Assembly (NCBI RefSeq): GCF_002261225.1
Contig: NZ_NEVM01000001.1
Coordinates: 620,001-684,000, forward strand
Length of the DNA: 64,000 bases
Source of the DNA: Bordetella genomosp. 10
Lineage (GTDB): Bacteria; Pseudomonadota; Gammaproteobacteria; Burkholderiales; Burkholderiaceae_B
Reading direction: 5' to 3'
The position numbers and the translations under genes are program-made. Below, piece after piece: positions 1 through 64,000 of the stretch. Each line of letters starts with the position of its first letter. Within the stretch, counting starts at the first letter, position 1. The notes under the pieces were generated by a model that saw nothing but the letters and a program-made list of their open reading frames with translations, was not told the DNA's origin and ran no database searches.

Positions 1-2450
1 GCGTCTCGTTGACCGAGCCAGGCCGCGACGAGCTGTTCGCGTCCATCGAGGACGCCCAGGTTTCCGTCGCCATCTGGCCGCTGCTATCGAAGAAGCTGGT
101 CATCGACCATTTGACCTTCAGCGGGGTCAAGGCGCGCGTGGTGCGCGACAAGCAGGGCCGCTTCAACTTCGAGGACCTGGTGGGCGGTCCGGCGCCGGTT
201 GCCGATGCGGACAATGTTCCGGGGGCCGGCGACGCGGCGCCATCGGCAGCGGATACGCCGGCCGCCGCGCCCGGCGCCGCGCAGAGCGCCGCCGGGGCCG
301 CCGCCGGTCTTGGGCAGGCCGCGGCCGACGCCGGCGGCGCCTCGCCCATGGTCGGCGGCATGCGCATCGACATCGCCGGCGTCGACCTCAAGGACGGCGA
401 GCTGCAATTGCAGGATGACCGCTCCGGCCTGGCGCTGGCGATAACGCAACTGGAAGCGACCACGGGCCGCGTGGCGTACGACCGTCCTTTCCCCGTGCAG
501 TTGTCCGCCCATTTGCAGGGCACGGCGCCGGCGGTGGACGCCGACCTGACCGGGCAGGCGAAGCTGAGCCTGAACCCGGCCGGCCCCCGCTACGCCGCCG
601 AGGACATGAACCTGCGCCTGAGCGGCCGCCTCGGCGACGCCCAGGCCAAGTCCCTGACCGCGCGCGGCAAGCTGGGCTTCGATAGCGGCAAGCTGGAGGC
701 CGCCGGCCTGGAACTGGTGTTCGAGGGCGACCTGCGCGACCCGGCGCGGCCCTTGTCCAACGTCGACGCCAGCATCGCGGCGCCGGCGCTGATGTTCGAT
801 TCGGCCCGGCATGAAATGCGCTGGGAGAAGCTGACGGTGCGGGCCAAGGGCGCCGCGCCGGACGGTCCCTTCGAGCTGGCGGTGGATGCGCCGGCCTTGA
901 GCGTTTCGCCGTCAGGCGCCAGCGGCGCGGCGCTGGGCGGCCGCCTGCGGCTCAACGGCGGCGACAGCGTGGACCTGCGCTTCGGTCTCAAGGGCATCGG
1001 CGGCAACGCCGAGGCGCTGAGCGTGGAGGAGGTCAAGGCGCAGGCCACGATTTCATACGGCGCCCGCGCCGCGCGGCCAGCGTCCGCCGATGCCGCGCCG
1101 ACGGCCAGCGTCGCGCCGGCGCGCGCGGGCGGCAAGCCCGGGACGCGCGAAGTCGCCGTTACGCTCGCCTCGCCGCTGACGCTGGACCTGGCGCACCGCG
1201 CTGGCGCGTTGCCGGCCGTGCAGGGCAATATCGCCATCACCGATCCCGGCCTGCCGCAAGGCGCCATGCAGATTCCCCTGACCGGCGCCCTCAGCGCGGA
1301 CCTGGCCAAGGACTCGGCCGAGGCGGCGCTCAATGCGCAGTTGGAAGGCGGCAAGTTCGACCTGAAGACCAGCGTCGCGCAACTGACCGCGCATCCCGCC
1401 ATCACGTTCGCGCTGGCGGTCGATCAACTGGACCTGGACAAGCTGGCCCCGGCCGGCGGCGCGATACTCGGCGCGCCGCGGCCGCCCGCGGGCGATCCGG
1501 CGGGCAAGGGCGCGGGAGAAGCACAGGCGCCTGCCAGCGCGCCGGAAACGGACAAGGTGGACTTCAGCGCGCTGGCCGGCATGAGCGCCAAGGGCAGCGT
1601 CTCCATCGGAACGCTGGTGGCGCGCGGCCTGCATGCCGATACCGTCCGCGCCAACGTGGCGCTGGCGCGCGGCAAGCTGGACCTCGGCGGCCTGTCCGCC
1701 GCGCTGTACGGCGGCAAGCTGGCGGGCGCCTTCTCGGTCGATGCCGCGCGCGAGAACGCCATGAGCGCGCGCCTGAATCTGAACGGCGTGGCGATCGGGC
1801 CCCTGCTTGCCGACGTGGCCGGCCGGCGCGCCCTGACGGGCACCGGCGACGTGGCGCTGGACCTGAAGACCCAGGGCGCCGACGTCCCGGCCCTGAAGCG
1901 TCAATTGTCCGGCACCGCGCAACTGCGGGTGCGCGATGGCGCCGTGCAGGGCATCAACGTCGGGCAGGTCCTGCGCGACGTCAAGGCGCTGGTGCTGTCG
2001 GGCAAGCGCGAGGACAGCACGGAGGTGCAGGCCGACGCCTCGCGCGAAACTGCGTTCTCGCGCCTGGACGCGGACCTGGCCTTCGCCAATGGCGTCGGCA
2101 CCTTCAAGTCTCTGGCGCTGGTTTCGCCGCTGCTGCGCGTGACCCAGGGATCGCCCGCCCGCATCGACGTCGGCGCGGACACGGTCGACCTGGTGGCGCA
2201 GGTCCGCATCGCCGATGCGCCGCCGCGCGCCGAAGGCCTGGACGAATTGCGCGGCCTGGGCGTGCCGGTGCACGTCCACGGGCCTTACGATCATTTGAGC
2301 TATCGCGTCGATTGGCGCGCCATGGCCGGCGACCTGGCCGCCCGCGCCCTGCAGCGCGGCCTGAAGGACGCCCTCAAGCACAAGCATGGCAAGTCGGAAG
2401 AACGACTCCAGGATCTGGGTAAGGTATTGAAAGGAATCACGGGGAAATGA
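1..2450 (+). CDS. AsmA family protein, 5' end outside window
   Basis: This is a long protein of the AsmA/TAM-like envelope family, whose members are inner-membrane-anchored periplasmic proteins linked to outer-membrane lipid or protein homeostasis. The frame is open to the first base, so the true start and the expected N-terminal membrane anchor lie upstream; a TTG at 9 is not a credible start. About 813 residues are visible: an N-terminal stretch on ligand-independent beta structure (FSGVKARVVRDKQGRFNFEDL), a low-complexity Ala/Pro/Gly segment at about residues 60-110, and a C-terminal AsmA-like region (LRVRDGAVQGINVGQVLRDVK is split across it). It overlaps the next gene by 4 bases. Function is from family only. 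Confidence 0.8.
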   Translation, partial: VSLTEPGRDELFASIEDAQVSVAIWPLLSKKLVIDHLTFSGVKARVVRDKQGRFNFEDLVGGPAPVADADNVPGAGDAAPSAADTPAAAPGAAQSAAGAAAGLGQAAADAGGASPMVGGMRIDIAGVDLKDGELQLQDDRSGLALAITQLEATTGRVAYDRPFPVQLSAHLQGTAPAVDADLTGQAKLSLNPAGPRYAAEDMNLRLSGRLGDAQAKSLTARGKLGFDSGKLEAAGLELVFEGDLRDPARPLSNVDASIAAPALMFDSARHEMRWEKLTVRAKGAAPDGPFELAVDAPALSVSPSGASGAALGGRLRLNGGDSVDLRFGLKGIGGNAEALSVEEVKAQATISYGARAARPASADAAPTASVAPARAGGKPGTREVAVTLASPLTLDLAHRAGALPAVQGNIAITDPGLPQGAMQIPLTGALSADLAKDSAEAALNAQLEGGKFDLKTSVAQLTAHPAITFALAVDQLDLDKLAPAGGAILGAPRPPAGDPAGKGAGEAQAPASAPETDKVDFSALAGMSAKGSVSIGTLVARGLHADTVRANVALARGKLDLGGLSAALYGGKLAGAFSVDAARENAMSARLNLNGVAIGPLLADVAGRRALTGTGDVALDLKTQGADVPALKRQLSGTAQLRVRDGAVQGINVGQVLRDVKALVLSGKREDSTEVQADASRETAFSRLDADLAFANGVGTFKSLALVSPLLRVTQGSPARIDVGADTVDLVAQVRIADAPPRAEGLDELRGLGVPVHVHGPYDHLSYRVDWRAMAGDLAARALQRGLKDALKHKHGKSEERLQDLGKVLKGITGK

Positions 2451-2833
2451 GCACACCCATCCATCATCCGGTGGCCCATTGCGGCGGCACCGACAACCCG
2501 CAGGCGGCCGCCTACGAACGGCGCTGGCTGCTGGTGCATTCCGGCGGCCAATGGCTGACGCAAGACATCTGTCCGCGCCTGGCGGAAATCGAGGTGGAAT
2601 TGCGTTTCGGCTATCTGGTGCTGCGCGCGCCGGGCATGCTGCGCATCGACATTCCGCTCGACGTCATCGAGGACGACGACAGCGTGCGCGAAGCCATCAT
2701 GGTGGGCACGCAGGCGGTGGACGTGGTGGACGAGGGCGAACTGGCGGCCGCCTGGGTCTCCAACTATGCCGGCATCCCCTGCCGGCTGATGAAAGTGCAT
2801 CCGGAGATGGGGCCGATCGACTGGCCGGCGTGA
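2447..2833 (+). CDS. MOSC N-terminal beta-barrel domain protein
   Basis: This 128-residue protein resembles the MOSC_N domain alone, without the C-terminal MOSC catalytic domain of molybdenum-cofactor sulfurases. The opening YERRWLLVHSGGQWLTQ and the closing AAWVSNYAGIPCRLMKVHP match the pattern of that barrel. No signal peptide or membrane segment is seen. The start ATG overlaps the stop of the AsmA gene (ATGA), so the two are probably translationally coupled. What a stand-alone MOSC_N protein does is not known to me; a sulfur-carrier or structural role is speculation. Confidence 0.6.
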   Translation: MSTPIHHPVAHCGGTDNPQAAAYERRWLLVHSGGQWLTQDICPRLAEIEVELRFGYLVLRAPGMLRIDIPLDVIEDDDSVREAIMVGTQAVDVVDEGELAAAWVSNYAGIPCRLMKVHPEMGPIDWPA

Positions 2834-2840
2834 TCCGGCG

Positions 2841-4106
2841 CTAGCGTTCCGCTTCGGCAGCGTCGGCTGACGCGGGCGTCAGCGCCGGCGTCGTCTGCGC
2901 CGGCGCAGGCACGGCGCGCCGGCGCGGGGCGAGCAGCGCATGCGCCAGCAGGCCCGCCGCCAGGCCCCAGAAGGCCGAACCGATGCCCCAGAAGCTCATG
3001 CCCGATGCCGTGGCCAGCACGGTGATGAGGGCCGCCTCGCGGCTTTCGGCGTGCTGCATCGCGCTGGCCAGGCCGCCCATGATGGGGCCCAGCAGCGCCA
3101 GCCCAGCCAACGCCGCGATCAATGCCGGCGGCAAGGCCTGAAAAAACACGGCCACCGCGCCGGCGGCCACGCTCAGCACTACGTAGCTCACGCCGTAGGT
3201 GACGGCGGCGACATAGCGCCGGCCGGGGTCGGGATGCGATTCATGGCCCGCGCAGATCGCCGCGATGATGGCGGCCAGCGTGACGCTGTGCGCGCCGAAG
3301 GGCGCGGCCAGCAAGCCCACGCCGCCGCTGACCGCGATGAGGCGCGAGGCCGGCACGCGATAGCCCGCGGCCTGCAAGATGGCCAGGCCGGGCAGGTTCT
3401 GCGAGGCCATCGCCACCACGAACAGCGGCAGCGCCAGGCTGATCGCTCCGCGCCAGGTGAATTCCGGCGTGGTCCAGACGAATTGCGTCAATTCCCAGCC
3501 GCCCGCGTCGAAACGCAGCACGCCGCGCGAGGCCGCGACGGCCAGGCCGCAGGCCAGCACCGCCAGGATGGCGTAGCGCGGCGCCCAACGCTTGCACAGC
3601 AGGTAGGCCAAGCCCATGGGCAGGACCAGCCATGCTTCCTTGCCCATCGCGCCGAACACGCCGATGCCGAAGTTCAGCAGCACGCCGGCCAGCATGGCGG
3701 CCGCGATCTGCGGCGGAATGCGCCGCGCGATGGGATCGACCCAGCCGAGCAGGCCGCAGGCCAGGGCCAGCGCCGCCGCCAGCACGAAAGCGCCGACCGC
3801 CTCGCCGAAGGGCACGCCGGCCAGCGCGCTGATCAGCAGGGCCGCGCCGGGCGTGGACCAGGCCAGCACGACGGGCACGCGCAGGCGCAGGCTGAGCCAG
3901 GCGCCGCCCAGGCCCAGGGCCAGGCAGATGGAGCCCAGCCAGGATCCGATGCGCGCCGGGTCCAGGCCGGCGCTATGGCCAGCCTGCACCATCAGCACCG
4001 CCGTGCCGCCGAAGCTCACCAGCACGGCGACCAGGCCGGCGACGACGGCCGACAGCGACATGTCGCCGCGGCGCGAGAGCGGAAGGGAGGTGCGGGGGGA
4101 TGTCAT
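2841..4106 (-). CDS. benE: Benzoate/H+ symporter family protein (BenE-like)
   Basis: A 421-residue, very hydrophobic inner-membrane protein with about 10-12 predicted helices, of the BenE family of benzoate:proton symporters. Family-like features are the start region LSAVVAGLVAVLVSFGGTA, the helix with VPVVLAWSTPGAALL and the conserved FGAHSVTLAAIIAAICAG. The upstream in-frame extension to 4241 lies inside the ferredoxin gene and is not membrane-like, so I chose the ATG at 4106. No benzoate catabolic genes lie next to it, so the substrate is uncertain. A Pro/Ala-rich tail ends the protein. Confidence 0.75.
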   Translation of the reverse strand: MTSPRTSLPLSRRGDMSLSAVVAGLVAVLVSFGGTAVLMVQAGHSAGLDPARIGSWLGSICLALGLGGAWLSLRLRVPVVLAWSTPGAALLISALAGVPFGEAVGAFVLAAALALACGLLGWVDPIARRIPPQIAAAMLAGVLLNFGIGVFGAMGKEAWLVLPMGLAYLLCKRWAPRYAILAVLACGLAVAASRGVLRFDAGGWELTQFVWTTPEFTWRGAISLALPLFVVAMASQNLPGLAILQAAGYRVPASRLIAVSGGVGLLAAPFGAHSVTLAAIIAAICAGHESHPDPGRRYVAAVTYGVSYVVLSVAAGAVAVFFQALPPALIAALAGLALLGPIMGGLASAMQHAESREAALITVLATASGMSFWGIGSAFWGLAAGLLAHALLAPRRRAVPAPAQTTPALTPASADAAEAER

Positions 4107-4135
4107 TCGGGCGGCGGGCGTGGCCGGGGCCTGGG

Positions 4136-5048
<913 letters not shown>

Positions 5049-5086
5049 TTATAGGTATGTCATCTCTCCGAACGGCGATTATTGAC

Positions 5087-5653
5087 CTATTTCCGCAATG
5101 CAGCAAATTGCAGCAGGTGGTAGTGCACCGCGCCGGCTTTGTCCTGACGCAATAATTCGAAATTTTCGGGCGCTTCGAGGGCGTTTTCGCTCTCAGCGTA
5201 CACCAAGGCGTTCTCGGTGAGGATGCCCGGCAGCAGGGGCCAGATGCGGGGCAGCCAATCCTGGCCGAAAGGCGGGTCCAGCATGACCAGGTCGTAGCGG
5301 GTGGCGTCCATGCGTCGCAGCGTGTCCAGGGCGTCGCCGGCGTGGATGCGGATCCGCGTGGCGCCGAGCTTGTCGCGCACCGTCCGCAGGGCGGACAGGG
5401 CGGCGCGGTCGCGCTCCACCATCTGCACGTGGGCGGCGCCGCGCGAGGCGGCTTCGAAGCCTAGCGCGCCGCTGCCGGCGAAGAGGTCCAGCACCGATTT
5501 GTCGTCGTAGCGGTTGTCCCAGAAGTGGTTCAGCCAGTTGAACAGGGTCTCGCGCACCCGGTCGGGGGTGGGGCGCAGGCCGGCGGCGTCGACGACGGCG
5601 ATGGGGGTGCGCCGGTAAAGGCCACCGACGATGCGAATATACTTGTTCACCAT
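5087..5653 (-). CDS. rsmD: 16S rRNA (guanine966-N2)-methyltransferase
   Basis: RsmD methylates G966 of 16S rRNA using S-adenosylmethionine. The 188-residue protein shows the family start IRIVGGLYRRTPI, the PTPDRVRETLFNWL motif, the SAM-binding DLFAGSGALGFEAASRGA and the catalytic DPPF (MLDPPFGQDW). The ATG at 5653 overlaps the divergent ftsY start codon (5652) by two bases, so the two start codons share CATG; a GTG three bases further in (5650) is another possible start. An in-frame extension to 5677 would lie within ftsY and is less likely. Confidence 0.93.
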   Translation of the reverse strand: MVNKYIRIVGGLYRRTPIAVVDAAGLRPTPDRVRETLFNWLNHFWDNRYDDKSVLDLFAGSGALGFEAASRGAAHVQMVERDRAALSALRTVRDKLGATRIRIHAGDALDTLRRMDATRYDLVMLDPPFGQDWLPRIWPLLPGILTENALVYAESENALEAPENFELLRQDKAGAVHYHLLQFAALRK

Positions 5654-7142
5654 GTTTGAAAAATTCAACTTCTTCAAGAAAAAAAAGCCCGCGCCGGACG
5701 TTCAGACGCCCGCCGAGCCCGTAGCCGACGCGCCGCCCGCGCAGGTCCCCGAGCAAGCCGCCCCGGTGCCTCCGGCGCCCGCGTCCGTGCCTGCTTCCTC
5801 ACAGCCTGCGCCGGTGCCGTCTGCGCCTGCTTCCACACCGCCTGCATCGGTGCCGCCCACGTCCGCGCCAGTGTCTGCACAGTCTGCACCGGTGCCACCT
5901 GCGTTTTCGCCCAGTTCTGCGCGACCTGCGGCAGCGCCGTCCGGCGCCACCCCGGCGACGGAAACTCGTAGTCCGGCCGCTGGCAGCCAGGCTGCCGCCG
6001 GCCTCCCGGCCGGAAGCGCCGCGTCACCGCCTGCTCCGGCATCGGTCGCCGCGGAGCCCGTGACGGCATCGGCCGTCCAGACGCCTAGCGCCGCATACGT
6101 AGCGCCGGCCTCGGGGCAGCCAGCCCCGCCCATGGCCCCGGTCACGCCGCCCGCCGCGCCGCCGGTCACGCCGTCCACCGTAGCTCAGCCCGAGCCGTCG
6201 CCTGCCGCCCCTGCCGAGGCGGCGCCCGCCAAGACCTCCTGGCTGAACCGCCTGAAGAAAGGCCTTGCGCGTACCGGCCAGAGCATAGGCGGCCTGTTCG
6301 TCGGCGTGAAGGTCGACGAAAACCTGTTCGAGGAACTGGAATCGGCGCTCATTATGGCCGATGCCGGCCTGGAGGCGACCGAGAAGCTGCTCACCGCGTT
6401 GCGCGCCCGCGTCAAGAAAGACCGCATCGAGGACCCCGCCAAGGTGCGCGACGCCTTGCGTGAATTGCTGGCCGATCACCTGCGTCCGCTGGAGCGCCGC
6501 TTCGACGTCACCCGCGCCAAGCCGCTGGTGGTGATGATCGCCGGCGTCAACGGCGCCGGCAAGACCACGTCCATCGGCAAGCTGGCCTATACCTTCCAGC
6601 AGCAGGGCGCCAGCGTGCTGCTGGCCGCCGGCGATACCTTCCGCGCCGCCGCGCGCGAGCAACTGATGCAATGGGGCGCCCGCAACAACGTGACCGTCAT
6701 CGCGCAGGAGGGCGGCGATCCGGCCGCCGTGGCCTTCGACGCCGTCAATGCCGGCCGCGCCCGCGGCGCCTCGGTGGTCATGGTCGACACCGCCGGCCGC
6801 CTGCCGACGCAACTGCATCTGATGGAAGAGCTGAAGAAAATCCGCCGCGTGATCGGCAAGGCCGACGCCAACGCGCCGCACGAGGTGCTGCTGGTGATCG
6901 ACGGCAACACCGGCCAGAACGCGCTGGCGCAGATCCGCGCCTTCGACGCCGCCATCAACCTTACCGGCCTGGTGGTCACCAAGCTGGACGGCACCGCCAA
7001 GGGCGGCACGCTGGCCGCCGTGGCCGCGGGCAGCCAGGGCGTGCGCCCGGTGCCGGTCTACTGGATCGGCGTGGGCGAAGGCCTGGAAGACCTCCAGCCC
7101 TTCGTCGCCGACGAATTCGCCGGCGCGCTGTTGGCGGGATAA
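5652..7142 (+). CDS. ftsY: Signal recognition particle receptor FtsY
   Basis: FtsY is the membrane-associated SRP receptor GTPase that docks ribosome-SRP complexes at the translocon. The 496-residue protein starts [12 protein letters not shown], a basic amphipathic lipid-binding start. Residues about 15-185 are a low-complexity Ala/Pro/Ser/Val linker (the A domain). The NG domain follows: [13 protein letters not shown] start, [16 protein letters not shown]-loop near residue 298, then [21 protein letters not shown] and [10 protein letters not shown]. Start was chosen at 5652 because the seven extra upstream residues overlap the rsmD start and the family begins MF/MFGF. Confidence 0.95.
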
Positions 7143-7233
7143 CTCGCGGAAGGGGGCCGGACCGCGGAATGGTCCGGCCGCCGGCCGGATTCGGATATCC
7201 ATCTCGATATCCATTCCGGCGCCGGTATGCCGC

Positions 7234-8982
7234 CTATTTCCAGAATTCCTTCGCGTGTCCGAATTGCTTGAACGCGCGTTCGGCCTTGGCCACCAGTTCT
7301 TCCTGACGCGCGCTGATCCAGCCCAGCGCGAACCACGCCTGCGGATACTGCACGCTCCATTGGCGATAAAGATCGTGCGCCACGGACAGGTCGTTCATTT
7401 CCCCCAGCACGTCCTGCACGGCGGCCAGGCGGATCTTGTAGTCGCGCACCTTGGCGGCCGGCAGCAGCGACTCCGTGAAATTCAACCCGTAGCGCAGCCG
7501 CTTGGCCCGCTTGCGCAAGGCATGGCGGCTGGGGATGTCCAGCGCCGCGAAGTGCCGGCCCTCGTGCAGGACGCGGCGATGCCATTTACGCAGGCGCGCG
7601 GCCAGCAGGTCGTGCAGCGTGGGCGGCGTTTCCTGTTCCGGCGGCACCAGCGGAATGATGGACGGGACGATCTGCGGCGCGTGGGTGCTGTCCCAGTCGA
7701 CCGGGGCCGGTACGGCGCCGGCGGCCTCGGCGGCGCGCAGGGCTTGCGCGGCGGCATCCTCGCCGGTCAGGCCCAGCGTGGTTGCCGCTTCGTCGCCCGC
7801 CGTCACGCCGTTGGCCGCAATGGCGTCGGACGACGGGGAGGCGGCGCCGGCCAGCCCGCTGGCCGGTCCGGTGGCGGCGGCCGGCACGTCCAGGCTCCAT
7901 TCCAGCATGTCCAGCAGCCAGCCCTGGAATTCCGGGCTGGCGGCGATCTCGCGCGAAGGCGCGGAAGGCGGCGGCGCTTCCATCGGGAAGGTCGGCATGC
8001 CGGCGCGGACCAGGGCGGGGATGATGCTCTCCTGCAATACGTCCTGGTCGCGATTGGCGCCGAAGGCGGCGAAGAAGGTCCGTATGCCTTCCTGCAGCGG
8101 CGCCGGCGGCAGCCCCGCCCAGCCGTCGTACAGGCGCCAGGCCGAGCGCAGCCGGCGCATGCCCACGCGCAACTGGTGCACGTGTTCGGGGTTGCCGGCC
8201 TTGCGGATGCCGTCGGTGTCGACTTCGGCCAGGACGGCCGCGTTGCGGATGATCTGGTCCAGGCACTCGGCCGCGACCGCCCCCAGCGCCTGGGCTGGCG
8301 ACATGGCCGGGTCCAGGCGCACGTTGCGCGCGCCGGTGCTGGTCCAGAATTCATCGATGGCGGCGGCGCGGGCCTCGTCGTCCTGCAAGCCGTCCAGGGT
8401 GTGGGCCAGGCGCGCCAGGCGGTCGCCGCGCTCGGATTTGCTGCGCGCGTCCATCACCAGCCCGTGGCGGCGCAGCCAGGCGCGAGCCGCGGTGAACAGC
8501 GCGGCGGGCTTGCCCGACATCAGCTCGAACTCGATCTCGCTGATCGGTAGTTCCAGCGCGCCGGCGCGCAGTAAGCCGCGGTCGTAGGCGATTTCCACCG
8601 TGCCCTGGCGGTTGCGCACCTTGCGGATCAGGCGCGTGACGTCCGTCTCGTAGCGCAGGCCCAGCTCGCCCTTCAGGCCGGCCAGGGTGGCTTCCACCTC
8701 CGTGCCGGCATAGACCGAAAGGTCGAGGATGGGGCCGGGCCGGGGGTGATTGAGCTCGATGCGGGTAATCGCGTTGTTACCCGGCGTCTTCAGCGTCTGC
8801 ACCCAGACATTGCCTTCGCGGCGCAGGCGTATCGCCACCCGGGCGCGGGCCAGCTCGCGGTCCGGCGTGTCGAAATACATCGCATGCAGGCGAATGCGGC
8901 TGGCGTCGCGCTGTTTGACTTCCTGCTCCAGGGCCTTGCGCGCGGCGGCGGGCACGTGAAGTTTCAATTCCTGTTCCGACAT
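7234..8982 (-). CDS. CYTH and CHAD domain protein
   Basis: This 582-residue protein joins an N-terminal CYTH triphosphate tunnel domain to a C-terminal CHAD domain. The CYTH signature ExExK is seen as EQELKLHV at the start, followed by YFDTPDRELARARVAIRLRREG. CHAD domains bind inorganic polyphosphate; here the basic HVHQLRVGMRRLRSAWRLY and the second half SRHALRKRAKRLRYGLNF, both rich in His/Arg/Lys, are visible. An Ala/Pro-rich spacer of about 100 residues splits the CHAD region. CYTH-CHAD fusions are thought to act in polyphosphate or triphosphate metabolism. The ATG at 8982 fits the family start; the reading frame upstream runs through a repeat. Confidence 0.85.
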   Translation of the reverse strand: MSEQELKLHVPAAARKALEQEVKQRDASRIRLHAMYFDTPDRELARARVAIRLRREGNVWVQTLKTPGNNAITRIELNHPRPGPILDLSVYAGTEVEATLAGLKGELGLRYETDVTRLIRKVRNRQGTVEIAYDRGLLRAGALELPISEIEFELMSGKPAALFTAARAWLRRHGLVMDARSKSERGDRLARLAHTLDGLQDDEARAAAIDEFWTSTGARNVRLDPAMSPAQALGAVAAECLDQIIRNAAVLAEVDTDGIRKAGNPEHVHQLRVGMRRLRSAWRLYDGWAGLPPAPLQEGIRTFFAAFGANRDQDVLQESIIPALVRAGMPTFPMEAPPPSAPSREIAASPEFQGWLLDMLEWSLDVPAAATGPASGLAGAASPSSDAIAANGVTAGDEAATTLGLTGEDAAAQALRAAEAAGAVPAPVDWDSTHAPQIVPSIIPLVPPEQETPPTLHDLLAARLRKWHRRVLHEGRHFAALDIPSRHALRKRAKRLRYGLNFTESLLPAAKVRDYKIRLAAVQDVLGEMNDLSVAHDLYRQWSVQYPQAWFALGWISARQEELVAKAERAFKQFGHAKEFWK

Positions 8983-9009
8983 GACGCTCCGGGAAACGAT
9001 AAAAAAAGC

Positions 9010-9181
9010 CCACAAACCACCGCGCGGCTGACGCCGCTTGCTCTCCCCCAATGGGGGCCGCAACCCTCGGTGCCCATCCAGGGCGTAGCGGAGCCGGCTT
9101 TGCCGGTCCGCCAACGCCGCCCCCTTGAGGGGGCCCGCGAAGCGGGTACGGGGTGGGCTCCCCCTGGCGGCTCGGTGGCAA
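9010..9181. repeat. Dispersed G/C hairpin repeat in the ribB upstream gap
   Basis: The 407-base gap between the CYTH/CHAD gene and ribB holds a run of G/C-rich inverted repeats. The unit at 9021-9061 (CGCGCGGCTGACGCCGCTTG, then CCCCC-aat-GGGGG) is the reverse-complement relative of the element at 16566-16603. A second hairpin, CCCCTTGAGGGG, lies near 9121-9134. Such elements recur in intergenic DNA of Bordetella and Achromobacter. I see no FMN riboswitch between the repeat and ribB. Confidence 0.6.
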
Positions 9182-9389
9182 AAAAGACAGGGGATATTAC
9201 CGACCGCAGGCCGAAATTTGATGACGATTCATAATCCTGTCACCGATCGGTTGGTTGTATCCTTATATATCCATTCCGATGACAGGGTTATGTCTCCCAG
9301 TGTATCGCCGGGACGCCTGCCGCGGATATCCGGCCGCGCGCCCCCGAGAGCGGTAAAATCCCTTCCTTTACCGCTCACGCTCCTTCGCC

Positions 9390-10559
9390 ATGTCCGCACA
9401 GTTGAGTCCCGCCCCTGCCGAACCCGGTTCGTTCGGCATCGCGCCGGTGACTGAAATCATCGCCGAACTCCGCGCCGGCCGCATCGTCATTCTGGTCGAC
9501 GAGGAAGACCGGGAAAACGAAGGCGACCTCGTCATGGCCGCCGAATTCGTCACGCCCGAGGCCATCAATTTCATGGTCACCCACGGCCGCGGCCTGGTTT
9601 GCCTGACCTTGACCGAAGAGCGCTGCCGCCAGCTCGACCTGCCGCTGATGGCCAGCCGCAACGGCACCCGTTTCGGCACCAACTTCACGGTGTCCATCGA
9701 GGCCGCCGAGGGCGTGGAGACCGGCATCTCGGCCGCCGACCGCGCCCGCACCATCCGCGTCGCCGTGGCGCGCGACGCCCGCCCGGCCGACCTGGTGCAG
9801 CCCGGCCACATCTTCCCGGTGCGCGCGGTGCCCGGCGGCGTGCTGATGCGCGCCGGCCATACCGAAGCCGGCTGCGACCTCACCGCCATGGCCGGCCTGA
9901 CCCCGGCCGCGGTCATCTGCGAAATCCTCAAGCCGGACGGCACCATGGCGCGCCTGCCCGACCTGGTGACCTTCGCGCGCGAGCATGGCCTGAAGATCGG
10001 CACCATCGCCGACCTCATCCAGTACCGCAGCGAACACGAATCCATCGTCCAGCGCATCGGCGAGCGCGCCATGCAGACCGCCTGGGGCAGTTTCCGCGCC
10101 ATCGCGTATCGCGACACCGCCACGGGCTCGGCCCACCTGGCGCTGGTCCACGGCGACATCGACCCGCAGCGCGAAACCCTGGTGCGCGTGCACGAGCCGG
10201 CCTCGGTGCTGGACGTGCTGGACACCGGCGCCAGCGAGCATAGCTGGGGCGTGTCGCAGGCCTTGCGCACCATCGCCCAGGCGCCCGCGGGCGTGGTGGT
10301 GCTGATGAACCTGCAGGCGGCCGCCGACGAACTGTTCGGCCAGATCGCCAACTGGTCGGCCGGCGACGTCAAGCATGCCACGGGGGGCGGCGACCGCATG
10401 GGCCTGCGCACCTACGGCATCGGCGCGCAGATCCTGCGCGATCTCAACGTCGGGCAGATGAAATTGCTCGCGCGTCCGCGCAAGATGCCCAGCATGGCCG
10501 GCTTTGCCCTGACGATTACCGGTTACGATTGCGATCCTCCGATATCCACCCAGCAATAA
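9390..10559 (+). CDS. ribB: 3,4-dihydroxy-2-butanone 4-phosphate synthase with degenerate GTP cyclohydrolase II domain
   Basis: This 389-residue protein makes 3,4-dihydroxy-2-butanone 4-phosphate from ribulose 5-phosphate for riboflavin synthesis. The N-terminal half (about residues 1-215) has the DEEDRENEGDLVMAAE motif, GHIFPVRA and HTEAGCDL of RibB. The C-terminal half is laid out like GTP cyclohydrolase II (RibA) but lacks its zinc-binding cysteines: where RibA has a VHSECLTGDV...CDCG segment this protein reads VHEPASVLDVLDTG. The RibA half is therefore probably inactive and a separate ribA is expected elsewhere. This RibBA-like layout is common in betaproteobacteria. ribH follows after 12 bases. 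Confidence 0.9.
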   Translation: MSAQLSPAPAEPGSFGIAPVTEIIAELRAGRIVILVDEEDRENEGDLVMAAEFVTPEAINFMVTHGRGLVCLTLTEERCRQLDLPLMASRNGTRFGTNFTVSIEAAEGVETGISAADRARTIRVAVARDARPADLVQPGHIFPVRAVPGGVLMRAGHTEAGCDLTAMAGLTPAAVICEILKPDGTMARLPDLVTFAREHGLKIGTIADLIQYRSEHESIVQRIGERAMQTAWGSFRAIAYRDTATGSAHLALVHGDIDPQRETLVRVHEPASVLDVLDTGASEHSWGVSQALRTIAQAPAGVVVLMNLQAAADELFGQIANWSAGDVKHATGGGDRMGLRTYGIGAQILRDLNVGQMKLLARPRKMPSMAGFALTITGYDCDPPISTQQ

Positions 10560-10571
10560 GGCAGCTCATCC

Positions 10572-11099
10572 ATGAATCCATACACCTTATCCCCTGATAT
10601 GAACGGCGAGGGGCTGCACATCGGCATCGTCCGCGCCCGTTTCAATGAGGAAATCGGCCAGGCCGAACAGGATGCCTGCCTCGAGGAACTGGAAAAGCTG
10701 GGTGTCGACGAGCGCGACGTGATGCTGGTGACGGTGCCGGGCGCGCTGGAACTGGGCGTGACGCTGGCCAAGATGGCCGAAACGTTCGAATTCGATGCGC
10801 TGGTGGCGCTGGGCGCGGTGATCCGCGGCGAAACCTACCACTTCGAAGTGGTCAGCAACGAAATGGCCGCCGCCATCACGCGCATCTCGGTGGAAACCGG
10901 TATCCCTATCGCCAATGGCGTGCTGACGGTCGACACCGACGAGCAAGCCCAGGCGCGCGCCGCCGTCAAGGGCCGCGATTGCGCCCAGGTCGCGGTGGAA
11001 ATGGCCAACCTGGTCGCCGCCCTCGAGCCCGAGGAAGACGACGAGGATGAAGAAGACGAAGATTTTGATGACGAAGACGACGATGACGACCGCCGCTGA
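10572..11099 (+). CDS. ribH: 6,7-dimethyl-8-ribityllumazine synthase
   Basis: RibH condenses 5-amino-6-ribitylaminouracil with 3,4-dihydroxy-2-butanone 4-phosphate, the step before riboflavin synthase. The 175-residue protein shows [12 protein letters not shown], the [16 protein letters not shown] segment, [17 protein letters not shown] with the catalytic His, and [11 protein letters not shown]. The last 25 or so residues are an unusual run of Asp and Glu ([19 protein letters not shown]), longer than the normal end of the enzyme. The tail is encoded by a purine-rich tract that overlaps the start of nusB. Confidence 0.94.
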
Positions 11100-11574
11100 T
11101 AACGCCGCGCAGGCGCGCGCCAATGCGCGCAGCGCCCGCCGCCGTGCGCGCGAATTCGCGCTGCAGGGTGTTTACGCGTGGCTGCTGCGCGGCGACCAGG
11201 GAACCCAGGACGCCGGCGAGATCGATGCCCACCTGCGCGACGCGGAAGATTTTTCCGAAGCCGACGCGCAGTGGTTCAAGACCTTGCTGCACGGCGTGCT
11301 GCGCGAAGCGCCGACCCTGCGCGAACGCTTCATGCCCTTCGTGGACCGTCCGCTGGCGGAGCTGTCGCCGGTGGAGCACGGCATCCTGCTGATCGGCAGC
11401 TATGAACTGGTGCACCACGTCGAGGTGCCGTACAAGGTCGCGATCAACGAGGCGGTGGAACTGGCCAAGTCGTTCGGCGGCACGGACGGCTTCAAGTTCG
11501 TCAACGGCGTGCTGGACAAGCTGGCCGCCGAAGTGCGCGAACACGAAGTGCGCGCGGCCGCGGCGCGCCGCTGA
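11083..11574 (+). CDS. nusB: Transcription antitermination protein NusB
   Basis: NusB binds boxA RNA with NusE (S10) in antitermination complexes on rRNA operons. The 163-residue all-helical protein has the family start [16 protein letters not shown], the [15 protein letters not shown] motif and the closing [34 protein letters not shown], which is split across the C-terminal third. I chose the ATG at 11083, which overlaps ribH by 17 bases; starts at 11047 or 11071 would add residues encoded by the acidic-tail tract of ribH and are less likely. No clear Shine-Dalgarno distinguishes them. Confidence 0.92.
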
Positions 11575-11606
11575 CGGCGCCCGCGCGCCGGAGGCAGGGA
11601 GAGCCT

Positions 11607-12572
11607 GTGGCGTCCGAATTCGATCTCATCGACCGCTACTTCAAGCGGCCCGCGCCGGCGGGCATGCTGGGCGTGGGCGATGACTGCGCGCTGTTCGGCG
11701 TGCCGCCGGGCATGCGGGTCGCCACCAGCACCGACCTGTTGATCGAAGGGCGGCACTTTTTCCCGGACGTCGATCCGCGCGCGCTGGGACACAAGGCCCT
11801 CGCCGTCAACGTTTCCGACCTGGCCGCGATGGGCGCCCGTCCCATCGGCTGCCTGCTGGGCCTGGCCCTGCCGACGGTCGAGCCGGCCTGGCTGGCGGCG
11901 TTTTCCGAGGGATTTCACGCGCTGGCCGAGGCCAGCGCCTGCCCCTTGATCGGCGGCGACACCACCGGCAGCACCCTGGGAATCGCCATCAGCGTCACCG
12001 TGTTCGGCGCCGTCGCGCCGGACCAGGCATTGCGCCGCGACGGCGCGCGCCCGGGCGACCAGGTGTGGGTCTCGGGCGCGCTGGGCGCGGCGGACATCGC
12101 CTATCGCCTGCTTAGCGGCCAGATGCCGGCCGACGCCGGCCTGCTGGCGGCCACGCGCGGCGCGCTGGAATGGCCGCAGCCGCGCGATGCCCTGGGCCAG
12201 GCGCTGGCCGGCGTGGCCAACGCCGCCATCGATATTTCCGACGGCTTGTTGCAGGACCTGGGCCACGTGCTCAAGGCCAGCGGCGTGGGCGCCGAATTGC
12301 GTTTTGCCGATCTGCCGGCGGCTCCCGCGCTGCGCGGCGTCGATCCGGCCCGCCTGCGCCATGCCTTGCTGGGCGGCGGCGACGTCTACGAACTCTGTTT
12401 CACCGCCGCGCCCGAGCGCGCCGACGCCGTGCGCGCCGCCGCCGCGCGGGCGGGGGTGGCGGTTACCGCCATCGGACGCATCACCGCCGCCGCCGGCCTG
12501 GCCGTGCTGGGCCCGGATGGCCGGCCGGAAACCGACCTGCCGCGCGGCTTCGATCACTTTTCCACGCCATGA
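11607..12572 (+). CDS. thiL: Thiamine-monophosphate kinase
   Basis: ThiL phosphorylates thiamine monophosphate to the active cofactor thiamine diphosphate. The 321-residue protein has the start FDLIDRYF, the GVGDDCALF and STDLLIEGRHFF metal/nucleotide-binding segments, NVSDLAAMGARP and GGDTTGS, and the later ISDGLLQDLGH, all typical. The start codon is GTG, preceded by a GGAG-rich Shine-Dalgarno. The stop overlaps the pgpA start (ATGA). No TPP riboswitch is apparent in the 32-base gap after nusB. Confidence 0.93.
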   Translation: MASEFDLIDRYFKRPAPAGMLGVGDDCALFGVPPGMRVATSTDLLIEGRHFFPDVDPRALGHKALAVNVSDLAAMGARPIGCLLGLALPTVEPAWLAAFSEGFHALAEASACPLIGGDTTGSTLGIAISVTVFGAVAPDQALRRDGARPGDQVWVSGALGAADIAYRLLSGQMPADAGLLAATRGALEWPQPRDALGQALAGVANAAIDISDGLLQDLGHVLKASGVGAELRFADLPAAPALRGVDPARLRHALLGGGDVYELCFTAAPERADAVRAAAARAGVAVTAIGRITAAAGLAVLGPDGRPETDLPRGFDHFSTP

Positions 12573-13117
12573 CAGATCCCAATTCCGGGCAGCCGCCCGT
12601 TTCGCCGTCCATGCGCGACCGCGCCCGCGTGCCTTATCCCACCCTGGGCTGGATCTGCCGGACCCCGGCCCGTTTCATCGCCTTCGGTTTCGGCAGCGGC
12701 CTGGTGCGTCCGGCCTCCGGCACCTGGGGCACGCTGATGGCCTGGTTCCTGTGGCGCGTGGCCGTGCCGCCGGCGTCCAATGTGGCATTGGGCCTGTTTC
12801 TTGCTTTTGCGTTCGTATATGGTTGCTGGGTTTGCCACCGCGTCGGCGCGGAACTGGGCGAGCACGATCATGTGGGCATGGTATGGGACGAGGTGGTCGC
12901 CTTTTGGCTGGTCCTGTGGCTGAGTCCGGCCACGTGGATGGCGCAACTGGTCGCATTCCTTTTGTTCCGCGCCTTCGATATCGTGAAGCCGCCCCCGATC
13001 AAGTACTTCGATGCGCGCATGAAGGGCGGCATCGGCGTGATGTGGGATGATTTGCTGGCCGCTGTCTATGCCTTGCTATGCATGGCCGTGTTGGTTCGAC
13101 TAGGAGTCTTGCAATGA
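12569..13117 (+). CDS. pgpA: Phosphatidylglycerophosphatase A
   Basis: PgpA dephosphorylates phosphatidylglycerophosphate to phosphatidylglycerol at the inner membrane. The 182-residue protein carries the family segments FIAFGFGSGLVRPASGTWGT, HDHVGMVWDEVVAFW with the acidic metal-binding residues, and FRAFDIVKPPPIKYFD followed by GGIGVMWDDLLAAVYA. Three to four hydrophobic helices are visible. It overlaps both neighbours (thiL and pncC) by four bases, so the thiL-pgpA-pncC trio is almost certainly one transcript. Confidence 0.93.
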   Translation: MTDPNSGQPPVSPSMRDRARVPYPTLGWICRTPARFIAFGFGSGLVRPASGTWGTLMAWFLWRVAVPPASNVALGLFLAFAFVYGCWVCHRVGAELGEHDHVGMVWDEVVAFWLVLWLSPATWMAQLVAFLLFRAFDIVKPPPIKYFDARMKGGIGVMWDDLLAAVYALLCMAVLVRLGVLQ

Positions 13118-13653
13118 TGAATCGCGATGATGGCGGGGATGCCATCGAACTGGCCACCCGGCTGGGCAAGGAATTGACGCGGCGCGGCTGGATGCTCGGG
13201 ACGGCCGAATCCTGCACCGGCGGGCTGCTGGCGGGCGCCATCACGTCCGTGCCCGGGGCCAGCCGCTGGTTCGACCGCGGCTACGTGACCTACAGCAACG
13301 AAGCCAAGGCGGTGGACCTGCAGGTGCCCACCGAGACCATCGATTCCTTCGGCGCGGTCAGCGAGCCCGTGGCGGTGGAAATGGCCAACGGCGTGCTGCT
13401 GGCCTCGCGCGTGTCGCACATCGCGGTATCGACCACCGGCATCGCCGGCCCCGAAGGCGGCACGCCGGGCAAGCCGGTCGGCCTGGTCTGCTTCGGCTTT
13501 GCCATGCGCGCCGGCGACGGCATCACCACGCTGGCCGCCACGCACGTATTCCAGGGAGATCGCGCGCAGGTGCGCCAGGCTTCCGTGGTGTTCGCCCTGC
13601 GCGGCGTGCTGGAAATGATGGGCGTGCGCGAGACGGAACTGGACGCCGTCTGA
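13114..13653 (+). CDS. pncC: Nicotinamide-nucleotide amidohydrolase (CinA C-terminal type)
   Basis: PncC deamidates nicotinamide mononucleotide to nicotinate mononucleotide, recycling NAD. The 179-residue protein is the stand-alone CinA C-terminal domain, with the LGTAESCTGGLLAGAIT catalytic motif (Ser-Cys-Thr), the YVTYSNEAK segment and STTGIAGPEGGTPGKPVG. The ATG at 13114 overlaps the pgpA stop; the longer frame to 13078 lies within pgpA. It is the last gene of the ribB-to-pncC run; pyrF comes from the other strand 18 bases on. Confidence 0.92.
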   Translation: MMNRDDGGDAIELATRLGKELTRRGWMLGTAESCTGGLLAGAITSVPGASRWFDRGYVTYSNEAKAVDLQVPTETIDSFGAVSEPVAVEMANGVLLASRVSHIAVSTTGIAGPEGGTPGKPVGLVCFGFAMRAGDGITTLAATHVFQGDRAQVRQASVVFALRGVLEMMGVRETELDAV

Positions 13654-13671
13654 TTTCCTTCGATTACGCCG

Positions 13672-14490
13672 TCAACGCACCGCGTTGATCTGGTCGCGGA
13701 AGGCCCGCGCCGATTCCGCGGCCGCTTCGCGCCAGTCGTCGCCGCCCGACGCGTACAGGATGGCGCGGGACGAATTGATCAACATGCCGGTGCCGGCCTG
13801 GTTGCGGGCATTGTTGACGGTGGCGGTGATGTCGCCGCCCTGGGCCCCGATGCCCGGTATCAGCAGCGGCACGTCGTCGCCGATGCGCTCGCGCACCAGC
13901 GCGAGTTCATTGGGGAAGGTGGCGCCGACCACCAGGCCGCACTGCCCCTGGCGATTCCAGATGTCGGCCACCAGGCCAGCCACGTGCAGGTAGAGCGGCT
14001 GGCCGTCCTCGGTCTTGAGGAATTGCAGGTCGGAGCCGCCCGGGTTGGACGTGCGGCACAACACGAAGACGCCGCGATCGCTCCAGCCGAGATAGGGCTC
14101 CACCGAGTCCAATCCCATATAGGGGCTGACCGTCACGGAATCGGCCTGGTAGCGCTCGAAAGCCTCGCGCGCATATTGTTCGGCGGTCGAGCCGATGTCG
14201 CCGCGCTTGGCGTCGAGAATGATGGGGAGGCTCGGGTGGTTGGCGCGGATGTGCTGGCACAGCGCTTCCAACTGGTCTTCGGCGCGATGCGCGGCGAAAT
14301 AGGCGATCTGCGGCTTGAAACTGCACGCATAGGGCGCGGTGGCGTCGACGATGTCCCTGCAGAACTGGAAGATGGCGTCGGGCTTGCCGGCCAGCTCGGC
14401 CGGCAGGCGGCCCGGATCCGGGTCCAATCCCACCGTCAGCAGCGAGTTGGTCGTGGTCCAGGCTTGATCCAGTTTTTGCTTGAAATTCAT
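13672..14490 (-). CDS. pyrF: Orotidine 5'-phosphate decarboxylase, group 2
   Basis: PyrF decarboxylates OMP to UMP, the last step of de novo pyrimidine synthesis. The 272-residue protein is the longer (group 2, MJ-like) form, with the catalytic [17 protein letters not shown] containing the Asp-Lys-Asp triad, the [14 protein letters not shown] segment, LCRTSNPG and the phosphate-binding PGIGAQGGD. It is read towards pncC and shares a short convergent gap with it; no T-rich hairpin is obvious there. Confidence 0.94.
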
Positions 14491-14563
14491 GGGAGATACG
14501 GTAAACGGCGAGAGACGGGCCGGGGCCGGCTGGTGCGAGGCCAGGCCATGGCCGGGAATGGAT

Positions 14564-15883
14564 TCAGTGCAGCTTGACCCGCGCCCGCGTGCGCCGCATC
14601 AGCAGGCGGGCCAGCGCCAGGCACAGGGTGCGCCAGATGCCCAGCACCGCGCGGTGGTGCATCAGGTGCAGGTTCATGTACATCAGGCGTGCCAGTGTAC
14701 CGCTTACGAACAGGCCGCGGCCGGCCAGCTTGCCCATGAGGCTGCCGAAGCCTGCCCCCTGGCCCAGGGAGGCCAGGGACCCGCGGTCCCGGTAGTGAAA
14801 GGCGTTGTCCGGTTCCGGCTGGCGGCGGATGCGGCAGCCGATCTTGCGCGCCAGGTAGGCGGCCTGCTGGTGCGCCGCCTGGGCCCGCGCGGGCACGCTG
14901 CCGTGTCCCGCCCAGGGCGCCGCGGCGCAATCGCCCAGGGCCAGCACGCGCGCGTCGGCCGTTTCCAGCCGTTCGTTGACCTCCACCTGATGCAGCCGGT
15001 TCAGCGGCAGGTCCAGCGTCCGCAGCACGGCGGGGCCCTGCATGCCGGCGGCCCAGATGCAAAGCAGGGCGGGAAACTCGCCGCCGTCGGCCATCTTCAC
15101 GCTGTGGCTCGTGACCTCGGCGACGCGGCGGCCGGTCTGCAGCTTGATGCCCAGTTCGGCCAGGCGGCGGTGGGCGGCCGCCGACAGCTTCTCCGGCAGG
15201 GCCGCGAGGATGCGATCGGCGTCTTCGATCAAGGTGATCGTCAGGTCGCGGTCGGGCTCGAAACTGGGCAGGCCGTAGGCGCCGACCACCCGCCCGGCTT
15301 CGTGCAGCTCGACGGCCAGTTCGACGCCGGTGGAGCCGCCGCCGACGATGACCAGGTTCAGCCGCGCCGTCGGATCGTGCACCTTGGCCTGGTCCACCTG
15401 GATCATGGCCTTGAGCAGGGTGAGGCGAAACTGCTCGGCGTTCTCGGTGGCGTCCAGCGTCACCGCGTGCCGCGCGGCGCCCGGCGTGTCGAAGAAATTC
15501 GATTGGCCGCCGATGGCCAGCACCAGCGTGTCGTAGGGCAGGGCGCGCTGGGGGATGACGGGAATGCCTTGGGGGTCCGTGATCGTGCCGACGGTGATGG
15601 TTTGCCGCTCGCGGTCGACGCTCGCCAGCTTGCCCAGCACGAAGCGGAATCCGCACAGATGGGCCAGGACGAGGTAGGACAAACCTTCCTGGTGGATGTC
15701 CAGCGTGCCGACGGCGACTTCATGCAGCGACGGCTTCCAGATATGGAAGGGCCTGGCGTCGACCAGGGTGACGAAGTCCGGCCCATGGAGCCGGCCCAGA
15801 CGCGCCGCCAGCTCCAGGCCCCCGGCGCCGCCCCCGACGATGACGACACGATGCGGAGACGGGGAATGGGGGTTCGGCGGCAT
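14564..15883 (-). CDS. ndh: Type II NADH dehydrogenase-like FAD oxidoreductase
   Basis: A 439-residue flavoprotein that probably passes electrons from NADH to quinone without pumping protons. It has an N-terminal FAD-binding Rossmann motif ([18 protein letters not shown]), the conserved [12 protein letters not shown] segment of NDH-2 enzymes, a second nucleotide-binding motif ([20 protein letters not shown]) and the [10 protein letters not shown] flavin segment. The C-terminal basic helices ([15 protein letters not shown]) could bind the membrane. Sulfide:quinone reductase is the main alternative, but its conserved cysteines are not seen. Confidence 0.85.
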
Positions 15884-15975
15884 GGCGCGAGTATAGACTT
15901 TCAGCCGCCTGACTCGTAAGGAAAACTTTCAAATATCCCTATATTCTGGCGTCTTCAAGGAGACCGGCAGGCGGC

Positions 15976-16377
15976 CTAAAGGACGAACCTGCCGAGCGCG
16001 ACGGCAACCCAGAGAACGACGGTGAAAATCAGCAACAGCATGACCGCCGCGCTGCCCAGGTCCTTGGCGCGGCCGAGCAGCGGATGCATTTCCACGGACA
16101 GGGCGTCGGCCAGGGCTTCGACCGCGGAATTGAGCAGTTCGGTGACCAGCACCATGATGACGGAAAAAATCAGCAGGAAGACTTCCGCCACCGATCGGCC
16201 CAGCCAGAAGGCGGCGGGAATCATGAGGATGGCCAGCGCCAGTTCCTGGCGGAAAGCGGCTTCGTAGCGCAGCGCGGCCTTCAGGCCCTGCAGGGAATAG
16301 CGCAGGGCGTTGAAGATGCGGCGCACGCCGCCGGTGCTTTTGAAAGGCGAGTGCTGGGGAGGGGGCGTAGGCGTCAT
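15976..16377 (-). CDS. dgkA: Diacylglycerol kinase
   Basis: DgkA phosphorylates diacylglycerol to phosphatidic acid, recycling lipid from envelope glucan synthesis. The 133-residue protein shows the three expected hydrophobic helices and the family motifs NALRYSLQGLKAALRYEAAFRQE (split in the first helix), VTELLNSAVEALAD with the catalytic Glu and Asn, and RAKDLGSAAVMLLL. The ATG at 16377 precedes MTPTPPPQHS; the longer frame to 16515 is Arg/Pro-rich and unlike the family. Confidence 0.92.
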   Translation of the reverse strand: MTPTPPPQHSPFKSTGGVRRIFNALRYSLQGLKAALRYEAAFRQELALAILMIPAAFWLGRSVAEVFLLIFSVIMVLVTELLNSAVEALADALSVEMHPLLGRAKDLGSAAVMLLLIFTVVLWVAVALGRFVL

Positions 16378-16542
16378 GGCGAATACGTCGTGGGGGCGCG
16401 CGGGCGCGGCCCGCGGGTGTCGATGCCGGCGGCTCGGAATGGCGGCCGGACCCGCATCATAACTGCCGCGGGTGGCGGCAGTGCGGTAGAGTTTGCGTCG
16501 GGGCGCGCGCGGCATCCCGCGCGGCGCGGATATTTTTCATCG

Positions 16543-16621
16543 CCGGGCCGCTCCCAAGATGAAAAGCGCCCCCTCGGGGGGCAGCAAGCGGCGCAGCCGC
16601 GCGGCGTGGGGGCCTTTTTTC
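16543..16621. repeat. Dispersed G/C hairpin repeat with T-run, possible terminator
   Basis: This intergenic element contains CCCCCTCGGGGGG and ends GTGGGGGCC followed by six T, so it could stop transcription on the plus strand just before the FAH-family gene. The segment 16566-16603 is the reverse-complement relative of the unit at 9021-9061, which identifies both as copies of a dispersed family rather than gene-specific signals. Confidence 0.55.
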
Positions 16622-16641
16622 ACTTCGAGGAAGAGATAGCC

Positions 16642-17505
16642 ATGAAGTTGATGCGTTACGGCGCCAAGGGCGCCGAAAAACCCGGACTGGTGGATAGCGA
16701 GGGCCAGGTGCGCGACCTGTCCGGCGTGGTGACGGACATTACCGCCGACCTGCTGACGCCGCAGGGCCTGGCGCCGCTGGCCCGGATCGACCCCGCCGCC
16801 TTGCCGCGGGTGGCGCAGCCCGGCCGCATCGCGCTGCCCTGGGCCGGCATGGGCAAGTTCGTGTGCATCGGCCTGAACTACGCCGATCACGCCGCCGAGG
16901 CCGGCCTGGCCTTGCCGGCCGAGCCCATCATTTTCATGAAGCCCATCAGCGCGGCGGTCGGCTGCAACGACCCGGTGGTGCTGCCGCGGGACTCGGTCAA
17001 GGGCGACTGGGAAGTGGAGCTGGGCGTGGTCATCGGCGCCCGCGCGCGCTACGTGTCCGAGGCCGACGCGCTCAAGCACGTGGCGGGTTATTGCGTGGTC
17101 AACGACGTGTCCGAGCGCGAATACCAGATCGAGCGCGGCGGCACCTGGGACAAGGGCAAGGGATGCGACACCTTCGGGCCGGTCGGGCCCTGGCTGGTGA
17201 CGGCCGACGAGGTGCCGGATCCGCAGGCGCTGGATATGTGGCTGGACGTCAATGGCGAACGGGCGCAGACGGGCAATACCCGCACCATGATCTTCGGCGT
17301 CGCCCAACTGGTCAGCTACGTCAGCCGCTTCATGACGCTGTACCCCGGCGATCTCATCAGCACCGGCACGCCGCCGGGCGTGGGCATGGGCGCCAAGCCG
17401 CCGCGCTACCTGAAGCCGGGCGACGAAATGCGCCTGGGCGTCGCGGGGCTGGGCGAACAGCATCAGACGGTCCATGCCTGGGATCCGGATCTGATAGATG
17501 GCTGA
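16642..17505 (+). CDS. Fumarylacetoacetate hydrolase family protein
   Basis: A 287-residue enzyme of the FAH superfamily, whose members hydrolyse or decarboxylate 2-oxo acids such as acylpyruvates and 2-hydroxyhepta-2,4-diene-1,7-dioates. The conserved start of the catalytic domain CIGLNYADHAAEAG, the metal-binding DWEVELGVVIG, the GKGCDTFGPVGPWLV stretch and the ending GDLISTGTPPGVGMG are all seen. The ATG at 16642 has the usual MKLMRYG start and a GAGGAAGAGA Shine-Dalgarno; the frame upstream runs through a repeat. It precedes an enolase-superfamily gene on the same strand, so both may serve one sugar-acid pathway. Confidence 0.88.
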   Translation: MKLMRYGAKGAEKPGLVDSEGQVRDLSGVVTDITADLLTPQGLAPLARIDPAALPRVAQPGRIALPWAGMGKFVCIGLNYADHAAEAGLALPAEPIIFMKPISAAVGCNDPVVLPRDSVKGDWEVELGVVIGARARYVSEADALKHVAGYCVVNDVSEREYQIERGGTWDKGKGCDTFGPVGPWLVTADEVPDPQALDMWLDVNGERAQTGNTRTMIFGVAQLVSYVSRFMTLYPGDLISTGTPPGVGMGAKPPRYLKPGDEMRLGVAGLGEQHQTVHAWDPDLIDG

Positions 17506-17664
17506 ATGAGGCCATGCGGCGGCGGGGCCGGCGCGGCGGAAGCGCGAGGTTACCGACGAAACGAATTCGAACGCGGTAGCGGCGGCGTCCTCGGGTAGAT
17601 TGGACCGATACCCATCGACGCCGCCGGCTCATCGTGATCCGGCGCCTGCACTGGAGCATATTGC

Positions 17665-18753
17665 ATGAGCAAGGCACCCACCGCCGTGCGCGCATTGCGT
17701 TTCTACGAAGCCCGGATCCAACTGGGCAAGCCCATCGTCGACGCCGCGCACACGATACCCGCCATCGGTTTCCTGGTCGCGGAAATCGAGCTGTACAACG
17801 GCAAGCGAGGCCAGGGCTATCTGCTGGCCTATCACTATTCCCCGCACGCGATCCGCGGCGCGCTGCGCGATATCGAACAACAGGCCGTGGGCCTGGATTG
17901 CGCCGCGCCCGGCCTGCTGCGGACGCGCTGCACCATGGAACACGCGTATTTCGGCAACGAGGGGCTGTTGCATTGGGCCCTGGGCGTGGTCAACGTCGCC
18001 TTGTGGGATGCATGGGCGCGCACGCTGGATGTCTCCATGCATCGTTTGTTCGGCACCCACTGCGACAGCATCCTCGTCTATGGCTCGGGCGGCTGGTTGT
18101 CGTTCTCCGACCAGGAGCTGGTGGAGCATGTGTCCGACCAGGCCCGCCGCGGCTATCGCGCGGTGAAGATCAAGGTGGGCTCCTCCGATATCTCGCGCGA
18201 CATCGCGCGCCTGCGCAAGGCGCGCCAGGCCATCGGCCCCAGCGTGCGCATCATCATGGACGCCAACCAGAGCCTGCAACGCTCGGATGCCTTGCTGCTG
18301 GCGCGCGAGGCCGAGAACCTGGGCATGGTGTGGTTCCAGCAGCCCCTGGACCGCCTCGACTACGACGGCTATGCCGCCTTGCGCCGCCAGACCGGACTGC
18401 CGCTGGCCATGGGCGAGTCGGAGTCCAACCTGGAAGGCCTGAAGCGGCTGATCGCCGGCAACGGCATCGACATGTGGCAGCCGGACCTGATCCGCCTGGG
18501 CGGCGTCGAGAACTGGCGCGCGTCCGCCGCCTACGCGGCCGCCCATCACGTGCAGATCATGCCGCACTACTACCGCGACTACGACGTCCCGCTGCTATGC
18601 GGCACGCCCGGCGGCTTGGCGGCCGAGAGCTACGACTGGATCGACGACCTCATCGACACGCCCATGCGCATGGAGAACGGCAACGCCTTTCCGCGCGAGG
18701 GCCCGGGGTGGGGCTTTCGCTTCAAGGAATCGGTGCTGACGGAAATGCGTTGA
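17665..18753 (+). CDS. Mandelate racemase/muconate lactonizing enzyme family protein
   Basis: A 362-residue enolase-superfamily protein, a family that abstracts the alpha-proton of carboxylates. Visible motifs are the catalytic-lysine VKIKVGS, the first metal ligand in IMDANQS, and the third in AMGESESNLEG, with a C-terminal MPHYYRDYD. The segment that usually reads W-(I/F)-E-E-P and gives the second metal ligand reads WFQQPLD here, so a key Glu is replaced by Gln. Activity may be altered or lost. It follows the FAH-family gene by 160 bases. Confidence 0.82.
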   Translation: MSKAPTAVRALRFYEARIQLGKPIVDAAHTIPAIGFLVAEIELYNGKRGQGYLLAYHYSPHAIRGALRDIEQQAVGLDCAAPGLLRTRCTMEHAYFGNEGLLHWALGVVNVALWDAWARTLDVSMHRLFGTHCDSILVYGSGGWLSFSDQELVEHVSDQARRGYRAVKIKVGSSDISRDIARLRKARQAIGPSVRIIMDANQSLQRSDALLLAREAENLGMVWFQQPLDRLDYDGYAALRRQTGLPLAMGESESNLEGLKRLIAGNGIDMWQPDLIRLGGVENWRASAAYAAAHHVQIMPHYYRDYDVPLLCGTPGGLAAESYDWIDDLIDTPMRMENGNAFPREGPGWGFRFKESVLTEMR

Positions 18754-18781
18754 GGATGCGGCCGGCGCCTGGGGCCTGGCC

Positions 18782-19693
18782 CTAGGCGGCGGGGTCGGCC
18801 GGCACGGTCCGCGTTTCCTCGGACTTGGACCCCAGGTGGCGCGCATATTGCCGGGTGAACACCGCGCCGAAGAAAAAGATCTGCGCGGAATAGTAGATCC
18901 ACAGCAGCAGCGCCACCACCGAGCCGGCCGCGCCGTAGGCCGAGGCCACCTTGCCGCTGCCCAGGTAGAGACCGATCCCCCACTTGCCCAGCACGAACAG
19001 CGCCGCCGTCACGATGGCGCCCGGCACCACGTCGCGCCAGGGGATGGTGACGTTGGGCAGCAGCTTGTAGATCACGGCGAACAGCGCGGCCACCACGGCG
19101 AAGGAGAACAGGCTGGACAGGACGTCGGCCAGCGTCGCGAAAGCCGAATTGGCCCATAGCGCGCCGTAGTAGTGATGCGCCGCCGCCAGCGCCGCGTTGA
19201 CGGTCAGCGAGATCAGCAGGAACAGCGCCAGCACCAGCACCAGGCCGAAGGACAAGAGGCGGCTGCGCACCAGGCCCTGCACGCCGGCCTTCTTCTGGCC
19301 GCGCACTTCCCACAATTCGTCCAGGCTCTCCTTCAATTCGGCGAAGGCGGTGGTGGCGCTGAATATCAGCACGCCCAGCGAAATGACGGTGGCGATGACG
19401 CCGCTGCCCGATTCATGCGCGCTGGCGAGCACGATCTGGATGACCTCCGCGCCGCGGTCGCCCATCAGGTCGCGCAACTGGTCCACCAGTTGGGAACGCA
19501 CGGCGTCTTCGCCGAAGAACATGCCGGCCAGCGCGATCACCAGGATCAGCATGGGGGCGAGCGAGAACACCATATACAGCGCGAGCGCCGCGCCTTTGCT
19601 GGACGCGCGGTGCTCGGACCATTGGCGCGCCGACGCCATCAGCAGGCGCAGCAGGGTGGAAGGGCGGTCGCGCAGGCGGGACAAATAGGACAT
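18782..19693 (-). CDS. YihY/virulence factor BrkB family membrane protein
   Basis: A 303-residue inner-membrane protein with about six hydrophobic helices. The family start RASSKGAALALYMVFSLAPML, the LDELWEVRGQKKAG segment and the PNVTIPWRDVVPGAIVTA stretch mark it as YihY/BrkB. It is not an RNase; the old RNase BN label for this family is wrong. It was named after a serum-resistance locus of Bordetella, but its biochemical role is unsettled. The ATG at 19693 (MSYLSRLRDRP) was chosen over an in-frame extension to 19723. Confidence 0.85.
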   Translation of the reverse strand: MSYLSRLRDRPSTLLRLLMASARQWSEHRASSKGAALALYMVFSLAPMLILVIALAGMFFGEDAVRSQLVDQLRDLMGDRGAEVIQIVLASAHESGSGVIATVISLGVLIFSATTAFAELKESLDELWEVRGQKKAGVQGLVRSRLLSFGLVLVLALFLLISLTVNAALAAAHHYYGALWANSAFATLADVLSSLFSFAVVAALFAVIYKLLPNVTIPWRDVVPGAIVTAALFVLGKWGIGLYLGSGKVASAYGAAGSVVALLLWIYYSAQIFFFGAVFTRQYARHLGSKSEETRTVPADPAA

Positions 19694-20193
19694 GGCGTAT
19701 GCGGATCGTGGAAGGCTGCTCAAAGGCCGAGGGTCTCATAGTACCGGCAGGCTGTCCCAGGAAATGGGATTCGGCTGTGTCGGCGTTGCAATTGGCATGC
19801 CCGCCGGGGCTGCCGGGTGGGCATAGCTATGCCTTCGCGTCCCTCGGTTTGCCCCTCTGCAAACGGAAACAAAAGGAAATTGCTGGGCAGGGCTCATTCC
19901 TGCGCCCCGCGTTTACGTCATCCGTAGGGAAAAGAAGCTGCATGGGATGACGGCGCCGGCTTGGCGACGGGCTGCCCTGGGAAAATCCCATGGGCAAAAT
20001 TTCCATCCAGGAACAACGCTTGCCCCTCGGCAGTCACACGACTCCATGGGTATTGATTCCAACTATTACACATTGAGTTTCTATTTGTAGCAAAGCCGGC
20101 CGTGGCTGGGCTACGATTCGGGCGCTCCGCGCTGCGGTAAGCAAGGACACCGCCGCGGGCCTGAATCCAAGACCCCAACGACGGAACTTGCTC
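19694..20193. other. 500-base intergenic gap, no gene seen
   Basis: Divergent spacer between the YihY gene and the M48 peptidase gene. It is less G/C-rich than its neighbours, and no convincing reading frame, RNA gene or long inverted repeat was found. It presumably contains both promoters. Confidence 0.4.
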
Positions 20194-23100
20194 GTGTCCA
20201 CACTCCCCGACTCGCTGCCGCCCGGCTTCCCCGCCACGTCATCGCCTCCCCGCCCGACCAGCGCCTATCGCAACCGCGCCTGGATCGCCGTGGCCGGCCT
20301 GCTGGTATTCATGGTGCTCTACCTGGGGCTGGCCGGCTGGCTGGTCTATACCGCCTATCGCCTGCTGGGCGGCGCCATCGCGTCGAGCGGCGCGCTAGCC
20401 GGTCCCGGCGAATCGGCCGGCGACAACGTCATCGTCGGCTACGCGGTCGGCGGCTGCGCGGCCTTCCTGGCCGCCTTCATGCTCAAGGGCCTGTTCTTCG
20501 TCAAGCGCGGCAGCGTCGACGACGAATACGAGGTCAAGGCCGATACGCAGCCGGAACTCTTCGCCTTCCTGCGCGCCATGGCCGACGCCGCCGGCGCGCC
20601 GCGGCCGCACCGGGTCTTCCTGTCGTCGCGGGTGAACGCGTCGGTGTCGTACGACCTGTCCATCCTCAATCTGTTGATGCCCTCGCGCAAGAACCTGGAG
20701 ATCGGCCTCGGGCTCGTCAACGTCTTGACGCTGGGCGAGCTGCGCGCGGTGCTGGCGCACGAATTCGGCCATTTTGCCCAACGCTCCATGGCGGTCGGCC
20801 GCTGGGTCTACATCGCCCAGCAGATCGCCGGCCACCTGGTGGCGCGGCGCGACCGCTTCGACCGCTTCCTGCAATCCATCTCCAATTCGGATTTCCGCAT
20901 CGCCTGGATAGGCTGGCTGATCAGCCTGATCGTCTGGGCCATCCGCGCCCTGGTCGATTCCGCCTTCCGCGTGGTGGTGCTGATGCAGCGCGCCTTGTCG
21001 CGCGAAATGGAATTGAACGCCGACCTCGTCGCCGTGCACCTCACCGGTAGCGACGCCCTGGTGCATGCGCTGCATCGCCTGCAGGCCGCCGACGACTCCT
21101 GGGACCGCGCCCTGCGCTTCGCCTTCAACGAGAAGGGCGACGGCCATCCGCCGGCCGATATCTTCGCGGTGCAGACCCGCATCCTGAGCCATATGCGCCG
21201 TATCCTGAACGATAGGACCTACGGCGTCGTCGACCCCGTGCCCGCCGAGAACCCGGCCGCGCACCGCGTCTTCACGGCCGGCCTGGCGCAGCCGCCGCGC
21301 ATGTGGCTGACCCACCCGCTGAATCACGAGCGCGAAGCCAATGCCAAGGCCAACTACGTGCCCTCGCCGGTGGAGGAGGGCAGCGCCTGGGACCTGTTCC
21401 GGGACGTCGAGGCGCTGCGCCTGCGCCTGACGGAAATCACGCTCGGCCCCAAGGACAAGGACGCGGTCGCGCCGGAAGCGCCGGACGTCACCTTGCGGCG
21501 CCTGGACGAACAGTTCAACCGCGAGTACCTGGACAGCCGCTATCGCGGCATCTACTTCGGCCGCTCGCCGGTGCGCCACACCGCCGACGCGGGGGCGTTG
21601 TTCGATCCGTCGGCCTCGGCCGATCCGGCGGTGCACGCCAGCTTCTATCCGGCCAGCCTGACGCAGGACATGGAGGAGTTGCGCGCCCTGGAGCTGGATG
21701 TCGACCAGTTGTGTGGCCTGGCCGAAGGCGACCTCAAGGTCGAGGGCGGCAAGATCCGCCATCGCGGCGGCGAGGCGTCGCTGTCGGAACTGCCGTCGCT
21801 GCTGCAATCGACGCAGCGCAACCTGGACACGGTGCGCGCCCGCCTGCGCGATCACGATTATGCCTGCCGTAGCTGGCACCTGGCGGCCGCGCGAAACGCC
21901 GGCCCCGAATGGGCCGCCTATCTGGAAGGCGTGCTGCGCGCGCTGCATTTCGCCGATCACGCGGAAGCCGATCTGCGCGACGCCAACGCCGCCTTCCATA
22001 GCCGGATTTCGGTGGAGACCGTCGCGCGCCGCGTCAGTCGCGGCGGCCGCAAGCGCGTCCTCGCCGCCGCCAAGGATCTCTACGCGACGCTGCAGCAGAC
22101 CTACGCCAAGGCCACCGAGGTGCAATTGAATCCGCGTTTGGCCGCGGCGACCGGCATCGAGGACTTTCCGAAGGAACTGGGCGCGTTCGAGCTGACCGAG
22201 CCCACCGCCAAGAATCTCGGTAGCTGGATCGACGTCATCGACGGCTGGGTCAACTCCGCCACGGGCATGCTGGGCGCCTTGCGCAGCCGCTCCCTGGACG
22301 AACTGCTGCTGACCGAATCGCGCATCGCCGCGCACGCCCTGCAACAGGCGCCGCTCGATGCCGCGGAGACGCCGCCGCGCGTGCCGCGGTCCTACAGCAC
22401 CCTGCTGCCGGGGCAGGAGCGCCAACGGCAGACCAAGCTGAACTGGTGGAGCCGCTTCCTCATCGCCGACGGCGTGTTCCCTTCGTTGTTGCGGCTGGCG
22501 GTCGCGGGCGCCATCGTCGCGGTCGTGCTGGGCATCAGCATGTTCCTGGGCAACGCCACCTTGATCATCTATAACGGGCTCGCCCAGCCGGTCATGGTCA
22601 GCGTGGGCGACAAGCTGCGGGTGCAGGTGCCGGCTCACGGCTACGTGAGCCATACGATGGAACCGGGCGCCGCCTATACGGTGGAGACCCGCACGCTCAA
22701 GGGCGACGTCATCGAGTCCTTCAACGGCGACATCGACCGCCGCTTCTCCCACGTGGTGTACGACGTCGCCGGCGCCAGCCCGCTGGTGGAGTGGACCGCC
22801 GCCTACGGCAACGCCTCGCAGCGGCCGCCGGTGTGGCACGGCGCGCCGCGGTGGAGCACCATCAGCGTCGACTACTTCTTCCGCGACCCGCCCAATTCCG
22901 TCAAGACCAAGGGAGGCGGGGCCACGCGCACCGCGCTGGAGGGCGGCGGCGACGGCAGCCCGGCCGAATTGCTGCGCCTGGTGCCGTCCGAGGAAGAACG
23001 CGCGACCATGCTGCTGGCGCACGCGCGCTGGGATCCGCCCACCAACCCGCATTCCATGGAATGGTTGATCGCCGCGGCCGGCGCGCCGGGGTTCGACGAG

Positions 23101-24057
23101 GTGCTGGCGCAGCGCCTGCGCCTCGCGCCCAAGGACATCATGCTGAATCGCCTGCGCCAGGACACGACCACCGGCGCGCAGCGCGAGGCGGTGTGCAAGG
23201 ACCTGCAGCAGCAGGCGCAGGCGAATCCCGCGGACGCCGACGCGCAATACCTGGCCATCCGTTGCATGCCGGAGTCTCCCGCCAAGGACCAGGCCTTCTT
23301 CGATGGCAACAAGCGCTGGCCGCAGCACGCCTGGTTCGCCAATGCGGCCGGCTATCTCGCGGCGGCGAAGGGCGATTGGGCGACCGCCCAGCCGCGCCTG
23401 CTGACGGGCTATCTGCACCTGCCCATGATGCAGCCCGCCATCGGGTCGGAGCTGGTCCGCGTGATGCGCGCCAGCGATCATCCCGATACCTTCCGCATCG
23501 ACGAGATCGTCAGCAATTCGCGCGAGCTGAGCACGTTGCGCGTGCTGGAAACCGGGCAGGGCCTGGCGCAGCGGCCCGACCTGCAGGCCTTCTCCGCGCT
23601 GGCCCAGGGGCGTCTGGAAGTCGCCGTCGGCCTCGCGCACCAGAAGCCCGCGACCGAGGCGCGCATCCTGCGCCTGGTCGGCGCTTCCGACGGCGCGTCG
23701 CAAGCCGCAGTCGATCGCGCGCTGGCGCTGCCGGGCGGCGAGGGCCTGGACGAGGATACGATCTGGACCAGCATCGCCTTGGCGGCGCGCGCCAAGCGCG
23801 ACTATGCGCCGCTGCTGGCCCAGGTGCCGGACGCGCTGCAGCGCTACAAGCCGGCCATGGTCCAGTTCCTCGAAGCGCTCCAGCAGAAGCGCCCGGCCGC
23901 CGTGGCGGAACAGAGCCTGAACGGCCTGCCGCCCGCGATGCGCGGCCAGGCCTATGCGATGGCGACGGTCCTGCTGGGCAAGGATACGCCGCCGGCCTGG
24001 CGCCGGGGCGCGATGACCCTGCTGTTCGCGCCGGAGCATCCTTACTTCAAGAGTTGA
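20194..24057 (+). CDS. Large M48-family membrane metallopeptidase
   Basis: A 1287-residue protein far longer than the usual M48 peptidase (about 300-450). Two N-terminal hydrophobic segments (around residues 30-60 and 75-105) precede the zinc-binding LAHEFGHFAQRSM (HEFGH near residue 189) and the downstream REMELNADLVAVHL glutamate. A third membrane segment (LAVAGAIVAVVLGISMFLG) lies near residue 770, followed by a beta-rich part and about 400 residues that look like helical repeats (DADAQYLAIRCMPESPAKD). A quality-control protease at the membrane is inferred. GTG at 20194 is preferred; TTG at 20188 is possible. Confidence 0.8.
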   Translation: MSTLPDSLPPGFPATSSPPRPTSAYRNRAWIAVAGLLVFMVLYLGLAGWLVYTAYRLLGGAIASSGALAGPGESAGDNVIVGYAVGGCAAFLAAFMLKGLFFVKRGSVDDEYEVKADTQPELFAFLRAMADAAGAPRPHRVFLSSRVNASVSYDLSILNLLMPSRKNLEIGLGLVNVLTLGELRAVLAHEFGHFAQRSMAVGRWVYIAQQIAGHLVARRDRFDRFLQSISNSDFRIAWIGWLISLIVWAIRALVDSAFRVVVLMQRALSREMELNADLVAVHLTGSDALVHALHRLQAADDSWDRALRFAFNEKGDGHPPADIFAVQTRILSHMRRILNDRTYGVVDPVPAENPAAHRVFTAGLAQPPRMWLTHPLNHEREANAKANYVPSPVEEGSAWDLFRDVEALRLRLTEITLGPKDKDAVAPEAPDVTLRRLDEQFNREYLDSRYRGIYFGRSPVRHTADAGALFDPSASADPAVHASFYPASLTQDMEELRALELDVDQLCGLAEGDLKVEGGKIRHRGGEASLSELPSLLQSTQRNLDTVRARLRDHDYACRSWHLAAARNAGPEWAAYLEGVLRALHFADHAEADLRDANAAFHSRISVETVARRVSRGGRKRVLAAAKDLYATLQQTYAKATEVQLNPRLAAATGIEDFPKELGAFELTEPTAKNLGSWIDVIDGWVNSATGMLGALRSRSLDELLLTESRIAAHALQQAPLDAAETPPRVPRSYSTLLPGQERQRQTKLNWWSRFLIADGVFPSLLRLAVAGAIVAVVLGISMFLGNATLIIYNGLAQPVMVSVGDKLRVQVPAHGYVSHTMEPGAAYTVETRTLKGDVIESFNGDIDRRFSHVVYDVAGASPLVEWTAAYGNASQRPPVWHGAPRWSTISVDYFFRDPPNSVKTKGGGATRTALEGGGDGSPAELLRLVPSEEERATMLLAHARWDPPTNPHSMEWLIAAAGAPGFDEVLAQRLRLAPKDIMLNRLRQDTTTGAQREAVCKDLQQQAQANPADADAQYLAIRCMPESPAKDQAFFDGNKRWPQHAWFANAAGYLAAAKGDWATAQPRLLTGYLHLPMMQPAIGSELVRVMRASDHPDTFRIDEIVSNSRELSTLRVLETGQGLAQRPDLQAFSALAQGRLEVAVGLAHQKPATEARILRLVGASDGASQAAVDRALALPGGEGLDEDTIWTSIALAARAKRDYAPLLAQVPDALQRYKPAMVQFLEALQQKRPAAVAEQSLNGLPPAMRGQAYAMATVLLGKDTPPAWRRGAMTLLFAPEHPYFKS

Positions 24058-24141
24058 GGTCTCGGAGGCGGCGGAGCGAGGGCGATTTTATAAAGCGAAG
24101 AAGTTGCCTTGCCGCCTCGCTCGCCATAGACCATAGACGTA

Positions 24142-24180
24142 AAAAACCCCGGGGGTTGGATTCCAACCCCCGGGGTTTTT
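24142..24180. terminator. Bidirectional rho-independent terminator between M48 gene and groL
   Basis: A perfect inverted repeat of 19 bases a side: AAAAACCCCGGGGGTTGGA, one central T, then its exact complement ending in five T. A-tract and T-tract flank the G/C stem on both sides, so it can end both the M48 peptidase transcript and the groS-groL transcript. Confidence 0.93.
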
Positions 24181-24226
24181 GCTTGGGAAGGCAGCCGTTG
24201 CCGGCCGCCTCTTGGGCAAGGACTTC

Positions 24227-25876
<1,650 letters not shown>

Positions 25877-25905
25877 TTACGGGGAATTCTGATGAGATGA
25901 GGGAT

Positions 25906-26193
25906 TTACTGGATCACGGCGAGGATTTCTTCCTCGCGGATGACGAGCAGTTCCTCGCCATCGACCTTCACCGACTGGCCGGCGTACTTGCCGAAGAGCA
26001 CCTTGTCGCCTGCCTTCAGATCGACCGGCAGGATCTTGCCGTCTTCCGTGCGCTTGCCGGGGCCGACGGCGATGACTTCGCCTTGGTCAGGCTTTTCAGC
26101 GGCGCTGTCAGGGATGACGATGCCCGAGGCGGTTTTGCGCTCGTTGTCCAGACGCTTGATGATCACGCGATCATTCAGAGGACGCAGGGCCAT
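25906..26193 (-). CDS. groS: Co-chaperonin GroES
   Basis: GroES caps the GroEL chamber. The 95-residue protein begins [18 protein letters not shown], has the mobile loop [16 protein letters not shown] and ends with [21 protein letters not shown] (split). The ATG at 26193 is preceded by an AGGAG Shine-Dalgarno; the in-frame extension to 26280 runs through the leader and the CIRCE and is not coding. It is the first gene of the groS-groL operon. Confidence 0.98.
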
Positions 26194-26269
26194 GAAGAAC
26201 TCCTGTTTTCTTGAAACGGTAAGGGGGGTTGTCTCGCTTGCCCCGGGGCCGGAAGGGCGAAGGTGCTTG

Positions 26270-26296
26270 TTAGCACTCACCGGAGGCGAGTGCTAA
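26270..26296 (-). promoter_or_regulatory. CIRCE operator of groS-groL
   Basis: A perfect 9-9-9 CIRCE inverted repeat: TTAGCACTC, nine bases, GAGTGCTAA. It overlaps the 3' edge of the promoter's -10 box at 26296. CIRCE is bound by the heat-shock repressor HrcA, so groS-groL is predicted to be HrcA-controlled. The hrcA gene itself is not in the window. Confidence 0.95.
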
Positions 26297-26323
26297 TTAT
26301 AAGGATGCTTGGAGAGGGTTCAA
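26296..26323 (-). promoter_or_regulatory. Sigma70-type promoter of groS-groL
   Basis: On the minus strand, TTGAAC (26323-26318) and TATAAT (26301-26296) are 16 bases apart, a near-consensus housekeeping promoter. CIRCE begins at the -10 box, so bound HrcA would block RNA polymerase. No sigma32-like CTTGAA...CCCCAT arrangement was recognised with confidence. Confidence 0.75.
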
Positions 26324-26341
26324 GGGGGGAGGGGGTGGCTG

Positions 26342-26703
26342 TTACAAAATTGGGGGAGGTGTTGACGGAGGTGGCGGATTGTTGTCGATGTTCACGGCCG
26401 ATGAAATTTGTCCACCTAGCGTGAAATTTTCGAACTGCCCCCTGATCGACGGTTTCGCCTGTAGGCAAGAAGGGGACAAATTCGATTCCTCTTGCTGCAA
26501 TCTTCTGCCACCGAATGGCTTCCGCCGGTTGAACAAAACGGGTGATCGGTAGATATCCGTTCGGGATGTGGGCCTTAACACGCACCGAAAAACTTCACGG
26601 CCTGCCGCCCCCGGTTCTCTAAGATTGGGGTGACGGGCAACCAGGATTAAAAGCTGCCGTAGAGTTCGGGAGCGACCGCCTGCGGCTAGAAAGCACTGGA
26701 GGC
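26342..26703. mobile_element. Island left edge with IS21-like end remnant
   Basis: This 360-base stretch holds no convincing gene. At 26408-26428 is TTGTCCACCTAGCGTGAAATT, which is the inverted counterpart of 29082-29102 (one mismatch over 21 bases), and resembles the repeated end sequences of IS21-family insertion sequences. Base composition falls here relative to the groS side, which marks the left edge of the accessory island. No transposase gene remains. Confidence 0.45.
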
Positions 26704-27234
26704 TTATTCACCCACGTAATGGAACCAGCCCTTCCCGATACGGGTGACCATACCTTTGGGTTCGTAGGGCGGCACATCCCTAGCGTCGTAAAGATAGGCA
26801 TCGTGGCCCACGAGCTGCTGTTCTAGCAGATCAGCGTAGTCAACAGATCCGTCGTCTGCGAAAGTGAAGCTTGCCTCCATGATGCTTATTCCGGCAGCGT
26901 CAAACGCTCGTCGCAGTTCGGAGAAGATCGCCTTCGAGGCGGGCGTGAATGGCGCATACGGCTCTCGATTTGCCAGGCAGGCGCCGCTGGAACTGGTCGG
27001 GGGATCCGCGTAAAGTTGCGTGCCAGTCTTTAGATAGCGGCACCAGTCCATATCCCGATAAGCAACAACATTTCGATCGCGCGCAACGGTGAGGATGCCA
27101 GAGAGATCGCTGGGTCCCGTTACCGAACGCCTCGCAAGAATCATCACGGCAAGCAACGCTAACGCCAATACGATGCCGATGATCGCGATTCGGCGTGGTC
27201 TGACGATGCGGATTTGTCCCATGTTCATTCGCAA
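26704..27234 (-). CDS. Hypothetical membrane-anchored protein
   Basis: A 176-residue protein I do not recognise. A basic start (MRMNMGQIRIVRPRR) leads into one hydrophobic helix (IAIIGIVLALALLAVMILA, residues about 17-35), and the rest is predicted to face the periplasm. The soluble part is acidic with aromatic residues near the end (RIGKGWFHYVGE). MGQIRIVRPRR at residue 5 is an alternative start. It lies within the segment flanked by the IS21-like inverted repeats, so it may have moved with its neighbours. Confidence 0.5.
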   Translation of the reverse strand: MRMNMGQIRIVRPRRIAIIGIVLALALLAVMILARRSVTGPSDLSGILTVARDRNVVAYRDMDWCRYLKTGTQLYADPPTSSSGACLANREPYAPFTPASKAIFSELRRAFDAAGISIMEASFTFADDGSVDYADLLEQQLVGHDAYLYDARDVPPYEPKGMVTRIGKGWFHYVGE

Positions 27235-27291
27235 CGGTGAGGCCGTTTAGACCCGCCAGGCGATTCACCCCAAGGGCAGATCGAACCCCAG

Positions 27292-27807
27292 ATGAAGCAC
27301 ATATACAAAATCACTTATCTAAATGGAAAGATCTACGTCGGGATGGATCTCACGGGTAGCCTGAGCTACTTCGGCTCGATCAACGAAGCGCTTCTGCGCA
27401 GCGACTTTACCCGAGGGGAAATGCTCGATTTCACCATCAGGAAACAAATCCTGTGGGAGTCTTCGACGGCTACTGATGCTGAGGTTCGGAGGCAAGAAGT
27501 GGAGATTATCCGTACCCTTGGCGCCAACGACCCGAGCGTCGGCTACAACCGTTGGGCGAAATTCGGGGAGCTAACCGGGGCCGGTGTCGAAGTTTACGGT
27601 AGCTGGAATTCTGGTCAGGAAAGTGGACCTAGCCGGAGCCGGCCGCGCCGGTCGGGACCGTCTAAGGATATCTCGTCCGTCCGCTTTCGACTCTGGGCGG
27701 TCTTACCGACGTTGTGGCCATTCGGATGCCCGCTATCCTCTAGAAGAGTTGGATCGACATACGCGCCGCATGCCTGGATTGCAGTGTCGGCAGATGTCTA
27801 TCAATGA
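27292..27807 (+). CDS. GIY-YIG nuclease-like protein, C-terminus probably altered
   Basis: The 171-residue frame begins MKHIYKITYLNGKIYVGMDL, the GIY-YIG nuclease core signature (Y-x-I, then Y-V-G), and continues to a plausible domain end at ...EIIRTLGANDPSVGYNRWAKFG (split). The family is found in homing and repair endonucleases. After about residue 100 the sequence becomes Ser/Arg/Gly-rich and overlaps the convergent gene by 68 bases, so the natural stop has probably been lost by rearrangement. Substrate and role are unknown. Confidence 0.5.
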   Translation: MKHIYKITYLNGKIYVGMDLTGSLSYFGSINEALLRSDFTRGEMLDFTIRKQILWESSTATDAEVRRQEVEIIRTLGANDPSVGYNRWAKFGELTGAGVEVYGSWNSGQESGPSRSRPRRSGPSKDISSVRFRLWAVLPTLWPFGCPLSSRRVGSTYAPHAWIAVSADVYQ

Positions 27808-28729
27808 ATGTATTCAAGCCATCGTGCGCATCTTGAGACCAAGTATCGTTGAAGATGCTGGTGTCCAAGGTGGCCTTGAACTTGTCGAGGTCAACTAAGG
27901 ACAAAGATCGCAAGAACTCCGTCACATCAGCTAGCGCATGGCTAGTGACGTCCGGTATCGGCCAATGATCGTAGAAGCTCGTGCCGAAACGCACTGCGCA
28001 GACTTTGATTTCGCCGCTTCGGTACTCCGAGATCGACGAGACGAGCCCTCCGCTGCCGTTGGGCCAACTGAATTGCGTCTCTTGCAGGCTCAGCTGCCAG
28101 ATGTGCTCGTCCACAGCCTGACCTATTAGAAGGAGCGTCCAGCCATGGCCTTCCGCTGCCATACCCACAATTGTTCCCGTATCGATGTGGCGTTCCAATT
28201 CTTGCCAAAGGGCGCCTTTTGCGCAGAGTAGAGCAGCTTCAAGTGCTGCGCGTGATGCACGATCCGCAGCTTGTTGGCGAATTACTCGTGCCTCCCTCCG
28301 CTCATTTTTCTCCGCCTTGTTTTGTGCCCGTCTGGCAATGAGTTCAAATGTTGGAGCGGTCAGTTCCTTTACCTGTGTATTCAGTGCCTCACCGGTAATG
28401 CGGATATATGAAAAGATGTCCTCGATGTGCGCCAAAAATAAGTCGATACGCCATCGGCAATCGCTGCGCATCCACTCTGTGGCACCGTCAAGCACGCCTG
28501 CGTCGGCAGCGACCTCGGCTGCTGAGAGCCGCCATTTATCGAATATGCGTAGGAGAATTCGTTCCAGGAGTACCGCCACCTTGGCGCTCTGTACTTCAAG
28601 CCCGGCTGAGTTAGTCCAGTCAATGTCGTCCAGACCGAAGCGGCGCGCCCGTTGAATGATGTCATTGGCCTTTCCAATCTTGAAGCGTCGGCCGTTGCGA
28701 TGAGCAAGCAAATAGACGTGTGATTTCAT
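27740..28729 (-). CDS. GIY-YIG (T5orf172/MUG113-like) domain protein
   Basis: A 329-residue protein starting MKSHVYLLAHRNGRRFKIGKANDIIQRAR (split), a pattern of the T5orf172/MUG113 branch of GIY-YIG domains found in phage and mobile-element genes. A charged helical region follows (residues about 130-165, KAEKNERREARVIRQQAADR), then an uncharacterised C-terminal half. It is convergent with another GIY-YIG gene. Both lie between IS21-like end remnants. The role is unknown; nuclease activity in element mobility or defence is an inference. Confidence 0.55.
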   Translation of the reverse strand: MKSHVYLLAHRNGRRFKIGKANDIIQRARRFGLDDIDWTNSAGLEVQSAKVAVLLERILLRIFDKWRLSAAEVAADAGVLDGATEWMRSDCRWRIDLFLAHIEDIFSYIRITGEALNTQVKELTAPTFELIARRAQNKAEKNERREARVIRQQAADRASRAALEAALLCAKGALWQELERHIDTGTIVGMAAEGHGWTLLLIGQAVDEHIWQLSLQETQFSWPNGSGGLVSSISEYRSGEIKVCAVRFGTSFYDHWPIPDVTSHALADVTEFLRSLSLVDLDKFKATLDTSIFNDTWSQDAHDGLNTFIDRHLPTLQSRHAARMSIQLF

Positions 28730-29374
28730 TTTCAGTGGTGTTCATCAAGCCCGCACCTTGCTTGTAACAAGGCAGCTAATATTCGTGAGTCAGCTATTCT
28801 GCTGGCCATACGAGATGCCGAAGTCTTGCCCCCCATCTATGATGAAAATTTTGTCTGGTCTCCTGGGAAAAATCGACAGCATAGTTACTTTTTGGACGTT
28901 AGTCTTCAACTTCCGGTTTGGGTGAGGCCTGACGATCACCGTTATGGCTTCTAGGGTCAGCAGCCAGCCTGAAGCAGTCGGCCAAGGGGGTGTTGCGACA
29001 GGCAGTTCCTGGCCGATGTCGGTCACCGCCAAGCCATTGAGGTTGTATCACTGAGCCGGCGGAATGGGTCAAAAAAGGAAAAATTCCACGCTAGGTGGAC
29101 AAGAAGCGGGAAAGTTCTACCTTAGCTGGACAAAAAATTCCATCTTGTTTGAACAATTCCAACCTGACCATTGATTTTGCGAAACTCACGATTCCATCGT
29201 GTGTGAACTTCGACAGGGGGGATGTGGGAGGTCAGAGAGCTGGGATTCCTCTCCGCGAGTTTGGAACTCTAGGCGCCCCCGGGGGTACCAGCTGAGTCTA
29301 ATTGAAAGGGATGCTAACGTTAGAGGTAAGCGATCTGCCCAAGGCTCGTCCGCTTGACCCAAAAGTTAGACCGC
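28730..29374. mobile_element. IS21-like end repeats in a gene-free stretch
   Basis: This 645-base stretch has no convincing gene; an 80-codon frame at 28790-29032 shows no family resemblance. From about 29082 to 29210 there are several degenerate copies of a motif near GGACAAxAAxTTCCA, spaced by some 30 bases, including AATTCCACGCTAGGTGGACAA at 29082-29102. Multiple short repeats at each end are typical of IS21-family elements. The copy at 26408-26428 faces the opposite way, so the two bracket a 2.7-kb segment with three genes. Confidence 0.45.
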
Positions 29375-29989
29375 TCAAGCCGATGGCCAAACATTCGAGA
29401 AGTCCATTTTTACCCTGATTTGATTCTCGAAATCCATAATGCTTCTGGCACACTCGACTTTTCCCCACCAACGGTCAACAACATAGCCGTTAATTGGGTC
29501 GCGATAATAGTAGCTATTGCTTCCGATTCTTTGATCTGAATTCACCGGGGCTAGCACACACGGCAAGCCAAGTGCATAGATGGCACTTTCTGGAAAGGTC
29601 ATCGCTCGGTGTTCGATATCGATCATGAAGTTTTGAATGCCATTTGCTACCTTTATCGTTATGCCATATCCATCCGGCAGTTGATTGCCATGTGCGTAAT
29701 TGCAGCGGAATTTTTCGTAGACGATATTCTCGAACTTCATGCCAATCCTTCCATTTTTGTTCTTGAAGGGGAATAATGTATCTTTAAGGTTGAGGCCTCC
29801 ATGCATGAGTTCGATGATATCGAGATATTCGACAATAAACTTTCTGAACCTATCCCCTACGGGCTTAATCTTCGGGTACATCTTCTTTGCCGTGCCGTCG
29901 ATGGCTAGGCACGCAAAGAGCATTGCCTTATCTAGGTCTCCGCTATCACATGCATCTAACGAGTATTTAATATGATCAGCAATTTTCAT
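29375..29989 (-). CDS. Hypothetical protein with HEPN-like RxxxxH motif
   Basis: A 204-residue AT-rich gene I do not recognise. The first 100 residues look helical (DHIKYSLDACDSGDLDKAML, CLAIDGTAKKMY) and end at EKFRCNYAHGN, whose R95-x4-H100 matches the Rx4-6H motif of HEPN RNases in toxin-antitoxin and abortive-infection systems. The C-terminal half has aromatic and beta-type segments (IGSNSYYYRDPINGYVVDRWW, split). No antitoxin gene (such as MNT) is adjacent, so this may be a lone effector or unrelated. HEPN membership needs a profile search. Confidence 0.4.
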   Translation of the reverse strand: MKIADHIKYSLDACDSGDLDKAMLFACLAIDGTAKKMYPKIKPVGDRFRKFIVEYLDIIELMHGGLNLKDTLFPFKNKNGRIGMKFENIVYEKFRCNYAHGNQLPDGYGITIKVANGIQNFMIDIEHRAMTFPESAIYALGLPCVLAPVNSDQRIGSNSYYYRDPINGYVVDRWWGKVECARSIMDFENQIRVKMDFSNVWPSA

Positions 29990-30359
29990 GGCTATTTAAC
30001 TATGAAGATGAACGACAAAAATGTAGCCTAATATTGGTCGCCTAAATTTGGAATTTAATTATTCCGATCAGAAAAAGCTATTAGATTTCATTTGGGCAAT
30101 CGTACCTTCATGAGCGCAAGGTGACTTTTGTCTAGCTGCTAGCCATTAGCAGCATGCTGCCGCAACTCTTCTCCGAGAAAACTACAAGTAAGATGACACG
30201 GCAATAACCTCCCTGATGACAGAATTTCTGCTTGGTCGTCGATGTTAGTGGATGCGGATTCCGCGCTGCCGGAAATTAGGCAAAGGGGATGTCAAATGTT
30301 GACACCGAATTCCATTGAATGCGGGAGTTGGGGGTGGTGGTTTCGGACGTGGGATCAGA
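29990..30359. other. AT-rich gene-free stretch
   Basis: About 370 bases upstream of the HEPN-like gene and downstream of the RiPP exporter. No credible reading frame or RNA gene was seen; the only promoter expected here is that of the HEPN-like gene. Confidence 0.3.
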
Positions 30360-30535
30360 AGCCTCGGCCGGTTCTCAACACGGTTTCACCCGTGCAGGGA
30401 TTCGTCAGGGGACATTTGCGGGGGCTTTGATTCGCCCTTCGCCAGCCTGCCGTGTAAATACAGCAAGGGTCAGAGTGTCGATGGTGTGCGGTCCCGCTGG
30501 GCGCGCGCCACGAAGCCGAGTGGCTGCCCAAAAAG
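30360..30535 (-). pseudogene. Decayed C-terminal fragment of a DUF4440 (SgcJ/EcaC-like) gene
   Basis: This sequence aligns by eye with the 3' end of the intact DUF4440 gene at 48619-49044: both carry GGGATTCGTCAGGG, TTGATTCGCC, GCCTGCCGTGT and GTGTGCGGTCCCGC in the same order. The fragment still encodes LTNPCTGETVLR, against LTNPRTGETVLR in the intact protein, but frameshifts break the frame upstream. It lies just past the stop of the RiPP exporter gene, so it may mark a recombination junction at the edge of that cluster. Confidence 0.75.
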
Positions 30536-30560
30536 AGCAACATCGTTGTCTCAGCCAGCC

Positions 30561-32693
30561 TTAGCGCTCGCTCACGATCCTACCGTGTTCGAGATGGAGG
30601 ACTCGGTCCGCACTAAGAATAGTTTCGGGGCGATGCGCGATGATGATTCGTGTCATCTTAAGAGAACCGACGGCCGTATTTACGTTGCGTTCGCAGGCGA
30701 TGTCCAGGTGGCTAGTTGCTTCATCAAGAAGCAGGCAGCTGGGCTTCTTATAAAGCGCCCGCGCCAATAGCACGCGTTGTTTTTGTCCGCCGGATAGCAC
30801 GCTACCCATATCTCCGGTCAGCGTGTCGTAACGCATCGGGAGGGCCTCGATTTCATCGTGGATACAGGCCATCTTCGCGCAGGCCACTACCCAGTCCGGA
30901 TCAGCTTCAGGATCGAAAAAGCTAATATTCTCGAATAGCGAACCAGCAAAGAGCATGTCGTCCTGCATCACGGTCCCAAACACCTGACGCCGCGTCCTAG
31001 AGTCTGTTTGTTGGGTGGCCGAATTCCTTACGACGATGGAACCCGTGCTTGGCATAAGAATACCGAGCAACAAGTTTGCCAACGTTGATTTGCCGCTACC
31101 CGAGACGCCAGTGATGGCCACTGATTCTCCCGGCTGAATCGTGAAGCTCACATCGTTGAGTACAAGCGGTTCGAAGTCGCCATAGCGAAAGCTTAGATTC
31201 GAAACTATCAATTGGATAGCGCCTGCGTCGTCCGCAATTGAGCCGACATGCTGTGGATTCTCCAGATATTCCGTTCCCATCAGTGCAATATCTGAGAGTC
31301 GCTCCGCCTGCACCACCAGCATGCGATAGTCGACAGTCTTGTCGATTAACGCAAACATGCGGGTCTGAAACAGTACTTTGTACGCGAGGAAGGCTATCAA
31401 CGTCCCCAATGTGAGCTCGCCAGCGATAACGAAATGCGAGCCTAACCATACGACAACAATATTTTCGAAACTAGAAAAAAATCCGTTTGAATGCTTATGG
31501 AAGAAAGTTAGCCGTTGGACGCGAATATTCGCATTGATTTGATCGGTCAACAATGGGAGCCACGCTCCTCGACGGCCATCCTCTTTGGAGAATAGCTTGA
31601 TAGCTCTTATGCCGCGCAGCGTTTCAACGAAGTGACTTTGTTGTTTTGCTTCATGGACCAAATGCGCCTGCATGGCAGCACGCAGAGGTTTAAACCAGAT
31701 CGTACGAATTGTCGCATAGGCCCCTGATGCCAAGAGAACCACGCTGGCAAGGATTGGGTTATAGAGAAATAATAGTGCAAGGGCCAAAAGCGTCATGACG
31801 CCATCTAATGCACCTTCCAGAAAAGAGGTGGTAATGGTGCGCTGAATGTCATCGATGGCGCCGAACTTCGAAAGTAAATCTCCTAGATGGCGCTTGTTGA
31901 AAAAGTCGACCGGCAGACGGATAAGGTGAGAAAAAATATTGGCGCGCCAGCGCAAATTCCATACGGCACCCACATGCATCAGCAACCACGATCGTAAAAA
32001 AGCAGTTGTGTGCTCACATATGGCCAGTACCAAGAAGGCGGTGGCCAGCAGATTCATTAATTCAACGTCGGCCGAAATAAGAACGTGATCAATAGTCCAC
32101 TGAACATAGAATGGTGCAGCAAGGACAAAGATTTCAAGCACCACCGAGAAAACGAAAGTTTGCAAAAAAGCGCCGCGTAGACCTTCGAGTGAACCGATTA
32201 GATGAAATAGCGGAATTGTCTGCTGTTCGTCTTTTTTTTCAAACTCGGTAGCTGGCCAGAGTTCTAACGCTACTCCCGTGAATTTTTGTGAAATCTCCGC
32301 CATTGAGATTTTCCGATAACCGCGAGCGGGGTCATGAATATATACTGCGCCAGATTTAACGCGCTCGAGTACTACGAAATGATTGAATTCCCAATGCAGA
32401 ATACACGGCGTTCGCAGATTTCTTAGGGAATCGAGTTTCAATTTAACCGCTCGGCTGACCAGCTGCATACGAGAGGCGATCTGAACGAGTCCGGTAAAGT
32501 TTGTGCCCTTTTGAGAGATGAAAAAACGCCTGCGTAGTTCCGGCAGTCCTACGCGGTGTTCATAATATCCCGCGATCATGGCCAGACAGGCCAAACCGCA
32601 TTCAGCAGCCTCTGTCTGAAGTACAGTCGGTATGCGGCGCTCCCTGTGAAAAGAAAATGTTGTTTGCGCTGTTTCTTTTTGGCCGTGTGTCAC
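30561..32693 (-). CDS. C39-peptidase ABC exporter of the RiPP cluster
   Basis: A 710-residue peptidase-containing ABC transporter that should cut the precursor leader after its Gly-Ala site and export the core. The N-terminal C39 peptidase has the catalytic Cys in QTEAAECGLACL, the His in HWEFNHFVVLERV and the Asp in IHDPARGY. A six-helix membrane domain follows, then an ATPase with GVSGSGKST (Walker A), LSGGQKQR (signature) and LLLDEATSHLD (Walker B). I chose GTG at 32693, which overlaps the HlyD stop (GTGA); an ATG at 32732 would extend into the HlyD gene. Order and type match the exporter of XyeA-type clusters. Confidence 0.92.
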   Translation of the reverse strand: MTHGQKETAQTTFSFHRERRIPTVLQTEAAECGLACLAMIAGYYEHRVGLPELRRRFFISQKGTNFTGLVQIASRMQLVSRAVKLKLDSLRNLRTPCILHWEFNHFVVLERVKSGAVYIHDPARGYRKISMAEISQKFTGVALELWPATEFEKKDEQQTIPLFHLIGSLEGLRGAFLQTFVFSVVLEIFVLAAPFYVQWTIDHVLISADVELMNLLATAFLVLAICEHTTAFLRSWLLMHVGAVWNLRWRANIFSHLIRLPVDFFNKRHLGDLLSKFGAIDDIQRTITTSFLEGALDGVMTLLALALLFLYNPILASVVLLASGAYATIRTIWFKPLRAAMQAHLVHEAKQQSHFVETLRGIRAIKLFSKEDGRRGAWLPLLTDQINANIRVQRLTFFHKHSNGFFSSFENIVVVWLGSHFVIAGELTLGTLIAFLAYKVLFQTRMFALIDKTVDYRMLVVQAERLSDIALMGTEYLENPQHVGSIADDAGAIQLIVSNLSFRYGDFEPLVLNDVSFTIQPGESVAITGVSGSGKSTLANLLLGILMPSTGSIVVRNSATQQTDSRTRRQVFGTVMQDDMLFAGSLFENISFFDPEADPDWVVACAKMACIHDEIEALPMRYDTLTGDMGSVLSGGQKQRVLLARALYKKPSCLLLDEATSHLDIACERNVNTAVGSLKMTRIIIAHRPETILSADRVLHLEHGRIVSER

Positions 32694-33940
32694 AGCTTTT
32701 CTCTTAATCGATAAAGTGGTACAAACGCCCATTCGAAAAGGCGTCGAGTCTCTAGTGGCAAACTTGCATCTAGTAGCATGCCCGCGCGCAGGCGTTGTCC
32801 CTTGCCACGCAAATCATCGAGGAATTGACGCTCTAAATTAATCTTGACTAGATATACCGGGTTCCTGTTGTTTTGGTGATAGGGTGCTATATCTGCGATT
32901 TCTTCATGCAGCGTCGAGATTTCGGCAATGGAGAGAATGTTCCCGCGTTGTAAGCCGTATTTTTGATACGGGAATACGCGATAGCGTAACTTCACCGGCA
33001 GGCCTGGCTTTAGATGACCTACAGCGTGACTTTGCACATAAAGATGAGCTTCCAGCGGCTGATCATTTGAAATTATGGACATGAGAGGTTTGGTGGGGCT
33101 CACGCGCTGGCCGATATGAGCCACAACAGCCGTTGCCGAACCGTCGGCAGGGGCGATCACAGAAAACTCGCGAGCGGCGTCGTTTTCAGTTAGTTGTTGA
33201 GATATTTCGGCTAGTTTTCCTCTAAGCTGCGAACGTTCCTGCTGATGCTTATGCGGCATCCCCGCCAACGTTTCTGCGGTGTCCTCCTTCACCCGAATGG
33301 CGGTGAGGTGATCGCGTTCAAGAGCATATAGTCGACTCTGTTTCTCGTGGAAATCGGCTTGGACTTTGTCCGCCAGTTCTTTTGAGACTGCACCTAGTGG
33401 CTCGAGTCGACGATACCGGCTGGTGCTATCGCGTGCCAGCATCACGAGTTTTCGCTGCTCATCGATTAGTTCGCCATATTTGGCGATTTCCCGGGACTGA
33501 TTTTCCAACCGCTGCTTCCATCGCCTCAGTTCAATCTCTTGCAATTTCTCCACGACTGAAAGATTCTTTGCAAGCAACTGCTGTCGCACGGAAAGGTGTT
33601 TATTGATGGCTACCATGGTTGGATTGCCACTGCCATCCCATTGCTCTCCTGACACTACGTAGAGGACGGCACCCGTTTTGACCTCTTGGTCGTCTGCTAC
33701 GTGTTTAGCTGTGATAACCCCACGGAAGGGTGAAAACACTTTGACAATGCCATCTCTTGGGACTAGCTGTCCGGCCACTGACGTGTACCTCGTATAGCTT
33801 CCTATCACAAAGATTGCTATCAGCACGCTGGCGGCTACCGCTGATAATGCGGCTATGGTCTTCAGAGATGGCGGTTGGGCAATAATGGTCTCGCTCGTAT
33901 GTCTAGCACGGCTCGCCTCTATAGCTGCTTTTCGGAACAT
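32690..33940 (-). CDS. HlyD-family membrane fusion protein
   Basis: A 416-residue periplasmic adaptor that should link the C39 ABC exporter to an outer-membrane channel such as TolC. One membrane helix lies at about residues 27-49 (LKTIAALSAVAASVLIAIFV). A lipoyl-like half (VFSPFRGVITAKHVADDQEV), a long coiled coil (about residues 105-240) and the matching half APADGSATAVVAHIGQRV follow, with the beta-barrel region after. The stop overlaps the exporter start. No TolC-type gene is in the island, so a host channel is presumably used. Confidence 0.9.
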   Translation of the reverse strand: MFRKAAIEASRARHTSETIIAQPPSLKTIAALSAVAASVLIAIFVIGSYTRYTSVAGQLVPRDGIVKVFSPFRGVITAKHVADDQEVKTGAVLYVVSGEQWDGSGNPTMVAINKHLSVRQQLLAKNLSVVEKLQEIELRRWKQRLENQSREIAKYGELIDEQRKLVMLARDSTSRYRRLEPLGAVSKELADKVQADFHEKQSRLYALERDHLTAIRVKEDTAETLAGMPHKHQQERSQLRGKLAEISQQLTENDAAREFSVIAPADGSATAVVAHIGQRVSPTKPLMSIISNDQPLEAHLYVQSHAVGHLKPGLPVKLRYRVFPYQKYGLQRGNILSIAEISTLHEEIADIAPYHQNNRNPVYLVKINLERQFLDDLRGKGQRLRAGMLLDASLPLETRRLFEWAFVPLYRLREKL

Positions 33941-33954
33941 GACTGTTCGACGTG

Positions 33955-34872
33955 TCAGTCTGCGCGAATTTCATTTTCATTGTGCAGGCGTTGGGCGGTT
34001 CCTTGTCGGCTCAGAAGATTAAAATCGTGGTGTGTTCCGTCGTAGTAGATGATGTTGTTTTTCAGGATATCCATACCGATGTAGCCCAAGTTATCGACTA
34101 CTTCTTCGTTTTTTGTATGTCTGGGAATTACTGGTAGCGATTTGAGAATCTGTCCGTTAATTTTCAAATCAACAAGTCTCATGTGCTCGTTTCTTGGCAG
34201 CTCTGCTTTGAATATATCCATAATTTTTGGACTTTCTTTTCCTTTGGGTTTTGACGCTAGTAGCGAAGCTTGAATAAAGGTAAAGGGAGCACCGGAGTCG
34301 ACCAACATGGGAATCATACGGTTGTCGAGTTCGACCGAAGTTGCGATGACGTAGTAGGGATTCGGGATGGTAGTTCCCCGTCGTATGTTGAGGTCGTTGA
34401 CAGTTCCTATATCGAACGGCGGGCTGGTAAAAAAGCAATTCTCTTCGAAGTCCACAACGACAGCATTAGGCCCTGCGATAGCTTGTGGACTCAATATTCC
34501 AGAATAGCCATCTTCAGAAAGAGCCGATTCGGTGAGAAGGTAGAAGTCCTGCCGAATAGCATTTCCATGATAGTCCGCCAGGGTTGCCTTCACCTTTCGT
34601 GCATTGCCTGAACCGACAATGGCATGCTGTCTCTCGATCGTCGCGCTGGGATTCTCGTCGAGCAGGAATTCATCCCATAGGCTGTGCGAGTTGGAGCCTG
34701 TATCCAGCATCATCTTGGCGGGTCTACCATTGACTAGAATATGGACTGTCGGATTCGCTTTGCTCTGCATGTCGTCGTATTGAATTGAGCTTTGGAATTG
34801 CACGGGATTGCTAGTCAGAGTGGTAGCGCAACCCACTGCTTTCGCTTTTGCCAAGACTGGAATAAAAAGCAT
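33955..34872 (-). CDS. Two-lobed aspartic protease of the RiPP cluster, start probably frameshifted
   Basis: A 305-residue aspartic protease with two catalytic motifs, MLDTGSNSHSLW (first lobe) and LVDSGAPFTF (second lobe), each in a retropepsin-like fold. It may trim the exported peptide after leader removal. The annotated ATG at 34872 falls inside the hydrophobic part of a signal peptide (MLFIPVLAKAKAVGC). A better start, ATG at 34910, encodes MTASRTLFF but is one base out of frame because of a T7 tract (34885-34891); with eight T the sequence would read MTASRTLFFLSLTMLFIPVL then AKAKA. Such clan AA proteases occur in Xye-type clusters. Confidence 0.82.
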   Translation of the reverse strand: MLFIPVLAKAKAVGCATTLTSNPVQFQSSIQYDDMQSKANPTVHILVNGRPAKMMLDTGSNSHSLWDEFLLDENPSATIERQHAIVGSGNARKVKATLADYHGNAIRQDFYLLTESALSEDGYSGILSPQAIAGPNAVVVDFEENCFFTSPPFDIGTVNDLNIRRGTTIPNPYYVIATSVELDNRMIPMLVDSGAPFTFIQASLLASKPKGKESPKIMDIFKAELPRNEHMRLVDLKINGQILKSLPVIPRHTKNEEVVDNLGYIGMDILKNNIIYYDGTHHDFNLLSRQGTAQRLHNENEIRAD

Positions 34873-34884
34873 AGTTAAAGAAAG

Positions 34885-34891
34885 AAAAAAA
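34885..34891 (-). other. T7 homopolymer breaking the protease signal peptide
   Basis: On the minus strand seven T follow ATG ACA GCA TCC AGA ACT C. One added T would join the ATG at 34910 to the protease frame and give a standard signal peptide. Length change here could act as an on/off switch, could be a true inactivating slip, or could be a sequencing error. Confidence 0.7.
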
Positions 34892-34915
34892 GAGTTCTGG
34901 ATGCTGTCATGACAA

Positions 34916-36097
34916 TTAAAGCGAATCAGAAGAATGGAGGTTCTTGGAAATTTCGTGGAGCGGAACCCCTCGCTTGGCGAGGTATGCGGCGCTCTTTAAA
35001 TACATTGCCTTCAGTGCCTCACAATAAATCGAGGGCTGATCAGCGTTACCATTCTTCATGCGATGGAGAGGGGTTTCGTCACGTGTAACGTGCCCACATA
35101 CATTGAGCCAAGTGCATCGGGCGCATGAAGACGGGATGCTTCGTGGTGCACATATGCTGGAGACCATACTGTGCCAAGCTAGAAATTCTGGAAAAGTGGC
35201 GCTTTTGACATTCATGCCGGAGTTAAAGATTTCCGGCGCGGCGTTTCGCAATGTGTCGTCATGCCCAATGTCGCCACCACTCGATACAGTGAAAACTACT
35301 GTGTCGCTCGTCGAAGCTATTAACCGGTCTTTTGACGCCTTCTCTTTTTTTTGGAGAATTCCCTGCAGCGTCAGATCAATAATATTTATTCGATTTTTTT
35401 TGTTTTCGTCTCTTTCCCAGCACTCGAAGAGATCGCCTACAAACTTTACAAAGCGTGCTGTATCCGTCGGGCTCGCAGAGTCATGTGTTTCGTCGGGAAA
35501 GAGGAATTGCATGCGAGAGAAGCCTAACTCCTTAGTCAGGCACATATAAGTGGTGCTCGCATTGGACTCAGGGCTGACCACGCAAAGCGAACCGAAGCTA
35601 GGTATACGTCCTTCGGAAAATGCCTGCTTCACTGCAGCAATCTTTGGCACCATGCTGTCGAACGTTCCGCGGCCGCGGTGGTCAATCCGATTCGCGTCAT
35701 GCTGTGCTTTGGATCCGTCGATACTGATCCCTACGGAAATCTGGTGGCGCGAGAACACTTCAAGCCAAGCTTCGTTTATCAAAACGGCATTGGTTTGCAC
35801 GGTGAATCGAACCTGCTTTGCGTCATGCAGTCCGGTTTTTATTATCGATACGATTTCCGCGAACCGCTTCGGTCCTAGAAGCAAAGGCTCTCCACCATGC
35901 ATATCTAGTTGGAAAGCCGTTTCCGAGATTTTCTGAGGCAGCGTTCTCAGAAATTTCACAAGGCTCTGGACGGTTTCCGCTGAAATGAGCGGAGGGTGAT
36001 TTTCAAAGTCCTTGTTTCCCTTGTTGAAGAAGTAACAGTACTTGCAGTTTAAATTGCATCTCTCGGCAACCTTTAGAATGATCTCGATGTGGCGCAT
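34916..36097 (-). CDS. XyeB-like radical SAM/SPASM peptide maturase
   Basis: A 393-residue radical SAM enzyme predicted to join an aromatic ring carbon to the beta-carbon of a residue two places on, making three-residue cyclophanes in the precursor. It binds the SAM cluster through C14, C18 and C21 (CNLNCKYCYFF), with the family-like lead-in IEIILKVAER. LDMHGGEPLL and VQTNAVLIN fit the SAM-binding core. The C-terminus has Cys-rich SPASM/twitch-type segments (CAPRSIPSSCARCTWLNVCG and IYCEAL). A strong GGAGGA precedes the ATG. It is 79 bases downstream of the precursor gene. Confidence 0.92.
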   Translation of the reverse strand: MRHIEIILKVAERCNLNCKYCYFFNKGNKDFENHPPLISAETVQSLVKFLRTLPQKISETAFQLDMHGGEPLLLGPKRFAEIVSIIKTGLHDAKQVRFTVQTNAVLINEAWLEVFSRHQISVGISIDGSKAQHDANRIDHRGRGTFDSMVPKIAAVKQAFSEGRIPSFGSLCVVSPESNASTTYMCLTKELGFSRMQFLFPDETHDSASPTDTARFVKFVGDLFECWERDENKKNRINIIDLTLQGILQKKEKASKDRLIASTSDTVVFTVSSGGDIGHDDTLRNAAPEIFNSGMNVKSATFPEFLAWHSMVSSICAPRSIPSSCARCTWLNVCGHVTRDETPLHRMKNGNADQPSIYCEALKAMYLKSAAYLAKRGVPLHEISKNLHSSDSL

Positions 36098-36176
36098 CGT
36101 TAACGTCCTCCGTGGAAGGTCCCCGAGGGCCTGTTAGAGCCGTCGGAGACGTTGCAAGGAACTGTTCGTATAACAA

Positions 36177-36341
36177 CTAGAAGGCCTTGCTCCAGATTCT
36201 GTTAAAAGGTGTAGGGGGAACCTGCGGCGCTGCACCTACGATCTGATCAAGCTCAGATTGTGGGATATCTTCGATGAGCTTGTTCTCGGTGGCTTCACGT
36301 TGAGCGCGCTCCAAGTGCCGAATAATGTCATGGGTAGTCAT
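36177..36341 (-). CDS. XyeA-like RiPP precursor peptide (54 residues)
   Basis: A short gene immediately before the maturase. The leader starts MTTHDIIRHLERAQREATEN, is charged and helical, and ends IPQSELDQIVGA, a double-glycine-type (here Gly-Ala) C39 site. The predicted core is APQVPPTPFNRIWSKAF, 17 residues to the stop. FNR and WSK are aromatic-x-basic triplets, the substrate pattern of three-residue cyclophane maturases, and the W-S-K-x-F end matches darobactin A (WNWSKSF). GGGAAAGAGAGA upstream gives a ribosome-binding site. The assignment rests on motif, size, position and the four genes behind it. Confidence 0.85.
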   Translation of the reverse strand: MTTHDIIRHLERAQREATENKLIEDIPQSELDQIVGAAPQVPPTPFNRIWSKAF

Positions 36342-36829
36342 TTTTCAATCTCTCTTTCCCGCGTTGAAGGATCGGATCCGCGGCGGCGGGTCGCTGAGGT
36401 CCGGAGACGGTGATTGATTGCTTGTTGCAGATGAGGTGTTCTTGGCGAACACACGCTTCTAGCTTTTCGAGTTCTTCCGCTTCAGAAGAAGCTCAACGGC
36501 AGGACCCAACGCCACTACGAGGTGGAAGGATAGATTTGGAGGTCGATTTGGAACGCTGCTGTTTCGCTTCAGTGGTACATCTATTGGGAAGGGTTCCGAT
36601 GTAACTCCCTTCCTTTAGCGAGTGCTTGTGGAGGCCAAATTGGTCTGAATTCGGCTTGCGGCGCACGATCTTGCGTGCAGTTAATGCAAGCTGCGCGGTC
36701 GTTAGGTGGTAAGCGACTACCCAGTACCGCCTTTACTGTTTGACTGGTGATGTCCTGTGTGCACCAGCCGGCCATCGCAGGTGTGACGAGCACCGCGTAT
36801 GCTCAGGCGGCGGGCGAGCCGATAGAATG
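36342..36829. other. Upstream region of RiPP cluster, possible IS66 left end
   Basis: About 490 bases without a gene. It must include the RiPP operon promoter, but I see no clear -35/-10 pair. At 36709-36731 GTAAGCGACTACCCAGTACC resembles an IS66-family inverted-repeat end (such ends often start GTAAGCG) and faces the transposase relic that follows. Confidence 0.35.
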
Positions 36830-37490
36830 GCCACCATGCAATCAATCGTCCTCACCTCCACCCGACGACATCGATGTGAAGGCCCCGTTGCCAAGCAGCT
36901 CAAAGAGGTGCGGGCGTTGCGTGAGGAACGTTCCGCCTGACATGAGGAGTGCGAAGCACTGCAACAGTCCAGGCATGATGATAAGAACGAGATCGCGTTG
37001 GAACTTGAACTCGAAGAGCTCAGGGTCAATCAGGGCGAGTGGGCAGCCGTCACCGAACGGTCTGCATGCAAGCCCTCGTCTGCGCCGATTCGTTGCCCCT
37101 TGCCGCCGTATCTGCCGCGTGCGGTCATCGAACCCCGTCCGCACGCCCCGTTCTGCCTGGATTGTGGTAGTCAGTGGTGGTGCTTGGGCTGTAGAGTACG
37201 TGCCAGCCAGCTTCAAGGTCATCCAGCACGTCCGCCCGTGCTTTATCTGCATGTGCTGCGACTGCATGATTCAGCAAGTACGCAAGACCATACCTTTTTG
37301 CATCGGCAGCCTGCCATCTACGCTCGCGAAGGCGTCGAACTCAGCGACAGCACAATGGCCAACTGGGCCGGCGTGCACCATCAACTGCTCTTGCCCTTGG
37401 TGGCACGGCTGCGCGATCATGCCTTCGCGGCTAGGGAGCTGCGCACGGCACACGCCGGTCTTCAGCATGCTCCTGCTGCATGTGCTCCGT
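36830..37490 (+). mobile_element. IS66-family transposase (TnpC) relic
   Basis: Fragments of an IS66-type TnpC appear in order but in different frames: ALELELEELRVNQGE, then PYLPRAVIEPRPHAPFCLDCG, then EYVPASFKVIQHVRP, then IYAREGVELSDSTMANWAG. In intact TnpC these form one chain (E-Y-V-P-A-x-F-x-V-I-x-H-V-R-P; Y-x-R-E-G-V-E-L-x-x-S-T-x-A-x-W). Frameshifts near 37165 and 37285 break it and the catalytic C-terminal part is missing. It abuts the truncated Ltp-like gene. Confidence 0.8.
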
Positions 37491-37770
37491 GGGTTGTCTG
37501 GCTTTTGGTGTATTTGTTGCCAGCGCTCGACGACAGTCGCTCAATGAGTCCCTTACATGAAAAGCCCATCATATCGAGATACTGCCTCGCGGATCTTTCT
37601 GCCTGTTTGTTCCAATCCACATAGAGACTATCGACAGCAACTGTCGCATCTGACAGCTTATAACCATCCCCTGTAGCCGAAGATGGCTGCTCAATCAGCC
37701 CATCGCGTGAGAAACCTTGGATGCTCAGATATAGATTACGGAAGCGCTGAGGCGACAGGGTGGCTCCCAA
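37490..37770 (-). pseudogene. Truncated Ltp-type (PF07553) surface lipoprotein fragment
   Basis: Two Ltp repeats are seen: FSRDGLIEQPSSATGDGYKL followed by SDATVAVDSLYVDWNKQAER and then SARQYLDMMGFSCKGLIERL. The F-S-x-x-G-L-I-x-Q-L and A-x-x-A-V-D-x-x-x-V-D-W-N motifs define the family, which includes phage superinfection-immunity lipoproteins. The frame runs into the IS66 relic after YTKSQ, and no signal peptide or lipobox remains at the N-terminus, so both ends are broken. Confidence 0.65.
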
Positions 37771-37954
37771 CAGATCAAATATTTTTTTTCTATGGGAATG
37801 CGTCCGCTATCCGAGGAAGAGACTCATACTGTCTGTCGTCGCGTCACGGACAGTGTCCCTTCTGGGTTGTTTGACAAGTTAATATGGTCGCCGAATGGAA
37901 TGGCTTAACGGCTACTAATGCAGCGAAGAACATATTGTTTCTGTGGACACGCCC

Positions 37955-38566
37955 TTACTTGCTGCCAGGTTCAACACCGTCATTCGGATGCAGAGTCCGC
38001 TGATCTATGTCCTCGGGACGCTTACTCTGCCAGACTGCCCAGTAACGCTGACGTTTGTCTTCGATGGACTCTCGGTTCTGCTCAAACCATTGCGCCGAGG
38101 CCGGAGTCAGCTCCATCCAGGCATTGTTTTTTAGAAGGTCGCTGAGATCCTTGTCGCTGAGCGTGCGACGAGTGTAGGTATTTGAGTAAGCTGGCCACAG
38201 TGAAAACCTGCCGTAAAGTGCGCCCATTCGGACGATGCCTTGAGCATAGTAGACCTTACCGGCCGCGAGATCGGCTTCCAGAAAGTCCGCGGCTTCCGAA
38301 ACAATCATAAAAAGGTGGTGACCGGGTGTGGTGGTGTACGCCAGGTTGGTTCCCTTCGCTAACGTGCCAATGAGCTTTGACTGAGGGTCCGTTGCGTCAT
38401 AGACGGTGCCATTGACACCACCGCCAAAGAATGAATTGTTCCGCAGGAAAATCACTTGAGATTGTTCGATGCTCGGCGGAGCCGGAGCCTTCGAGCGGAC
38501 CATAGGCGCACCGCATCCGGTGAGGGCCAGTACAAGACAAGTAAACAGGATGCTGCGGATCGGCAT
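37955..38566 (-). CDS. DUF2846-type lipoprotein
   Basis: A 203-residue lipoprotein with a textbook signal (MPIRSILFTCLVLALTGCGAP, split; lipobox LTGC). The mature part has SQVIFLRNNSFFGGG, LIGTLAKGTNLAYTTTPGHHLF and AADFLEADLAAGKVYYAQG, the pattern of DUF2846 proteins, which are small beta proteins of unknown role in many Proteobacteria. The ATG at 38566 sits directly before the lipoprotein signal with GGAA upstream; an ATG at 38590 would add eight residues. It is one of the few intact genes on the right side of the island. Confidence 0.72.
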   Translation of the reverse strand: MPIRSILFTCLVLALTGCGAPMVRSKAPAPPSIEQSQVIFLRNNSFFGGGVNGTVYDATDPQSKLIGTLAKGTNLAYTTTPGHHLFMIVSEAADFLEADLAAGKVYYAQGIVRMGALYGRFSLWPAYSNTYTRRTLSDKDLSDLLKNNAWMELTPASAQWFEQNRESIEDKRQRYWAVWQSKRPEDIDQRTLHPNDGVEPGSK

Positions 38567-38599
38567 GGTGTTCCGGGAAGGTTGCGACATGGGATAGCT

Positions 38600-39181
38600 A
38601 GCTAACGCCTAAATTAATAGTAACCTATTAAAACTAAATATGTAAATTGGAATCAACGAGATTTTGTTTGTGTGTGATAGACCGACGCGCTCCGGATTTA
38701 GCACGAAGCAGGTTTAGAGTCCGGAATTAAAATCTCTTCTTGTCCGCCACCCTTGGTGAGTTGCTGAGACGGCCGGCGCAAGCGCCATATACTGGGCGGG
38801 ATTGCCACCTTGGTTGGTGATACGCGACGAGAGGGACGCCTTGCCCAGAAGCGGGAAGCCTTGCGAGACGTGCCTGCCCGATCTGCGAGTGCAGGTCAGG
38901 CGTAGGTACGGCGTGAACTGGAACACCTACGAATACCAAGCCAGAAGAACGGGATTTACCTACGACACCGAGTGTTGTCCTCATGGAGGATGATGGGGAG
39001 GGCGCCGAAATAGTGAGCAGGCTTTCGTACCATACAGGGGGAAATTGAACGGCAAGCTTTTATTGTTAATGGTTCTTTTGTCTATGAGATAGTACTTTTA
39101 AAACCTTAAGGCATTCGCCCGAATGCTCTCAATATTGAATGAATATCGTCGAGTTCGAAAGACTTGTCTAGAAGACGAAGA
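38600..39181. other. AT-rich gap with an unassigned relic
   Basis: About 580 bases before the immunity gene. Short frames on both strands between 38714 and 38993 (63-85 codons) resemble no family I know and overlap each other, so none is called. The base composition around 38740-38960 is G/C-richer than its flanks, which may mark an inserted fragment of core DNA. Confidence 0.35.
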
Positions 39182-39898
39182 ATGATCATTACGTGCAAAT
39201 TCAGAGACCCCACGCTCGCTTCGGAAGACTTTCCCGAGATGCTGCGTCGAATGTACTGCGTTACCTCCTCGCTCGCGGAAAAGTCGGAAGGGTTGAACCA
39301 CTGGTTCGCACAAGGAAACTCTCTTGAAGAGGCGCATCTATATCCAGCTTTTGAAGGTGGCGAACCATCAACAGCACTACTTGCTGTGCTGAATCATAAG
39401 TATCGGAACGACAAATCCTTCACGTTCATCTCGATATGGAATGGGGCTGCCGAGCAACGTGACGGAGTTTCGCTTGCGTTGTACGTGAATGACAGGGGCC
39501 AACCTTGCACTTTGACTATTTCGAATCATAAGCGGAGAGCCAATAGGTTTGGCGGCGCAGATGCTGTTAAAGATATAGTCGCTGCATTGGTAAGGCTGTT
39601 TCAACCTTTGTTTGTATCTGTCTCGCCTCGCTATTACGCTCAAAAGCAAGTTTTCGACGACAAACCTGGCGTGGGTTGGATGCTGTACCTCCCGCAGGTA
39701 ATCACGGCAGAACAGGTTCCGGAAGCCCAAGCTTTAATTCCTCTGCCCGTTGGCGGAAAGAAGCAGACCGGTACTATCATCGTCAGCGTGGCGGACGAAG
39801 TGTTTTCGCTGGACAATCCCCGCCATGTCGAGTTGGCGAACCAGATTGAGATTCGCCTGGTGGACCAGGACTTGTTGCCGCGCTACGCGGACCTCTAG
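39182..39898 (+). CDS. Imm52-like immunity protein
   Basis: A 238-residue cytoplasmic protein resembling the Imm52 family of polymorphic-toxin immunity proteins: MIITCKFRDPTLASEDFPEML near the start (split), LNHWFAQGNSLEEAHLYPAF, then a segment with FTFISIWNG and a long C-terminal half. The ATG at 39182 fits, with AGAAGACGAAG upstream; a start at 39164 adds six basic residues. No toxin gene is present beside it, so it is probably an orphan immunity gene, kept for protection against toxins of related strains. Confidence 0.5.
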   Translation: MIITCKFRDPTLASEDFPEMLRRMYCVTSSLAEKSEGLNHWFAQGNSLEEAHLYPAFEGGEPSTALLAVLNHKYRNDKSFTFISIWNGAAEQRDGVSLALYVNDRGQPCTLTISNHKRRANRFGGADAVKDIVAALVRLFQPLFVSVSPRYYAQKQVFDDKPGVGWMLYLPQVITAEQVPEAQALIPLPVGGKKQTGTIIVSVADEVFSLDNPRHVELANQIEIRLVDQDLLPRYADL

Positions 39899-39947
39899 TG
39901 CTTGGCCTGTCTCCCAATCACGATCAACATTGACCGAATGAAATCTC

Positions 39948-39984
39948 GCAGGCCAGCCGGATCGATACGCCCGATCTGGCCTGC
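39948..39984. terminator. Inverted repeat between convergent genes
   Basis: GCAGGCCAG, a 19-base centre, CTGGCCTGC: a perfect 9-base stem between the Imm52-like gene and the convergent Bug gene. There is only a weak T-rich tail on the minus strand, so termination is plausible but not certain. Confidence 0.45.
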
Positions 39985-39995
39985 TCAGGCCGTCC

Positions 39996-40973
39996 TCAGT
40001 CTGCCTTGAGAGCCACCGTCGAACTCAACTTGTGCCAGGTCGCCACCTCGTTCTTGATGATCGACGCAAATTCCGCCGACGTTCCGCCGGCGGGCGTCAG
40101 GCCTTCGGCTTTCAGCTTTTCCGCGAGGTCCGTCGATTGCAGCGCCGAGTTCACCGCGGCATTGATCTTTTCGACGATTTCCGGCGGCGTTCCCTTTGGC
40201 GCGATGAGCCCGTGCCAGAGCGGTACCGCGTAATCGGGCACGCCGGATTCCTGCACCGTCGGAACGTCCGGCAGCGTCGGGATACGCTCGGCCGTCGTCA
40301 CGGCCAACGCTCGCAGCTTGCCGCTTTGTATCATCGGGATGGCCGCTGCCGCGCTGCTGAAAAAGACATCGACGGTGCCGGACAGCGTGTCGGCCAAGGC
40401 AGGCCCCGTGCCCTTGTAGGGGATGTGCCTCAGCTTGATTCCGGCGCGCTGGTTCAATAGTTCGCCGGCGGCATGAACGATGCTGCCCGTGCCGCTGGAC
40501 GCGAAAGTGATCTTGCCGGGCTCGGCCTTCGCCAGCGCGATAAATTCCTTGAAGGTCTTTGCCGGGAGTTTCGGATTGGCGACCAGGATCAACGGGCCCT
40601 GCGAGATCCGCACGATCGGAGCGATGTCGTTCACCGGATCGAACTTCAGCTTGAAAACGCTCGGGTTCACCGTGTAGCTGGAGGCGATCAGCGTGAGCGT
40701 GTAGCCGTCGGGCGCGGCTCTGACACCATACTCGGCGCCCAGATTGCCGCCGGCGCCCGGCTTGTTTTCTACGACGATGGATTGCCCCAGCGAGCCCGAT
40801 AGCTTGCTGGCGATGAAGCGCGCCTCGAAGTCCGATCCCCCGCCGGCCGCGAAGGGAACGACGATCCTCACGGGCTTGGAGGGCCATTGGTCGGCCGCCT
40901 GCGTGGCGGTGGCCGTAAGAACAGCCAAGGCGGCTGCGGAAAGAAGCAAGGTACGGCGATATTTTTTGATCAT
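39996..40973 (-). CDS. Bug-family tripartite tricarboxylate transporter substrate-binding protein
   Basis: A 325-residue periplasmic binding protein of the Bug (TctC) family, much expanded in Bordetella. A signal peptide (MIKKYRRTLLLSAAALAVLT, cleavage after ATQA) is followed by WPSKPVRIVVPFAAGGGSDFEA, VENKPGAGGNLGAEY and IPYKGTGPALADTLSG, typical of the carboxylate-binding cleft. A GGGAG Shine-Dalgarno precedes the ATG. It lies directly downstream of the gntR-prpF-aconitase operon, so the ligand may be the tricarboxylic or unsaturated dicarboxylic acid handled by those enzymes. Confidence 0.9.
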   Translation of the reverse strand: MIKKYRRTLLLSAAALAVLTATATQAADQWPSKPVRIVVPFAAGGGSDFEARFIASKLSGSLGQSIVVENKPGAGGNLGAEYGVRAAPDGYTLTLIASSYTVNPSVFKLKFDPVNDIAPIVRISQGPLILVANPKLPAKTFKEFIALAKAEPGKITFASSGTGSIVHAAGELLNQRAGIKLRHIPYKGTGPALADTLSGTVDVFFSSAAAAIPMIQSGKLRALAVTTAERIPTLPDVPTVQESGVPDYAVPLWHGLIAPKGTPPEIVEKINAAVNSALQSTDLAEKLKAEGLTPAGGTSAEFASIIKNEVATWHKLSSTVALKAD

Positions 40974-41013
40974 TATGTCTCCCTCTGTGGTGGAAATGCA
41001 GAAACGGTGCTGC

Positions 41014-41691
41014 CTACATAGTCATGTTGTCGAGAATGTCCTGTCTGGCGCGCGCAATGTGACGGCGCATGGTTAGCTCGGCCATTTCCGGATCCCGGTC
41101 CGCGATCGCGTCGACGATGCGTTGGTGTTCATGCATCGATCGCTCGGTACGCTGCGGCCGGCGACGCTGCTGCCGCCGGCAGAGATCGATAAGGCCGTGG
41201 TAGTCCTCGCTGAGGAACTTGATGAGAAACTCGTTGCGGCTGGCCCGGACAATGGCCGAGTGGTAGTCGATGTCCAGATTGGGAAACGAGGTGGCGGGAT
41301 CGTCGGGCATGGCCTGCCTGGCAAGCCATTGGCGCTCCAGCGCCTCGCGCAATTGGTCGATCTCGGGTTGTGTGATCCGTAGCGCCGCTTCGCGGGCCGC
41401 CATTCCTTCGATGGCCTCGCGCAGTTGGAAGATGTCGTTGACCTTTTTCGCGTCAAGCACCACCACGCGCGCGCCCTGGCGTGGAATACGGGTAACGAGG
41501 CTGCGTTCCTCGAGGCGGCGTATGGCTTCGCGCAGGGGCGCGCGGCTGACCCCGAACTTGCGTGACATCTCGGGCTCGCTGATCTTGGCGCCCGGCGGAA
41601 TCTCGCCTTCTAGAATGGCATCCCGAAGCCTAGCCAGCACGTTGTCGGACACCGGCTCCCATTCGCGATCGAAGTCTTCCTTCGCACTCAT
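41014..41691 (-). CDS. GntR-family transcriptional regulator (FadR/FCD type)
   Basis: A 225-residue repressor-like regulator. The winged helix is at about residues 15-80 (LRDAILEGEIPPGAKISEPE, then KFGVSRAPLREAIRRLEERSL), and the C-terminal all-helical FCD ligand domain follows (IFQLREAIEGMAAREAAL, ends HIARARQDILDN). The ATG at 41691 overlaps the prpF stop (ATGA); the longer frame to 41925 lies inside prpF. It is the third gene of an aconitase-prpF-gntR operon and probably controls it. Confidence 0.88.
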   Translation of the reverse strand: MSAKEDFDREWEPVSDNVLARLRDAILEGEIPPGAKISEPEMSRKFGVSRAPLREAIRRLEERSLVTRIPRQGARVVVLDAKKVNDIFQLREAIEGMAAREAALRITQPEIDQLREALERQWLARQAMPDDPATSFPNLDIDYHSAIVRASRNEFLIKFLSEDYHGLIDLCRRQQRRRPQRTERSMHEHQRIVDAIADRDPEMAELTMRRHIARARQDILDNMTM

Positions 41692-42826
41692 GCCGCGCTC
41701 CTTTCCACGCTTGCGGCGGGAACGTAGACCTTGCCCTCCATCAAGCGGCGGGCCGTGCGGTAGACCGAGGTTTCGCAGACATGCGGCCTGCCGTCTTTCT
41801 CCTGGACCTTGGCGCCGACGAGGAGGATGCCCGACGGGTGTTCGATTGCGACGTCTTCGCCCGTGGGACGCCTGGCCATTGCATGAGCGACCGTCCCGTC
41901 GAGATGAATCGCCGCCGCGACGCACATGCCGCCGGTCAGGGGCGTCGCCCGATGCGGTTGGCCGGTCGACATCACGCGCACGCGCAGGTGGCAGTCTTCA
42001 CGCGACGGACTGGATAGAAGGGCGACCTGGGGCAGGCTGCGCACTCGCAGGCGCGCATCGTCGGCGTCGGTGGCGATGCCGATCTTGACGGCCGCGGCCC
42101 TGCGGATCGCTTCGCAATACATCAGGGCACGCGAGTCGGCGTCCAGTTCGGCGGGCGTCTCCCCGCCGGTCAAGCCGATCGCGTCGGCCCGAAGCATGAC
42201 GACCGGATTCGCCGCATCGACGATGCTGACCTCGATGGATGGCCAATCGCCTTCCAGCTCGAGATTCTCAATACGTGAGTCGGTCGGGATCAGCTTGCCG
42301 GTGACGGCGCCGCCGGGTTCCAGGAACGATAGCCGGACAGGCGCGCCGGCGCCGGCGATGCCGGGCAGTACGCAGTCTCCCTGCACGGCCGCGCGGCCGC
42401 CGACCAGGGGGAATCGCGACACGATCACCTTGCCGGTGTTGGTGTTGTGGATGCGAACGGTCGCCGCATCGCCCGTGGCGTGTACGAGGCCTTCATCGAC
42501 AGCATACGGGCCGACCGCCGAGGAAATGTTGCCGCAGTTTCCCTTGTACTGGACGATGGCCGAGTCGATCGGCACCTGCGCAAAGGTGTAGTCGACGTCC
42601 GCATCGGGGCGCGTGGACGGGCCGACGATGGCGATCTTGGACAGCGACGAAATACCGCCGCCCATGCCGTCGAGCTGCCGTCCGTACGGATCCGGCGTCC
42701 CCAGCACCGCGCAGAAGATCGCGTCGCGTTCCCGCTCGCTTTCAGGCAGGTCGGACACCTTGAAGAACAGCGCGCGGCTGGTGCCGCCACGCATATAGAC
42801 CGAGGAAATGGCCAATTGGTCGCCGT

Positions 42827-42830
<4 letters not shown>
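41688..42830 (-). CDS. prpF: PrpF-like 2-methylaconitate/aconitate isomerase
   Basis: A 380-residue protein of the PrpF family, in the diaminopimelate-epimerase fold, which isomerises 2-methylaconitate or aconitate. It starts VYMRGGTSRALFFKVSDLP and has the catalytic-cysteine segment QYKGNCGNISSAVGPYAVDEG (split), the PLVGGRAAVQGDC and SMSTGQPHRA-like CysHis region VMSTGQPHRATPLTGGMCVA. The ATG at 42830 overlaps the aconitase stop (ATGA). Elsewhere PrpF partners AcnD in the 2-methylcitrate cycle; here prpB and prpC are absent, so another acid (for example trans-aconitate) is possible. Confidence 0.9.
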
Positions 42831-45478
<2,648 letters not shown>

Positions 45479-45554
45479 GGATCTTTTTCGGTCGTTTGGT
45501 GCGGGGAAGTGTATTCCTGTGTTTGTTGAGTTGTCGACAGATTTATGAAAAAAA

Positions 45555-45577
45555 GGCGTTTCATGTTATGAAACGCC
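45555..45577 (-). terminator. Rho-independent terminator after the tautomerase gene
   Basis: GGCGTTTCAT, three bases, ATGAAACGCC: a 10-base perfect stem. On the minus strand the hairpin is followed by six T, so it ends the tautomerase transcript before the aconitase operon begins; the 224-base gap around it holds nothing else I can name. Confidence 0.8.
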
Positions 45578-45702
45578 GTTTTACAGGAGGGTTTTGTCTA
45601 CAGAAGATTTGCCGGCTTGAAGAGCTGTCGACAGAAAAGTGCGACCGAGAGTGCTCCCACCGCATGCGGGCCGGTACGCCAGCGGCGTCGCACGGGTACG
45701 CC

Positions 45703-46083
45703 TCAGGCGTACTGCGCGATGCCGTTGCCGAGAGACCAGTTCTCCTTCACCACCTCCAACACGTTGATGAATACGTCCTCGGGACGGATGCCGGGATTCT
45801 CGCCGAGCAGCTCGGCGATCCGCCGGAACAACGCTTTCTTCTGGTCCGCGCTGCGGGTGTTGTTCGCGGTGATCTGGATAAAGACAAGGTTGTCGCTGCG
45901 CGCGACATCGAGGTATGAAGCGCCATAGCGGAAGTTCGCGGCTTCATGTTCCGTCAAGACCATGAACTGGTCATCCTCGGGGACGTCGAACGTTTCGCGC
46001 AATGCGCGATAGACGCCGTCAAAGATGGCCTGCCGGTAGGCTTCCGTCTTTCCTGTACGTAGTGAGATATGGGCGAGTGGCAT
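45703..46083 (-). CDS. Tautomerase family protein
   Basis: A 126-residue protein of the tautomerase superfamily (longer, Tautomerase_2-like form). It begins MPLAHISLRTGKTEAYRQAI, so Pro2 can serve as the catalytic base after removal of Met1. The C-terminal half has VFIQITANNTRSADQKKALF and EDVFINVLEVVKENWS, matching these proteins. It is divergent from a LysR-type gene, a usual arrangement in which the regulator controls the enzyme. The substrate is unknown. Confidence 0.85.
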   Translation of the reverse strand: MPLAHISLRTGKTEAYRQAIFDGVYRALRETFDVPEDDQFMVLTEHEAANFRYGASYLDVARSDNLVFIQITANNTRSADQKKALFRRIAELLGENPGIRPEDVFINVLEVVKENWSLGNGIAQYA

Positions 46084-46143
46084 CGTGAATCCTGTTTAAG
46101 GGTTGTCCTGCCAGCCATTATCTATTTTGGTAGGATATAGGTG

Positions 46144-46160
46144 TTTATTTCAGAAATAAA
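46144..46160. promoter_or_regulatory. Palindrome before the lysR gene, operator candidate
   Basis: TTTATTTC-A-GAAATAAA is a perfect 8-base inverted repeat ending eight bases before the LysR-type start codon and within the short divergent gap to the tautomerase gene. Such a site could bind the LysR protein for autoregulation and activation of the tautomerase gene. Confidence 0.5.
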
Positions 46161-46168
46161 TATTAGAA

Positions 46169-47026
46169 ATGTCTGAACGCCTTCTCGATCTGGATGCCGT
46201 CCGGGCCTTCGTCCGCATCGCGGAGCTGGGCAGTTTCACGCGCGCGGCTGAAGTCCTGCGGACCACGCAGGCCGCGGTAAGCCTGAAGCTGAAGCGGCTC
46301 GAAGACAGGCTCGGTTTCCGGCTCGTCGAACGCACGCCGCGCCATGTGGAGCTTTCGGGGCAGGGCGCCGCCTTCCTCGTGCACGCGCGAGCGCTCCTGG
46401 AGGCACATGAACGGGCCTTGTCCGTCGCCGGCGGCGCCCGGCGCCGCCTGGCCATAGGTATCAGCGACCACGTGGCGGGGCCCGAGCTGCCTGAGCTCAT
46501 CGCCCGCATGAACAGCCAGAATCCGCAGTTGCTGATCGAAATCCGGATCGGCTCGTCGGGGGACCTTCTTCAGCATTTCGACCGGCGGGAACTGGATACG
46601 GTGATCGTTCGTCAGCACGCCGATCGGAGCGACGGCGAAATGATCGTCGAAGAGAAATTCGGCTGGTTCGCCGCGCCAGGCTGGCAGCATCGCGCGGCGG
46701 ATCCGCTGCCGCTCGCCACGATGGCGGCGCCCTGCGGCGTACGGGCGATGGCCGAGCAGTTGCTCGATGAGGCAGGCGTCCCCTGGGCCGAGGTCTTCGT
46801 CGGCGGCGGTGTCATGACGGTTGCCGCTGCCGTCATGGCCGGACTCGGCGTTGCCGCGCTGTCTCCGCGCATGGTCCCCCTCGGCGCCGTGGACGTCGGC
46901 CCCAAGCTGGGACTCCCCGATCTGCCGCGGCTCCCCGTTTTGCTGCATTCCAGGGTCAAGGACGATCGAGGGCGGGACGCGCTCCGCGCACTGTCAGCGG
47001 CTTTCCGCAGCGCGGTGCGAGGATAA
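46169..47026 (+). CDS. LysR-family transcriptional regulator
   Basis: A 285-residue LysR-type regulator. The N-terminal winged helix is at residues 5-63 (LDLDAVRAFVRIAELGSFTR, AAEVLRTTQAAVSLKLKRLE, FRLVERTPRHVELSGQG), followed by a linker helix and a two-lobed effector domain (RRRLAIGISDHVAGPELPEL). It is divergent from the tautomerase gene, its likely target. The effector is not predictable. Confidence 0.9.
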   Translation: MSERLLDLDAVRAFVRIAELGSFTRAAEVLRTTQAAVSLKLKRLEDRLGFRLVERTPRHVELSGQGAAFLVHARALLEAHERALSVAGGARRRLAIGISDHVAGPELPELIARMNSQNPQLLIEIRIGSSGDLLQHFDRRELDTVIVRQHADRSDGEMIVEEKFGWFAAPGWQHRAADPLPLATMAAPCGVRAMAEQLLDEAGVPWAEVFVGGGVMTVAAAVMAGLGVAALSPRMVPLGAVDVGPKLGLPDLPRLPVLLHSRVKDDRGRDALRALSAAFRSAVRG

Positions 47027-47038
47027 CCGAGCCTTGAA

Positions 47039-48412
47039 TCAACGCCGCGCCAGCATCGCTTCCAGTTCGGCGGCGCGGTCGGCCGTCCGGTTCAGCACGC
47101 AGGAATTACTGTCCAACATGGCTGCCGTGCCGCCGTTCGTGTCCGGCGCGCAATCCGAATCGCGTGACTTGATCCACGCGCGCTCCTGATCTCGCAGGGT
47201 GCTCATTGCGGGCTGGTCGAGCACCTGGCGCAATTGCCCGTAGGCTTTGTTCAAGCGCGCGTCCTGGAAAGCGAGTTCAGTGCCGATGCAGTCGTTCATC
47301 GACGCGGTGACGCCGCCACTGGCGTTCACGCAAGCCTGGAAGGAAGGACGCAGCTTGGGCTGCGCTTGCGCCTGCGGGTTTTTATTGGCGAGGGGCGGCG
47401 TGGGCGTGCTGTCCTGCCGATGCGCCTGCGGCGTTTGTGGCGTTTGCTCCTGAGCCGGAGCGGCCGAGGAAGACTGTTGCTTGGCGAAAGGCGCCGTCGA
47501 CGGATAGGAGGCGCCGGTGCAGCGGACCATTACCGCGCACTGCTTGCCATATTTCGCATCGCACTTTGCACGGAAAGCCTGGTTCAGCACATTCGGGTCG
47601 GGATTGGTTTCCGGCGTCAGATATTCGTCGTTCTTCGAGGGATCCAAGGGGTAGCCCGTGGCAACGCAGGTGTTGTTGAACGTGGCGAGGATCCGGCATG
47701 CGCCGCCTTGGCAGCGCGCCATCGCGTGGTCCTCGGCGTCTTTCCGGGTAAGCTCGTCGACGGAAATACGCACGGTGTCGTCGCGCGGTCCCACGGCGAT
47801 TGCGCCCCAGAATTGGCGCAGGGCCCGGTAACCCCTGGAAAACTTGTCCAGTTCCTCGGCCGTTGCCTGGGCAGCATGCTCACTGGCCTCAGCTTCGAAT
47901 TTGTCGGAGTACCTGGCGCCGGTGCAGATCGCGAACGTGACGAGGCGGCATTGGCCGGTCGGATTGGCCTTGTCGCATTTTTCGACGGCGTAGCGGCCCG
48001 CGTCCCGCGGGTAGGCGGCGAAGCCCGAATAGACCTTGTTCTGGTTGTCCACGGCCAGCGCGCCGCAGGCTTCGGAGAAGGTTTCCATTACCTGGCAGTC
48101 CTGGCCATCCGCCTTGCGGCAGGACGCCACGGCGGCTCGGGATGCCTCGGCTTCGCTGCGTTGCTCGTACGCCCAGGACAGCCGCCCCTTGGCGTCGGCG
48201 GCGAAAGCCGCCCAGGTCGCCGCGCGCGCGGCGGGCTCGGGCTGCTGGTAGCCGCCGTTGTCGCCCTGGCCGTTGTAGTAAGGTGAATTCGGACGATCAG
48301 GGGGAATGCCCGCCGGATTTCCGGCACAGGGAATGCCCGGCGCGCACTGCGCCCAAGTCGAGGAAAAACATGCCAGACACAGCAAAAGTCCGAACAGTCC
48401 ACGCCCGATCAT
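47039..48412 (-). CDS. DUF4189 and LprI-like domain secreted protein
   Basis: A 457-residue exported protein with a signal peptide (MIGRGLFGLLLCLACFSSTW, cleavage near AQC). Two or more DUF4189 repeats follow: AAFAADAKGRLSWAYEQRSEAE and FWGAIAVGPRDDTVRISVDEL (each split) with the paired-Cys pattern C-x-G-x-C. The C-terminal about 100 residues resemble the LprI/DUF1311 lysozyme-inhibitor domain (FQACVNASGG, DCIGTELAFQDARLNKAYG, DQERAWIKSRDSDC). A role in the envelope, perhaps against host lysozyme, is inference. It is convergent with the lysR gene. Confidence 0.75.
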   Translation of the reverse strand: MIGRGLFGLLLCLACFSSTWAQCAPGIPCAGNPAGIPPDRPNSPYYNGQGDNGGYQQPEPAARAATWAAFAADAKGRLSWAYEQRSEAEASRAAVASCRKADGQDCQVMETFSEACGALAVDNQNKVYSGFAAYPRDAGRYAVEKCDKANPTGQCRLVTFAICTGARYSDKFEAEASEHAAQATAEELDKFSRGYRALRQFWGAIAVGPRDDTVRISVDELTRKDAEDHAMARCQGGACRILATFNNTCVATGYPLDPSKNDEYLTPETNPDPNVLNQAFRAKCDAKYGKQCAVMVRCTGASYPSTAPFAKQQSSSAAPAQEQTPQTPQAHRQDSTPTPPLANKNPQAQAQPKLRPSFQACVNASGGVTASMNDCIGTELAFQDARLNKAYGQLRQVLDQPAMSTLRDQERAWIKSRDSDCAPDTNGGTAAMLDSNSCVLNRTADRAAELEAMLARR

Positions 48413-48618
48413 CTTCGAATACTCCTATTGGCAATATGCATGGCGCGCCGTCCGAACGGCAGCGCGCAGTATTTTGGGGATTACCCATCGATCTTAAAGG
48501 ATGCTTGCCTGGATACGCTGGTTTCCGCGCGACCCGGGTAATGACTTTCCCGTCGCGCAGTGGATACCGTGGACCGCGAGCTATATAAATAAGCGTAGCG
48601 TCGCTTGGGGAAGCGCCG

Positions 48619-49044
48619 TCAGGAGCCTTGGCGGTCTCTCAACACTGTTTCCCCGGTGCGGGGATTCGTCAGGGTGACGTTTTCGAGCGCCTTGATTCGC
48701 CATTCGCCCGCCTGCCGTGTCAGCACGGCAAGGATCAGCGTGTCTACTGTGTGCGGTCCCGCCGGATGATGAGGACCGGCCGCGAGGCGGCTCCAGAAGT
48801 GCACGACCGCGGCGGCGTCGCCGATCGCAACCTTGTCGATCAACTCGTTCTCGAGCGTGGAGTCGCTGTAGATGGTTGCGTGGATGGGAGCATGCAGCTT
48901 GATGATCTCGTCAACGCCGCGCACATAATGTCCAAACCGATTCACGAACGTCGCATCCTCATGAAACAGTCCGCCGAGAGCCTGCATGTCGTGATTGTTC
49001 CAGGCGGCTTGAAATGCCCGGGGTGCGTCTTCGGGTTGTTTCAT
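48619..49044 (-). CDS. SgcJ/EcaC-family (DUF4440, SnoaL-like) protein
   Basis: A 141-residue protein of the SnoaL-like cone fold: PRAFQAAWNNHDMQALGGLF, the FHEDATFVNRFGHYVRGVDEI segment and the closing VTLTNPRTGETVLRDRQ. Members are small isomerase- or oxidoreductase-like proteins, mostly unassigned. The ATG at 49044 has GGAG eight bases upstream; a TTG at 49056 would also be in frame. A decayed copy of its 3' end lies at 30360-30535. Confidence 0.82.
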   Translation of the reverse strand: MKQPEDAPRAFQAAWNNHDMQALGGLFHEDATFVNRFGHYVRGVDEIIKLHAPIHATIYSDSTLENELIDKVAIGDAAAVVHFWSRLAAGPHHPAGPHTVDTLILAVLTRQAGEWRIKALENVTLTNPRTGETVLRDRQGS

Positions 49045-49523
49045 TGGATGCTCCAAGGCGTTTATATGATCAGGGCATCCAATGCCCGTCTTGGATGCCT
49101 ATAGTCCGGAAGGCAGGGCGAGTTTTGCATATTAAGGTGCGGTCCTTCCGTGTCATTGGCCGCCTGAACTTGTTGACCTGCAATCGACGTATGACACAAT
49201 CGACTTCTTGAGATTAACAGCAAAATTGGATGCCAAAAATGTTCCCGGCGAATAGTGATATTCAATCCGATTGCCTGATCTCTGCGTTCCCGAGCTTGCT
49301 TCGTTCCGAGGTGACCGTCGTCACGGATTTGATTCGTCCCTGCGTGGATTCGGAATCTCTCGTCTCTGTTTCAGGCGAGTCTCTCAATGCTCCGTACCGA
49401 ATTGCAAATGGAGCGCTTTGACCTGACAGCCTGACGGGCGTCCCGTATTGAGAGTAAGGTACGAAGTAGAGGCCTTGATTTGCCCGGCACTTCGGCCTGT
49501 GCCTCAGCGGGAACCGGAACATC
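49045..49523. other. Intergenic gap, no gene seen
   Basis: About 480 bases between the DUF4440 gene and a small lipoprotein gene. Moderate G/C, no convincing reading frame, RNA gene or repeat. Confidence 0.35.
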
Positions 49524-49778
49524 ATGAAGACCTATCGCTTAGTGCTGCGGCCAGTCCTCGCCGCGGTCGCGTGCGCGACGATCGCCGCCTGCGCGGATAA
49601 TCCGCCACGGCAGGCCGATATGGACTATCGGAGCCAGCCATCTCCCACCACGCAGGGGACGAGCAACGCCCCTGGTTCCTCGGGCCAGCGCTTGACCATA
49701 CAGTCTGGCGAGGGAGAAAGGTTGAATCTTCCCTGGTTCGTCAGGGACACGCAGGACTGGATCAACAACAGCAACTGA
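49524..49778 (+). CDS. Small lipoprotein
   Basis: An 84-residue hypothetical lipoprotein. It has a signal peptide (MKTYRLVLRPVLAAVACATI then AAC lipobox, C24) and an outer-membrane-type residue after Cys (CADN: Ala-Asp at +2/+3, so inner-membrane retention by Asp+2 does not apply strictly). The rest is Ser/Gly/Gln-rich and ends in an aromatic stretch LPWFVRDTQDWIN. I recognise no family. ATG 49524 is preceded by GGGAACCGGAAC. Confidence 0.6.
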   Translation: MKTYRLVLRPVLAAVACATIAACADNPPRQADMDYRSQPSPTTQGTSNAPGSSGQRLTIQSGEGERLNLPWFVRDTQDWINNSN

Positions 49779-49877
49779 TCCAGGTCTGATTCACTGCGCG
49801 GGAGCCGCCGCTCCCGGCCATGGATCTACCCGTAACCTCCAAGTAGCGTTGGCTTTCCGCGCATCGTGGCATGGCCT

Positions 49878-49898
49878 CGCCGGCGAAGATCGCCGGCG
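49878..49898. repeat. G/C hairpin between convergent genes
   Basis: CGCCGGCGA, three bases, TCGCCGGCG: a perfect 9-base stem between the small lipoprotein gene and the Bug gene. There is no T-run, so it is a transcript-end structure or REP-like unit rather than a classical terminator. Confidence 0.45.
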
Positions 49899-49917
49899 GA
49901 CCCTTGCACCTCCGGGC

Positions 49918-50892
49918 CTATTCCACTTTGACCCCCGTGGTCTTCACCACTTCCTTCCACTTCGATGCTTCGCCGGCCACGTAATCCGTCACTTGCGAGG
50001 GCGACATGGGGCCGACGGGTTCGCTGTATTGGCCGGCCAGACGCTGCACCATTTCAGGCGAGTTCATGATTTCGTTGACGGCCTTGTTCAGCTTCTCGAC
50101 GATGGACGGGTCCGTGCCGGCCGGCGCATAAAGTCCCAGCCAGGTGTAGACGTCGAGGCCGGTAACGCCGCTTTCGGCCAGGGTAGGCAGATCGGGGAAG
50201 AGTTTGCTGCGCTGGGCGCTCACCACGCCGATCGGGCGCAGTTGGCCCGACTTGATGAAGGCCGCCACGCTCATCGAATCCTGGATCGCTACCTTTACTT
50301 CACCGGATACCACGGCGTTGGTGCCGGGCGCGGCCCCCTTGTAGGGAACGTGCACCATGGGCAGTCCGGTGATTTTCTTGAGCCATTCGCCCCCGAGGTG
50401 CGTCGACCCGCCGAAGCCGGCCGTGGCATAGGGAATGCCTTGCTGGGATTTGCCCCAGGCCAGAAATTCCGGGATGGTCTTGACGGGTAGCGCGGGATTG
50501 ACGACGAGCAGGTTCGGTGCCTTCGCCAGTATGGAAATCGGAGCGAAGTCCTTTACCGGATCGTAGTGGACACGGTCGTTCACCGCGGGTCCGATCACGT
50601 GCCCCGTGGCGCTGACGAGCAGGGTATAGCCGTCATTCTTCTGCCGGGCGACGAACTCCGTACCGAGTTGGCCGGCGGCGCCCGGCTTGTTCTCCACGAT
50701 GAAGGTCTGGTTGAAGCGTTTTCCCAGATCCACCGACAGCAGGCGCGCCACGATATCCGTCATGCCGCCCGGCGCGAAGGCCACGACGACGGTCACGGGG
50801 TGGTCGGGATACTCGGCCCGAGCGGCGCCCGCCGCCAGGGTGGATACGAGGAGCGCGCCAATGGCGCAGCGGCCAAGCAATTTGCGAATCAT
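49918..50892 (-). CDS. Bug-family substrate-binding protein
   Basis: A 324-residue periplasmic binding protein of the TctC/Bug family. Signal peptide MIRKLLGRCAIGALLVSTLA with cleavage after AARA; then YPDHPVTVVVAFAPGGMTDI, VENKPGAAGQLGTEFVA and VPYKGAAPGTNAVVSG. GGAG precedes the ATG at 50892, so the longer frame to 50952 is not used. It is divergent from the DUF35-thiolase-CoA-transferase operon with which it shares an upstream region. Confidence 0.9.
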   Translation of the reverse strand: MIRKLLGRCAIGALLVSTLAAGAARAEYPDHPVTVVVAFAPGGMTDIVARLLSVDLGKRFNQTFIVENKPGAAGQLGTEFVARQKNDGYTLLVSATGHVIGPAVNDRVHYDPVKDFAPISILAKAPNLLVVNPALPVKTIPEFLAWGKSQQGIPYATAGFGGSTHLGGEWLKKITGLPMVHVPYKGAAPGTNAVVSGEVKVAIQDSMSVAAFIKSGQLRPIGVVSAQRSKLFPDLPTLAESGVTGLDVYTWLGLYAPAGTDPSIVEKLNKAVNEIMNSPEMVQRLAGQYSEPVGPMSPSQVTDYVAGEASKWKEVVKTTGVKVE

Positions 50893-50997
50893 GAAGTCTC
50901 CAGGGATTCTTATCGTTGGGCCCCCCGGCGGGGGCCGCCGAATGTGACGCAAGGTCCCATTTCACTCGGAGTATGGCGTTTGCGCGCGTGAAGCTCC

Positions 50998-51090
50998 ATC
51001 CGAAAGTTTCGAACGCTTTGTTCGATACCGTCCAAGCGTGCGACGCCCCGGCACCTGTTCGAAACTCCCTAAACATGGGTTCGAATATTT
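50998..51090. promoter_or_regulatory. Putative operator region A (TTCGAA motifs)
   Basis: The 307-base divergent gap contains ATCCGAAAGTTTCGAACGC at 50998-51016 and GGTTCGAATATTTCTGATGG at 51078-51097. Nearly the same two motifs occur in the other Bug/catabolic divergent gap (55225-55355). TTCGAA is a perfect palindrome. A shared regulator, possibly the LysR-type protein encoded at 59715-60629, is inferred. Confidence 0.55.
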
Positions 51091-51199
51091 CTGATGGCCC
51101 GGCTCGGCAACTGTTTCTAGAATGCGATGGATGCCGCGCTTTTCCGCGGCGCATCTCTATAAACCGGAGACGGCTGCCGCCACGGCAGCATTGGACGAT

Positions 51200-51589
51200 A
51201 TGTCGCAGATTCCCACGGAGACGCCAGATAGCGCCGAACGGCAGTATTTCGACTGCCTGTCCAAAGGCCTTTTCATGTTGCCGCATTGCCTCGAATGCGG
51301 TCGCCACCATTTCTATCCCCGTGTGCTGTGCCCGCACTGCGGCGCCGACAGCCTGGAATGGGTGCCCGCCAGCGGCAAAGGCGTGGTGTATGCCACCACG
51401 ACGGTGCGCAGCAAGGCCAGCGTCCATAATGTCTGCCTGGTCGACCTGGAAGAAGGCCCCCGGCTGATGAGCCGCGTCGTCGACATCGACAGTACGGCGG
51501 TGCAAATCGGCCTGCCGGTGCGCGCGCGCGTGGACGAAGTCGACGGCAAGCCATTGCTGGTGTTCGTGTCCGCGGAGGGCCAGGCATGA
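51200..51589 (+). CDS. DUF35 OB-fold zinc-ribbon protein
   Basis: A 129-residue acyl-CoA-associated protein. It has a rubredoxin-like zinc ribbon with C30, C33, C44 and C47 (PHCLECG, then LCPHCGAD) and an OB fold after it (SGKGVVYATTTVRSK). DUF35 proteins pair with thiolase-like enzymes and position CoA substrates. The stop overlaps the start of the thiolase-like gene (ATGA). ATG at 51200 was chosen because the protein then starts at the family's usual distance from the ribbon; an upstream frame to 51122 is possible. Confidence 0.88.
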   Translation: MSQIPTETPDSAERQYFDCLSKGLFMLPHCLECGRHHFYPRVLCPHCGADSLEWVPASGKGVVYATTTVRSKASVHNVCLVDLEEGPRLMSRVVDIDSTAVQIGLPVRARVDEVDGKPLLVFVSAEGQA

Positions 51590-52746
51590 AAAAGAGCTAT
51601 CGAGGCGCCATCGCGATTCTCGGGACCGGCATGGCCGGGCTGGGCGACTGCGGCGGAAGGACGGAACAGGAAATCATCGCGCAAGCGGCCCACGCGGCGG
51701 TGGCGGCCAGCGGCCTGTCCATGAAGCAGATCGACGGCATCATCACGTCCAGCCTGACGTCGCCATGGTGGGTTATGCGCATGGCCGAATACCTGGGAAT
51801 CACGCCCACGTTTTCGGACAGCACCATGTTCGGCGGGTCTTCGTTCATCGCGGATCTGAAGGTCGCCGCGATGGCCGTCGAGGCCGGCCTCTGCGAAAAC
51901 GTATTGGTCTGTTATGGCGCCAACCCTCGCAGCGTCCCCAGCAGCAGCGAAATCAACCAGATGCGCGCCACGCTCGATCCGCAACCTTTCGAGCACCCTT
52001 ACAAACCGTTCAACCCCGTGTCCAGCTACGCCCTCGCCGCGTCGCGGCATATGTACCAGTACGGGACGACCCGCGAACAACTGGCCGAAGTCGCCGTCGC
52101 CGCGCGCGCCTGGGCGCAATTGAATCCGCTGGCGTTTTCGCGAAAACCGCTGACCGTCGAAGACGTCATCGGCGCGACGATGATTTCCGATCCCTTGACC
52201 GTGCGCGATTGCTGCCTGGTCACCGACGGCGCGGGCGCCTATGTCGTCACCAGCGCGGCCAGGGCCAGGGACCGGCACGACAAGCCTATCTATGTCCTGG
52301 GCACCGGTCATGCGCATTGGCACCGCCAGATATCATGCATGCCGGATCTCACCGTGACACCGGCGGTGGACTCGGGACGGTCCGCATACGAGGAGGCCGG
52401 AGTGCGGCCATCCGACATCGACGTGGTGGAGCTCTACGACGCCTTCACCATCAATCCCATACTCTTCCTGGAGGACCTGGGATTTTGCCCGAAGGGGGAG
52501 GGCGGCCGTTTCATCGGCGGTGGAAGAATCGCGCCGGGCGGGGATTTTCCGCTCAACACGAACGGCGGCGGCCTGTCTTTCGGCCATCCCGGGATGTACA
52601 GCATTTTCCTGATCATCGAAGCCGTATCGCAATTGCGCCGCGAGGCGCAGGCGCGTCAAGTTGCGAAAGCCGACCTTGCGTTGGTTCATGGCAATGGCGG
52701 CGTCCTGTCCAGCCAGGCGACGGCCATTCTTTCGCACAGTCTGTGA
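51586..52746 (+). CDS. Thiolase-like (SCP2/lipid-transfer-type) protein
   Basis: A 386-residue thiolase-fold protein. The usual nucleophilic cysteine position reads GGSSFIADLKVA (S85/S86) in place of a Cys, while the C-terminal NTNGGGLSFGHPGMYSIFLI segment with the GHP His is kept. That is the pattern of the non-thiolytic SCP2/Ltp2-type group, which with DUF35 partners can catalyse retro-aldol cleavage of acyl-CoA side chains. Its DUF35 partner is encoded just upstream. Which acyl-CoA it acts on is unknown. Confidence 0.82.
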   Translation: MKKSYRGAIAILGTGMAGLGDCGGRTEQEIIAQAAHAAVAASGLSMKQIDGIITSSLTSPWWVMRMAEYLGITPTFSDSTMFGGSSFIADLKVAAMAVEAGLCENVLVCYGANPRSVPSSSEINQMRATLDPQPFEHPYKPFNPVSSYALAASRHMYQYGTTREQLAEVAVAARAWAQLNPLAFSRKPLTVEDVIGATMISDPLTVRDCCLVTDGAGAYVVTSAARARDRHDKPIYVLGTGHAHWHRQISCMPDLTVTPAVDSGRSAYEEAGVRPSDIDVVELYDAFTINPILFLEDLGFCPKGEGGRFIGGGRIAPGGDFPLNTNGGGLSFGHPGMYSIFLIIEAVSQLRREAQARQVAKADLALVHGNGGVLSSQATAILSHSL

Positions 52747-52753
52747 GACCTTC

Positions 52754-53440
52754 ATGAGTAAAGTCGTTGAATCACTGGCCCGGGCGGTCGAAGACCTGCC
52801 GGACGGCGCCACGGTATTGATCAGTGGGTTCGGCCTGTCCGGCCAACCGAGCGAGCTGATCGAGGCCGTGGTGGACCAGGGCGCCCGGGATCTTACGGTC
52901 GTCTGCAATAACGGCGGCACCGGGGAGGCCGGGCTGGCCCGCCTGATCAATCTGGGCAGGGTGCACAAGTTGATTGCTTCGTATCCTCGCGGGGCCAGCG
53001 CCCAGGCTTTCGAAACCGCGTTCGCGGCCGGCCGGCTGGAATTCGAATGCGTTCCGCAAGGTACGCTGGCCGAGCGTTTGCGTGCGGCCGGAGCAGGCTT
53101 GGGCGGCTTCTTCACGCCGACCGGCTATGGAACCCTGCTTGCAGCCGGGAAGGAAACCCGCATGATCGATGGCGTCGGCCATGTCTTCGAAAGTCCTTTG
53201 CGCGCCGACTTCGCGCTGGTCAAGGCCTACCGCGCGGACCCGCTGGGAAATCTCGTCTACCGCAAGGCCGGGCGCAACTTCGGGCCGCTCATGTGCATGG
53301 CGGCCAGGACGACGGTGGCGCAGGTCCATGCCCTGGTCGAAGCGGGAAATCTCGATCCCGAGCACATCGTCACGCCGGGAATCTTCGTGCAGCGGGTCGT
53401 CCCGCAAGCTGACGCATGGTATGAAGGGGCGAACGCATGA
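52754..53440 (+). CDS. 3-oxoacid CoA-transferase subunit A
   Basis: A 228-residue alpha subunit of a two-subunit family I CoA-transferase, which moves CoA between acids, usually from succinyl-CoA. It has the Gly-rich SGFGLSGQPSELIEAV, TVVCNNGGTGEAGLA and the loop GVGHVFESPLRADFALVKAY. ATG at 52754 is eight bases after the thiolase-like stop with a GAGACC before it; the longer frame to 52661 lies within that gene. The beta subunit gene overlaps it by four bases. Confidence 0.92.
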   Translation: MSKVVESLARAVEDLPDGATVLISGFGLSGQPSELIEAVVDQGARDLTVVCNNGGTGEAGLARLINLGRVHKLIASYPRGASAQAFETAFAAGRLEFECVPQGTLAERLRAAGAGLGGFFTPTGYGTLLAAGKETRMIDGVGHVFESPLRADFALVKAYRADPLGNLVYRKAGRNFGPLMCMAARTTVAQVHALVEAGNLDPEHIVTPGIFVQRVVPQADAWYEGANA

Positions 53441-54099
53441 TCCATCGATTTACGCGGACGGAAATCGCGCGGCGGGCCGCGGCCGATATCCCGGCCGGCT
53501 CTTACGTCAACCTGGGCATAGGCATGCCGGTGATGGCCCTGGATTTCTGGCGGCCCGGGGACGGCGTCACCGTGCACAGCGAAAACGGCATTCTCGGCAT
53601 GCGGGCGCGCACGGAATCCGATCCGGAAGACCCGGACCTGACCAATGCGTCCAAGACCAGCGTGGCGCTCGCGCAAGGCGGCAGTTTCTTCCATCATGCC
53701 GATTCATTCGCCATGATGCGCGGCGGCCATCTCGACTATTGCCTGCTCGGGGCTTACCAGGTTTCCGAGCGCGGGGACCTGGCGAACTGGTCTCTCGGGG
53801 ATCCGAATGTGGCGGCGGCCGTCGGCGGCGCGATGGATCTCGCGGTGGGAGCCAAGCGGGTTCACGTCCTGATGGAACACCTCACGCGCGACGGACATTC
53901 GCGTTTGCGGCGGGAGTGCAATCTTCCTTTGACGGGAATGGCCTGCGTGGACCGTATCTATACCGATCTGGCCGTTGTGGATGTGACGCCTGAAGGGTTT
54001 CTCGTGCGGGACATGGCGCCGGGGCTGAGCCGGCGCGAACTCGATACGGCGACGGATGCCCCGCTGCGTTACGCGGCGGAGCTGGACCATATCGCGTGA
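53437..54099 (+). CDS. 3-oxoacid CoA-transferase subunit B
   Basis: The 220-residue beta subunit. The catalytic glutamate is E49 in VHSENGILGM, the mark of this subunit, and the protein also shows YVNLGIGMPVMAL, TNASKTSVALAQGGSFF and the ending MACVDRIYTDLAVVDVTPEG (split). It is the last gene of the DUF35-thiolase-CoA-transferase operon; the Bug gene on the other strand follows after 15 bases. Confidence 0.93.
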   Translation: MIHRFTRTEIARRAAADIPAGSYVNLGIGMPVMALDFWRPGDGVTVHSENGILGMRARTESDPEDPDLTNASKTSVALAQGGSFFHHADSFAMMRGGHLDYCLLGAYQVSERGDLANWSLGDPNVAAAVGGAMDLAVGAKRVHVLMEHLTRDGHSRLRRECNLPLTGMACVDRIYTDLAVVDVTPEGFLVRDMAPGLSRRELDTATDAPLRYAAELDHIA

Positions 54100-54114
54100 A
54101 CGGGCAGGCTCGGA

Positions 54115-55113
54115 TCAGTCCTTGATTCGTATGCCCGTGGTCTGGACGAGAGTGCGCCATTTATCCAGTTCGTCCAGCACGAACTGCCGGGTCTGGGCCA
54201 GGTCCCGGGGCGGCGTTGGTTCGCTCGACTGCTTGCGCAGGGTCTCCACCATTTCGGGCGCCTGCACGATGCGGGTGGTGGCCGCGTTGATTTTGGCGGC
54301 GATGTCCGGCGGCAGATTGGCGGGCGCGAAAAGGCCCAGCCACGTGTAGACGTCGAAGTCCTTGAAGCCGGACTCGGCCAGCGTGGGGATTTCGGGAAAG
54401 AGTTCGCTGCGGTGCGCGCTCGTCAACGCGATCGGGCGCAGCTTGCCGGCCGCGAGGAAAGGCGTCACCGTCACGGAGTCCATTACGGAGACCTGTATCT
54501 GCCCGGCGACGGTATCCGTGACCGCCGGCGCCGCGCCCCGATAAGGAACATGCACGAAAGGCGCGCCGCTTTCCTTGCGCAGGAGTTCGCCGGCCAGGTG
54601 GGTCGACCCGCCCGCGCCGGAGGTCGCATAGGGGACGCTCGTCTGCTTACGGGCCCATTCGAGGAATTCCGCCGGGGTCCGGGGCGGAATCCCGGGATTG
54701 ACGACGATCATGTTCGGCGTCTGCACCAGCGCGGCGAGCGGCAGAAGATCCTTGGCGGGATCGTAATTCACATGCTGCTGCGTGAAAGGGGAGATGACGT
54801 AGCCGGTTGCCGTGATCAACAGGGTGTAGCCGTCGGCCGGTCGCCGGGCGACATATTCCGTGGCGACTTGCCCCGCCGCGCCCGCCTTGTTCTCGACGAT
54901 GAAGTTCTGCTTGAACGTGGCCGTGAGTTCCTTGGCGAGCAAACGGGAGACGATGTCGGTCATGCCTCCGGGCGCATATCCCACCACGATCGTGACGGGC
55001 CGCTCGGGCCAGTCGTTCGCGGCGGCATGAGCGGTCGCCGGCACCGAGGACAATGCCGACGCGAGGGGAAGCAGCCAGGCGCATAGGCGCCGGCGCATGT
55101 ACGGACTGAGCAT
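54115..55113 (-). CDS. Bug-family substrate-binding protein
   Basis: A 332-residue periplasmic binding protein. The start MLSPYMRRRLCAWLLPLASA leads to a signal peptide cleaved near AHAAAN; then WPERPVTIVVGYAPGGMTDI, VENKAGAAGQVATEYVA and VPYRGAAPAVTDTVAG. AGGAG precedes the ATG at 55113, so the longer frame to 55197 is not used. It is close in sequence to the Bug protein at 49918 (shared GGMTDIV and EIPTLAESG segments), which suggests a local duplication and a similar ligand. Confidence 0.9.
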   Translation of the reverse strand: MLSPYMRRRLCAWLLPLASALSSVPATAHAAANDWPERPVTIVVGYAPGGMTDIVSRLLAKELTATFKQNFIVENKAGAAGQVATEYVARRPADGYTLLITATGYVISPFTQQHVNYDPAKDLLPLAALVQTPNMIVVNPGIPPRTPAEFLEWARKQTSVPYATSGAGGSTHLAGELLRKESGAPFVHVPYRGAAPAVTDTVAGQIQVSVMDSVTVTPFLAAGKLRPIALTSAHRSELFPEIPTLAESGFKDFDVYTWLGLFAPANLPPDIAAKINAATTRIVQAPEMVETLRKQSSEPTPPRDLAQTRQFVLDELDKWRTLVQTTGIRIKD

Positions 55114-55224
55114 AGGGTCTCCTTCCTGCCGATGTGCGTTGGATGAAGCGTCTTTGCGCCTCACCGTGCCGTCGGGACGTCGGCGGCATGGCGCCAAGTG
55201 TAGGAACGCACCGCGGGCGTGGCT

Positions 55225-55355
55225 ATCCGAAATTTTGAAACGCCGGATTCGGCAATTTCAAACCGCGAGCAGGCAGGCGTTCGCGCGCTCCTGCGTTCGT
55301 GGGGACGGCTGGCCAGGTTTGAATATCACGAAGGCGAGCTTCGAATATTTCCCAT
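55225..55355. promoter_or_regulatory. Putative operator region B (TTCGAA motifs)
   Basis: The 343-base divergent gap contains ATCCGAAATTTTGAAACGCC at 55225-55244 and GCTTCGAATATTTCCCATGG at 55338-55357, matching the two motifs of region A (50998-51097) in order and orientation but 33 bases further apart (three helical turns). Both regions separate a Bug gene from a catabolic operon. Confidence 0.55.
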
Positions 55356-55456
55356 GGTCAGGGCGGCGTGCCGCTCCCTAAAATCCAAAACCATAGGATG
55401 GGCGTCTCGCTTCGGACGTCCTGATTTAGCCGGCACAAAAAAACAGGAAACCACAG

Positions 55457-57556
55457 ATGGACGTAAGTACGCTTGCCTTGACCTCACTGACCGAAGCCGT
55501 GGGTTACGCCGTGACCGGCCGGGTCGCCATCCTGGTACTGGACAACGCACCGGTCAATGGCCTGGGCGACACTGCCCGCGCCGGCCTGCAGCAGGGGCTG
55601 ATGCGCGCAAGGGAGGATGAAAGCGTTGCCGCCGTGGTGATCATCGGTGCGCGCGACATATTCTGCGGCGGCGCGGACATACGCCAATTCAACACGCCGG
55701 CAGCGAGCGCGCGGCCGATGTTGCGGGACGTCATCGCGACGATCGAGGGCCTGTCCAAGCCCGTGGTGGCCGCGATTTCGGGCTTCGCGCTTGGCGGCGG
55801 CCTCGAGCTGGCGCTCGGGTGCCACTATCGCCTGGCGAAGTCCGGAGCAAGGCTTGGCTTGCCTGAGGTCGCCTTGGGGCTCATACCGGGCGGGGGCGGC
55901 ACGCAACGTCTGCCGCGCGTCGTCGGATTGGAAACGGCCTTGCGGATGATCACCAGCGGGAAGCCGGTTTCGGCCGAGAAGGCGGGCGCCATCGGCCTGG
56001 TCGACAAGGTCGTGCAAGAGGACCTTCTGGGCGCCGCGATCGCCTATGCGGACGAAGCCGCCGGCAAGACCGCGCATCCCGTCGTTGGCCTGCGCGATAT
56101 CGGCAACGATGCGGCCCTCCTGGCGGGTTTCCGGGAGAAACTCAACCGCAAGGCGCGCAACGCGAAAGCCCAGATGGCGGCGATCGACAGCGTGGAGGCG
56201 GCAATGCGCTTGCCCATCGAATCCGGGCTCGCCGAGGAGCGGCGGATATTCGATAGCCTCGTGGAAGACCCGACGTCGCGCGCCTTGCGCCACCTCTTCT
56301 TCGCGGAGAAGAGCGCCCCGCGCTTCAGCCATGAGGGCCCTTCCAGGTCCATCGAGCGCGTGGGGATCCTCGGCGCCGGAACGATGGGCGGCGGTATCGC
56401 CATGGCTTTCGCCAACGCCGGATATACCGTCGCGCTGGTCGAGCGCGAGCAGGCGGCGTTGGACCGCGGCGTGGCCCTCATCAGGAAGAACTACGAGATA
56501 TCCGCCGCGAAAGGAAAGTTCAGCGCGGCGGACGTGGCTGAGCGATTGGCTCGTATCGAGACCGGACTGGACATCGGCGCATTCGCCGACGTCGACCTGG
56601 TCATTGAGGCCGTGTTCGAAGACATGGGTGTGAAGCAGGACGTCTTCAGGCAACTGGATCGTATCTGTCGTCCCGACGCGATATTGGCCAGCAACACCTC
56701 TCGATTGAACATCGACGAAATCGCGCGGAGCACCTCGCGTCCAGCGAATGTGATCGGCCTGCACTTCTTCAGCCCGGCCAATGTGATGAAACTGCTGGAG
56801 GTGGTCCGCGGACAAGCCACCAGCGACGGCGTCATCGCCGCCTGCATGGCGGTCGCACAAAAGATCGGCAAGATCCCCGTGCTGGTTCGCGTGTGTGAAG
56901 GCTTCGTGGGCAACCGCATGCTCACCGGGTATTGGCGCGAGGCCAACTTCTTGCTGGAGGAGGGCGCCAGCCCGCAGCAGATCGACCGGGCCCTTACGGC
57001 ATTCGGCATGGCCATGGGGCCGCTGGCCATGGCCGACCTGGCGGGCCTGGACATCAACTGGGCGACGCGCAAGCGCCTGGCGCCGACAAGGCCGGCGCAT
57101 CTCCGATATTCGAAGGTCGCCGACCGGATCTGCGAAGCAGGGCGTTTCGGACAGAAGACCGGCGCGGGCTATTACCGCTACGAGCAGCATGGCCGCGAAC
57201 CTGTCCCGGACCCCCTCGTCGACGCGATTGCCCGGGAATGCGCGCGGGAGGCAGGCATCGAGCGCAGGACCATCGGCGACGAGGAAATCGTCGAGCGCTG
57301 CATGCTCGCGCTGATCAACGAAGGCGCCCAGATCTATGCGGAAGGCATCGTCCAGCGGGCTTCCGATATCGACGTGGTCTATGTGAATGGCTACGGGTTT
57401 CCAGGCTGGCGGGGCGGGCCGATGTTCTACGCGGAAGCGCTGGGACTTGCGACGGTCCTGCAAAGATTGCGGGCCTTGCATAGCTTGCACGGCGCCCATT
57501 GGCAGCCCGCCGCCATCATCGAGAAGCGCGTGGCCGAGGGCGCGTCGACCTTTTGA
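55457..57556 (+). CDS. FadJ-like enoyl-CoA hydratase/3-hydroxyacyl-CoA dehydrogenase
   Basis: A 699-residue fused beta-oxidation enzyme. The N-terminal crotonase domain (residues about 15-210) has the oxyanion-hole segment ISGFALGGGLELALGC and the LPEVALGLIPGGGGTQRLPR loop. The NAD-binding 3-hydroxyacyl-CoA dehydrogenase domain starts VGILGAGTMGGGIAMAFANA, with ASNTSRLNIDEIA and GLHFFSPANVMKLLE; the C-terminal domain pair follows. It opens the second catabolic operon, downstream of operator region B. It probably hydrates and oxidises the acyl-CoA released by the neighbouring enzymes. Confidence 0.9.
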   Translation: MDVSTLALTSLTEAVGYAVTGRVAILVLDNAPVNGLGDTARAGLQQGLMRAREDESVAAVVIIGARDIFCGGADIRQFNTPAASARPMLRDVIATIEGLSKPVVAAISGFALGGGLELALGCHYRLAKSGARLGLPEVALGLIPGGGGTQRLPRVVGLETALRMITSGKPVSAEKAGAIGLVDKVVQEDLLGAAIAYADEAAGKTAHPVVGLRDIGNDAALLAGFREKLNRKARNAKAQMAAIDSVEAAMRLPIESGLAEERRIFDSLVEDPTSRALRHLFFAEKSAPRFSHEGPSRSIERVGILGAGTMGGGIAMAFANAGYTVALVEREQAALDRGVALIRKNYEISAAKGKFSAADVAERLARIETGLDIGAFADVDLVIEAVFEDMGVKQDVFRQLDRICRPDAILASNTSRLNIDEIARSTSRPANVIGLHFFSPANVMKLLEVVRGQATSDGVIAACMAVAQKIGKIPVLVRVCEGFVGNRMLTGYWREANFLLEEGASPQQIDRALTAFGMAMGPLAMADLAGLDINWATRKRLAPTRPAHLRYSKVADRICEAGRFGQKTGAGYYRYEQHGREPVPDPLVDAIARECAREAGIERRTIGDEEIVERCMLALINEGAQIYAEGIVQRASDIDVVYVNGYGFPGWRGGPMFYAEALGLATVLQRLRALHSLHGAHWQPAAIIEKRVAEGASTF

Positions 57557-57621
57557 CCGTGACGGCGGGAATTTCAACCGGCGGGTCGATCGTTCAAATT
57601 ACGAGGAAGAGTGGAGAAAAT

Positions 57622-58803
57622 ATGCTGCATGAAGCCATGAGCGGCATTCGGGTCATCGATATGTCCCGCATCCTGGCCGGACCCTGGTGCACCCAGAACC
57701 TGGCGGACATGGGCGCCGAGGTCATCAAGATCGAGCACCCGGAACGCGGCGACGACACCCGTGGATGGGGGCCGCCCGATCACCGCGCTGAAGACGGCTC
57801 GGCTTCGATGGCGGCCTACTTCATGGCCTGCAATCGCGGCAAGAAGTCGGTCCGCCTGGATTTCTCGACGCCCGAGGGGGCCGCAATCATCAGGAAACTC
57901 GTGCTCGAGGCCGACGTTTTCGTTGAAAACTTCAAGGCGGGCGGATTGCGCAAGTATGGCCTGGACTACGAATCCCTGCGCGCCATCAACCCCAGGCTGG
58001 TCTATCTCTCCGTGACCGGATACGGTCAGACCGGGCCGATGGCGGACAAGCCCGGATACGACTACGTCTTCCAGGGCATGGGGGGCTTGATGAGCTACAC
58101 CGGCCTGCCCGATGGCGCGGCCGGCGCCGGGCCCTTGCGGACCGGTGTCGCGGTCGTCGATTTGACGACAGGCATGTATGCCACGGTGTCGGTGGTGTCG
58201 GCGCTTCGGCAGAGGGACCACACCGGACTGGGCATGCATCTGGACATCTGCCTTCTCGACGTCGCGGTCGCGCTGAATGCCAACCAGGCCGCGAACTACC
58301 TGGTGTCCGGCGACCCGCCCAGGAGAACCGGCAACGCCCACCCGAATTGCGCGCCTTATGAAGTATTCGCGTGTTCCGATGGCCATCTCATTCTGGCGAT
58401 CGGCAATGACGGCCAGTTCGGACGCTTCTGCCGTTTAATCGGCCGGGAGCAGTGGGCCGGCGATCCGCGGTTCGCCACCAACAGCAGCCGGCTGCGGCAC
58501 ATGGCGGAGCTGGGGCCGATGATCGCCGCATTGCTGAAAGAGCGGCCCCGGGCGGAGTGGACCGGGCTGTTCGATGCTCACGGTGTCCCCTGGGGGCCTA
58601 TCCAGAACCTCGAAGAAGTGTTTTCCCACCCTCAGGTGCTTCATCGGAAGATGATTCAAACGGCGCACCATCCTCAACTCGGAGTCCTGCGGCTGGTCAG
58701 GAATCCGCTTCTTGCCGGCAGCCCGGACAGTGCCCTGGCGGACGCCCCGCCGGTTCTGGGCCAGCACGATGATCTGCTGGCCGTGTACCAGGAACAGGCC
58801 TGA
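57622..58803 (+). CDS. CaiB/BaiF family III CoA-transferase
   Basis: A 393-residue family III CoA-transferase. It has the start GIRVIDMSRILAGPWCTQNLA (split), EVIKIEHPERGDDTR, LDFSTPEGAAIIRKLVLEAD and the GLDYESLRAINPRLVYLSVT block; the catalytic Asp lies in the DVFVENFKAGGL region shared by the family. ATG at 57622 has GGAG 6 bases before it; the frame upstream to 57499 has no family match. It is the second gene in the FadJ operon. Confidence 0.9.
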   Translation: MLHEAMSGIRVIDMSRILAGPWCTQNLADMGAEVIKIEHPERGDDTRGWGPPDHRAEDGSASMAAYFMACNRGKKSVRLDFSTPEGAAIIRKLVLEADVFVENFKAGGLRKYGLDYESLRAINPRLVYLSVTGYGQTGPMADKPGYDYVFQGMGGLMSYTGLPDGAAGAGPLRTGVAVVDLTTGMYATVSVVSALRQRDHTGLGMHLDICLLDVAVALNANQAANYLVSGDPPRRTGNAHPNCAPYEVFACSDGHLILAIGNDGQFGRFCRLIGREQWAGDPRFATNSSRLRHMAELGPMIAALLKERPRAEWTGLFDAHGVPWGPIQNLEEVFSHPQVLHRKMIQTAHHPQLGVLRLVRNPLLAGSPDSALADAPPVLGQHDDLLAVYQEQA

Positions 58804-58888
58804 TCGCCCGATTTGTATTGCGGCGCCACCCGCCTGCCGTCGCGGCGGGCAGGGCGCCGGCCACCGACATCACTTCAGGATCACGACT

Positions 58889-59734
58889 ATGACGACAAAA
58901 AATCATCCCCACGCGCTCGTGGAAATGGACGCGAAGGGGATCGCCACGCTCACCATCAAGGACGCCGGCGTTCTCAATCTGCTGGGCTCTCCCGTCATGG
59001 ACGGTCTCCTCGCAGCGTTGGACGAGCTGCGCAACGAAGCGGACGTGCGGACGGTCATTCTCACGGGCGGGAGCGACCGCGCCTTCGTGGCGGGCGCCGA
59101 CATTGCCGAAATGGCGAAGCTGAATGACGAAACGGGACAGCGCTTCATCTCCAAACTACGCGACCTGTGCAATGCGGTCAGGCACTTTCCGGTTCCCGTC
59201 ATTGCGCGCATCCCCAATTGGTGTCTCGGTGGTGGAATGGAACTGGCGTTGGCGTGCGATCTGCGGATTTGCGCCGATCATGCGCAATTCGGCATGCCCG
59301 AGGTAAAAGTAGGCATTCCCTCGGTCATACACGCCGCGCTGCTTCCGCGGCTGATCGGCGGCGCGAACAGCGATTGGATGCTGCTGACGGGCGAGCTGAT
59401 CGACGCGGCCAAGGCGAAGGCTTGGGGATTGGTCAATGACGCGGTGCCGATGGAAAGGCTGGATGAGCGCGTCCGCGGCCTAGCCGAAAACTTCGCGGCG
59501 CTTGGCCCGGCGGTTATCCGGCAGCAGAAGCGCTTGCTGCGCGCGTGGGAGGTATCTTCGATCGATGCCTCCATAGAGGCGAGCGTGGCCGAGTTCGGCG
59601 CCGCGTTCAGCACCGGCGAGCCGCAGAAATTCATGCGCGAGTTCCTGGAGCGCAAGCGCGCGGAGCCAAAGCCTGACGCGCGCGCTGCCGGGCCCCTTGG
59701 CGGAGCGGCGCCGGTCAGTAACCTTCCCGGGTAG
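58889..59734 (+). CDS. Enoyl-CoA hydratase/isomerase family protein
   Basis: A 281-residue crotonase-fold enzyme. The oxyanion hole is at ARIPNWCLGGGMELALACDL and the catalytic-Glu loop at FGMPEVKVGIPSVIHAALLP. GADIAEMAKLNDETG matches the usual mid segment. ATG at 58889 gives the expected N-terminus MTTKNHPHALVEMD. It is the third gene of the FadJ operon and overlaps the convergent LysR gene by 20 bases. Confidence 0.9.
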   Translation: MTTKNHPHALVEMDAKGIATLTIKDAGVLNLLGSPVMDGLLAALDELRNEADVRTVILTGGSDRAFVAGADIAEMAKLNDETGQRFISKLRDLCNAVRHFPVPVIARIPNWCLGGGMELALACDLRICADHAQFGMPEVKVGIPSVIHAALLPRLIGGANSDWMLLTGELIDAAKAKAWGLVNDAVPMERLDERVRGLAENFAALGPAVIRQQKRLLRAWEVSSIDASIEASVAEFGAAFSTGEPQKFMREFLERKRAEPKPDARAAGPLGGAAPVSNLPG

Positions 59735-60629
59735 CCGCCACCGCCGGGTCTTCCAGCAGGTACTCCGCCACCTGTTCAGCGAGGGGCGAAAGAGGCCCTG
59801 TCGAGGGCCGGACCAGGGTGAGTTCACGGATCGCCCACGGCTCGGCCAGTTCGACCGCTGCGATCTGCTTATCGGCGAGCGCGACGGTGGCGACGCTCCT
59901 GGGCACCAGGGCCACGCCGACGCCGCCCGCAACCAGGGATAGCACGGCGTCGAAAGTATGGGCATGGATACGGACATTCGGCGTCTTTCCCGCCAGCTTC
60001 GCCATGTCCCGCAGAAAGACATAGTTGCTGCTCGTCTTGCTCATGCAGACAAAGTCCAGGTCCAGGACGGCCGGAAACTTCAACGGCCCGTTTGCAACGA
60101 TGGGGTGATTCGGCGGCGCCGCGATAATCAGCTCGTCGACGGCATAGCGGCGGGCACGGACGCCTTGCGACCGGGATTCGCCGGCGAATATTCCAATATC
60201 CGCTTCCTGTCCCGCGACGGCGGCCTCGATCGTCGTGCTGGTGCGCTCCTCCAGCAGGATGTTCACATTGGGATTGGCGGACAGAAAACGCCGGAGGCTG
60301 GGAACGATGAAGCCATTCAGGGAGCTGCTATTGGCGAAAAGCTTCACGCTTCCCTTGATTCCGCTGGAGAAGCTGCCAAGTTCGCCATGCATGCGTTCCA
60401 CGTCGGCGAGCACCGTCCGGACGTGCTTCAGAACGAACTCCCCTTCGGCGGTAAGTTCCATGCCGCGCGCTTCCCGCTTGAATAGCGGCACGCTCATGGC
60501 GAACTCGAGATTCTTCAGCCGGTAGCTTGCCGCGGACGCAGTCAAATGCAGCGCGCTCGCGCCGCCCGACAGGCTTTTTGCTTCAGCAATCGCCAGGAAG
60601 AGCCGCAGGTCGGTAAGTTCGTAACGCAT
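59715..60629 (-). CDS. LysR-family transcriptional regulator
   Basis: A 304-residue LysR-type regulator. The winged helix covers residues 1-60 (LTDLRLFLAIAEAKSLSGGA, LHLTASAASYRLKNLE), followed by the effector domain (IKGSVKLFANSSSLNGFIVP, GQEADIGIFAG). It is convergent with the FadJ operon and divergent from the SDR gene, and is a candidate regulator of the operons sharing the TTCGAA motifs. That link is inference. Confidence 0.9.
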   Translation of the reverse strand: MRYELTDLRLFLAIAEAKSLSGGASALHLTASAASYRLKNLEFAMSVPLFKREARGMELTAEGEFVLKHVRTVLADVERMHGELGSFSSGIKGSVKLFANSSSLNGFIVPSLRRFLSANPNVNILLEERTSTTIEAAVAGQEADIGIFAGESRSQGVRARRYAVDELIIAAPPNHPIVANGPLKFPAVLDLDFVCMSKTSSNYVFLRDMAKLAGKTPNVRIHAHTFDAVLSLVAGGVGVALVPRSVATVALADKQIAAVELAEPWAIRELTLVRPSTGPLSPLAEQVAEYLLEDPAVAATREGY

Positions 60630-60961
60630 CCGGAAGTGTCCTTACTCGTCTTTCCGCGACGCGGGAAGACCGGCGTGCATTGTAGTCGACCGGAAAATGG
60701 CTGACGGATTTCAGCAGCGGGCATCCGCTCTCCGGCCATTCCAGTCTGCTGCGCGACGGAATATCGCCATCCGCGCATCGCCTACTCCTGCGGTGATCTT
60801 TACTCACATTACGCTGCATTAATATCCATTGAGCCTCCCCCAAGGCGTCTCTGATAATGGGATCGCGCCAGAGCCGTGAGTCATAGGCAGCAGCGCATAC
60901 GCGCCGGCACTGGCGGCGAACCCGGCAAGCGCGGGTTCTCACCAAAAAAACTGGAGACAGC
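60630..60961. other. Divergent promoter region of lysR and SDR genes
   Basis: A 332-base gap with no gene. It must hold the promoters of the LysR and SDR genes. I did not see the TTCGAATATTT motif of operator regions A and B here, which weakens but does not exclude the idea that this LysR controls them. Confidence 0.4.
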
Positions 60962-61744
60962 GTGGAGAAGACGATCGAAGGCGGCGCGGCCGGCCGGGTC
61001 GCCGTCGTGACGGGCGGCGCAATGGGCATAGGCGCGGAAACGGCCGAACAACTGGGCAAGCGCGGTTATCACGTCGTGCTTGCCGATATCAACAAGGAAA
61101 ACGCCGATGACACGGCCGCGCGCTTGTCCGCGCAGGCGTTGTCGGTGTCCGCCGTGCAGATGGACGTGGGCAAGCCGGAATCGATCGCGGCGGCCTTCGC
61201 GTCGATCGCCCGGGAACACGGCCGTTGCGACGTGCTCGTCAACGGCGCGGGCATCGCCAAGCTGGTGCCATTCATCGACTATCCGCTCGACACGTTTCTT
61301 GCCACGATGAACGTCAACGTCACCGGCACGCTGCTGTGCGCCCAACACGCCGCGCGCATGATGGCGCAGCGCCGCTGGGGGCGCATCGTCAATATCGCGT
61401 CGGTGGCAGGGATGCGCGCGGTGGGCCGCGGCCGCACGGCCTACGGCACGTCCAAGGGCGCGGTGATCGCGCTGACGCATCAGATGGCCGTCGAGCTGTG
61501 CGATTACGGCATCACCGCCAACGCGGTCGCGCCGGGGCCCGTCGATACGCCGATGACCAAGGTCCTGCACAGCGACCAGTTCCGGGAGGAATATTCGCGC
61601 GCCATTCCGATGAAACGCTACGGCACGACCTCGGAAATCGCCGCGGCAATCTGCTATCTCGCTTCCGACGAGGCGGCCTACACGAACGGCATCGTGCTGC
61701 CGGTGGACGGCGGCTTCCTGTCGTGGGGCGCGGGCGCCGTCTGA
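60962..61744 (+). CDS. Short-chain dehydrogenase/reductase
   Basis: A 260-residue SDR (classical type). The NAD-binding motif is TGGAMGIGAETAEQLG (Gly-x-x-x-Gly-x-Gly), the catalytic motif is YGTSKG with the serine in NIASVAGM, and NNGAG-type VLVNGAGIAKLV is present. The start is GTG at 60962 with CTGGAG before it. The family is broad, so the substrate is unknown; a hydroxyacyl-CoA or alcohol in the local pathway is plausible. Confidence 0.9.
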   Translation: MEKTIEGGAAGRVAVVTGGAMGIGAETAEQLGKRGYHVVLADINKENADDTAARLSAQALSVSAVQMDVGKPESIAAAFASIAREHGRCDVLVNGAGIAKLVPFIDYPLDTFLATMNVNVTGTLLCAQHAARMMAQRRWGRIVNIASVAGMRAVGRGRTAYGTSKGAVIALTHQMAVELCDYGITANAVAPGPVDTPMTKVLHSDQFREEYSRAIPMKRYGTTSEIAAAICYLASDEAAYTNGIVLPVDGGFLSWGAGAV

Positions 61745-61781
61745 CGCACGGGCGGCGCATCCGCGGCGCCGCTACAAGAAA

Positions 61782-61812
61782 CGCCGTCCGGAACAGGAAA
61801 TTCCGAACGGCG
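61782..61812. terminator. Inverted repeat between convergent SDR and CitE-like genes
   Basis: CGCCGTCCGGAA, seven bases, TTCCGAACGGCG: a 12-base stem with one mismatch between the convergent SDR and lyase genes. No T-run follows, so bidirectional termination is only likely from position. Confidence 0.4.
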
Positions 61813-61818
61813 CGCTGT

Positions 61819-62772
61819 TCAGTGAAGGTCCGCCGCCCCCAGCATCAGGATGCGTTGGGCCATGCGCAGATTCGCGTAGTCGATCATCTTCCCGTCGACG
61901 GCCACGGCGCCGCGTCCTTCGCTCTCCGCCTGCCGCATCGCGTCGACGACGCGGGTCGCGAAAGCGAGTTCTTCCGCCGAGGGCTTGAACGCATCGCATG
62001 TTGCTTTGATCTGTGAAGGGTGAATCACTTGCTTGCCATCGAAACCGAGAGCCGCCGCCTTTTCCGCCCATGCGCGCGTGAGCGTCGCATCGTGGTACGC
62101 GCCGCACGGCCCGTCGATCGCGCGCAGCCCGAAGGCGCGCGCCGCGACCAGCACGCGCATCATCGGATAGGCGAACAGGTCGAGCGGCGTTTCGAGGTAA
62201 CGGCCATCGGCGCCGGAAACGGTCTGCCGATAGCCGGTCGGCGAGCCTCCGATCTCCGCGCTGCGGGCGCCGATGGAGCCGGCAAAGTCGCCGACGCCCA
62301 GATGCAGCGCCGCGACGCGCTTGCTGCTCTGCGCGAGGCTGTCGACCATGACGAGGCCGAGCGCGGTTTCGATCAGCAGATCCAGCATGAGCGGCGCCCG
62401 GCGCGCGTCGCCTTCCGTCGCGTCGATCATGCGCGCGATGTCCTCGATATGCGCGGGGCGCTCGGCCTTCGGCACGATCAGCGAATCGAGCCGCGCGAGC
62501 GGACTGAGCGTGCGGATCTCCTCCTCGATGGTGCGGCTGCCGTAGGCATTCACGCGCACCAGGACGGTCTTGCCGCCCCAGTCCAGTTCTCGCAGCGCGC
62601 TGACCGCGCCTTGCAGGGCGCCGGCTTTCTCGGATTCGGGCACGGCGTCCTCGAGATCGAGGAACACCGCGTCCGCGGCGGAGCGCGCCGCCGATTCGAC
62701 GTGACGCCGGCGGTTGGCCGGCACCGCGAGCACCGTGCGCGTCAGGCGATAGCCGGTGGTGGGCTGGCTCAT
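61819..62772 (-). CDS. HpcH/HpaI aldolase/CitE-like CoA ester lyase
   Basis: A 317-residue enzyme in the family of citrate lyase beta subunits and malyl-CoA lyases. It starts TVLAVPANRRRHVESAARSA, has DAVFLDLEDAVPESEK with the acidic metal-binding residues, VRVNAYGSR, PLMLDLLIETALGLV and a later GFDGKQVIHPSQI. The ATG overlaps the stop of the CoA-transferase gene (ATGA). With that partner it probably activates and then cleaves a hydroxyacid-CoA, such as a malyl- or citramalyl-CoA. Confidence 0.9.
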   Translation of the reverse strand: MSQPTTGYRLTRTVLAVPANRRRHVESAARSAADAVFLDLEDAVPESEKAGALQGAVSALRELDWGGKTVLVRVNAYGSRTIEEEIRTLSPLARLDSLIVPKAERPAHIEDIARMIDATEGDARRAPLMLDLLIETALGLVMVDSLAQSSKRVAALHLGVGDFAGSIGARSAEIGGSPTGYRQTVSGADGRYLETPLDLFAYPMMRVLVAARAFGLRAIDGPCGAYHDATLTRAWAEKAAALGFDGKQVIHPSQIKATCDAFKPSAEELAFATRVVDAMRQAESEGRGAVAVDGKMIDYANLRMAQRILMLGAADLH

Positions 62773-63926
62773 ACGGCGCTCCGCTTGCTCAGGTCAAGTT
62801 CTTCCAGCACGCGCTGCGTGTGCTCGCCGACGGCGGGAATCGGCTTCATGACGGGCTCGACGCCCGCAATCGTGATGGCCGGCACGAACATGGTCAAGGG
62901 ACCGGCCGGCGACGCGACTGTGCGCGTACGCCCGCGGGCATGGATTTGCGGATGATCGACGAACTCCTCGACCGAATTCATGCGCGCGTTGGCGATCGCG
63001 GCGTTGTCGAGGCGCGCGAGCACGTCGTCGCTGGTCCACTCGGCGAAGCGCGCTTCGATAAGCGCTTCGAGCGCGTCGCGATGGGCGAGGCGCCGTGGAT
63101 TGCTGTCGAAGCGCGGATCGGCGGCGATAGCCGGGTCGCCGAGCACGATATTGCAGAACGACTGCCATTCGCGCTCGTTCTGGATGCCGAAGAAGATGCT
63201 GCGGCCGTCGCCGGTGCGAAACGGCCCGTACGGCGCGATGGTCGCGTGGCGCATGCCGTTGCGCTTGAGCGGCTTGCCGCTGCCGCTCACGTAGTAGGCG
63301 GGGTAACTCATCCACTCGGTCATGGAATCGAAGAGCGAGACCTCGAACGCGGTGCCGAGGCCGGTGCGCTCGCGGTTGTACAGCGCCATGAGGATGCCGT
63401 TGAGCGCGTACATGCCGGTGGCGATGTCGGCGATCGCGATGCCGCATTTGGCCGGCTCCGCTTCGCTGCCGTTGATGTCGAGAAAGCCGGATTCGCATTG
63501 CACGAGCAGGTCGTAAGCCTTCTTGTCGCTGTACGGGCCGCCGCTGCCGTAGCCGGAGATATCCACGGCGATCAGGCGCGGGAAACGTTCGACGAGCGTC
63601 TTCGCGTCGAGGCCGAGCTTGGCGGCCGCGCCGGGCGCCAGGTTCTGCAGGAAGACGTCCGCCGTTTCGAGCAGCGCGAAGAGCGCCCGCGCGCCTTCAG
63701 GGCTCTTGATGTCGAGCGCGACGCTCTCCTTCGAACGATTGGTCCAGGCGAACTGGCTCGACATGCCGTTCATGACGGTGTCGTAGTCGCGGCAGAAATC
63801 GCCCCGGCCGGGACGTTCGATCTTGATGATCCGCGCGCCCCAGTCGGCCAGATGGCGGGACGCGAGCGGCGCGGCGATGGCCTGTTCGAGCGATACGACG
63901 GTGATGCCCGAAAGCGGAAGCGGCAT
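62769..63926 (-). CDS. CaiB/BaiF family III CoA-transferase
   Basis: A 385-residue family III CoA-transferase. It begins MPLPLSGITVVSLEQAIAAP, contains RIIKIERPGRGDFCRDYD, SVALDIKSPEGARALFAL, DVFLQNLAPGAAAKLGLD and VFEVSLFDSMTEWMSY-like FEVSLFDSMTEW. AGGAG precedes the ATG at 63926. It forms an overlapping two-gene unit with the CitE-like lyase, an arrangement that suggests a succinyl-CoA:hydroxyacid CoA-transferase plus lyase pair. The last 74 bases of the window are upstream, non-coding DNA. Confidence 0.9.
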   Translation of the reverse strand: MPLPLSGITVVSLEQAIAAPLASRHLADWGARIIKIERPGRGDFCRDYDTVMNGMSSQFAWTNRSKESVALDIKSPEGARALFALLETADVFLQNLAPGAAAKLGLDAKTLVERFPRLIAVDISGYGSGGPYSDKKAYDLLVQCESGFLDINGSEAEPAKCGIAIADIATGMYALNGILMALYNRERTGLGTAFEVSLFDSMTEWMSYPAYYVSGSGKPLKRNGMRHATIAPYGPFRTGDGRSIFFGIQNEREWQSFCNIVLGDPAIAADPRFDSNPRRLAHRDALEALIEARFAEWTSDDVLARLDNAAIANARMNSVEEFVDHPQIHARGRTRTVASPAGPLTMFVPAITIAGVEPVMKPIPAVGEHTQRVLEELDLSKRSAV

Positions 63927-64000
63927 GCTTTGTCTCCTGATTATGCGGGTCACGATGACGGCGCCTTGGGCCGCCTCGCGAAAATCGTAGCGCCGACCGC

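Follow-up and report, generated by a model that had tools for sequence, protein, structure and literature searches.

Xnc/Xye clusters give rise to the xenorceptides. In the parts of the reports cited here, xenorceptide A2 is described as inserting into the BamA gate (PMC12971899), reference is made to "a xenorceptide from Xenorhabdus" (PMC9484694), and XncB is described as forming Trp-Arg, Trp-Asn and Phe-Asn rings at i+2 (PMC11002830). The cited parts further describe darobactin A (WNWSKSF) as a mimic of the beta-signal at BamA strand 1 (PMC13067283), and state that host hydrolases, not a protease dedicated to the task, mature darobactin (PMC9055067). As far as these excerpts go, the known BamA-inhibiting peptides come from gammaproteobacteria, namely Photorhabdus (darobactin, dynobactin) and Xenorhabdus (xenorceptides). 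In this study we compare with these systems a five-gene locus of Bordetella, located in a stretch of 64,000 nucleotides that was analysed as a whole and is called the window below.

A Xye-type gene order in a low-GC stretch

On the minus strand at 30561-36341, open reading frames for a precursor, a radical SAM/SPASM maturase, an aspartic protease, an HlyD adaptor and a C39-ABC exporter follow one another in this order. The ORF list places all five where the first-pass annotation had put them, and Pfam backs the domains of the four larger ones; the exporter start, given there as 32732, is more likely the GTG at 32693, whose overlap with the HlyD stop reads GTGA. The features are as follows.

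36177-36341, minus strand: precursor peptide of 54 aa (ORF; 81% identical relative P0077; GAAAGAGAGA upstream)
36180-36230, minus strand: predicted core peptide of 17 residues (sequence; alignment A2 with XyeA; comparison with DarA; cleavage site inferred)
34916-36097, minus strand: radical SAM/SPASM maturase of 393 aa, XyeB-like, predicted to form cyclophanes (TIGR04496; invariant cysteines; trees)
34875-34910, minus strand: short out-of-frame ORF, ATG to TAA, 12 codons including the stop, spanning a seven-T run (sequence)
33955-34872, minus strand: aspartic protease of 305 aa with an unsure start codon (PF13975, PF13650; X. bovienii counterpart in the same place with PF13650)
32690-33940, minus strand: HlyD-type periplasmic adaptor of 416 aa (PF13437; TIGR01843; 20% identical to the X. 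bovienii counterpart)
30561-32693, minus strand: C39-peptidase ABC exporter (PF03412, PF00664, PF00005; 36.5% identical to the X. bovienii counterpart)

The gene order and protein families, like the core motifs and C-terminal resemblance described below, are established by sequence. The order on a single strand is that of Xye-type clusters, and the claim that it is known elsewhere holds, since an annotated xye cluster on a Xenorhabdus bovienii plasmid has the identical one. The proteins have diverged, with 33.8% identity for the maturase, 36.5% for the exporter and 20% for HlyD, while the protease and the precursor are only weakly alignable to their counterparts (E 0.011 and 0.18). The exporter contains Peptidase_C39 (PF03412, 128.4 bits), ABC_membrane (PF00664) and ABC_tran (PF00005) domains, and the adaptor matches HlyD_3 (PF13437) above cut-off and TIGR01843 at 88.3 of 208.65 bits. 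The aspartic protease has a hydrophobic N-terminus and matches PF13975 and PF13650 above cut-off over two stretches each, with motifs DTGS and DSGA; its fold is taken from Pfam alone because a single-sequence structure prediction was poor (mean pLDDT 31.2). Neither bamA nor a known immunity gene is found among the five genes by NCBIfam and Pfam. An Rfam scan of 24-42 kb gave no match, and neither promoter-like sites (5 found, 5.9 expected from shuffles) nor terminator-like sites (8 found, 6.8 expected) are in meaningful excess.

GC content over 28-37 kb, the cluster region, is 0.48-0.52, against flanks of 0.60-0.73 (in 2-kb windows, 0.66-0.73 at 1-25 kb and 0.60-0.68 at 41-64 kb). The lower-GC setting claimed earlier is thus confirmed, and it supports a foreign island. 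The mobile-element relics that had been claimed as well are weakly borne out: an IS66 zinc-finger match is sub-threshold (20.1 of 27.3 bits) and a 23-base inverted-repeat pair is present, but no transposase appears in any of the 10 plasmid records matched by the right flank. When the whole cluster was searched as DNA against plasmids, 33 records were matched, none covering 80%, and the best 10 of the 33 all lie in C39-type exporter genes.

The start of the protease gene is doubtful, because the ATG at 34910, just past the maturase stop, does not share the reading frame of the protease body, a seven-T run separates the two, and the in-frame ATG at 34872 has no visible ribosome-binding site. Its 5' end may carry a frameshift. 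Such a lesion, together with remnants of an Ltp lipoprotein, an IS66-like element and a toxin gene at 36.7-39.0 kb, would fit a decaying or silent cluster within an island of remnants. We regard this as unlikely, since the reading frames of the other four genes are long and open and retain their Pfam domains or core motifs, good ribosome-binding-like sequences precede the precursor (GAAAGAGAGA) and the maturase (GGAGG), the internal ATG at 34872 may itself serve as the protease start, and darobactin needs no dedicated protease according to the cited part of PMC9055067.

The maturase and its relatives

The maturase has a Radical_SAM domain in Pfam, and its CxxxCxxC motif and four C-terminal cysteines are invariant in 24 sequences. 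Among the 72 families that it matches, XyeB (TIGR04496) is the best, at 258.7 bits; its cut-off of 450 is clearly exceeded by the X. bovienii XyeB used as positive control (558.8 bits), and the DarE model of the daropeptides follows far below (98.9 of 650 bits). The Xye assignment of the first-pass annotation is therefore upheld in part: gene order and a triceptide-type maturase speak for it, while the XyeB and XyeA scores fall short of the NCBIfam cut-offs. XyeB is likewise the best family in six of seven relatives scanned (P0010, P0012, P0013, P0016, P0020 and P0022; 237.4-333.6 bits, all below cut-off), YhhB being best in the seventh, P0047 of Vibrio.

A maturase performing other radical SAM chemistry, such as a sulfatase-maturase-like oxidation, would never make the rings. 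The anaerobic sulfatase maturase model does score 157.1 bits on this protein, and ChlB and sulfatase maturases head the five PDB sequences matched. However, the three best families, XyeB, YhhB and FxsB, are all named cyclophane-forming, the trees put the maturase with XyeB, and the precursor has no cysteine, so that a thioether is impossible. We therefore consider such other chemistry highly improbable.

In the careful tree, the maturase falls in a 13-row clade (100/100), whose six named members are all Bordetella or Pandoraea, nested in a 31-row group with XyeB (93/88, not starred). YhhB, FxsB and HaaB, which are cyclophane-forming radical SAM/SPASM enzymes of the same superfamily with other precursors and partners, form a separate clade of 14 rows (100/99), and DarE and the sulfatase maturases branch apart as well. 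This agrees with the earlier expectation that the enzyme does not group with non-RiPP enzymes, in trees that hold no sactipeptide enzyme. An exclusive clade with X. bovienii XyeB was rejected (p-AU 0.024), in a test with a single XyeB reference on a long branch and a group named after the quick tree had been seen. Judged by this tree, the maturase is a Xye-like lineage of its own and not the exclusive sister of X. bovienii XyeB.

Relatives of the maturase occur in Bordetella bronchialis, Bordetella sp. 15P40C-2 and Pandoraea, where they are labelled "radical SAM protein", and the system is therefore not confined to one genome. Further afield, a scan of genome contigs with the single maturase as query found one Bacteroidales locus (21%), in whose genome a XyeB family search gave four matches under cut-off; seven of 14 control genomes also match XyeB below cut-off, so E-values alone are no mark of XyeB. 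A scan of viral contigs with alignment A1 gave 29 distant loci that match parts of the query at 22-38%. All matches to phages (37 records) and plasmids (291 records) are below 60% identity, with X. bovienii best among the best 40 of the 291. A groEL search in plasmids gave no Burkholderiales among the best 15 matches listed.

The precursor and its C-terminal end

The leader ends in ELDQIVGA, and the core predicted after Gly-Ala is APQVPPTPFNRIWSKAF. It closes with FNR-I-WSKAF, so that FNR and WSK, both aromatic-X-X motifs of the triceptide (3-CyFE) kind, lie within the last nine residues and the peptide ends in Phe. This two-motif C-terminal pattern occurs in two of 1067 frames of the window, the second, near 15.6 kb, being antisense to a 439-aa ORF. 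A FNRxWSKAF-stop DNA pattern had one match in viral contigs, at a locus with phage-like ORFs at 600-9000; it is taken as chance because the listed ORFs show no small gene there. The sole close relative of the precursor that was found is P0077 (81% identical), and tblastn against plasmids returned seven records at E 5-7, which is chance. No match to XyeA (TIGR04495) was obtained up to E = 1, although the model gives X. bovienii XyeA, its positive control, 69.3 bits against a cut-off of 33. In Pfam the precursor has only a sub-threshold lantibiotic match. The lanthipeptide precursor models PF04604 (15.5 of 21.7 bits) and NF040664 (12.8 of 46) both stay below cut-off, and this reading was rejected because of the missing cysteine and the lack of a lanthipeptide enzyme among the five genes.

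The core shares a W-x-[K/R]-A-hydrophobic C-terminus with the Xye precursors but differs from XyeA in several respects. In alignment A2 it lacks the first ring motif WVN, and one spacer residue, absent from XyeA, separates FNR from WSK; moreover, it carries a proline-rich N-terminal arm and ends in Phe instead of Ile. Compared over its last five residues, WSKAF is identical to P0077 and matches X. bovienii XyeA (WDKAI) in three and X. japonica XyeA (WNRAI) in two. With Vibrio crassostreae DarA, whose last residues are WSKSF, the match is four of five over a short stretch of five residues, including the free C-terminal Phe. Among 9217 frames in 50 sequences, WSKxF ends occur twice, in the precursor and in this DarA, which was included deliberately. 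The darobactin-like end does not figure in the first-pass annotation. The likeness to darobactin does not extend further: the core has a single Trp with no aromatic residue at i+2, hence neither W-x-W (WNW) nor W-x-F and no such ether ring, and the Trp-Lys C-C ring that darobactin has on its WSK residues is a prediction here. The Bordetella cluster, moreover, has a C39 exporter and an aspartic protease where darobactin has DarBCD, and DarE occupies a separate tree branch.

A candidate inhibitor of outer-membrane assembly

We think it somewhat more probable than not that this Xye-like cluster makes and exports an antibacterial peptide with two rings, at FNR and WSK, whose darobactin-like WSKAF end binds BamA, the insertase of outer-membrane proteins, of Gram-negative rivals. 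Because WSKAF is one residue from WSKSF, the peptide would likely block the outer-membrane assembly of these rivals; its BamA target is carried over from relatives, on the strength of the WSKAF end and of the kinship with Xye, and we infer it together with the rings and the cleavage. In the proposed route, the leader would recruit the maturase, which would link Phe with Arg and Trp with Lys, in each case from i to i+2; the loss of four hydrogens would make the core 4 Da lighter than its linear form (computed [M+H]+ 1952.018 against 1956.049). Neither of these predicted rings, Phe-Arg or Trp-Lys, is listed for XncB in the cited part of PMC11002830. The C39 domain of the exporter would then cleave after Gly-Ala and the ABC-HlyD pump would export the 17-residue core, while the protease, with its hydrophobic N-terminus, may act in the periplasm, where it could trim the proline-rich arm APQVPPTP. 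Finally, the rigid end with its free C-terminal Phe would mimic the beta-signal of outer-membrane proteins, adding to BamA strand 1 and plugging the lateral gate of competitors. The peptide would then count as a bamabactin, a name for inhibitors of this gate.

A less probable reading, to which we nevertheless give some weight, is a true two-ring triceptide with another target or role (an envelope protein, a metal, signalling), in which WSKAF is shared only because the maturase needs W-x-K close to the C-terminus. It is favoured by the fact that triceptide maturases act on precursors with quite different ends, such as YhhA and HaaA, and by the distance of this maturase from DarE noted above. 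On the other hand, a W-x-K-x-hydrophobic end is common to XyeA and DarA, a W-K ring would need no C-terminal Phe, and darobactin and xenorceptides are reported as BamA inhibitors in the cited parts of the literature. A BamA-binding peptide remains our preferred reading. A more specific proposal, which we hold tentatively and with slightly less than even confidence, is that of a betaproteobacterial BamA inhibitor joining two classes, in which a Xye-type assembly line would provide darobactin's Trp-Lys ring and C-terminal Phe and a Phe-Arg ring would replace the ether ring.

Among the literature matches listed, no title names a triceptide of Bordetella or Pandoraea; a prior listing is possible in the triceptide mining papers Nguyen 2020 or Sugiyama 2022. 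If the proposal is true, distinct radical SAM lineages would have converged on one five-residue warhead, and the W-S-K-x-F end would become testable as a convergent BamA-binding element. A whole Burkholderiales lineage, comprising Bordetella and Pandoraea, would then make such antibiotics, and the Burkholderiales would be a separate reservoir of BamA-inhibiting peptides.

Gene arrangement and low-GC island

The first-pass annotation had described five genes running from precursor to exporter, and this arrangement is confirmed by the five head-to-tail open reading frames called on the minus strand of the window at 30561-36341 and by the above-cut-off Pfam models for every cluster protein except the 54-aa peptide.

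Genes of the cluster (30561-36341), in order
First, minus strand: precursor peptide, 54 aa
Second, minus strand: radical SAM/SPASM protein, 393 aa
Third, minus strand: protein with DTGS and DSGA motifs, 305 aa
Fourth, minus strand: HlyD adaptor, 416 aa
Fifth, minus strand: C39-ABC transporter, likely start GTG 32693

The exporter probably begins at this GTG, which is coupled to the stop codon of the HlyD gene through the tetranucleotide GTGA. The start of the protease gene is unsure, because ATG 34910, which adjoins the maturase stop, lies in a different frame and meets a stop after 11 codons, because a run of seven T (34891-34885) separates it from the protease body, and because no clear ribosome-binding site precedes the in-frame ATG 34872. 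The anomaly may stem from phase variation, from decay or from an error in the assembly, or the gene may just start later.

The same gene order is found on the Xenorhabdus bovienii plasmid NZ_FO818638 (xyeA, xyeB, a hypothetical protein, HlyD and C39-ABC), where the third-position protein matches the aspartic-protease model PF13650 (31.5 bits, cut-off 24.3). Identity between the two clusters is 33.8% for the maturase, 36.5% for the exporter, 20% for HlyD and 21% (global alignment) for the protease, in which DTGS stands opposite DTGS, whereas DSGA of the window stands opposite DTAA. In a plasmid locus of Pseudoalteromonas sp. NC201 (6671-9734), a Gly-Gly-containing peptide of 79 aa is followed by a XyeB-like maturase, and the protease position is occupied by a 524-aa frame with HEVFH, perhaps a metallopeptidase, for which Pfam gave no match at E 0.01 or below. 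A Paracoccus denitrificans plasmid locus (4381-8224) carries a C39-ABC exporter (PF03412, 113.3 bits) and a small Gly-Gly-motif frame, then a XyeB-like maturase, in an order that differs from xye.

GC content is 0.48-0.52 across 28-37 kb, compared with 0.66-0.73 left of 25 kb and 0.60-0.68 right of 41 kb. This shows an island unlike its host, the source of which is not thereby indicated. Just within the low-GC stretch, beside groES-groEL, a 23-base inverted repeat (26408-26430 and 29080-29102; 96% complementary, 2649 bases apart) possibly marks the ends of an old insertion. Two low-GC frames on the minus strand, 27740-28729 and 29375-29989, were without matches in Pfam (E up to 0.1) and PADLOC (E up to 0.01). 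Right of the cluster lie an IS66-like remnant, an Ltp lipoprotein piece, a toxin-gene match and an Imm52-type immunity frame.

Remnants right of the cluster
36747-37547, plus strand: IS66 transposase zinc-finger match, sub-threshold (20.1 of 27.3 bits)
37451-37770, minus strand: Ltp lipoprotein piece (PF07553, 72.1 bits, two stretches)
39164-39898, plus strand: Imm52-type immunity protein (PF15579, 53.3 bits; PADLOC PDC-M17B, 64.3 bits)

The first, just upstream of the precursor, is a possible insertion-sequence relic. Plasmids of Serratia, Erwinia and Pantoea carry Ltp genes with 69-72% DNA identity to the lipoprotein piece. Beside the Imm52-type frame, at about 38893-38956, 64 bases match a Robbsia restriction-endonuclease-fold toxin 5 gene at 81.3%, and match and frame are possibly the relic of a toxin-immunity pair. 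These remnants are compatible with an island that collected conflict genes and have no bearing on the peptide.

Relationship of the maturase to XyeB

Among NCBIfam models, XyeB matched the maturase best (258.7 bits, cut-off 450), followed by YhhB (226.4 bits) and FxsB (175.0 bits), all three being named as cyclophane-forming; the sulfatase maturase, DynA and DarE models gave 157.1, 124.5 and 98.9 bits. XyeB of X. bovienii scores 558.8 bits on its model. XyeB was also the best model for six of the seven maturase relatives scanned, every score being under the cut-off, and YhhB for the seventh, P0047 from Vibrio. The precursor had no match to the NCBIfam XyeA model, on which X. bovienii XyeA scores 69.3 bits (cut-off 33). 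The cluster had been read as a complete Xye-type triceptide cluster; the kind was mostly right, but the family was over-assigned.

The protein search returned 76 proteins, one of them the window's own. Eleven relatives, P0002-P0012, are 55-70% identical to the window maturase, including those of Bordetella bronchialis (P0010, 65%) and Bordetella sp. 15P40C-2 (P0012, 55%), and five named Pandoraea proteins (P0013-P0016, P0019) are 50-53% identical. A quick tree of 80 rows combined the window maturase with 12 references and with those 67 of the 75 relatives that span 360-430 residues, the other eight being excluded by length; a careful tree of 50 rows combined it with 11 references, the Paracoccus row being omitted, and with 38 relatives hand-picked from the 75 so as to leave out long and redundant branches. 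The careful tree places the window maturase within a 13-row clade (100/100) made up of the window, six named members, all Bordetella or Pandoraea, and six without a name. This clade lies inside a 31-row group that also contains XyeB and has a support of 93/88 (not starred). On the opposite side, YhhB, FxsB and HaaB fall into a 14-row group (100/99), and DarE and the sulfatase maturases branch outside both. An exclusive grouping of these 13 rows with X. bovienii XyeB was rejected (p-AU 0.024); the test had a single, long-branched XyeB reference, and its group was defined once the quick tree was known. The window maturase thus reads as a lineage beside XyeB rather than a recent copy of the Xenorhabdus gene.

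Precursor core and its darobactin-like end

A search with the precursor yielded a single close relative, P0077 (81%), on a contig of 3061 bases. A profile of three precursors, searched with E up to 1, matched six proteins: P0077 again and, besides it, five XyeA sequences, of which three are named Xenorhabdus, with cores WVNVFARWDKAI or WINVFARWNRAI. The aligned cores have in common F-x-R, W-x-K and an Ala before the last residue, seen as FAR-WDK-A-I in X. bovienii XyeA and as FNR-I-WSK-A-F in the window. The leader terminates in a Gly-Ala motif, which fits a predicted C39 cleavage site; such an end suits cleavage by C39 exporters.

The first-pass reading overlooked a darobactin-like end. In the annotated darobactin cluster of a Vibrio crassostreae plasmid, DarA ends in PPITAWNWSKSF with no follower, and the window core, ending in PPTPFNRIWSKAF, shares four of its last five residues. 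In darobactin, W3 and K5, which lie within this stretch, are reported to be linked through a C-C bond (PMC8183687). Among 9217 frames (at least 30 residues, 50 sequences), WSKxF ends occur in two, the window precursor and V. crassostreae DarA, and W-x-[KR]-x-[FIWLY] ends in eight, X. bovienii XyeA among them; the DarA and XyeA loci were deliberately included, and the count speaks to the rarity of the end alone.

Predicted target of the peptide

Xenorceptides are the products of Xnc and Xye clusters. By extension from the core motifs, the Xye-like window maturase would close Phe-Arg and Trp-Lys rings. Published work describes XncB rings at i+2 (Trp-Arg, Trp-Asn and Phe-Asn; PMC11002830), darobactin as imitating the beta-signal and binding to strand 1 of BamA (PMC13067283) and, in a 2026 review, xenorceptide A2 as an extra strand inserted between BamA strands 1 and 16 (PMC12971899), the BAM machinery being named again as xenorceptide target in an editorial (PMC13310878). 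Because the nearest gene system and the nearest peptide end both come from reported BamA inhibitors, our best guess, by analogy, is that BamA would be the target of the window peptide.
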